A stretch of 38,658 nt of DNA from Geosiphon pyriformis (taxonomy: Eukaryota > Glomeromycota > Glomeromycetes > Archaeosporales > Geosiphonaceae), in assembly GCA_016748015.1 (NCBI GenBank), contig JAAOMT010000379.1:86869-125526 (forward strand). The letters run 5' to 3'. Under the pieces are notes generated by a model. It saw only the letters and a program-made list of their open reading frames with translations. It did no database searches and was not told where the DNA came from. Position 1 is the first letter of the stretch, and every line of letters begins with the position of its first letter. The position numbers and the translations under genes were made by a program. Below, piece by piece: positions 1-38,658 of the stretch.

Positions 1-886
1 CCAAAAAACTTCCAATTAGAACGGTTTTGTGTTGAGAATATTTATTTAATTCTCTAAATTACAGAGTTTTAGCCTATTTTTTTAATGTCATTATTTAATT
101 ACCGGTTTCTTTATGCCCTTTAAATTTTGAGATTTCTAAAATAACTATATAGATTATCAGAATTTCAAATGCTTAAATTTCATTATGATTTTTCCATATC
201 CCACATGCCAATTTAATTTCAATCGAAATAACAATATCATTTTAAAAAATGTTCATTCATTTGGAAGAGAATTACCTTTCCTCGTAAGAAATGTCAAAAT
301 TGAATTTTAATGGCAATATATTTTATTAAAAAATACTGTTTTAACATGTAAGAATAATGCTTAATATATTTTATATAAATAATAATAATAATAATAATAG
401 TAATAAATTTACAGTTTTATTTATTTAATTATTTATTTGCCCTAATATTTTTTAAAATAATTTGCTAAATTATTTATTTATTCAGTTATTGACTTAACTG
501 TTAATCACTTGTTAAATTAGTTTATTATAAATAAAACATTTTAAAGTTCTAAAAAGTATTAAACAAGTCTTTCTTAAATACTTTCAGTTTAAGATCAAAA
601 AAATTTTGTTTTTGTTAAAATTAGTTTAAAAAATAAATGTATTTTTTTAATTTAATAAAATTGTTTATTATTACTTTTAAATAAGATTGTATTTGTTAAT
701 TTAAATAACTTTGAAAAACTAATTCAAATATTTTTTTTTAAAGAAATTATTTTTAATTGTATTTATATTGAATTTAATTTTGTGTTTTTTGCTGGGTCAA
801 GTGAAATTTAATTACTAACAGGAATTTATTAAAGTTAAATATATTTGCAAATAGATTTTCTCAAAATGGCGAATTAAGCTCTAGTT
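1..886. other. AT-rich noncoding DNA
   Basis: No credible reading frame on either strand. The stretch is poly-A/poly-T-rich with an (AAT)n microsatellite at about 379-408. It probably belongs to the flank or degraded end of the recombinase-like element that follows, but I see no terminal repeat that would prove this. Confidence 0.6.
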
Positions 887-1978
887 ATGTCAGCTATAGC
901 AACCAAAATTGTTGAAAAAATACAATCTTAATTTAAAGATAAGTAGATCCAAATTTATTCAGTATACTTTTAAGTTGCTTAATGAACTTACAGATAATAG
1001 AAAGAGGAATCAAGCACAAAGATGCCTCAAAGATGATTTCAAATTTAGTAATAAGCAGATAAATATATTGATTCCTATGCAAAAAAGTGGCTGGCAAAAA
1101 GACATAAATTTTACAACTCTAAGTAAGATTTCACATAGTGAAGCTGGACACTCCGACTCTATGCCAAATTCAGAAGAAACTATCAAAGAACTGGCTTAGT
1201 ATATTTTGCACAATAATTTCAGCATAAAAGATGTAAAAGCTGAAACTCATAATTTGGTTAAATCAGTACCAAATGCTAATGTCATTTCATTACATCTTTC
1301 TCGATTCAGAAGAAAATTACAAAATCTCAGTGCTTTATCTGATATTATTGAGGCAACAAGATTTCCTAATATTATGAAAAAACCAATGAAATTCAGAGAG
1401 ATCAGTGAAGAAAAGCTAAAGAACTTAAAAGAATCAATTATCTAGACTATTTCATATTAGAATCAGTAAAAGAGAAATTAAATAGTTATGTTGTATCTAC
1501 TGCATCTAATTATCAAGTTTTTACTAATATTATGATAATGCTTAGTATGTGCTCTGTTAAAGTTAGAACTTTATGTATTACAAATAAAAACATAATCGAC
1601 TATATAAAAAATTAGAATCAGCAAGATATCTACAAACATTTAGGTCTCTTGAAAAAAATCAAAAACATGCTAAAAAATTACTAACCTGAATACAAAATGC
1701 TATATCTTCTAAAAAACTTGGCAATTCAGAGATCTTAAAGACTAAATGGTTCAATGTATTCTTAAAAAACTATAATTTTATTACTTGCTACTTACAAAAA
1801 ATAGGTGCAGTTTATGCTGTTATGGTACATGGGACAAAAAATTTAGTCCATGTTATGACAATCACCCAAAAAGCCTTAAGGTATTCACCTAAAAATAATA
1901 CTTTTCCAACACAAAACTATGTTGTAGTCAATTACAGAAAGAGAGGCACTTTACCTAAGAAAACAAGACCATTCTAAC
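887..1978 (+). pseudogene. Tyrosine-recombinase-like (Crypton-type?) element ORF, degenerate
   Basis: I start at the ATG at 887, whose frame (MSAIATKIVEKIQ) leads into the better preserved 909-1199 frame after a frameshift. The reading continues in 1206-1445, then in another frame from 1445 (DYFILESVKEKL) to a TAG near 1613, then shifts again and runs to the stop near 1978, so at least three frameshifts and several stops break it. The C-terminal part contains KWFNVFLKNY, a helical IGAVYAVMVHG segment, then ALRYSPKN and QNYVVVNYRKRG. This resembles the C-terminal catalytic half of tyrosine recombinases, where an (L)GH-like box is followed by a Tyr about ten residues later. I recognise the family from memory as multi-copy in Rhizophagus; assignment to tyrosine recombinases is inference. 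The element cannot be active. Confidence 0.55.
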
Positions 1979-3226
1979 TATATAGTGAAAATTAAGAGTC
2001 AGAAACTCACCCTTTACAGGCCTCATACTCTTTACTTTTATTACATATACACTAGAGTTCATTATTCGACTAAAGTTGAAAACATAAATTTCATTTATAA
2101 TTGACAAAAAACATTATTATTTTATTTAAAGCTTGAATCTTATTTTTTTTGGATTTTTAACTGTTTAATTTGATTTTTGTGACTGTTTTCAAGTAAATTT
2201 TTACTAGTAGTTTTTCTTTTTTGTTAAATGAATTCAAATAAGTTGTAAAAACTTATAAAATTTTTTATTTTTAAAAAACTGTTTAAAGATAATTTTGGAG
2301 TTTAAGCTTAAGTTAAAGATGCTAAAAATAATATAATAATAAATAGTGTTTTGCTAAAATCTGCTTCTGGTGTTTGCATATTTTTGGCAGCCAGTTTTGG
2401 TGTATTAGGTACTGTTTTTGTAAACTTTAGAATTATATAATCCAAAAAAATATGGACCAACTACTAAAACTACAAGATATATTTGATCTGGAAAAATTTT
2501 AACTTGCACATGACAGACTACTCATTACTCTTATCTATTTTGTGTTATCAGTTCCACAATTTGAAATTTCACACAGTAAAGAAACCATAGTATTTTCGAG
2601 ATGATAAAGCATGGATGGCATAGATATTTTGATAACAATAAAATTAATTTTAAACAAAACAAATAAAAATAAAATAAAATAAAATAGAATTTTAATATTT
2701 TATTTATAGTCATATATTAAAATTAGTAATTTAAGTTGTTAATAAAATTATGCTTTTAATATTTGTTAATAAATAAAAAATATTAAAAATTTTGATTTAT
2801 TACAATAATAATGTGTTTTAAAATAAAATAAAAAAAACTTATTAAAAAAATTCATTTTATATATTAAATTTATATATATTTAATTTGTTTTTTATTAAAA
2901 ATTTTTTTTATATTATTTTAATTTATATATATTAAAAAACTTTTTTTATATAACTAATAAAAAAATTAATAATTAAATTAATAATTAGATAAATAATTAT
3001 ATTTAAAAAAAAATAATTAATTATATAATATTGTTAGTAGTAATTAGACTATATAAAATTTAATATGAAAACAAAATAAAGATTTAAAAAATCTTTCTCT
3101 TGTCAATCTCTTGACCATGACAAAAGCAATAATATTTTTTTTGAAGACACTGCTTTGCTTTTATTTTCTTTCTTTTCCCTTTTGGTTACCTAAATCATTT
3201 CATTTGTATTACCTCTCTTTTTAGTG
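1979..3226. other. AT-rich spacer and probable 5' part of non-LTR element
   Basis: No supported gene. Most of it is A/T homopolymer-like sequence. From about 3080 the composition changes to a pyrimidine-rich stretch just before the ATG at 3227, which may be the 5' untranslated region of the non-LTR retrotransposon. No target-site duplication was identified. Confidence 0.5.
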
Positions 3227-5191
3227 ATGGATTCAGCAAGCTTATCTGCTGGTGGTTCTAGTTTGGTTTTAGCTGGATTGGGTTTCTGGTCTAGTATTAG
3301 TATTAAGAAAAAAACACGTGTTGAGAGTGTGTACTCTTGTGGTTCTGCATTCAAAAAAACAAAAAAACCTGGGGTTTTTGATGTGGTGGTTGACTTGTTG
3401 GCTGGACCTCTGTCTGCTGACATGCTGCAAGCCAATAGTGATTAGCATGCTAAATTTTAGGGCAGTGAAATGGACAGCAAAGAAAACAGTGTAAGTAAAG
3501 TGTCGGATGTAAAAAACATGAAAAACATGGTTGCCAAAAAAACAAGCTACATTGATTCCAACACTTCTAAGACAAATGACATGGTAGACAACGCTACTCC
3601 AAGAATGATGCACACCAAAACTTACATCTTAGGAAAACTGCTGAAAGAACTGTCTTTTGATATCTTGAATAATGATGGTACAGAGTTGGTGCTCCTGGCA
3701 CCTAAATTTATTGGTTCTAATAGATTGTTATTAGCTGATTCACATGTTGGAGATGTTTGGAATTTTGATTCAAAAAAATCTTTTGCATTGGATGTTGATC
3801 TTTTTGCAGTGCCTGACAAAACCCTTGGTGATAAGTTATTATATCTTAAGAAAATTTTCTATTGAATTGATGGTTTTGGGGGAGTTTCTACTTCTTTAAA
3901 ATTTCCTGGAATTATCAGATCATCTTTTACTTTAGAATTCAGTTTCAAAAAGACAAGGAATCTGGCTGTCAATAAAAAAATTTTAGTCAATAATGAGGTA
4001 AGAAAAATAAACAAACATTTGGATCGGGAAGTGATAATCAAAAAGATCCCAGTAGATCTTTCCAAATCAGCAGTTGTATCAGTTTTTTTTAGATTTGATA
4101 AGATTGTATCAGTAAGAATACAGTTAATTGGTCTCTGGCAGAAAGTCTGGGTAGAGTTTGAGTCATTAGATGTGGCTAGCATGGTTGCTGCCAAGTGGTT
4201 AGTTTTCATGGGAAAAGATTCTGTAAGAGTAACATTGGCTGTTGGGGATAAACAAACATGGATTTCTAGAGATTATTATAGGGCTTTGCTTTAAACCTTG
4301 CCTATTGGTACTACTGCCCATGATTTGTCTGAGCTGTTAGCTTTTTATGGTGGTAGAACATGTTTTATTGGCCACAATCCTGTTTCATATGCTTGTAATA
4401 GATGTGCAGTGGTTTGTTTTAATAGTAAAGAATTGAGAAATAATGCCATTAGTTCTCTACTGGTTTTTAAGGAAGTAAATTTAAGATAAGCTGGTCTTTT
4501 TCTGGCTTGTTGTGCTAAGTGTGACCAATTTGGTCATGTTTTTGATGATTGTTTTATGGGTGAAAACTCTGATGCTCATAGAAAAAGGGTGGTAACTTTT
4601 CATGATCAGGTCCGCTTAACCAGTATATATAGGAAGAAGTAGGCACTTATTGTTCATCCAGTGTTTTTTGGTGGTAAAACTTGGGCACAGGTTGCCAGCA
4701 GTTCTCCTGCTTGTAGTTTTTTTTTATCTTCATTAAATGTGGGTGTGGTATTAGGCACAAATACCTCTCACATAACTTCTGCTCCTTTTGATGTCTCTGG
4801 TTTTAATGATTATTTGGCTTCTTTGGAGCACTCTCTGGAGCTAGTAGTGGACCAGGTTTCTGACATCTTAAAGAAATTAGGTTCTGTTAACCCAGTGCCT
4901 TTGCCTTCTGTTTCTCATGTATCTCCTCTGGTTGTTTCTAATTCTTTAACATTGGATTTTGTTTCAGACATGGTTTTGGATGGAGTATTGGCACCACTTG
5001 TTTTTCCTCTCCTTAAAGTTGATATTGTGTTTTTTGATTTCAGTCCCAGCAGTTCAAAGGTCTTAACCACCAAAGTGTGTGGTTTAGAGTCAAAGATGGT
5101 GGCTTTGGAAGTATTGATCCATTTGGTGTTGGCTAAGTTAGATCTTTTAGGCTCTGGTTTGGGTTCTCTATTTTCTTCTTTTTTCCAATGA
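3227..5191 (+). pseudogene. LINE ORF1 (RRM-like plus CCHC knuckle nucleic-acid-binding protein), nonsense-riddled
   Basis: One reading frame of 654 codons from the ATG at 3227 to the TGA at 5189-5191 has six in-frame stops (3443, 3458, 3863, 4292, 4487, 4640) and no frameshift. Residues coded by about 4022-4200 look like an RRM (REVIIKKIPVDL, then VSVRIQL, then VWVEFESLDVASMVA). A zinc knuckle C-X2-C-X4-H-X4-C (CAKCDQFGHVFDDC) is coded by 4511-4552. The C-terminal third is Ser/Val/Leu-rich and low in complexity. In LINEs this protein coats the RNA and accompanies ORF2. The TGA stop overlaps the ORF2 start codon (ATGA). Several stops are one transition away from Arg, Gln or Trp codons. Family assignment is good; function is lost. 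Confidence 0.8.
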
Positions 5192-6650
5192 GTGGTATGA
5201 TTTAGAAATTTGCTGCATGTAACATTTAAGGTATTAAAGTACCTGCTAAGCAAGAAGATGTTGTTTAGTGGTACTTGAGCTCAGATAATATAGTGTTTTT
5301 TGTTACAGAAACTAAGCTATATTCTAGTGTTAAATCTTAAATTGCCAATAAGTTTAAAAGTGTCCAGATATTCACATCTGGTTTAGAAAAAGGTTATCTT
5401 GGTGCTAGTGTAGCTGTTATTATGAACAATTTCTTGGCTTGTTATGTTTCTAAGGTAGAAAAGATTCCAGATAAGATTATTTTAGTGTGACTCCTATTTA
5501 AAGGCAAGCTTTTGGTCACAGTCTTGGGCTTGTATGTGGGCACATCAGCTGGAATTAGGTTCAATCAGGCTTCAGAGGTAAACTTTCTCATTGCTAAGGC
5601 TGTTAACTTTAGCACTTTTATGGTATTGGGTGGAAATTTTAATGAAAATAGATCTGGGAGGAGTGCAAGTTTTAAATTCTGTTCGAATTTAGGATTGGTC
5701 AATTTTTTCATGGGCCATTTTTTGGCCAAGGCTGCTATATAGAACAATTCAAGAGAGATTAAGAGAACTATTGACTACATTTTTGTTAATAGGAACTTGA
5801 ATTCAGCCATTGCAGGTCATGCAATTAGCTCTGTTTTTGATTTCTTTGATACTGATTACAAGGCTGTTATGGTGTTTATTAGTTTGGGTGGCCTCTTAGA
5901 TGGTCGTCTGAATAGCTTGCACAAACAAGCAAATAAAAATCATTAGAAATTCAATATTAAGGATGCAGATGACACCAAGTAAGCGAAGTTTAGGGATTGT
6001 GCGGCTTCCAAGCTATTGTTGGTGGAAAGTGAACTTTCTGATGTAGAAACATGTGGTAAAATAAATATTATATGGACTATTCTGGAAAAAACAGTGGTAA
6101 ATTTGGCTGATAAGATATTTTTGAGGCACTAGTTCAGTGAGTTTCAGTGTTTAAGAAACAGATATTCTTCCAGGTTTTATGGGTTGGAAATGTTGGCTGC
6201 CAAAATTATTAAGAAATTTAGTTCTAGTAATGCTGCTGGAGTTAATTGTTTTGTAAAAACTTGGTTAACCTTAGATGAAGCCAAAGCCTGTGCTTTTGCT
6301 GACCTGATTCTCTCGAACAAACATCTTGTGTCTATTCTCAAACATTTGTCCTTGGTTTGTAAAAGTTATAGAAAGTTTAAGATGTATGAATTAAAATTGG
6401 CTGAGGAGACATCTATTAGAAGAGCAATAGAGAAGTGAATAGAAAAATTTTGTTCTAATAAAGGTAACATAATTAGAAGCATTCTAGACTAACCCTTTCG
6501 TAAGGTGGTACTGGATCATTTGATGGTGAATGATAAGTTGGTCATGGAGCTGACCAAGATTAAATCTAATGTGGATAGAATCATGGAGGGTTGGACAAGA
6601 AGGTAGATGGTGCTCCCAACTTTGTCTGATTGCTGGGCCTGCCAGTATGC
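5188..6650 (+). pseudogene. LINE ORF2 N-terminal part: AP endonuclease domain, interrupted by Gypsy insertion
   Basis: The frame opens at ATG 5188, overlapping the ORF1 stop, and stays in one frame to the Gypsy LTR at 6651 with about ten in-frame stops. Endonuclease landmarks are visible: FFVTETKLYSS (the catalytic Glu region), GGNFNENRSG (family form GDFN, so Asp is Asn here), RTIDYIFVNRNL, and FDTDYKAVMV (family form SDH, so His is Tyr here). This domain nicks target DNA to prime reverse transcription. Asp-to-Asn and His-to-Tyr are both single transitions. The last LINE codons before the insertion read CQYA; the rest of ORF2 resumes at about 15787. Confidence 0.78.
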
Positions 6651-7376
6651 TGTTACTGGAGGTTTTTGGTCTCTTTTCTTAAATGTTGTTTATGCTTGTT
6701 TGCTGTGAATTCACATTTTCTAGATGTAGTTGAACCTCCAGTAACTGAATTTATCTTCAAATTATCTCCTATAATTTGAACTGCTGGGCTTATAGTGGAA
6801 TGGCCAATTCCGTGCCAGTTACTTGATTGAAGTTACATTGTAGTAAATATCAACTCTTTCCCAAGAATTACTTGTTTGAAAGCTCATTAAAAATGTATAG
6901 TTACTTTGCTGTAAAAGTCAATTCTTCTACAGGAATCTTGTTTGTAGACTACCCTAATAATTGTAATAAGAAAAAAACAAAAAAATAAAAGAAATGTTTT
7001 CTATTCAGACCTGGAGTTACTAACAGTTTACTGAAATTGGTAGCTAATCAATTTCAAAACATTAGTTGGATTTTTAGAGATTTTCCAAGTGTAATAATTA
7101 AAAAATTTGGTTTTTCAAATTATTTGATATTTATTTCTTTTTGTGTGTATAGGAATGGTTCTAAGTGCTAAATCTAAAGTAAGATACATTTTCTCGAAAA
7201 GAGAAGCTCTTCTTTTATACAACTTGTTATAACACTATTTTATGAATTTAAACTTTGCTATTTTTTACAATTTCACTGAACTAAAGATACATTTCGGCAA
7301 ACTACAAGTTATTTCTGCAAACTATTAAATATTTCGGTGAACTATCAATTATTTCAGCAAATTTCTACAAATTTTG
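6651..7376 (-). repeat. Gypsy 3' LTR (left copy)
   Basis: It aligns along its whole length to 14802-15558. The left edge is TGTTACTGGAGG. The inner edge lies between the TACA at 7369 and about 7376, where similarity with the other LTR ends. It lacks a 31-bp segment that the right LTR has around 15147-15178. In the first 100 bp I count five differences from the right LTR, all transitions, with A or T in this copy each time. A 13-bp perfect inverted repeat sits at its outer edge (see separate entry). Confidence 0.88.
6652..6745. repeat. 13-bp inverted repeat at the LTR terminus
   Basis: GTTACTGGAGGTT (6652-6664) is the reverse complement of AACCTCCAGTAAC (6733-6745), with 68 bp between. The right LTR keeps the same pair (14803-14815 and its partner) with one mismatch, GTTACCGGAGGTT. 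In element orientation this stem lies at the 3' end of the LTR, next to the primer-binding site in the 5' LTR copy. Confidence 0.75.
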
Positions 7377-7700
7377 TGTTCTTTCTATAAAGGTAATACT
7401 TTTGTGAATTTGGGGTTAGATTTGTAACTATTTCTGTTTGGATATAATTAATATGTTTTTCAGTGATAGTAATGGATAATTCGGGTAACATTAATTTTTG
7501 AGATAACTGTTGAATATTTTGAGGGATAGTCATTATAATAAAATTGGAAAAATAAAATTGAAATTATTTTTAGTATGTGGGTTTTTTTTTTTTTTTTTTT
7601 TTATGTTATTTTTGTTTTTCATTATGCTTTGTTTTGTTTTTGTTGTGACATTTTTTCTAAATTATAAGGGAATAACTATAGTAAAATTGAATTTAAGTGT
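7377..7700 (-). other. Gypsy 3' noncoding spacer with possible polypurine tract
   Basis: It lies between the end of the integrase-side coding region and the 3' LTR. Plus-strand TTCTTTCT at 7379-7386 gives AGAAAGAA on the element strand next to the LTR edge, the expected place for a polypurine tract. A long T run (A on the element strand) is at about 7580-7602. No coding sequence is supported here. Confidence 0.45.
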
Positions 7701-8830
7701 TCAAGTTGAGAGGTTGTTTAATAACAACTATTGGTTCTAAGTTTTGAGGAATATCTTTGGGATTGATTAAAGGAGAATGTGTACCAATTTGTGGAATTAA
7801 TGGTTCAGGATTGTTTCTGGAATTATAGTGTTTCAAACAATCTTTATGGCAACTTTTGTTAGGATTTTGTTATCAAGTTTTAGCTTGTATGATCCGTTGC
7901 CTAGAATTTCATGAATAAAGAATAGCCCATCTTATTTATTTTCAAATTTTTCACTCCATTGTTTTTCAGCTTTAGTTTTGTGTAAGAGAACTTTGTTTCC
8001 AACTTTAAATTCATTGGTGACTGAAGGCAATTTGTTGTCATGCCATTCTTTTTGTTAAGCTTGGGAGTGTTTAATATGGGTGGCTGCTATTCGTTGTTTT
8101 CCTTCCAACATGCTAAGCAGAGTGTAGGCTCTTCGTTGAAGTGTTTCCTGGAAATTGTTTTTATTGATTGGTTATGCTGGGTATGTTTCCACTATAAAAT
8201 TAATTGATAACATTGCTGTCCTTCCATAAGTTAAATCAAATAGTGTGTGTTTTGTGGTATTTTGTTTTAGTGTTCTGTATGCTAGTAACACTGATGGAAT
8301 AAAGATATCCCATTCTTGCTCAAAATTGGTTGAGACTTTGGCTAATGACTCACACAATATTCTGTTAAAATGTTTCGCAAGTCTGTTTGTCTGTGGATGG
8401 TAGGGCAAAGACAGAGGTCTTTTGACATTGAATCATTCACAGATTTTTTGAATTAGATTGTTCACAAAATGTGTTCCTTGATCGGATAAAAGTTTGATTG
8501 AGCATTCATATCTACAGATAATGTCTTCATAGATGAAATTTGCTACTGATTTTGCATCTGCTCATTGAATGGCTCTGGCTTTGGGCCATTTAGTGAGATA
8601 GTCTACAGCTATTACAATATAACAGTTTTTTTGGTTTGTGATAGGTAGTGGTCTGACTAAATCGATACCAACTTGGTCAAAAGGCTGTCCAACTTTGATT
8701 GGATTTAAAAATTCTGTAGAACAAGTTTTTCCTCTTCTTTGACAACTATCACAAGATTTAATGTATTCATAAATGTCTTTTCTCATTCAAGGCCAAAAGT
8801 AATATTTTAGTGTTCTCTAAGTAGTACTGT
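7700..8830 (-). pseudogene. Gypsy integrase (pol C-terminal), degenerate
   Basis: On the minus strand, 8786-8562 codes for the end of the zinc-binding region (KSCDSCQRRGK, the CC of HHCC) followed by the start of the DDE core (VGIDLVRPLPI; VDYLTKWPKA). Further on, LLSDQGTHFVN holds the second Asp. 8408-8172 codes for YHPQTNRLAKHFNRI, where the family has Glu in place of Lys (Lys codon at 8373-8375), so the third catalytic acid is lost by one G-to-A change. Downstream, to about 7700, a typical C-terminal tail follows (NEFKVGNKVLLHK). Several stops interrupt it. The enzyme would have inserted the element's cDNA. Confidence 0.82.
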
Positions 8831-9199
8831 CTTTTCCTAAATGTGCTGATAAAGGGTTTGAGTGCATGTTGTATAAAATAGTTTCTTTTTCATGTTTTTG
8901 TATTAATTTGAGTGGACTGTTTGGGTTTCTGAAGTTTCGATAATAAATAATGTTGTTGTGTAAGAAGTATTGTTTGGCTTGTTGTTGTAACTAACGTTTT
9001 TCATCTGGAGACCAATCTGTTGGGATTGTTAATGTCTCCAGATATTGTTTAAAATTGTTGTAGTTTTCGGGGTTCATTGTTTGTTGTTTTGTTGCTGTTA
9101 ATTCAAATGGGTATTGGTTCTGTTTTCTAATCTTGCCTTATTCTTAAAAGACAATCAACGTTGGCATGGAGTTTTTCTGGTTTGTGGTATATAATGTAT

Positions 9200-10530
9200 T
9201 GGTAGTTGGCTAAAAATTCTGTCTATCAGGTTTGTTTTGCATTCAGTTGGGTGTTTTTGTTCTGAAGCCATTTGAGCCCAATATTATCAGTAATAATATC
9301 GAATTCTTTAGGCCTGAAATAAAGGTTGAAGTGGTGTAGGGCCCAAATTATGGCTGCTGTTTCTAGTTTTGTGGCAGAGTAGTTTTTCTCAGCTGGTTTT
9401 AATGTTCTGTTAGCATAAATGACTATTTACTCATTTCCGTTGTCATCTAATTGTGATAAGATGGCACCAAAGGCAATATAAGAAGCATTTGTAGCTAATT
9501 GAAATCAGTTACTGAAGTCTGGGTAGATAAAAATTGGAGCTGTTATCAGCTTTTTCTTGAGAATTTCAAAAGCTTTTTGGTGTTCTTCCATCCATTTGTA
9601 TTCGATAATTTTAGTAGTGAGCTGGTTGAGAGGTTTTGCAATTTTTGAGAATTCTTTGATGAATTTTTGGTAATAAGAAGCTAATCCAATAAATCCTTTC
9701 AATTCTGTGATATTTCGTGGAGTCTTGAAGTTTTTAACAGTGTTGATTTTTCCAGGGTCTGGTTTAATTTTATCTTTGCTCACAATGTGGCCAAGAAAGG
9801 CCAAATTCATTTTTCCGAAGTAGTATTTTTCAATGTTCAGTTTCAATCCTGCTTTTTGTAATCATTGAAAAACTTTTCACAGGTGTTTTAAGTGTAATTC
9901 AAAAGATGGTGAATAAACATCAGTATCATTGAAATAGACAACTACTGATTTCTAAAGGAGGCCTTTGTAAACAACATCCATGAGTTTTTGGAATGTTGCT
10001 GGTATATTGCATAATCCAAAAGGCATTACATTGAACTCATAATTTTCTCCTTGAATGGTGAATGCTGTTTTGGGGTGATCTTTGGGATCCATGGCAACTT
10101 GCCAGTATTCACTCTCTAAATCTAATGTCGAAAAGTATTTGGACTTTCCAAGAGCATCCAATATGTCATCAATTTGGAAAAGAGGGTAGACATCTTCAAT
10201 GGTAACACTGTTGAGTTGTCGATAATCAACACAAAATCGTATCTTTCTATTTTTCTTTTTAATTAGGACCACAGATAAGGCTCATGGACTTATTGATGGT
10301 TGAATAAGCCCATTGTTAAGCATCCATTGTATTTCTTCTTTAATAAATTGGTGGCTTTCTGGAGCAACTTGGTAGGCTTGTTGTCGCCTTGGTTTGGCAT
10401 CTCCTGTATAGATTTGGTGTTGAACCAAATCAGTTTTTCCTAAGTCATTGTTGTTTTTGGCAAAGATATTAGCAAATTCTGCAATTAGCTTTTTGAGCTG
10501 GTTCTGTTGTTGTGGTTCAAGTTGTCTCAT
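9200..10530 (-). pseudogene. Gypsy reverse transcriptase and RNase H, degenerate
   Basis: Minus-strand reading from 10530: LVQHQIYTGDAKPRRQ, then KIRFCVDYRQLNSVT, FSTLDLESEYWQV, TAFTIQGENYEF and MPFGLCNIPATFQ are standard RT blocks of Ty3/Gypsy elements. The catalytic box reads VVVYFNDTDVYS; the family has two Asp, and the first is Asn here (codon at 9928-9930). The connection and RNase H follow: LGHIVSKDKIKPDPGKI, FQLATNASYIAFGA (family TDAS; Asn codon at 9487-9489), ETAAIIWALHHF and FDIITDNIGLKWL. Stops occur at several sites. Identity is certain; activity is excluded. Confidence 0.9.
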
Positions 10531-10914
10531 GTTGATTCGAGATAGTTTTTCTATGACAACATAGTAGTTTTCAGAGCTGGGATTTGGGTTGATTTTTGGT
10601 AGTGAATGTCCAATGATTTCCGAGAAATTGAGAACTGTTTGGGGTAGTTTTTGTTGAAAGATGTTATTGTAAATGACTCCAATTTCTAAGTTATTTAATA
10701 AAACTATGGGATAATTGTTGGGATTGTAAAAAGTAACTCAGACTTTCTTTGTTCCTTCTGGAATATAAATGTTTGGGATTGAGATATTATGTTCCAAGCA
10801 GACTTGTTTGTTGGATTCAAAAATTTGTTGTGTGGTTGTTGGCTTTGGACAGGTGTAGATTTCCAGATGTTTCCCAAAGGGTGAAATAGTAATTAGTTGT
10901 GGAAGTCGTAGAAT

Positions 10915-11400
10915 CTAGTGAGATTCACTTTGTTCATTAAGAGCTATATTTACTGAAACTGTGAATTGTCCAGTTGAACCAAAACCATTGGTTCCTCTTT
11001 CACTTTTTCCCAATTGTTCTCTTTGATTGACTAATTGTAAACCCGAAATGTTGATTAAGAATAAATAAATAGCTTGAGCAATTTTTTTGGCATGTTCAAT
11101 CTGAAAAGGTTTATCAGTTTCATTTTGTAACATGATTGTAATGTCATCTGTATATTCAGCATCTATGATTCCTTCTTTAATATTGATTCCTTTGCTTGCC
11201 AATGATGATTGTGAAGTGATTTGGACCATTGCTTTTGGTGGGATTTCAAGAGCAATTTTGAGGTTGATTTTGGTAAGGGAATTTGGTTAAAGAACCAAAG
11301 TGTCTTTTCTTGGATATCATAGATCATATTCAGCATCAATTTTATGTGCTTTTTCAGGCTTTATTTCTTGTCTATTGTTGTTGAAGTATTTGAGCTGTAA
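10915..11400 (-). pseudogene. dUTPase domain within Gypsy pol
   Basis: The minus-strand reading shows all five trimeric dUTPase motifs in order: IDAEYDL (motif 1, followed by a stop), SQSSLASKG (2), GIIDAEYTDDITI (3), KKIAQAI (4) and RGTNGFGSTG (5, the P-loop-like C-terminal arm). dUTPases hydrolyse dUTP to dUMP and pyrophosphate, which keeps uracil out of newly made DNA. The domain sits in frame between protease and RT, in the same 4.9-kb frame as both, so it was part of the polyprotein. A second family copy at 30640-30920 has it too, so this is a family property and not a chance insertion. Confidence 0.88.
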
Positions 11401-11499
11401 AGCAGGCTGACTTTTGATAAGATAAACAGGTGTCATTTTAATTTTTTCCATTGCTTTAAGTTCACCAAATTTGATTTCATATTTGTCACTTTCACTGGG

Positions 11500-12150
11500 T
11501 AATAGAATGCTAAGAGCATAGCATTCAGGACACTATTGTTCATCACAAGACATTATGCATTCTTCACATAATTTAATGTTCATTTGCTCTAGCTGTTGAG
11601 CTTGAGCTTTTTTGGTTGAGTAAGTGTGATTTGTGATTTGATAGTACACTTCTACTTCATCTTCATAATCGAATTCAGCTAATTCCAAGATATATTTGAT
11701 ATATTCAGTTTTTTTTATTTGAAGGACATCTTCTTTGGTTCCTCCATTAATTAAAATTATGGCAAGTTCATAGATCATTTTGGCATCATGGGAGTAATGA
11801 TGAAGTTTGTTGAAGGCGCTATTGTATGTGGCATTGAAAAGTGTTCCACGTTTTACTTTTTCTGCAATAGAAAAAGCATATTGGCAAGTTTGATCGCAGA
11901 CTCCTTCTTTAAATGTGACATCAATCCAGTTACATTTATCAGGAAGCTGTTTTCCACAAATAAGACAGGGTGTTCTATCCTATTTTCTGCTTCTTTTAAT
12001 TAAGTGGCCCCATCATTCTCGATAGCAGACCTTGCAGTAGTAGCAGGTATGACTTTCATATTCTTTCTCAGGTGAAATACAAGCTCCCATTGATGATAGT
12101 TTCTTGTAACAGTCCTTATATTTAAAGAGAATGTAGAGGTATTGTTTCCT
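11500..12150 (-). pseudogene. Cys-rich, probable zinc-binding region between protease and dUTPase
   Basis: In the same minus-strand frame as protease and dUTPase there is a region dense in Cys/His: HTCYYCKVCYREW, TPCLICGKQLPDKC, GVCDQTCQYA, then KLCEECIMSCDEQ and CPECYAL. These paired CX2C motifs suggest several zinc sites. I cannot name a family. The same block (ELYYIIFNY..., INIQLCEKYIM) is recognisable in the second copy at about 30340-30520. Its role is unknown; it may be a nucleic-acid- or protein-binding module specific to this Gypsy lineage. Confidence 0.6.
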
Positions 12151-12177
12151 TGATTCAGGCTTTGAGTAAGAGATATT

Positions 12178-12990
12178 CTATCCTGGGGTTTCAGGTTCAG
12201 AGTGTGGAGTAAAATGTTCTTGTTCAGTTTCTTTGGCCCAATTAGACATTGATCCAAGAGCCATAAATGTTTTGATTATTGGTTTTTCTTCTTCTGATTC
12301 AAATTCAAAAGCCGGGGCTTTTTCGGAGCATTTGTTGAATGTACCACAAGTGGCAGGTACTTGGACATATTGTCTTTGGTAAGAGATTTGTAGTTCTTGG
12401 GTTTTCCAATCTAATTTTGCATTGGTTTTTTGAAGCCAGTCATTTCTGACAAGGGCTTGATACTGAGGAGTGTTCATTACAAGAACTTTAATTGGAATGG
12501 TAATTCTATCAAGAGTGAATAGAAAATTGTCAATTTCTCCTACTGGAGTCTTTTTTATGCCATCGACAGTGACAATTACTGTTTAAGCTGGTTGGTCAAC
12601 ATTTCTTTTTAACTGTTGCATCAACTGGTAAGTAATAATACTTCCAACAGATCCACTGTTTAGGATTAAGCAAATTGTCTTTCCTTTAACTTCAGCTTCA
12701 GTATACATAGCTGTGATTGCTTTTTGTTCATTTGCAGCAGTATTGCTGAGTAGAAATAGGAATTCATTGACTTTGAACTCAAAAGAAAAAATATCAGAGA
12801 GATTGGCATTTTTGGCAATTCTGGCTGGTGGAATAGTGGTGTGATTATGAGAAGGATTTTGTTGTTGTGCTGCAACTCTATCTTCCAAGAGTGCAATATG
12901 GTAAAAATTCTGTTCTTCTGGTATTGTTAAATAACTGGGTTGAGTATGATAGTGGTTGGGTCTTGGTTGAACAGAATTTCGGAGAACCAA
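12178..12990 (-). pseudogene. Gypsy aspartic protease, catalytic Asp replaced
   Basis: The minus-strand reading has KTICLILNSGSVGSIITYQL, the retropepsin active-site region. The family carries D-S/T-G; here the acid is Asn (codon at 12658-12660), one transition away. It continues through QYQALVRNDWLQK and a Glu-rich tail (FEFESEEEKP). The protease would have cut the Gag-Pol polyprotein. A stop at the 12583 end separates the two open pieces, which share a frame. Confidence 0.8.
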
Positions 12991-13039
12991 TTGGTTGTTC
13001 GAACTGATTCTATTGTTGTTTACTTGGTATCAGTTTTGT

Positions 13040-14752
13040 GGTGTGAAATTATTTTGTGTAATCAATCTTCAAGCAGGTACCTGATAATATTGTGTGGGTG
13101 GTTGTTGGTATTGCTGTTGGATTGGCTGTGGGATGGGCTGATAATAGTTATTTTGGTATTGAGGTCTTGGTAGATAGTAAGCTGATAGTAGTTAATAATA
13201 AGATTGCTGTGGTGGAAGGTAATGTTGATTATTCCTCTGTTGTTAGTCTCATTGCAATTTTTTACAATCACATTTTCAGTGTTCTAGAATTCCACAATAA
13301 TGACAATTTTGGATTTGGTTGTTGGATGGTGGTCCAAAGTTGTTTTGATTGTGTCATTGTGGGAGTTGATATCTTTGTGGCTGTTGTAATTGCTGCAGCA
13401 GCTGTTGTTGCTGTTGGTTGGTAAAGTAGTTTTTGACTTTTTTGATTAATTGGTCAATCTTTTTTTCAGCTGCTGAGCTGGTTTCTCCAATAGCCAGGTT
13501 AACAAATTTGGTACAGTTGGCTTCTTCCATAGCCATTTCATAGTTTTTCGCCTGTTGAATAGCAGTGGCTAAATCTTTTGGTGTATGTAGGCAAACTTTT
13601 TTAATAAGTTTGTCTTTTAGTCTAGCAATGAATTGGTCCAAGATTTGTGTATTGGAGTAGTATTCATTAGTTTCCAATTGGCGAATTCTTCTAAGCAGTT
13701 TGTTGAATTTCCCAAAATAGGTCATAACTGATTTACTTGGTTCTTGCTTGATATTTCGAAACTGATTTCGAAGGGTAATGGAAGTGTTATTGTTAGTGAA
13801 CTGTTCTAGAAAAGCAGTTTTGAATGCTTCCCAGTGTTCTGGTGGGACTTTCAAGTTTTCAAACCATTTACCAGCCATTCCTTATAAGAAGTATGGAATT
13901 GCTTTTAACATTCTGGCAGTATTTCAACCATTTGCATCTTCTGCTTTTGAGACTTTGTCAAGCCATTCTTAAGGACTGGTTTTGCTGTCTTCTTCTGTGA
14001 ACTCAAGAATTTTTGCAATATATGTGGAGGCCATTTCTTCTTTATTTTCCAAGTCTTCTGTTTCTTGTTCTGCTTCAGTTTCTTCACTTTCCAAACTTTC
14101 TGAATAATTACTTTCATTTTCCCATAGGTAATCAAGAAGGTTGGCGCTAGTTGAGATTGGTTCTTGTTGTTAAATAGGGCTTTTAGGTGACTGAAAATCT
14201 TTTATTCTTGAAAATTAAATAAGAGATGAATTTGGTATTTGTGGTTAAGCAAGTGAAATTGGAAATGGTGTGATAGAAAGTGGTAATTTGATGCTGGTTC
14301 CTTGTTCAAGTGTTTGCAAGTGTTTGGTAGTTGTCTTTGTCAGTATTGGAGTGTTTGGAATGGTTTTTGAGTGTTGTTTTGCTTTTTGTTTGCCTTTGTT
14401 GCTTATTTTTGTTTCTGATTCAGAGTCAAAAGAGTATTTGGACTGCACTGGATATTTTTTTTTGCAATACTTGATAATGTTATAATTGAGTTCTTAGAAG
14501 TAAGTGGCAAAGTGTTTCACTGTTAAAGTCTTCAGTTCCTAATCATGAATAGTGCACTAAATTATTGTAGAGGTTGCTTCTAATTTCTGAAATGTTGTAA
14601 TTTCCAAAAAAATAATTGTTAATATGATTTTTAATATATAAGTAAAATGTTTTCTTGACAATTTCAATTCCGTCTGGAATGTTGAATCTTTGCTTACAAT
14701 GGGTGTAAATTGACTGGTAATACTCTAGAGTTGCTGTGTCTGGTGTGGTCAT
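13040..14752 (-). pseudogene. Gypsy Gag (capsid and CCHC nucleocapsid), degenerate
   Basis: I place the start at the ATG whose first base is 14752 (MTTPDTATLEYYQ); an upstream ATG at 14800 overlaps the primer-binding site and is less likely. The N-terminal piece shifts frame near 14500. A Ser/Pro-rich then Glu-rich linker follows to about 14000. The capsid-like domain reads WLDKVSKAEDANGWNTARM, MAGKWFENLKV, FLEQFTNN, FGKFNKLLRRIRQL and LDQFIARLKDKL, the retrotransposon Gag pattern. A Gln-rich run at about 13360-13410 leads into a C-X2-C-X4-H-X4-C knuckle (CHYCGILEH, stop, KCDC) at 13264-13305. A Gln/Asn/Tyr-rich spacer leads on to the protease. Confidence 0.82.
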
Positions 14753-14781
14753 CACTTTGAATTTTGTTGTTGCTGTGTTAT

Positions 14782-14799
14782 TTCCGTAGGAGAGCACCA
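14782..14799 (-). other. Primer-binding site of the Gypsy element
   Basis: On the element strand the 5' LTR is followed by TT and then TGGTGCTCTCCTACGG. Read as its complement, this is ...GGAGAGC-A-CCA, exactly the form of a tRNA acceptor 3' strand, discriminator base and CCA end. I cannot name the tRNA without a tRNA set; it is not the usual TGGTATCAGAGC-type site. Confidence 0.7.
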
Positions 14800-14801
14800 A
14801 A

Positions 14802-15558
14802 TGTTACCGGAGGTTTTTGGTCTCTTTTCTTAAATGTTGTTTATGCCTGTTTGCTGTGAATTCACGTTTTCTGGATGTGGTTGAACCTCCAGTAACTGAA
14901 TTTATCTTCAAATTATCTCCTATAATTTGAACTGCTGGGCTTAGAGTAAAATGGCCAATTCTATGCCAATTACTTGACTGTAGTTATGTTGTAGTAAACA
15001 TCAACTTTTTTCCAAAAATTGCTTGTCTGGAAGCTCACTAAAAATGTGTAGTTACTTTGTTGTAAAAGTCAACTCTTCTACAGGAATCTTGTCTGTAGGC
15101 TACCTTAATAATTGTAATAAGAAAAAAACAGAAAAATAAAAGAAATGTAAAAGAAATAGGATTTTATCAAGGGAAACATTTTCTATTCAGGCCTGGAGTC
15201 ACTAACAGTTTACTGAAATTGGTAGCTAATCAATTTCAAAACATTAGTTGGGTTTTTAGAGATTTTCCAAGTGTAATAATTAAAGAATTTGGTTTTTCGA
15301 ATTTTTTGATATTTATTTCTTTTTGTGTGTATAGGAATGGTTCTAAGTGCTAAATCTAAAGTAAGATATATTTTCTCAAAAAGAAAAGCTCTTTTTTTAT
15401 ACAACTTGTCATAACACTATTTTATGAACTTGAACTTTGCTATTTTTTACAATTTTGCTAAACTAAAAATATATTTTGGCAAACTACAAGTTATTTTTGC
15501 AAACTATTAAATATTTCAGTAAACTATCAATTATTTCGGCAAATTTTTACAAATTTTG
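14802..15558 (-). repeat. Gypsy 5' LTR (right copy)
   Basis: Direct repeat of 6651-7376, oriented with the element. It starts TGTTACCGGAGG at its left edge. Homology stops just after ACAAATTTTG at about 15558; the U3 edge could equally be the TACA at 15551. It carries 31 bp around 15147-15178 that are absent from the other LTR; using the 7369 and 15551 edges this exactly explains the length difference (719 against 750 bp). Confidence 0.87.
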
Positions 15559-15786
15559 GTGAACTTTTTGAATGTTACATAGTTCAGAGTATTGCATAAT
15601 TGATCATCGCAATTAGGTTACATTTATGTTATGTGCAAATTGGGTTATTAATTAAATAATAATTTCAGACATTCTGCTAATGTAATAAGTGATAATTTGA
15701 ATGATAATATATGCTAATTAATAATAGGAATTATAAAGATAATTTCATGCTAAATAATATCTCTAATTTTGTCTAATAACAATACA
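15559..15786. other. Unexplained AT-rich segment between Gypsy LTR and resumed LINE ORF2
   Basis: The LINE reading stops at 6650 (CQYA) and resumes at about 15787 (PLDYMGNDTF). The Gypsy LTR ends near 15558, so 228 bp belong to neither. The sequence is AT-rich with repeated TGCTAA words, has no open frame, and does not match the inner edge of the left LTR. It may be a small second insertion or a rearranged junction. Confidence 0.5.
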
Positions 15787-18700
15787 CCTTTGGATTATAT
15801 GGGGAATGACACTTTTTCTGGTGTAATACATTTTATTAGTATAAGTAAGTTGCTTTTGGTCATTGGTGGTTTATTTGATGAGAAGGCTGCTGGCTTATTT
15901 GGCATCCCTAATGAGTTGTGGAAGCATGGTGGTGATGTAGTAATAAGTTGCCTGTTGAGACTGGTGAATGTGTACTTGAATATGAGTGGTGTGTCTGTCC
16001 TGTGGAGAAAGGCATAGGTTTCGATGATTCCAAAACCCTATGACTGGAATGGAGTTCTTATAAACACTCACTCTATTGCGTTAATTGAGACTTCGAGAAA
16101 GATTCTTTTGACCATATTTTATTTGTTTGCAGTAAATTTGGTGTTCTCCAAAGTGATAACTTTTCTGTGCTAAGGGGCACTTCTACACAGTCTTTAGTAT
16201 TTGCTGTTGGGTCTGTTGTTAAAGATGCTCTTGAAAAAAACAGAGAAATTTGGTTGGTTTTATAAGATATATGAAAGGCTTATGATTTTGTTAGTTGATA
16301 CTATCTGAAGACTAGCTTGCTGCAGATCAAGATATATGACAGATTTATAAAATTTTTTGGTAGTATACATGAGAATAGAATTAATAAAGTCATGACTAAT
16401 TTTGGTCTGTCTGATGGCTATAGGGTATATGATGAGTTAGATCAAGGCAAAGTTTTTTCACCTCTGCTCTGGAGGATATTTTATGATCCCCTTTTGTGTG
16501 AGATTAAGAGACATGAACATTTGTGTGAGTACTGGATTGATACCAAGTTTGTTTCAAAGTCAGAGAAGATTGAGAGTTGTGATGGGATGACATCTTACTT
16601 TGCAGCTGGTGCAATTGTTGATGACATGATTTGGGTTGGGAGCTGTCAGACTTTGACTCAATATGCTTTGAATATTGCCAGTAAATTTTTTGAGGTTAAT
16701 GGCATTTCCATCAACAATGATAAGACAGTTGCTATCCCCATTAATTAAGGCATTAAAATTGCTTCTTTGAATATTTGTGGTTAGCCAATTTCGATTGCCA
16801 AAAAAGGTGAAGTGCATCATTATCTAGAAATTTTTTTGTTTATTAAGGGACTGTTCAAGCCAAGTGTTGCCAAAGCTCATTCTGATGTTTGTTTTTTTGT
16901 TAATGTTGTGTTGAAGAAGACTATTACTGATAAGCAGTTTTCATATTTGGTGTTAGTGGTCTTGCAGCCTATTGTTAGCTATCAGATTCAGTTCAGTTTT
17001 GTTTCATCAAATGTTTGTCACAAGTGGGATGTCATAATTAGGAAGGGTCTAAAGCTTAAGGCCTGTCTTTCCTGTGACTTTCCCAATGTGGCTTTACATT
17101 ACTCTTTGTTGTATGGTTTGAAAACCTTTGAGCAGGTTCAGTTTGAGAGTAAATTAGCTACTGTGGTCTTTTTTTCTAATGCTTTGGGCATTCTGGGGCA
17201 CTTGTTCAATTATAGATTTTTGGACTTGCAGATTATGGGCTGGGCTCTTTTTAATCTCTTACAGTTTCCTGTCAGGTTACGTGTTAGTTCTGTGAACAAT
17301 TTTTTGGCTGGTATAGTAAAAATTTTCTTGTACAATAAACTGTCTTTGGTGAATAACCTGCCTAATGCCTTCCATAGTCCTGGTGTTTTTCCTATGTTGA
17401 TGGTATTGGGAAACACTTTTTACTTCAGTTCTGTGCACTCTTTAAAGTATTTTGGTGTTGTATTTGGTGACAGGCTGCTGGATAAAAAAGGGCAGGTAAT
17501 AGACTAGAAAACTTTTTGGCAGTAAAAAAAGCTTAATCTGAGAGATTCTGTCCCTTTCTGGTTCAGATAAACATCTCAATTTCTATGTACTAATGGCTCA
17601 GTGTTATCAAATATAGCACAGACTAATCAACTTCATGGTTTAAACATTTTAGATTCTCAGGAGTTTTTTGTTGTGCAGAGTAGCTTGCACGAGATTTGGT
17701 CTAGTTCATTTGACGTTTTTACAGATGATTCATTAAAAAATTTTGGCTCAGCTAATGTTTTCAGTGGTACAGCTGTGTACTTTTCTGCTGTGGATCTTAA
17801 TCTTGGAATAAGGGTTTGGGGTTTGTTGTCTTTTACTTTAGCCGAGTTGCAAGCCATAGCTTTGGCACTAGAGTGCTGTTCATCTTTTTGTATGGTAGTG
17901 GTGCATACTGACAGTCAAGCTATCATTGATGCTTATGTATCTGAAATGTTTACTGCTGTTTCCAACTTCCGTGCTTTATGTTGGGTAAAAAGGCATCATA
18001 TTTTCAATTTGGTTTACGAGAAAGATCTCAATGTAAAGTGAATAAAGGTTAAAAAACATTCTGGGGTTTGTGGCAATGAGAAAGCTAATGCTGCAGCTGG
18101 TATTGCTATATGCTCTCAGTTTTTTTTGCCAGTGGGAGTTCATGAATGATTCTTGATAGCTAAGAACACGGTTGTATTTGGTAATGCCTGGTATTTTGTT
18201 CAAAATTTGTACAGATTTGTTTGTCATGCTCATTGGGAAGCTGGGGCTGGTCATGATATTATCTTGAGTGTGTTGATTGGAAGTGTTGACTGGAAGGCCA
18301 CTTCAAAAGTCTTCTATTCTACATTTGTATTTGATGAAAGCTGTTCACTGACAGTTCTCAGTAGCAGTTAAAAAAAAATTGTATAATAAGAGCTATCCTG
18401 ATGTGCAGTGTTTGCTTTGTGGTGAGATGAAACTGCTTAATCATGTCTTTTTGTGTGCCTTAGATGTTGGTGTTTGGGAGGAAATTCTGGCTGAAGCTTC
18501 TGCTTTATGGATTTCTTTGGTAGAGGTTAATTTTTTGTCTTCTTCTGCTGTTTTGTGGTTTCTTGGTCTTTGTTCTTCAGACATTGGTCTATACTCGGTT
18601 GTGTGTAAAAGATTTGTCATGAAGGATTGGTGTGCAGAAGCTGTTGGAGTTTTTAATAATAAGAAAGAGGCTGTGAGTGTTGTTGTCAATTATGTGAGAC

Positions 18701-18957
18701 GTTTTGTTAAGTTGCATTGTTCTAGAATTTGGCTGGTGAGATCTAAGTATAGGGTAGATATAGAGAGGACTGGTTTGGTTAGAGATGGTAAACTGGTGTC
18801 AGGTCTCACACAGTGTATGGTGCAGATAATATTAGATAGTATAGTTAGAATGCTTAGCATTGCCAATTTTTTTACAGTTAGCTTTGGGTGTCATAAGTCT
18901 TGTCTTTTTTTTTCTGAGTTGGATTGTGATTCATGTGTTATTATAGGTGTATAGTAA
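15787..18957 (+). pseudogene. LINE ORF2 C-terminal part: reverse transcriptase, RNase H and tail
   Basis: RT blocks: DEKAAGLFGIPNELWKHGG, VSMIPKPYDWNG, SIALIETSRKIL, then in another frame from about 16131 DNFSVLRGTSTQS, LDQGKVFSPLLWRIFYDPLL, AIVDDMIWVGS (the catalytic two Asp are retained) and ISINNDKTVAIPIN. The thumb runs on to about 17510. RNase H: DVFTDDSLKNFG (family DGS), LAELQAIALALEC, VHTDSQAIIDAY and KKHSGVCGNEKAN. The tail from 18379 has PDVQCLLCGEMKLLNHVFLC, a CCHC-type motif commonly seen after RNase H in such elements. Frameshifts are near 16100 and 18370; there are about ten stops. Identity is secure. Confidence 0.85.
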
Positions 18958-19108
18958 TGTTTTGTCTGGCCCAAGTGGCTGGCCACATATAGCAAGCACA
19001 TAAACCATATTTAGTTTGAGTCTCTTAGTATGGCTTTATGTATTAGATAATAGTTAGATTTTATTCATTAAATGCATTTAATAAAAAAATAAAAATAAAA
19101 ATTAATAT
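18958..19108 (+). other. LINE 3' untranslated region and A-rich tail
   Basis: After the stop at 18957 there is a moderately complex stretch and then an A-rich run (about 19081-19108) that merges into AT-rich flank. The tail is the expected end of a LINE copy. Confidence 0.5.
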
Positions 19109-21589
19109 AAAAAAATTATTGGCTAATATATATATTAATTAATAAAAATTTTTTTAATTATAAAATTTTTTTTTTCAGTTATAAATTAATTTGAATTTAT
19201 ATTTATTTTATATAAATTATTATTATTAATTATAAAATTTAATATTTAATATTTTATTTAATTTTAATATATAAATCTTATAAGTTTTACAAAATTATTT
19301 AAAATTATATTAATATTTCAAATTATTTATAAATTATATTTTAGTTTTTTTATATAAATATTTTTATTACTTTTTGGTTTTTGTTTTTACATATTATAAT
19401 ATAACAAAACTCAATAAAATATTTATTATTTAGATTATTAAATTTAAAATAAATACTATAAAAAAAAGTTTAATTAAAAATAAAAACATTTCAACTTTTA
19501 ATTTTGTAAAAAATCTTATTAAAAATTAATTGTAAATAACAATAAGATATTTAATTAAAACATTAAATTAACATAGATTTACATATAAGTTGTATTTAAT
19601 ATAAAATATTTTATTGTTAAATTTATTTAAACAATGGTTAATTTATATTATATGCAAATAAATAGACCATAATTTACTAAATTTATTATTTATTTATTAA
19701 AAAATTAGTTTTATTGTATTTAAATTCAATTATTTTGTTGATAATTGACAAACTATTACAGATATTACTTTAAAATTTAATTAACATATTTAGTTTTAAT
19801 TATTAATTTAAAAATAAAACTAATAATCCAAAATTATTTTATTTGAAAAACTATAAAGTTTAATAATATTTTGGAAAATTAATTGAACAATATTTTTAAA
19901 GATTAACGTTTTTTTATATATTATTATAGTTTACCAATTGATTATTATAAAAATCGAATCTTTTTTATTAATAAAAAACAAATCTGTTATAAAATTTATT
20001 TATATAATAACTTAAATTTTTAAAACACTTACATTCTTTTGTATTGTAGAAATAATAAAAAAAGTATATAATAAGTTAATTAAAATAACTTAAATTTACT
20101 AAGATGTTTTTTGTTATAATATTAATAATTTTTTAAGTAGATATTTATTTATTATTTTAAAAACATTAATTAACTTAATTTTGTGTTTTTTTAAATTATG
20201 CAACTATAACCAAAAAACTTAAAAATAACAACATAAAATAAACTTTTTATAATATTAAAAATTAATTAAAAAGTTTTTATTTAATATTCTCAAAAATAAT
20301 AAATTGATTAATAATAATTTTTAATAATATAAAATAATATTTATTTATAATCAATATATTTTGTTAAATTGTTAATTTTTATTAATAAAACAAGAAATAA
20401 TATTAAAATTAATTAAAATTATTACAATTACATTAAAATTTGATTTAAATATTTAAATATTTACAAAATAATTAAAATCTTAATAAAAACTTTTGTTTTT
20501 ATTAGAATTAAAACCAAAATAAAACTGATTAATTAACATCTTCTTTTTTCAATTTACATTAATAAAATTTTTAAATATATGTTTAATTAACTTGTAATTA
20601 AGCAAAAAAAAATTTATATAAGTATTTTTTAGCTGAATTATCTAAAAAGCTTAAACATTTAAATAAGATAAATTTATTTTATAAAAATAATAAAAATATA
20701 TATATATAATACAGCAAAACAAATAAAACTATATAACAAATAATTAATTAATTAATCCAAAAAGTATTTAATAATTAATGTTTAATCTACTTAAAAACCA
20801 AAAATTAGTTTAATTTTTTATATATATTTGAATATTTTTTTTAAATCTTATTATTAATTAACCAAATTAGTAAGTTAATTAAATATTCCAAAATATCTAT
20901 TGAATTTTCTTAGTATATTATAGCTTATAAGAAATAACATATAACTTTTTTCACAATAAGCCTATATTTAATTATATTATAATTATATTATAAATAAACA
21001 CTCTATCAAAAATTTATATTAAATAAGTTAAATTAAAAATATCTATTTAAGTTTTTACAATTGCCGTTTTTAAAAAATGAGAAATTTTAATATTAAAAAC
21101 TTTGTGTTAAATATTATGTTAAATAGTAAATTAAAAACTTATTTTATTCAATATAGAAATTTTTGTAATATAAATAATGTATAATTTTTTCACTGTAAGC
21201 CTACATTTGATTTTTTGAAACCAGATAAATAGAAAAAAAGCTAGTTTTTATTGTAAAAAAGTGGCATTCTATTTTTTTTTGATTATATTACAAATAAACA
21301 CTTTATTAGAAATTTATATTAAATAAAGTAAATTAAATTATCTTTTAGGTTTAAGTTTTTACAATTGTTATTTAGAAAATAAAAAATTTCAATATAAAAA
21401 ACTTTGTGCTGAATATCCTGTTGACTAGTGAATTAAATTAATTCAAAAAACTGGTTATATTAATGAAATAATCTAATCCCAAAGTAATAAAATTAAGAGT
21501 CGTATTTTAGAAATCACTTTGGACTCAAACATTTTATGAACTTAACAGCTTTTTTATATTGTATTATCTAAATAATAATAATAATAATG

Positions 21590-21654
<65 letters not shown>

Positions 21655-22340
21655 CTACAAGAAAATTTTCGGAGAATTTCCAATCTTTAACTTTTTTAGC
21701 TTTGTTTATAGATTCTTATATAACTAAAGTAGTTGTGGAGGAATCACTGAAAGAATATATATTAATATTCGTATTGTTTAGCTCAGGTTGGGCAAACACA
21801 TATGAATCATCATTGATTCACATGTAACTTAAAACAAATTATAGGGTAAATTGCTTATCCTAAAGGTGGCAATAATACTAATAACCTTAGATTGCACCTG
21901 GTTATTTTTAATAATAAAAGACATTTGTCATGGTTTAATTTAATCTTTAATTGAAAGTTCGAAATATATGCACAAATGGGTTGCCAAAAAGATTTGGTGA
22001 AAACAAATTTTAACTGATAAAAACACCCAAGAAAGAGAATATGTTTGTCAATTATTATTGGACAGTATTTGTGTTAGAAATTGTTTTAAGCGATTGGAAT
22101 TAATGATTATTTAAGAAGAAACAATAGTGATTAAACATATATTGTTGATAACCATTCTGAAGATCAAATTCTCCAGGAAATCAAGCAATAAGAAAGGTGC
22201 TAAAACACCTAAAATCCAATCAGTTTTTAATGAAGTAAACTGATTCAAATGGCTAAATTAGCTTAAAACTCACAAGTATTCAACCAAAGAGGATTAAAGA
22301 CATGTTATTTAGAAAAAATCCTGTTTAAGCAATGATTCGT
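19109..22340. other. AT-rich intergenic DNA with (AAT)n microsatellite
   Basis: Over 3 kb of very AT-rich sequence without a supported gene on either strand. It contains short A/T homopolymers and, at 21571-21651, an almost uninterrupted AAT trinucleotide array (one TGA interruption near 21589). From about 21700 the composition is less extreme, but no reading frame is convincing before the assembly gap. Confidence 0.6.
21571..21651. repeat. (AAT)n microsatellite
   Basis: About 27 trinucleotide units with a single interruption. A plain simple-sequence repeat. Confidence 0.95.
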
Positions 22341-22824
22341 NNNNNNNNNNNNNNNNNNNNNNNNNNNNNNNNNNNNNNNNNNNNNNNNNNNNNNNNNNNN
22401 NNNNNNNNNNNNNNNNNNNNNNNNNNNNNNNNNNNNNNNNNNNNNNNNNNNNNNNNNNNNNNNNNNNNNNNNNNNNNNNNNNNNNNNNNNNNNNNNNNNN
22501 NNNNNNNNNNNNNNNNNNNNNNNNNNNNNNNNNNNNNNNNNNNNNNNNNNNNNNNNNNNNNNNNNNNNNNNNNNNNNNNNNNNNNNNNNNNNNNNNNNNN
22601 NNNNNNNNNNNNNNNNNNNNNNNNNNNNNNNNNNNNNNNNNNNNNNNNNNNNNNNNNNNNNNNNNNNNNNNNNNNNNNNNNNNNNNNNNNNNNNNNNNNN
22701 NNNNNNNNNNNNNNNNNNNNNNNNNNNNNNNNNNNNNNNNNNNNNNNNNNNNNNNNNNNNNNNNNNNNNNNNNNNNNNNNNNNNNNNNNNNNNNNNNNNN
22801 NNNNNNNNNNNNNNNNNNNNNNNN
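22341..22824. other. Assembly gap (484 N)
   Basis: All bases are N. Reading frames drawn through it are artefacts. The gap separates AT-rich DNA on the left from CpG-rich DNA on the right and removes the 5' part of the dioxygenase unit. Confidence 1.
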
Positions 22825-22909
22825 AAACGGACCGACCCTCTCAAAGCGGAAGAAGTTACAACGACATGCCAAGAAGGCGAAGGTCGAGATTTTCTACAAT
22901 CCGGTTAAA
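22825..22909 (+). pseudogene. 5' piece of dioxygenase unit copy 1 (basic, NLS-like exon end)
   Basis: The frame reading NGPTLSKRKKLQRHAKKAKV and on to YNPVK is open from the gap edge and ends at a GTAAGT splice-donor-like hexamer (22910-22915). The cluster of Lys/Arg would suit a nuclear-localisation signal. The matching stretch in copy 2 is at about 34637-34715 (minus). Whether this piece joins the downstream ORF by splicing is inference; the acceptor would lie near 23292. Confidence 0.4.
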
Positions 22910-22967
22910 GTAAGTTAAATTATATAGTTAATATTTTTTAGCGGCTTCGAGATACATTGCATATATT

Positions 22968-22982
22968 GTTCGACAGTTGAAC
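22968..22982. other. Small hairpin, conserved in copy 2
   Basis: GTTC-GACAGTT-GAAC. The copy 2 counterpart (34572-34586, read on the minus strand) is GTTT-GATAGTT-AAAC: the innermost C:G pair became T:A, so pairing is kept. Confidence 0.5.
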
Positions 22983-23002
22983 TTGAAGTATAGGGGCAAT
23001 CA

Positions 23003-23020
23003 TTCGCCTTTCGAGGCAAA
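23003..23020. other. Hairpin with TTCG tetraloop, conserved in copy 2
   Basis: TTCGCCT-TTCG-AGGCAAA: a stem with one C-A mismatch closed by a TTCG loop. In copy 2 (34534-34551, minus) it is TTTGTCT-TTCG-AGACAAA, a perfect 7-bp stem with the same loop. One C:G pair is replaced by T:A. Confidence 0.55.
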
Positions 23021-23292
23021 GTCTAGGGGCTGATTGAACCCTCCCTCGCAAAGTTTTACTTTATATATTTTACCTTCAAGAATGGGTTACCAAATTATTA
23101 TTGTCCTTTAGCAAGGAGAGAAAGATCCGATACGCTTTCTAAAACCTCCGAGCTATTTATAGGATGAGAAATTTTTTGTGTGTATCCTTCTTATTCTTTT
23201 TGAAATCTATAACTCCTTGAAATATATTACCCCTTTAATATCTACATATATTCATATCTATTATATATTTTTTTCTTTGCACAAAACACAAG

Positions 23293-24436
23293 CGGAGACT
23301 TGCAAACTTACAAAAAAAAGAAATCCGTGATTATATTCGGTCATGTTGGGTTTATGAGGACATTAAACCTGACGATCTTATCGAAAAACTTTTCGAAGAT
23401 AAATTTCAAAGACATTACCGAAATAAATTCAACCGATTTAATTTCCAATGACAATAAAGAATTCTCGGTACCCACTCAATATTTAGAGTTGTTGGAGTAT
23501 GAAATTTTTCACGCTAGAGACCCTTTTAGATCAAACCTCTTCAGAACTGTGGAAAAAGTTTGAACAGTGGGCAGGTTTTGAAAAGAATAAAAATTTCGAC
23601 ATCATTGCTATCACCTATGGAAAAAAAACAAAGCACGCATACGAACTACATATGGAAGCCCAAAAAAGTCCTATGGAACTTTATGATATCCCGAATGTGT
23701 TCCTATGCCGTCCGAACGATAAACTTTTTATAGCGAATGAAGCAACTAAGAAGATTGCGGGTGACGTTCATCTAGACGGTTACAAGTATGTTTCTAAACC
23801 TAGGTGTTTTAAAAATGCAATTGGTGAAACGATGATAGATTTCTTCGATCTCAACAACCACCTGGCCGTAAAGACTGCACGAGTGATAGTAGATCAACAT
23901 TATAAACAAACCTTAGTGAGCCTTCTCATCGATCTAACCAATTCATCAAGGATTTAATAGAACATTTCGGTTGTTTTACCGATAATAATAATATACCATA
24001 TGTCACTTCGAATCCTGCTTTTACACATTCCCAGGAGCATCGTAAGTGTGTTCAGGATTTGATTCGAGGACTTCAGCCACTTTCCGACGCAGTAAACAAT
24101 TATATTAACAACGCATATCCAGCATTATACGCTAAAATGAAAAAACTCAACTTACGTCTTAACACTCCTAAATTTTTTGGAGCCTTCCCCACTATTAGTA
24201 TTAACTTTAATAGCATCTGCCAATTTCATCGAGATCTAAAAGATCATCTTAATACACTCTGTATCGTCTGCCCTCTCAGAACGTTTGAGGGTGGGCATCT
24301 AGCATTTCCTGAACTAAAGTTGGCAGTTATGGTGAAGCAAGGGAAAATGAATAAAGCGGGATATAGCGATTTGTCTTCGGCTAGGAAATTAAAAATTTTT
24401 TCTAGTTATTCAGGCCATAGTAAATACAGTATATAA
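23293..24436 (+). pseudogene. Probable 2-oxoglutarate/Fe(II) dioxygenase (TET/JBP-like), copy 1, indel-broken
   Basis: The pieces read in order across three frames: KEIRDYIRSCWVYEDIKPDD; ISNDNKEFSVPTQYLELLE; SSELWKKFEQWAGFEKNKNF on to LDGYKYVSKPRCFKN; FIKDLIEHFGCF; then NTPKFFGAFPTISINFN and QFHRDLKDHLNTLCIVCPL, TFEGGHLAFPELKLAVM. The HRD gives the metal-binding H-x-D (His 24227-24229, Asp 24233-24235), and the FxGGxLxFPEL strand-turn is typical of fungal TET/JBP-like dioxygenases. Against copy 2 it has an extra A near 23311-23318, a deletion of roughly 60 bp near 23370, and small indels near 23405, 23527 and 23905. After VKQGK (about 24350) it loses similarity, so the distal His and the 2OG-binding Arg are missing. 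It retains many CpGs. Such enzymes oxidise 5-methylcytosine or related bases; the substrate here is unknown. Confidence 0.6.
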
Positions 24437-25019
24437 CGAGGTAATAAAAAATACTTATCTTTAATTTAGGGAGGCTTAACCTCGTTGCTCCGCAACCCCG
24501 AAATCTCTCACGATTCTTGCTCTAACACGCGTGTCCATAGAGTAAAATCCATGGTTCGTAGTTACGCGCGTCTGATCGCATATATTCTATAAACGATAAT
24601 TGCCTCGACTAAAGTCGAGTTTTTCGCACGTGTTATATATGCTAATTTATCCGCTTCACGGAATCGGAGATAAGTCAGCGACTCGCGAAACCTTTGATTT
24701 CCTCTCCTTATACCAATTTATTTTTGTATATGTCCCTTCGAGTAAATAAAATACTGCTAAACCCGAGTTTCTGTGAAACAGATCTCATGTGCTACAGATA
24801 TTGTGAATAGTGCCGATTCGGACTTGCCAATCATAAGCTAGCTAGTAGACTGCTGATTGTTTTAGCTCGTGACTCATGCATTTTCTTTGTGAAGTTTTTT
24901 TTTCCCAAATCTACTATTCCCATACTTGGACGAGACAGAGAAAAACGTTTTAAAATAACAGTATATCTACATTATGTTTATTTATTGCTCTCTACTCAAA
25001 AACTTTTACAACTGAAAAT
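24437..25019. other. CpG-rich noncoding segment with a chain of small hairpins; promoter side of next gene
   Basis: No gene seen. It stands out by composition: 22 CpG in 24481-24720 and perfect palindromes such as ACACGCGTGT (24525-24534). Short stems follow one another: GAGG-CTTAA-CCTC (24471-24483), GTTGC-TCC-GCAAC (24484-24496) and CTCGACT-AA-AGTCGAG (24604-24619, then a T run). From about 24900 it becomes AT-rich and should contain the promoter of the gene at 25020; I see no definite TATA box. Confidence 0.55.
24604..24619. other. Perfect 7-bp stem-loop
   Basis: CTCGACT-AA-AGTCGAG followed by TTTTTC. The two-base loop means it is better seen as a near-palindrome in DNA than as a stable RNA hairpin. 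Confidence 0.6.
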
Positions 25020-27142
25020 ATGTCGACTATTGTATTTAACAAAATTTTTGACTTTATGAGAGATGAACCAGTGAAGCATGTCACAGCAGGGTCAGTAATT
25101 TATATAGGCACAGAAGACGATCAAACAATATCAAAAGATGAACTCTTAAAGCTGACAATTGATGCAATTCGGTCCATGAAAAACATTGCTGGTGAAGATT
25201 CTGAACGCTTTAGAAAGATTTCTAATATTCCTTTAGAGGTTAGTTATTCTCTTTTTTAGACATTTTTTATACATTATGATGACAACGCAGATATCACTTG
25301 ACAAAGTCAAAATAAATACCCGAGCCTACAAGTACATCAAGTTGCGACTTTCGAACGTAGTGAAAGGTGTTTCGACTCCGTGGAGTAATATTTAGATAAG
25401 TTAGAGTCCTTGTGGCGGCCGAACAAGGATGACAACTTTAGGATATTTCTGATTGTGCGTGCAAATGGAGGGAGATAATATATACATTATCAAGTTATAC
25501 TAACAAAATATTATTCTGCATCAGTTTGAATGCGCCTATGAAACCATCTGTAGTCTACGTGATATCAAGGCGTTAAAAATGGTATGACAGATTACTTTTT
25601 GTAACAATAATATCTATGAATTTAAACTAATATGTATATATATATAAAGAGTAAACAAGTTCTTGATAATGATACGATAAAGAAAAATAGAAGATATTTA
25701 CAAGGGAGACTTTCAAGTGATTCTTCTTCCCTTTCTGTGGAACTCTATGAAAACATGAAAAATATTTCCATTACAAATCTAACCTGGAAAGATCCTCTAG
25801 CTAGTCGAATTATAAGTGATGATTCCATCATTGTAGAAAATTTGTCACCTAAACAGCATCAAGAGTTTTTGGTAAGAATAACTTCGTTTTTCTCTGTTGT
25901 AATTAAAATTTTAATTAAATTGATCTTTCAACAGAAACCAGCACATAATATGGTCGTCACACTCCCAAACTCGGTCCAAGATAAATGCCATGAGTTCGTA
26001 TTAAGGTTTTCAGAAAAATATACTAAAGATTTATGTATAAAACTTGTGCATAATGAGAAATGGAAAGAGTCAGACGAAATTCTTATGGGGGTTACAGATA
26101 ATATTCTTGATGTATTGTAAGTAGTTTTCAAAACGGATAAAGTTATAGAATCCTTGAATTGATAATTTTATATTATTGATTATCAGGGATGATGTTTGGA
26201 TGAATCCAGCATTTGGACCAGAACTTATGAAAACACAAAGTGAAGAAACATACATAACAAACATAATAATTCCTTTGATTCGAGCATCATTGAAAGGGCT
26301 TCCATATAGGCAATTTGGATTTATAAGCACGTAAGTTGTTTATTATAAGTGATAATATATTTATCACCACCAAATTCACATTTTTAGAAAATTACTATAG
26401 TGCGGAGCGACAAAGCATTGCCAGTGCAGATAGGAAAGAGGATGGATATTTCAGAAAACGACCAGATTTTATGTACTTACAAAAACAGGAAGGCAGGATA
26501 TTTGAGCTGGTATTTGGTGAATGCTCACGTTTATTATGTAGTGATACCAAAAAAAAGGAAGATGAAATTAAATTGTGGAGGGAATTGAATGATGGACTTT
26601 TTTGGGTACGACAAGGGTGTAAACTAGAAAATGATCAATTTGGTGTTGTAGGAATTCAGGTAGCAGGTAAAGTCTTGGTATTGTAAGATTATTTCAGAAT
26701 TTTTCATTGTTTGTCAATTTAATAACAAAATATGATATTATAGGGACTGAGATCCAATTGAATGTACTTATCAAAGACAATCTCGATATACACCGATATT
26801 ATCATCTGAAAAAAACCCAAATTCCAATACAGTGGTCTAAACAAGCTTTATCAACCTTACCTGAATTTGTTGAACTATTGTTGAATTTACGGGTATTTAT
26901 TCTAATACATCAAATTTTATTTATATGTACAACAAAAGTAATTTTATTTTATATAGAATATCCTGGTCGTTAATTTATCTCTGTTAATGCAAGTACCTAT
27001 AAGTAAAACGCATCGTGTCGAAAAAAGTATCACCATATCATCACTTAGAAAAGAAATACCTGACGAACAAAACAAAAAGAGACAGAGAAGATCCAAGAAA
27101 ACATTAGGATCTATTAAGCATAGAAAAACTGCATATTTTTAG
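25020..27142 (+). CDS. Uncharacterised 455-aa protein, seven exons, possible PD-(D/E)XK-like fold
   Basis: I infer exons 25020-25238, 25650-25871, 25935-26116, 26187-26330, 26401-26666, 26744-26892 and 26957-27142. Every junction has GT...AG, introns 2-6 are 63-77 bp, and the exon sum (1368 nt) is an exact multiple of three without internal stop. Joins give continuous sense, e.g. ILDVL/DDVWMNP, FIST/AERQS and VA/GTEIQLNV. Start: ATG 25020, after an A-rich leader. Residues 257-300 include SIASADRKEDG, RPD (276-278) and GECSRL (295-300); a PD...E-x-S spacing recalls PD-(D/E)XK nucleases, but the usual Lys is Ser, so catalysis is doubtful. The C-terminus has KKRQRRSKK, a nuclear-localisation-like cluster. 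I recall relatives as an expanded unnamed family in Rhizophagus. The sole intact-looking gene of the window; the boundaries of the 411-bp first intron are the weakest part of the model. Confidence 0.75.
25239..25649 (+). other. Unusually long first intron with hairpin-rich, CpG-containing core
   Basis: 411 bp against 63-77 bp for the gene's other introns. The donor is GTTAGT and the acceptor ATAAAG. The core 25340-25430 has three successive small stems: CTTTC...GAAAG (about 25348-25366), ACTCC-GT-GGAGT (25375-25386) and TCCTTGT-GGCGGCCGA-ACAAGGA (25407-25429). This resembles the hairpin chain at 24471-24619 in style. It may be an insertion inside an originally short intron. Confidence 0.5.
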
Positions 27143-27508
27143 AATATAAATACTATAAATGATTGCTTTGTATTTCTATTTGTAATAATAAGAACTTGGT
27201 TATTTTAGGTGTAATCACGTTGGTTATTTTTTTTCCAGATAATATGGAGTGCAGTCTGATTTATCAGCCACATGATCTAGTCTAAAGTCGTGCAACCCAA
27301 AATAGATTTATATAGATATATCTCGAAATAGATTTTACAAGTGTCTTTTATAATTGAAAGCATAATATCAAGCTCTACTCATCCAATTTAAAAGATGTAT
27401 TCTATGAGTTGGAGATTCGCTCTTTATGGAAAGCACAAAGTGATATTGTTCTACAATCTTCAAGTTTCATCATAATAGAATCTAACTATCAAGCTTTAAT
27501 GGCTGGTT
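27143..27508. other. Intergenic region between the spliced gene and the ATPase relic
   Basis: The 3' flank of the plus-strand gene meets the degraded 3' flank of the minus-strand ATPase relic. Minus-strand traces such as HKERISNS could be tail remnants of the ATPase, but no frame is convincing. Confidence 0.45.
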
Positions 27509-28135
27509 CTAACCTTTGCAAAAATAAAAAGGGTCCTCTTTTGGTCTAGTCAACAAATTGTCAGCTTTGCAAATTTGTATAATATAACTCAGATTCTTTT
27601 TTATTAATTTTGGACAGTTGAAAAAACTTTGTGTTACATAGATTGAACTAATGTTAAAGTAATGTCTCTTAGTAAAGTAAGGGACAATTTTCTCTTGTAT
27701 TTTTTTAGGCTCAGTACATAGACTTTCAAATATAATCACTGTCCCTCTTTCGGAAGAAAACTCATCAATTTTTGGTATTTTTTCAGACTTCATTGATCAG
27801 AATGTAATATTTTCTTGATATTACTTTGGACTATTTAAAATTATTCAGTAACAATCCTTTAGGTATCTATATTTCAGCTCCTTAAGATAATGTCCAATCA
27901 AAACCAGATTATCATTTTTAATATAGTATATTCCACCTTTTTTCCTATTAAATATTCGATACATCTTGTTTCCAAGTAAAAGACTAATAACTTCATTAGT
28001 TTTCCCCAATCTAGTTTGCCCTGAAACCACCATAGTAAATGACCATTGGCATGTTAAATTTAATCCATTAAACTTCTCTAAATGTTTGTATTTATCTACA
28101 TTCAAAACTATTTTCTCAACTCGATCAAGCTTCAT
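27509..28135 (-). pseudogene. A32-type DNA-packaging ATPase (FtsK/HerA fold), nonsense-broken relic
   Basis: One minus-strand frame runs from ATG (28135) to 27509 with three stops between 27793 and 27845 and no frameshift. Walker A is [14 protein letters not shown]; Walker B is [13 protein letters not shown] (the family has two acids after the hydrophobic run; here Glu-Ser). Then [37 protein letters not shown] matches the sensor region, with conserved Gln in VTQS, and the NLSYI end typical of A32-like packaging ATPases of large DNA viruses and Polinton-like elements (family knowledge). The usual C-terminal part is missing. One stop (FxS, TTC TGA) is best explained by CGA to TGA. Its origin could be an endogenised large DNA virus or a Polinton-like transposon; this window cannot decide. 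Confidence 0.72.
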
Positions 28136-28164
28136 TTTAATAAAGATAAGTACTAAATATTAGA

Positions 28165-28341
28165 TCAAAAATTAAAGATCTTTATTGCTATATATATACC
28201 GAATTTTTTATTTGCAGAGCAAAGACACTTATGTGCCCTTTGATAAATTATCATTTCGCAAGTAACTTTTCTCTCGCAATATATGCAGAATATAGGAGAA
28301 GGGTCTGCTGTATGTGGAATCTCAATGAGATCTATATCTTT
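28165..28341 (-). pseudogene. Zinc-finger-like C-terminal fragment upstream of the ATPase relic
   Basis: The minus-strand frame between stops reads KDIDLIEIPHTADPSPIFC, then IYCERKVTCEMIIYQRAHKC and LCSANKKFGIYI. The spacing C-X2-C...H-X-C-X-C suggests a small zinc finger. It ends at TGA 28165-28167, 30 bp before the ATPase ATG, on the same strand, so the two look like neighbours in one ancestral gene array. Too short to name. Confidence 0.45.
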
Positions 28342-28879
28342 TCACTTACATATATCCCGTTTTTTTTGTCTTGCAGTTGCTGATTTGTCAAATTACTTTT
28401 ACCATCAGTTTAGTAGTATAAATAATAAACACTATAATATTGAGATTCTTGGTATTCCTATGCCAATTTTAGCTTTTTATCATATCTATCAGATCAAAGC
28501 CCATCTAAAAATTTAGCCTTATGAGAAAATTGTGTCTGAAATTTTACATAATGTGTTCAGAATTTTATGAAGTCATATGTAATAATCAGGAGCATATTAA
28601 AAATCTCATCTCGTATATGTCAAGACTGCATAGAAAACCATTTGGAATTCATTAGGAATTATGAGTCTACATATATAATACAGAATTTTTAAATGCACAT
28701 TGAACTCCATACTTTAAATTCAGATGTGTTGTATTTCTCATATAAATTTTATATGTTTCAATGTGATGCATTCAAAAATTCATATCGAATTCTTAGATAA
28801 CTTATAATGGCATATTATGTATATGAAATCTCTTAGTACAAATTCACTAGTTGTAATAATGCTACTATTTGGATATTAC
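28342..28879 (-). other. Decayed minus-strand coding-like traces
   Basis: Minus-strand translation gives stretches with protein-like composition broken by stops: FDLIDMIKS, NWHRNTKNLNIIVFIIYTTK (about 28375-28490) and RIRYEFLNASH, NLYEKYNTSEFKVWSSMCI, MNSKWFSMQS (about 28560-28800). Stops often replace likely Arg/Gln/Trp. They may be further genes of the array with the zinc finger and ATPase. I do not recognise them; a chance reading of AT-rich DNA remains possible. Confidence 0.3.
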
Positions 28880-29541
28880 AAAAAGAAAAAAGTGCTAAGC
28901 CATAGAATAGTACTATGATAAGTTGTATAAAAAAAAAGCTTTCTTTTGAAGAAAATATATTTTAACTAGAATTATTTTTCTTAGTATCAATTTCAATTCA
29001 GAAAATTGTTACAAATCTATTCAAATAAAAATTCACTTTAAAAATTCAAAATTCTTAATTATTACTCTTTCAAAATTACCAATAATTAAAACTAACATTT
29101 TAAAATTGATTAGCTACTAATTTCAGTAACTGTTAGTACTTCCAGGCTTGAATTAGAAATGACTTCTTGGAATGTAATTTTATTACTTTTTTTCTTTAAA
29201 TTTTCTTTAATTCTTTTATATTATTAGATAGTTTACAGTTGAGATTTTCTGTAGAAAAGTTGACTTTTACAGCAAAATAACTACATATTATTGAGGAGCT
29301 TACAGCTTAAAAATTCTTGTAAAAGAGTTAATCTTTACTGCAAAGTAACTACATTAGTAATTCACATGAAATTTGGCCATTCCATTATAAGTCTAACAAC
29401 AAACATAGTCCAAAGTATCTTTTTATACTTTGGAAGATAAATTAGCTTATTGAAGATTTACCAGCTTCTATTAATAACAGAATTAACAGTAAAACAACAT
29501 TGATAACATTAAAAAAAAAAGATAAAAAACTTTTAATAACA
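28880..29541 (+). repeat. LTR of the second Gypsy copy
   Basis: It aligns with the reverse complement of 14802-15558: e.g. ATAGTACTATGATAAGTTGT at about 28906 against ATAGTGTTATGACAAGTTGT, and GGCCATTCCAT near 29379. The first part of the LTR is missing. The end is AATAACA at 29541, then TT and AAGTGCTTTTTTAAGAA, which lines up with the TGGTGCTCTCCTACGGAA primer-binding site, now decayed by transitions. Confidence 0.75.
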
Positions 29542-30920
29542 TTAAGTGCTTTTTTAAGAACAATACAACAACAATTAAATTAAATTGAAGATCATATTTG
29601 ACATAAAAATTCTAGAATATTATCAGTCAATTTACATCTGCTGCAAACAAAAATTTGGAATACAATATAGAATCAAAGTTGTTAAGAAAATGCTTTTTTA
29701 ATACATAAAAAATTGAGTCAATAATTATTTCTTTAAAAATTACAATATTACAAAAGTTAAATAAAATCTTTTTAAAAACTTACTTTTACTATTTAAATGT
29801 AAAATCAGAAGTCATTAGTGCAAATATTTGCATTATTTATTTCCAAAAACTTCATATTTAGTTAAACAACTTTTAACATATCAAAAAGCATTGCTAAATA
29901 CTTATTAATATTATGAATTAACAATCAACAACTCTGCTATTTTTACACACAAATTAGCTATCTTACTATATTTAAAGACCAAAATTTTTATTAAACTGCA
30001 TTTTTGCAATAAAATTGCAGTTTAAACACAAAGCCTTTTTCACAATATTAAAATTTTATTAGCCAAAATAGCTCAAAACAATAACTTATCTAATATTTTT
30101 CAATTTAAAACCGATAAATCACCATTTTTGTTAAATAATATAACTATTTTTGAACAAAAAACAATTACTATAATGTACCCTAAAGTTAAAATTAAAAGAA
30201 AATTAATTTGGTTAATCTTAAATATTAAATTTACTAAAAGTATTATTATTTATCAGTTAATACAAAACTCAAACAAGATGTTAATAAACCAATTCAAACA
30301 GTAATTATTATTGCTAATAGTATAAAAAAAATACTAATCTAAAAAAGTCGAATACATTGAGTAAATCTTAGAATTTGCTAGATTAAGTTACAAAAATAAA
30401 GTTGAATTATACTATATAATATTTAATTATTGTTACTTACTAAAAAAAACCCAAATTCAATATTTAAAACAAATAAACATTCAATTATGTGAAAAATACA
30501 TTATGTTTACAATAACCAGTAATGTTTAAAATACTATATTATTAGCATACCATTACTTACTAAAGAAAATAAATATAAAATTGAATTTAAAAAATTAAAA
30601 TTAGAAAAAAAAATCTCAATAATGTTAATTTATCTTATCAAAAGCTTATTTGCATTACAACTCAAGTATTTTAACAACAATAAGCAAAAAATTAAACCAG
30701 AAAAAGCCCACAAAATAGATGCTAAATATGATTTACGATATTTAGAAAAAGATATCTTGGTTTTACAACCAAAATTATTAACAAAATTAATTTTAAAATT
30801 GTTTTAAAATCTCACTAGGAGCAATAGTGCAAATTATTTTTCAATCATTATTGACAAGCAAAATTAATATGAGAAAAATAATTATAGATATTAAATATAC
30901 AGAAAAACTTAAAAATTTAA
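29542..30920 (+). pseudogene. Gag/protease/Cys-rich/dUTPase remnants of second Gypsy copy
   Basis: Gag start: ILEYYQSIYICCKQKFGI near 29612-29665. Protease: NNITIFEQKTITIMYP, then IWLILNIKFTKSIIIYQLIQ (30140-30270), where the active-site region is destroyed, and DVNKPIQTVIIIANSIKK to 30340. Cys-rich block: YIxxILEFARLSYKNKVELYY and INIQLCEKYIM (30350-30520). dUTPase: KIDAKYDLRYLEKDILVLQ (30622-30807 frame), then ISLGAIVQII and IIIDIKYTEK to about 30915. Frames shift several times. It proves the dUTPase belongs to the family. Confidence 0.7.
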
Positions 30921-30930
30921 ATTAACTAAA

Positions 30931-32924
30931 TAATTTACAATTCTAATAAATATAGTTTTTATTATACTATATGATTTTGGAAAAGTTTATATTAGAATTT
31001 TTTAATCATTTTTCTGATTTTATAAAGATGTAAATAATAATTCATCTTTAAATATAGTTTTGGCTAACCAATAAGTTTTTTGCCAATCTTAAAAAAGATT
31101 GGTTTAGAAAGCAAAATAATAAATAATAAATAATAAATAATAATTATTTTTTAAAATTAAGAAACTGATTTAATGGTCTTTCTAGCAATAATTTTAATGT
31201 TTACATTGAACTTGGAATACATTTAGTTATTATAATAAATCAAACCATTAATTTTTAAATTTATATAAATTTTTAATTTCTAAATCACCAAAATTCAAGA
31301 AATCACTAAAGTTTACATTTTTGGTTAAAATTCTCTAATTTTTTAAGTAAACTTAAAAATATTTAACTTGAACAATGTTAAGAAACAAAATTATAAGTTT
31401 TTTGTTTAAGAGCTTTTTGTTAGTAGCAGTAGTAGTGAAAAAACGGCAAAAAAAAGCCAAAAACCAGTTTTATTAAATATTTTAAATAAGTATAGAAAGC
31501 CAAAGAATGCTAAAAATGCTCAAAATTTTGGTAATAACAAGAAAAAAATTGCAACATTGAACAGTAAAGCAATGTTTAATAAAGGGTATTAAAAAAAAGC
31601 AGATTGGAAAAGCAGATTATAAATGACATGTTGACACAACTGGCAAAAGTAAAAAATTTGAAATACTTGTTGAAAACTTAACAAAAAATTAGGAAAAAGA
31701 ATTTTATTAATCAAGATACAAAACTTAAAAAAATAATATATATTTTTGTAAATAGCTATATTCTTATTGCTGTCTCTTATTCAAAAGTGCTTATTCAATG
31801 TTAGTGTTAGAAATTTTTTACTTTAAATATTAATTTTATATTGCTATTGCAAGTTTGGCCAAAGAAAATATTTTAATTGTAATTAATACTATTAAATCTG
31901 TGCAAATATGTTTATATTGAACTTTATAAAGGTATTTTCTTTCATCTAATAAATAATATTTCCTTTCTACCTAATTTTGATTATGTGGTAAAGTTTTTCT
32001 CAAATGTAAATCACAATAATCAGTTTTTTTTTTATATTCTTTTTTCCTTGAACTAATGTTGTTTAACTATAAATAATCTAAGTTGTTTTAGTACTCAAAG
32101 ACATCAAATAAATTTTCTATTGTCTTTTTGCTTAAACAAATAGTTCTAACAGATCTGTAAATAAAAGCTTAACCACTGTTACTTAAATACAATAAACTAA
32201 TTCAAAAACATAATACCCAAAGAAACATCATGAATTTACAATTAATTAGCATTTATCAAATAACCTATTAATTTAGATATAAAGATTTCAAATAAAAATT
32301 AATATAAAGACCAGAGGCAAAATTTATTTTTTTAAAGCACAAATTAGAAAAGTTTTATATATATATTTTAATATGCAAATTAATAATGAAGTGTATAAGA
32401 GTTTCATATTTAAAAAATAGTATTCTAGGTTTTTAAGAGTTTTTGAAAATAATAAGTTGACCAGTTTGAAACTTGTAAATTTTTTTAATTATATATTAAA
32501 AAAAATTCAATATAATAGCCAAGCTAAAAATAGAATAAAAAAAAACAAATTAATTAAAAATATGGACTTGAAATTTGTTAATAATAATAATAAAAGAAGA
32601 TAATTAGAAATAGAGTATTGTTTTAGAACAATTAAGATTTATAAATTTGAAAAATCTACATATTTGGTTTCAAATATATGAAATATAGTTAATTAATTTT
32701 TTTTTAGATACAACAGTTGGTTTAAATTTCAGATTAAAATATATTTATATAGCCATCTTAAGTCTACACAGCAATAACTTATTATTATAAAAACATTATT
32801 TTCTATACTGTGCAATAAAAAACATAAATTAATACAATATATTTTATTATAAAATTTCAATGAGCTAATTTATTATACTTATTGAGATGATTCTGCTTAT
32901 AGTTTTTAATTTTATTGTAAATTT
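30931..32924. other. AT-rich DNA, no gene seen
   Basis: Probably degraded transposon and simple sequence. It contains a small hairpin CCAATCTT-AAAA-AAGATTGG (31083-31102) followed by about four AAATAAT units (31115-31144). Lys-rich stretches around 31420-31620 give no recognisable protein. Confidence 0.5.
31083..31144. repeat. Hairpin plus AAATAAT minisatellite
   Basis: An 8-bp perfect stem with an AAAA loop, then roughly four 7-bp units. Probably simple-sequence noise of an AT-rich genome. Confidence 0.55.
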
Positions 32925-34720
32925 TTGAGAATCCAACTTAGGAGGAGAATATTTTTGCGGTTTCTTATTGTGCCTTTTAATATTATTCACAATTAAGTAA
33001 GTATTATCTAAAATCTCCATCATTGAAAAGAGAGCCAAATTTCCGTTTTTGTTTTATAATAGTGTCATAAATATAGAAGACAATGCTATGTTTTAACTTA
33101 ATCATTATTAGAAAATTTCTATGAACTAAATAACATGACTGAAAAGTGATTTTCTGTTCTTGCTTTACCATAACTGCCAACTTTAGTTCAGGAAATGCTA
33201 GATGCTCACCCTCAAATGTCCCAAGAAGGCAGACAATACAGAATGTATTATAATAATCTTTTAAATCTCGATGAAATTGACAGATTTTATTAAAGTTAAT
33301 ACTAATAGTGGAGAAAACTCCAAAAAATTTAGGAGTGTTAGGATCTAAGTTGAGTTTTTTTATTTTAGCATATAATGCCAGATATGCATTGTTAAGATAA
33401 TTGTTTACTTTATCAGAAAGTGGCTGAAGTCTTCAAATTAAATCTTGAACACATTTACCATACTCCTAGGAATGTATAAAAATAGTATTTAAAGTAACAT
33501 ATAATATATTGTTATTATTAGTAAAACAACCAAAATGTTCTATTAAATCCTTGAAAAATTGATTAAATCGATGAAAAGGCTCACTAAAGTTGTGTTTATA
33601 ATATTAATTTACTGTCATTCATGCAGTTTTTATGGCCAGGTGGTTGTTAAGGTCAGAGAAATCTATCATCATTTTATCAATTGCATTTTTAAAACACTTA
33701 GGTTTAGAAACATACTTGTAACCGTCTAGATAGATGTCATTTACAACCTTCTTAATTGTTTTATTTGCTATAAAAAGTTTATCATTTGGATAACATAGGA
33801 ATAAATTCAGGATATTATAAAGTTCTATAAGATTTTTTGGGGCTTTTATATGTAGTTCATACATGTGCCTTGTTTTTTTTCATAGATGGCAGCAATAGTG
33901 TCAAAATTTTTTAGTCTTTTCAAAACCTGTCCACTGTTCAAACTTTTCTCACAGTTCTGAAAAGTTTTGATCTAAAGGGTCTTTATCATGAAAAATCTCA
34001 CATTCTAACAACTCTAAATATTGAGTGAGTACTAAGAATTCTTTATTGTCATTGGAAATTAAATTGGTTGAATTTATTTTGGTAATATGTCTTTGAAATT
34101 TATTTTTTAAAAGTTTTTTGATGAATGTAGACCTTAGATTAAAGAATGTAAATGGTTGCAATATATTGGCTGATTTAAAATCATCAGTTTTAAAGTCTTT
34201 AGAAACCCAAAATAACCAAATATAATTACGGATTTCTTTTTTTGTAAGTTTAAAAGTTTCTATTTGTGTTTTGTGCTAAAAAAATATATATAATAAATAT
34301 GAAAATATGTAGATATTAAAGAGGTAATAGATTTCAAGGAGTTATAAATTTCAAGAAGAATAAGAAGGATATATGCAAAAAATTTCTTATCCTATAGATA
34401 GTTCAGAGATTTTAGAAAGTGTATTGGATCTTTTTCTCCTTACTAAAAAACAATAATAATTTGGTAATCCATTCTTGAAGGTAAAATATATAAAGTAAAA
34501 CTTTGTGAGGAAAAGTTCAATCAGTTTCTAAACTTTGTCTCGAAAGACAAATGATTGCCCCTATATTTCAAGTTTAACTATCAAACAATATATACAATGT
34601 ATTTCGAACTTGCTAAAAAATACTACTATATAATTTAATTTACTTTAACCAAATCATAGAAAATTTTGACCTTCACCTTCTTGGCATGTTATTGTAACTT
34701 TTTCCGCATGTTCTGCTTTG
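32925..34720 (-). pseudogene. Probable 2-oxoglutarate/Fe(II) dioxygenase unit, copy 2, transition-decayed
   Basis: The minus-strand reading parallels copy 1 and goes further at the C-terminus. KLTKKEIRNYI; SANILQPFTFFNLRSTFIKK (absent from copy 1); ISNDNKEFLVLTQYLELLE; LYNILNLFLCYPNDKLFIAN; YLDGYKYVSKPKCFKNAI; FKDLIEHFGCF; NTPKFFGVFSTISINFN; QFHRDLKDYYNTFCIVCLL (His 33271-33273, Asp 33265-33267); FEGEHLAFPELKLAVM; ITFQSCYLVHRNF (distal His 33121-33123); LKHSIVFYIYD, where Lys stands at the usual 2OG-binding Arg. The tail to about 32925 reads KRHNKKPQKYSPPKLDS after a shift. Four stops (near 33618, 33605, 33470 and 33440) match Arg or Gln codons of copy 1 by C-to-T. The complete H-x-D...H...R/K order supports a double-stranded beta-helix dioxygenase. 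The noncoding part (34262-34636) is also conserved. Confidence 0.62.
34534..34551. other. TTCG-loop hairpin (copy 2 counterpart)
   Basis: TTTGTCT-CGAA-AGACAAA on the plus strand; on the minus strand the loop is TTCG. A perfect 7-bp stem, counterpart of 23003-23020. Confidence 0.6.
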
Positions 34721-34850
34721 TTTATTACTTGATGTGTCTATTGCTTGCTTAATTCCTCCAAAATATACAATAGTTCTAATAGTAAAAAAAACATAGAATG
34801 AAAAGTTGCTGGTGGAATAAAAGAATAAGACACTTGTTTGAATAACATAT

Positions 34851-34933
34851 AAATTTTCTTTTGTAAGACTACTGATCAAATCACCATCATGATGTCAGAT
34901 GGCAATGATCAGCAGTCTTACTAAAGAAAATTT
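34851..34933. repeat. 28-bp imperfect inverted repeat (foldback)
   Basis: Arms 34851-34878 and 34906-34933 match at 26 of 28 positions as reverse complements, with a 27-bp spacer containing ATCACCATCATGATGTCAGA. It lies about 130 bp beyond the 5' edge of dioxygenase copy 2. It could be a miniature foldback element, or a recombination product that marks the edge of the duplicated unit. Confidence 0.7.
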
Positions 34934-35390
34934 ATTGTGTTTTTGTTTTGGAATAGCAGTTTGGAAAATTATTTTATTTTATTTCTTCTAACTTTCAATG
35001 ATTGTTTAGCTCTTGTCACTTATCTGATCTCAAACTTTCATAGATTTAATGTCATTGAAGACCACTCTCAATAAGCAATCATATGAAAAGGAAAAACTTT
35101 AGCTATAAATTCTGTTTTTCTATCTGCTATGTATCACTTTACAATAAGAGATTTTTAACTTTTTTTTCTTTATATGGTAAATTTATCTAAGATGTCTCTA
35201 TAGTATGTGCATTTAGGGAGATAATTGAAAAGTTGTCATCAAAAATTGAAAAAAAACTTGCTGTGAAAGTGCCTTCTATGTGTAATATTAATTCAATACC
35301 TAATATTTTTAAATATTGAGTTTTTATTTCTGTTATTCTATTTTTTTTCTTTTAAAAAAGCCATCTTGATGATTAGAAATATTTGGCCTG
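34934..35390. other. No gene seen
   Basis: T-rich, moderately AT-rich sequence between the foldback and the tandem array. No frame or repeat that I can support. Confidence 0.5.
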
Positions 35391-36175
35391 CTATTTTTTT
35401 CACTATTCTTTTTTTACTCATATTGTTTATGTGGTCTTCAGATGATAGATAATGTCTGAAAGTGTAAAGAAGAGATGTTATGCTTGTCTTCAGACAGTGA
35501 CCTTTTCAATACAGTTTTGTTTACTAGTTTACCCTTAGGTGATCAGTCAGCAGAAGTGCAAGTGGAAAAATCTCACTTACCTTCAAGTGGTAAACTTTCT
35601 ACTTGTAAAGATAAGCTGCCAAGTTTTGTGTAGTTCTCAGACAGCAAACTGGTGGCAATTTTTTCTCTACCCACATTGTCCATGCAGTTTTCAGACAGTA
35701 GATAATGTCTGGAAGTATGAAGAAAAAATGTCATGCTTGTCCTCAGACAGTGACTTTTTCAACACAATTTTGTTTACTGGTTTACTCTCAGGTGATTAGT
35801 TGGCAGAAGTACAAATAGAAAAATCTTACTTATTCTCAGGTGGTAAACTTTCTACTTGTAAAAATAAGCCACCAAGTTTTGTGTAGTCCTCAAACAGCAA
35901 ACTGATGGCAAGTTTTTTTCTATTTTTGTTTTACTCACATTGTTCATGCAGTCCTCAGATGGTAGATAATGCCTGGAAGTGTGAAGAAGAGATGTCATTC
36001 TTGTTCTCAGACAGTGATCTTTTCAACACAATCTTGTTTACTGGTTTATGCTTAGGTGATCAGTTGCAGAAGTACAAATAAAAAGATCTCACTTACCCTC
36101 AGATGGTAAACTTTTTACTTGTAAAGATAAGTCACCAAGATTTGTGTGGTCCTTAGACAGCAAACTAGTGAAGAC
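35391..36175 (+). repeat. Tandem array of about three ~253-264-bp units with decayed coding sense
   Basis: The anchor GATAATGTCT recurs at 35448 and 35701, and GATAATGCCT at 35965 (spacing 253 and 264 bp); the third unit ends near 36175. Each unit repeats CTCAGACAGTGA, TTGTTTACTGGTTTA, GGTAAACTTTCTACTTGTAA and CAGACAGCAAACTG. In one plus-strand frame each unit suggests EEEMSCLSSDSDLFNTILFT, GLLSGD, AEVQVEKSHL, GGKLSTCKDK, SDSKLVA with unit-specific stops. The Ser-Asp core suggests a repeat protein or a tandem regulatory satellite. I do not recognise the family. Confidence 0.75.
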
Positions 36176-37043
36176 TGATAATAGTTGGTATTTTTTGGTC
36201 CAACTAAATCCAGATTTAATTTCTCAATTTGTATTTTTTTGCATTGTATTACTTACTACTTATTAAGTTAACATTATACTCTCAAGATTCAACTAAATCA
36301 ATTTGTGATTACGCCTAATCTAATAAAAGCTTTCTGTAACAGTTATCTTATGTGGTTGAAGGTACAGTATTATTAGAATTTTTAATTAATACATAAAACC
36401 CAAAACTCGGTTTTTAAAAATTTCAACAATAGAACTCGAAAACTAAGTTTTTATGTAAAAACCTTATTCAATTATTTGATACTCTGCCAACTCATGCTGA
36501 CCAGTTTCTGGATATTATTAATATCTCTTTTTGCAAAACTTTCTGTGTATTTATACTAGGACTTAGGAAAAATATGACCTTGATTTTTATATTAGCTGTT
36601 TTTAATCTATTTATAACTGACAATATTATCTTATTTTAACAAATGCTGCCCTTTTGGAGATGAGGTTTACCAAAATTGAATCCGAAATAGAGCTGGTTGA
36701 GTCTGTGGATATATTGACCACATGTCTTTTAGAATTACTTTATAGTAACTCTGATTTTTGAATCGAATTTTTCCTTAACAGAACTGAGAAGTATGTTTTC
36801 ATTTTGTGTACTGTTCTTAGTGTTTATTAGTTTTTGTTTCCATTTTTAACAATAATTTTACACTTTGTTTTCTAAGAAACTCAAAAAGCACTCCAATGAC
36901 AATAAAAAATAGATCTGATCTTCTTGGATATGTTAAAAATGTACTAGTTGGTTCCACTGTTCACAAAACTTTACCTGGATGATCTCAATGTTTGATACAC
37001 AGCTGTTAAGATAAGCATTAATATTGTTTATATTCTTAAAACC
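36176..37043 (+). other. Mostly noncoding; possible short coding relic near 36640-36830
   Basis: One plus-strand stretch reads NAALLEMRFTKIESEIELVE and on to LLELLYSNSDF, helix-like and broken by a stop; it could be the coiled-coil end of an upstream decayed gene. Nothing else is supported. Confidence 0.3.
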
Positions 37044-37681
37044 ATGATTACAAAGAATGTTTTTCCTGCTAATGTAATCCCTCTTGGTAAGCCACTTAAA
37101 CTCAGAAATTCTACAATTACTTTCTTTGAAGAGTATGTTAAAAAAGTTGTTTTGAACAGTAGACTCTATGGTTTTTATGGCTGTGTTGATATGTTAAAGA
37201 TTATCATAGACTCATTCAGGTCTTGGAAGGACCAATTTTTAGAGCAGGTTGGCCAGAGGAATATATAATCAAACTAAAGACACGTGGAATTGAACACCCA
37301 CCAAAAAATGAGCAAACAACATGGATAATAACATGCAATTTGCTCACTGGACTGAAGAGATTTCATCAATGCAATTACATTCATTGCAACATTCATTTAT
37401 TGAATATTGTTTACAATTCAAATAATTCCAAAGGGTATGAAAATGTTCTTATTGATTTAAGCATAGAGATAGAGCAAACAAAGAATTCGACATCTTATTG
37501 ACAGACTGAGATGATGGCACATCTGATCAGAATAATATATACACAACTCTTTTAGACATTTATCATTTAGGCAAGTTATTAAAAGAGCTTAATACAGTGT
37601 TTTCCAATGATAGACAGAACTTTATAAACAAATTAAAAATTAAGATGCTGGAAGCAAATACAGCACTTAAACATCCATAGA
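37044..37681 (+). pseudogene. Protein-kinase-like gene, frameshifted, degenerate active site
   Basis: Three frames must be joined. 37044-37260 gives an N-terminal part of uncertain homology (EYVKKVVLNSRLYGFYG). Then VLEGPIFRAGWPEEYIIKLK, TTWIITCNLLTGLKRFHQ, and the catalytic loop CNYIHCNIHLLNIVY, where related kinases have H-G/R-D; here Asp is Asn. The metal loop reads VLIDLSIEIEQ where DFG is expected. After a stop at about 37499 (TGA at a likely Trp) the C-lobe reads DDGTSDQNNIYTTLLDIYHL, GKLLKELNTVF and ALKHP-stop-IA (a likely HPWI with TGG to TAG). The fold is recognisable; activity is not expected. Whether it is a host pseudogene or transposon-carried is unknown. Confidence 0.65.
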
Positions 37682-38658
37682 TTGCTTAATTTGAGTTATA
37701 AGTAATATATTTGGTGACTTGATCTTTATTTCTTAATCTATGTATATATAGCTTTAGAATACTACAATATTATTAATAAAAATAAAATAGAGCAAATAAA
37801 ACTTTTCCATATTTCTGATTAATAAGTAATGTGTATAGTCTTATTATATTATTAAAAATTTCTTTGGCAAAAGTGATAAGACTGGCTAAAGTTAGAATTG
37901 ATACAGTATGGATGTTTAAAGAAAGGAATATGCTGGTTCCTAGACTTTTTGTTTAATGAAAATGACAGTTTCTTTCTGTTTATGCATAAATTATGCATAA
38001 AAACTTTCTTTTACAGTAGAAATTGGTAACCACTTATTTAAATGAATTGTTTGGCATAAAGTAAATAATACTTTACTTTTAAATGTGTATTTCTGGAATT
38101 TATCTGTTAAAACATTAAGCTCTGCTTATTCTGGTGTATTGACTGTATCAGTGCTGATGCAAATACAAACTGGGTGGAAAAAAAATTTCTTAACATACTA
38201 TCAAATAAAGCTTTAAAAAACTCTCTTCATAATAATTGATTCATATTTTATCTCTTATCCTTTGTCTTTTATCCAAATCATGGAAAACAAAAAAATTAAT
38301 AAAAATTGTCTATATGCTTATAATTTAAAATAAATAAATAATATCTATTTAAATATTTCATACAACATTAGCCATACTAATTAGAGTATTTATTATATTC
38401 ATTTCTCAATATGATAAAATATACACTTTTATTCTTTCATTAATTTATTATAAAAGAATATTTTCTCACATCTAACTGAGAAAATACGTTTTCATTTATC
38501 TTTAATCAGTGTCTTTAAGCATATTTAGCACATTAAAAGTTGCAATTTAACACGGAACCAAATTAAGATATAATTAAGTCGAGTCATTAAAATTATTTGT
38601 GATTCATTATAGGAATGATAAGTGTTTTTATAAACTAATTATGATAAAATAGCTGCGA
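37682..38658. other. AT-rich 3' end of the window, no gene seen
   Basis: No supported reading frame. A perfect 11-bp inverted repeat with a one-base centre, TTTATGCATAA-A-TTATGCATAAA, lies at 37979-38001. Confidence 0.55.
37979..38001. repeat. Near-perfect 23-bp palindrome
   Basis: Two 11-bp arms around a single A, each holding ATGCAT. It may be chance in AT-rich DNA or a dimeric protein-binding site. Confidence 0.5.

Follow-up and report, generated by a model that had tools for sequence, protein, structure and literature searches.

Near-pure C-to-T mutation in repeats of Geosiphon pyriformis, with spared and altered copies of a TET/JBP-like dioxygenase unit

About half of the copies of a repeated, dioxygenase-encoding family in the genome of Geosiphon pyriformis are altered by a process that produces almost nothing but C:G to T:A changes, acting in all cytosine contexts and on both strands. 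The same process reaches Ty3 and LINE-like repeats and an rRNA gene copy, and it is missing from some duplicated segments. Further, the mutational state depends on position, even inside one element. We put the probability at roughly 0.55 that these patterns reflect cytosine mutagenesis in every context, linked to silenced and perhaps methylated chromatin that is capable of spreading, a process that would be RIP-like without being classical RIP. The window, that is, the whole stretch of DNA analysed here, comprises 38,658 nucleotides of contig JAAOMT010000379.1; its GC content falls to 10-11% in places (19001-21000). Two copies of the dioxygenase unit, both broken, lie in it about 9 kb apart:

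22846 to 24341, plus strand: copy 1 of the unit for a TET/JBP-like dioxygenase, rich in CpG and frameshifted, ending before the distal His and the Arg of the 2OG domain
33159 to 34707, minus strand: copy 2 of the dioxygenase unit, mutated by C>T/G>A, with in-frame stops
33007 to 33432, minus strand: open stretch of copy 2 with the Tet_JBP match
30962 to 36473, minus strand: repeated unit holding copy 2, homologous to C318 and partly to C346 and C327
35405 to 36174, minus strand: three tandem repeats of 253 nt each, in the 5' part of copy 2's unit

The two copies pair as inverted arms in eight blocks of 48 to 433 nt that are 83-89% complementary. The original prediction, that one unit occurs twice in inverted orientation, was thus right about the inversion and too low in its count: the family occupies at least 13 places in the genome, six of them CpG-rich and seven CpG-poor. 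The shared core was correctly located as well, but the predicted ends at 24436 and 32925 overrun it. Copy 1 was said to keep its CpGs and to be broken by indels, and indeed it holds 58 CpG (observed/expected 1.12, GC 36%) and lacks stretches of 54, 9, 2 and 1 bases, besides having extra single bases; several of these indels are common to other copies. Copy 2, as anticipated, has few indels (within the unit's body one base is lost at each of two places, one of which is shared by C327) and retains nine CpG (observed/expected 0.29, GC 27%). The nearest relatives of copy 1 are C216, C187 and C262 (94-98% identity), whereas copy 2 is 77-85% identical to every other family copy.

Copies 1 and 2 are dead members of a repeated element, probably a mobile one, with a TET/JBP-like dioxygenase. 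The homology ends near 30962 and 36473, where reading of the sequence revealed no clear termini, and no transposase match was obtained in the nine family or composite open stretches scanned, which cover part of the unit only. The predicted kinship of the protein to TET/JBP enzymes found support in matches to Pfam Tet_JBP (PF12851) for copy 2 (E 9e-8) and copy 1 (E 9.8e-6), albeit below the gathering score: five open stretches gave E-values of 4e-8 to 2e-5, the best at 33.7 bits against a gathering score of 34.9. The core motif of 2OG-Fe(II) dioxygenases consists of HxD, a distal His and an Arg. Copy 2 retains HRD and the distal His, with Lys in place of Arg; copy 1, C216 and C187 are without the distal part. 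A single-sequence structure model has a mean pLDDT of 44.6, too low for a double-stranded beta-helix fold to be read. The encoded dioxygenase is dead in both window copies, and any role for it here is therefore unsupported.

Of the 532 C/G sites in copy 1, copy 2 has C>T/G>A changes at 161, about 30% (84 C>T and 77 G>A); reverse transitions number only 23 and transversions 24 over 1484 sites. These counts omit copy 1 sequence past the fusion point at 24341. The CpG excess expected in copy 2 is present (54/106 sites), and changes outside CpG are also frequent (107/426). Four stops in copy 2 had been traced to CGA, CAA, CAG and CGA codons of copy 1, and this was confirmed for the first three (33621, 33606 and 33468) by a script that searched 4 bases either side; the fourth, a TGA at 33435 aligned with CGA, lies outside that search range and was read by eye. 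Two comparisons were discarded. Taking the full predicted span of copy 1 as reference placed 31 to 37 "other" changes in a single bin (bases 1401-1600) in all four copies that reach it, a pile-up that arises because copy 1 is fused to a different sequence there; counts for C357 and C241, neither of which extends that far, are unaffected. Polarising branches with C357 as the sole outgroup produced a false T>C excess, 33 changes on copy 1 and 19 on C216; the probable cause is loss of the same C in C357, and those numbers were not used.

Other family members bear the same signature. At sites where copy 1 and C216 agree, C357 has T or A at 187 of 392 C/G sites, with reverse transitions at 4/795 and transversions at 7/1187; the highest load is that of C241, with C>T/G>A at 79/126 C/G sites. 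CpG observed/expected in the changed copies is 0-0.29. The ratio of C>T to transversions differs among six copies only at p 0.056, though between copy 2 and C357 alone at p 0.004. In the pooled dioxygenase copies, CpG is hit more than C after a pyrimidine, which in turn is hit more than C after a purine. This order recurs in two unrelated families, namely in ten Ty3 copies (CpG 53/160, YpCpH 266/1928, RpCpH 139/1928) and ten LINE-like copies (27/78, 581/2640 and 320/2518, respectively). Divergence among the Ty3 copies amounts to 9.1% transitions and 0.49% transversions, and among the LINE-like copies to 15.3% and 1.66%. In the window's own LTR pair, two ungapped 300-nt blocks hold 45 transitions and 3 transversions; we trust these blocks more than the full gapped alignment (70 and 45). 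An SSU rRNA copy, compared at 487 positions of strong conservation, has 18 changes there, and 16 of them are C>U or G>A.

The dependence on position is seen in the composite repeat to which copy 1 is fused:

24342 to 28216, plus strand: remainder of the composite fused to copy 1, parts of which are also in C187, C357, C31 and C262; more C>T towards the right end
26661 to 28216, plus strand: loaded part of the composite, with T/A at 103 of 509 C/G sites of the C187 copy
28880 to 29398, strand not assigned: decayed remnant, 71-75% like the LTR-side sequence of Ty3 copies, adjoining that end of the composite which carries the C>T load

From left to right, the window has T/A at 5/331, 23/329 and 103/509 of the C/G sites of the C187 copy. 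Changes in the reverse direction number 1, 10 and 14 over the same course, and transversions 4/842, 9/962 and 14/1493. The two ends thus differ in C>T (p 1e-18) and not in transversions (p 0.32), and non-CpG sites taken by themselves also differ (4/249 vs 76/435). Relative to the window, C187 has two deletions, near 24864-25029 and 25991-26661, which leave room for a mosaic origin of the gradient.

Duplicated segments were compared as well. Ordinary spectra were found in L013/L017 (about 1.1 kb; 31 C>T, 19 T>C, 25 transversions), in L008/L009 (about 2.4 kb; 23 C>T, 32 T>C, 39 transversions) and in L049/L050, a pair of lipase-gene relatives. Another lipase pair, L046/L047, shows the C>T process in one member, with 76 C>T in L046 vs 13 in L047 and 27 transversions over 3010 sites. 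Along L046 the C>T load runs from 0/93 at the left end to 13/74 at its peak and is then uneven, with no smooth slope; its context order is that of the repeats. The lipase relatives are 67-78% identical to the query, and the pairs compared are those above 72%, namely L046/L047, L049/L050, L048/L049 and L048/L050; the spectra of the two L048 pairs (76-77%) are ordinary too, and these pairs stand outside the four-pair count. A gap-tolerant BLAST comparison of L004 with L005 was dropped, because most of its alignments (57-64%, in AT-rich DNA) had no meaning. Duplication alone is a poor fit, since the spectrum is ordinary in three of the four duplicated segments compared; the fourth means that "genes are spared" is not a clean rule either.

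How might such a pattern arise? In the explanation that we favour, mutagenesis in silenced chromatin, a DNMT1-type methyltransferase would methylate cytosines within repeats, and 5-methylcytosine would turn into T, either through deamination or through a mutator that depends on the methyltransferase. Silencing would spread out of neighbouring repeats and take C>T damage into adjacent DNA. Copy 2 would then lie wholly within a silenced, mutated zone, and copy 1 in the left part, as yet spared, of a composite already mutated on its right. The genome has ten matches to PF00145, some closest to DNMT1 chains; we infer the link to silenced, methylated chromatin from sequence. A weak point is that the presumed source of spreading is no more than the 71-75% remnant at 28880-29398. 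We counted against the methylation reading a statement on 5mC in early-diverging fungi in a review (PMC13297926, in the passage cited); CpG methylation is called in Rhizophagus in the part of Dallaire 2021 cited here (PMC8647823). A bolder version, which we advance only tentatively, is that this early-diverging fungus has an active C mutator in silenced chromatin, beyond the lineages where RIP-like mutation has been recognised. Such a mutator would strike C in every context with a preference of its own (CpG > YpC > RpC), would creep from repeats into the DNA beside them, and would be countered by TET/JBP dioxygenases borne on the elements, which would keep some lineages CpG-rich.

Classical RIP recognises duplicates by homology and mutates C to T in premeiotic pulses in both copies, and a duplicate longer than about 0.8 kb with more than about 80% identity suffices to trigger it. 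The near-pure, all-context C>T load of the repeats, up to that of C241, and the presence of PF00145 genes are consistent with it, as is the weak coordination of strands that the dioxygenase copies show (p<0.05 in 3/6, combined 0.004). No such coordination is found in the ten Ty3 copies (98 switches vs 102.3 expected) or the ten LINE-like copies (152 vs 144.7), however. Duplication is not sufficient here, as L013/L017 and L008/L009 illustrate; copy 1 is spared despite a homologous copy only 9 kb away, the lipase pair is changed in one copy rather than both, and the order of contexts departs from that of ascomycete RIP, which prefers CpA. We therefore regard classical RIP as unlikely. Age alone, with one genome-wide AT-biased spectrum and CpG-rich copies that are merely young, is likewise unlikely. 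A strong AT bias does exist at 19001-21000, and copy 1 and C187 are 98% identical. Yet C>T rises along one element while transversions stay flat, which age fits poorly, and, counted in transversions, C357 lies at no greater distance from copy 1 (9/1165) than C216 does (17/1437), although its transitions number 211 vs 74 for C216. The transition-to-transversion ratio of the C357 branch (170:6) also departs from that of the copy 1/C216 pair (74:17; p 9e-5).

The original prediction invoked one sequence in two fixed chromatin environments, with decay of methylated CpG only. Of this, the opposite mutational states, poorly explained by age alone, and the dependence on position are supported; that the two are one sequence is not, given the distance of copy 2 from all other copies. 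In the families examined CpG suffers most, and it is depleted in the changed copies. Two thirds of the changes from copy 1 to copy 2 (107/161) nevertheless lie outside CpG, and this, together with the recurrence of the context order in Ty3 and LINE-like copies, makes CpG decay insufficient by itself. Non-CpG sites differ likewise along the composite, and C262 holds CpG-rich and CpG-free family pieces no more than about 0.6 kb apart, so that this explanation is very improbable. Least credible of all is a different origin, in which CpG-rich copies are recent arrivals from another genome or a virus-like element, undecayed so far. A second TET/JBP-like set (C68) does have six relatives on viral contigs (28-45% identity over 47-110 residues), but viral and prokaryote contigs scanned with the window's own domain alignment gave no relatives. 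Moreover, CpG-rich and CpG-poor copies are only about 1-2% apart by transversions in cleaned pairs and have homology blocks in common.

A near-pure C>T load in the repeats of this early-diverging fungus would widen the known range of repeat mutagenesis, and copies that are part spared and part changed would let the spreading of silencing be read from sequence. The window offers a direct test case: a single element with one half spared and the other mutated. Our literature search on hypermutation in AM fungi returned nothing useful among the papers listed. RIP signatures went undetected in Gigaspora margarita or Mucoromycotina in the part cited of Dallaire et al. 2021 (PMC8647823), and RIP-like enrichment is confined to ascomycetes in the results cited from Badet and Croll 2025 (PMC12543289). 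A k-mer screen of repeats against noncoding DNA could miss the C>T load wherever noncoding DNA already stands near 10% GC.

Like the RIP of Ascomycota, the process described here changes C:G to T:A almost exclusively, in repeats and on both strands, in a genome with cytosine methyltransferase genes; unlike it, the order is CpG > YpC > RpC rather than CpA, and duplication is insufficient. The Dim2-dependent mitotic mutator of Zymoseptoria tritici, as described in the portion of PMC8016269 cited, also concentrates C>T in repeats, there methylated and during mitotic growth, but more than 98% of its C>T are at CpA, where ours favour CpG and then pyrimidine-C. The CpG/TpCpG-biased repeat decay of Basidiomycota, ascribed in the section cited (PMC4352252) to methylation and deamination, resembles the present case in that CpG is hit most and departs from it in that most changes here are non-CpG. 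Finally, the TET/JBP-carrying fungal DNA transposons in the excerpt cited from Kojima 2025 (PMC12730594) are, like this one, repeated elements with a Tet_JBP-type domain; those are reported from Pucciniomycetes, Agaricomycetes and Pezizomycetes, whereas the element in our window is represented by dead copies in which no transposase or termini were identified.

A C>T process that acts in all cytosine contexts, and that is confined to particular copies and stretches within copies, is at work in several repeat families of the Geosiphon pyriformis genome (124.7 Mb, 406 contigs; window C378:86869-125526). It was traced from two dioxygenase units in the window:

22846-24341, plus strand: shared part of copy 1, an inverted match to copy 2
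33159-34707, minus strand: shared part of copy 2, an inverted match to copy 1

The two match in eight arm pairs (83-89% complementary), and both resemble Tet_JBP (E 9.8e-6 for copy 1, 9e-8 for copy 2), though under that family's gathering score. A DNA search with copy 2 placed the family at 13 sites, both window copies counted; copy 1 as query gave 17 matches which, merged by hand, were the same 13 plus pieces of a fused repeat. This second repeated stretch follows copy 1 after 24341, as it does in the C216 and C187 copies, and because of the fusion the domain's distal His and Arg are missing from copy 1. Copy 2 has in-frame stops and lies inside a longer unit (~30962-36473) common to C318 and partly to C346 and C327. 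Both copies are dead genes.

A run of N (22342-22824), either an assembly gap or withheld sequence, immediately precedes copy 1, and the 5' end of the composite (copy 1 plus the fused stretch, to 28216) is unreadable. Copies on C216, C187, C31 and C68 lie at, or a few kb from, contig ends, as if the assembly had broken in this repeat. A second, more distant TET/JBP-like set occurs on C68 (CpG-rich there), C207, C218 and C318, with open frames across the match on C68 and C218. A frame within the composite, at locus L007:4936-5307 (minus strand; aligned to window 26661-28216), has no Pfam match and may resemble packaging ATPases of viruses or Polintons.

When the 13 copies were aligned for CpG and GC, six were CpG-rich (copy 1, C216, C187, C346b, C314, C262; observed/expected 0.93-1.31, GC 34-39%) and seven CpG-poor (copy 2, C318, C346a, C357, C31, C327, C241; 0-0.29, GC 13-27%). 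The original prediction, that one unit is present twice in the window, inverted and in opposite mutational states, was right and is part of something larger. The alignment it called for, tallied by direction and context over 1484 sites, has T or A in copy 2 at 161 of 532 C/G sites of copy 1; reverse transitions number 23 and transversions 24. The changes fall at 54/106 CpG sites and at 107/426 sites in other contexts. The predicted stops of copy 2 are indeed C>T or G>A changes, three mapped by script and the fourth by eye. At positions on which copy 1 and C216 agree, the fraction converted in six pooled CpG-poor copies was 0.60-0.72 for NCG (all four contexts), 0.32-0.48 after C or T outside NCG, and 0.18-0.34 after A or G, GCC excepted (0.49).

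The signature extends to other sequences:

6651-15734, minus strand: Ty3-type LTR retrotransposon that has its two LTRs and matches RT and gag; 1172 candidate places genome-wide
16317-18954: putative LINE-like element, from a reading of frames; 2410 candidate places
C320:1044781-1046597: SSU rRNA gene copy (L021), 1.4 kb from a contig end; the one full SSU match found, though there may be others

The Ty3 identity is based on Pfam matches; the one frame of the LINE-like element that was searched had none, and this element's and other frames presumably resemble proteins of arbuscular mycorrhizal (AM) fungi. Ten copies of each were used, out of 40 candidates listed and scored per family. Conversion at CpG, YpCpH and RpCpH was 0.33, 0.14 and 0.07 in Ty3 and 0.35, 0.22 and 0.13 in LINE-like copies, the same order as in the dioxygenase copies. 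Mean pairwise differences were 9.1% transitions and 0.49% transversions (Ty3) and 15.3% and 1.66% (LINE-like); the LINE-like copies have CpG observed/expected of 0-0.14 at 33-37% GC. By the usual model an LTR pair is identical at insertion; between the window's own LTRs, two ungapped 300-nt blocks hold 45 transitions and 3 transversions, and the full gapped alignment 70 and 45. In L021, which is probably an rDNA pseudogene altered by mutation, ten hand-transcribed blocks contain 487 strongly conserved positions; 18 of these are changed, 16 by C>U or G>A, and 11 of those 16 lie at CpG. L021 near-matches, with one mismatch each, two AM-fungal primer sites, the second mismatch not being of the C>T kind; a third such site has no near-match in it. 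A place among Mucoromycota/Glomeromycotina fungi is likely.

Age alone accounts poorly for the two states. Measured against C187, the share of C/G sites with C>T in the window composite climbs from 5/331 (24023-24864) through 23/329 (25029-25991) to 103/509 (26661-28216); in the same three stretches, changes in the reverse direction number 1, 10 and 14, and transversions 4/842, 9/962 and 14/1493. The ends thus differ in C>T (p 1e-18) while transversions differ only at p 0.32, and non-CpG sites alone rise from 4/249 to 76/435. Further, by transversions the distance of C357 from copy 1 (9/1165) does not exceed that of C216 (17/1437), yet C357 has 211 transitions against 74; branch counts are 170:6 for C357 versus 74:17 for the copy 1/C216 pair (p 9e-5). 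Within ~0.6 kb, C262 holds CpG-rich and CpG-free family pieces with an intermediate piece between. Nor is duplication alone a likely trigger, since three of the four duplicated pairs examined, all above 80% identity, have an ordinary spectrum: the methyltransferase-like gene copies L013/L017 (88-90%; C>T 31, T>C 19, transversions 25; CpG observed/expected 0.85-1.12 in aligned bins), L008/L009, in which the dioxygenase pieces C346b and C314, both CpG-rich, are located (2431 sites; 23, 32, 39), and L049/L050 (82%; 77, 97, 209). The lipase pair L046/L047 is marked in one copy and spared in its twin, with 76 C>T on one side, 13 on its counterpart and a total of 27 transversions over 3010 sites (CpG 21/67, YpCpH 42/363, RpCpH 13/339); along L046, C>T goes from 0/93 at the left end to a peak of 13/74 and later 5 to 10 per full bin. 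This asymmetry indicates that, when a gene segment is duplicated, the signature can be borne by one copy and not by its twin.

Tract-wise mutation is expected to leave strand-coordinated runs. Such coordination was absent from the ten Ty3 copies (98 switches, 102.3 expected) and the ten LINE-like copies (152, 144.7 expected), and weak in six dioxygenase copies (p 0.0195, 0.58, 0.019, 0.29, 0.16, 0.046; combined 0.004), whose ratios of C>T to transversions differ among themselves at p 0.056 (copy 2 versus C357, p 0.004). Together, these results favour mutation site by site over time, with pulses possible.

We suggest that the C>T process would follow DNA methylation within silenced chromatin. 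The proposal of two chromatin or methylation environments came close, but the signal is C>T in all contexts, position-dependent, and spread across the repeat families examined. A link between the TET/JBP-like enzyme and these states is an attractive guess. The genome has ten PF00145 matches; the L016 and L018 fragments best match DNMT1 chains, and L013 matches 3g7u (a 376-residue cytosine-specific methyltransferase) and DNMT1 chains about equally. On C318, a methyltransferase-like gene and an inverted, apparently broken paralogue (788280-789372 and 820713-821336) lie ~31 kb apart.

A review gives 5mC as near-undetectable in early-diverging fungi (PMC13297926), which counts against methylation as the cause; in Dallaire 2021 (PMC8647823), CpG methylation is called, and bimodal, in Rhizophagus, and RIP is undetected in Gigaspora margarita or Mucoromycotina. 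RIP-like enrichment is described as unique to ascomycetes by Badet and Croll 2025 (PMC12543289). Among the papers listed, with preprints and most subscription literature outside the search, none described RIP, hypermutation by C>T or methylation beyond CpG in AM fungi. TET-carrying transposons are reported from three classes of Dikarya (Kojima 2025, PMC12730594), and Basidiomycota repeats decay by C>T biased to CpG/TpCpG (Amselem 2015, PMC4352252). In Zymoseptoria, Dim2-dependent C>T occurs in mitotic growth and falls at CpA (PMC8016269), unlike the all-context process found here.
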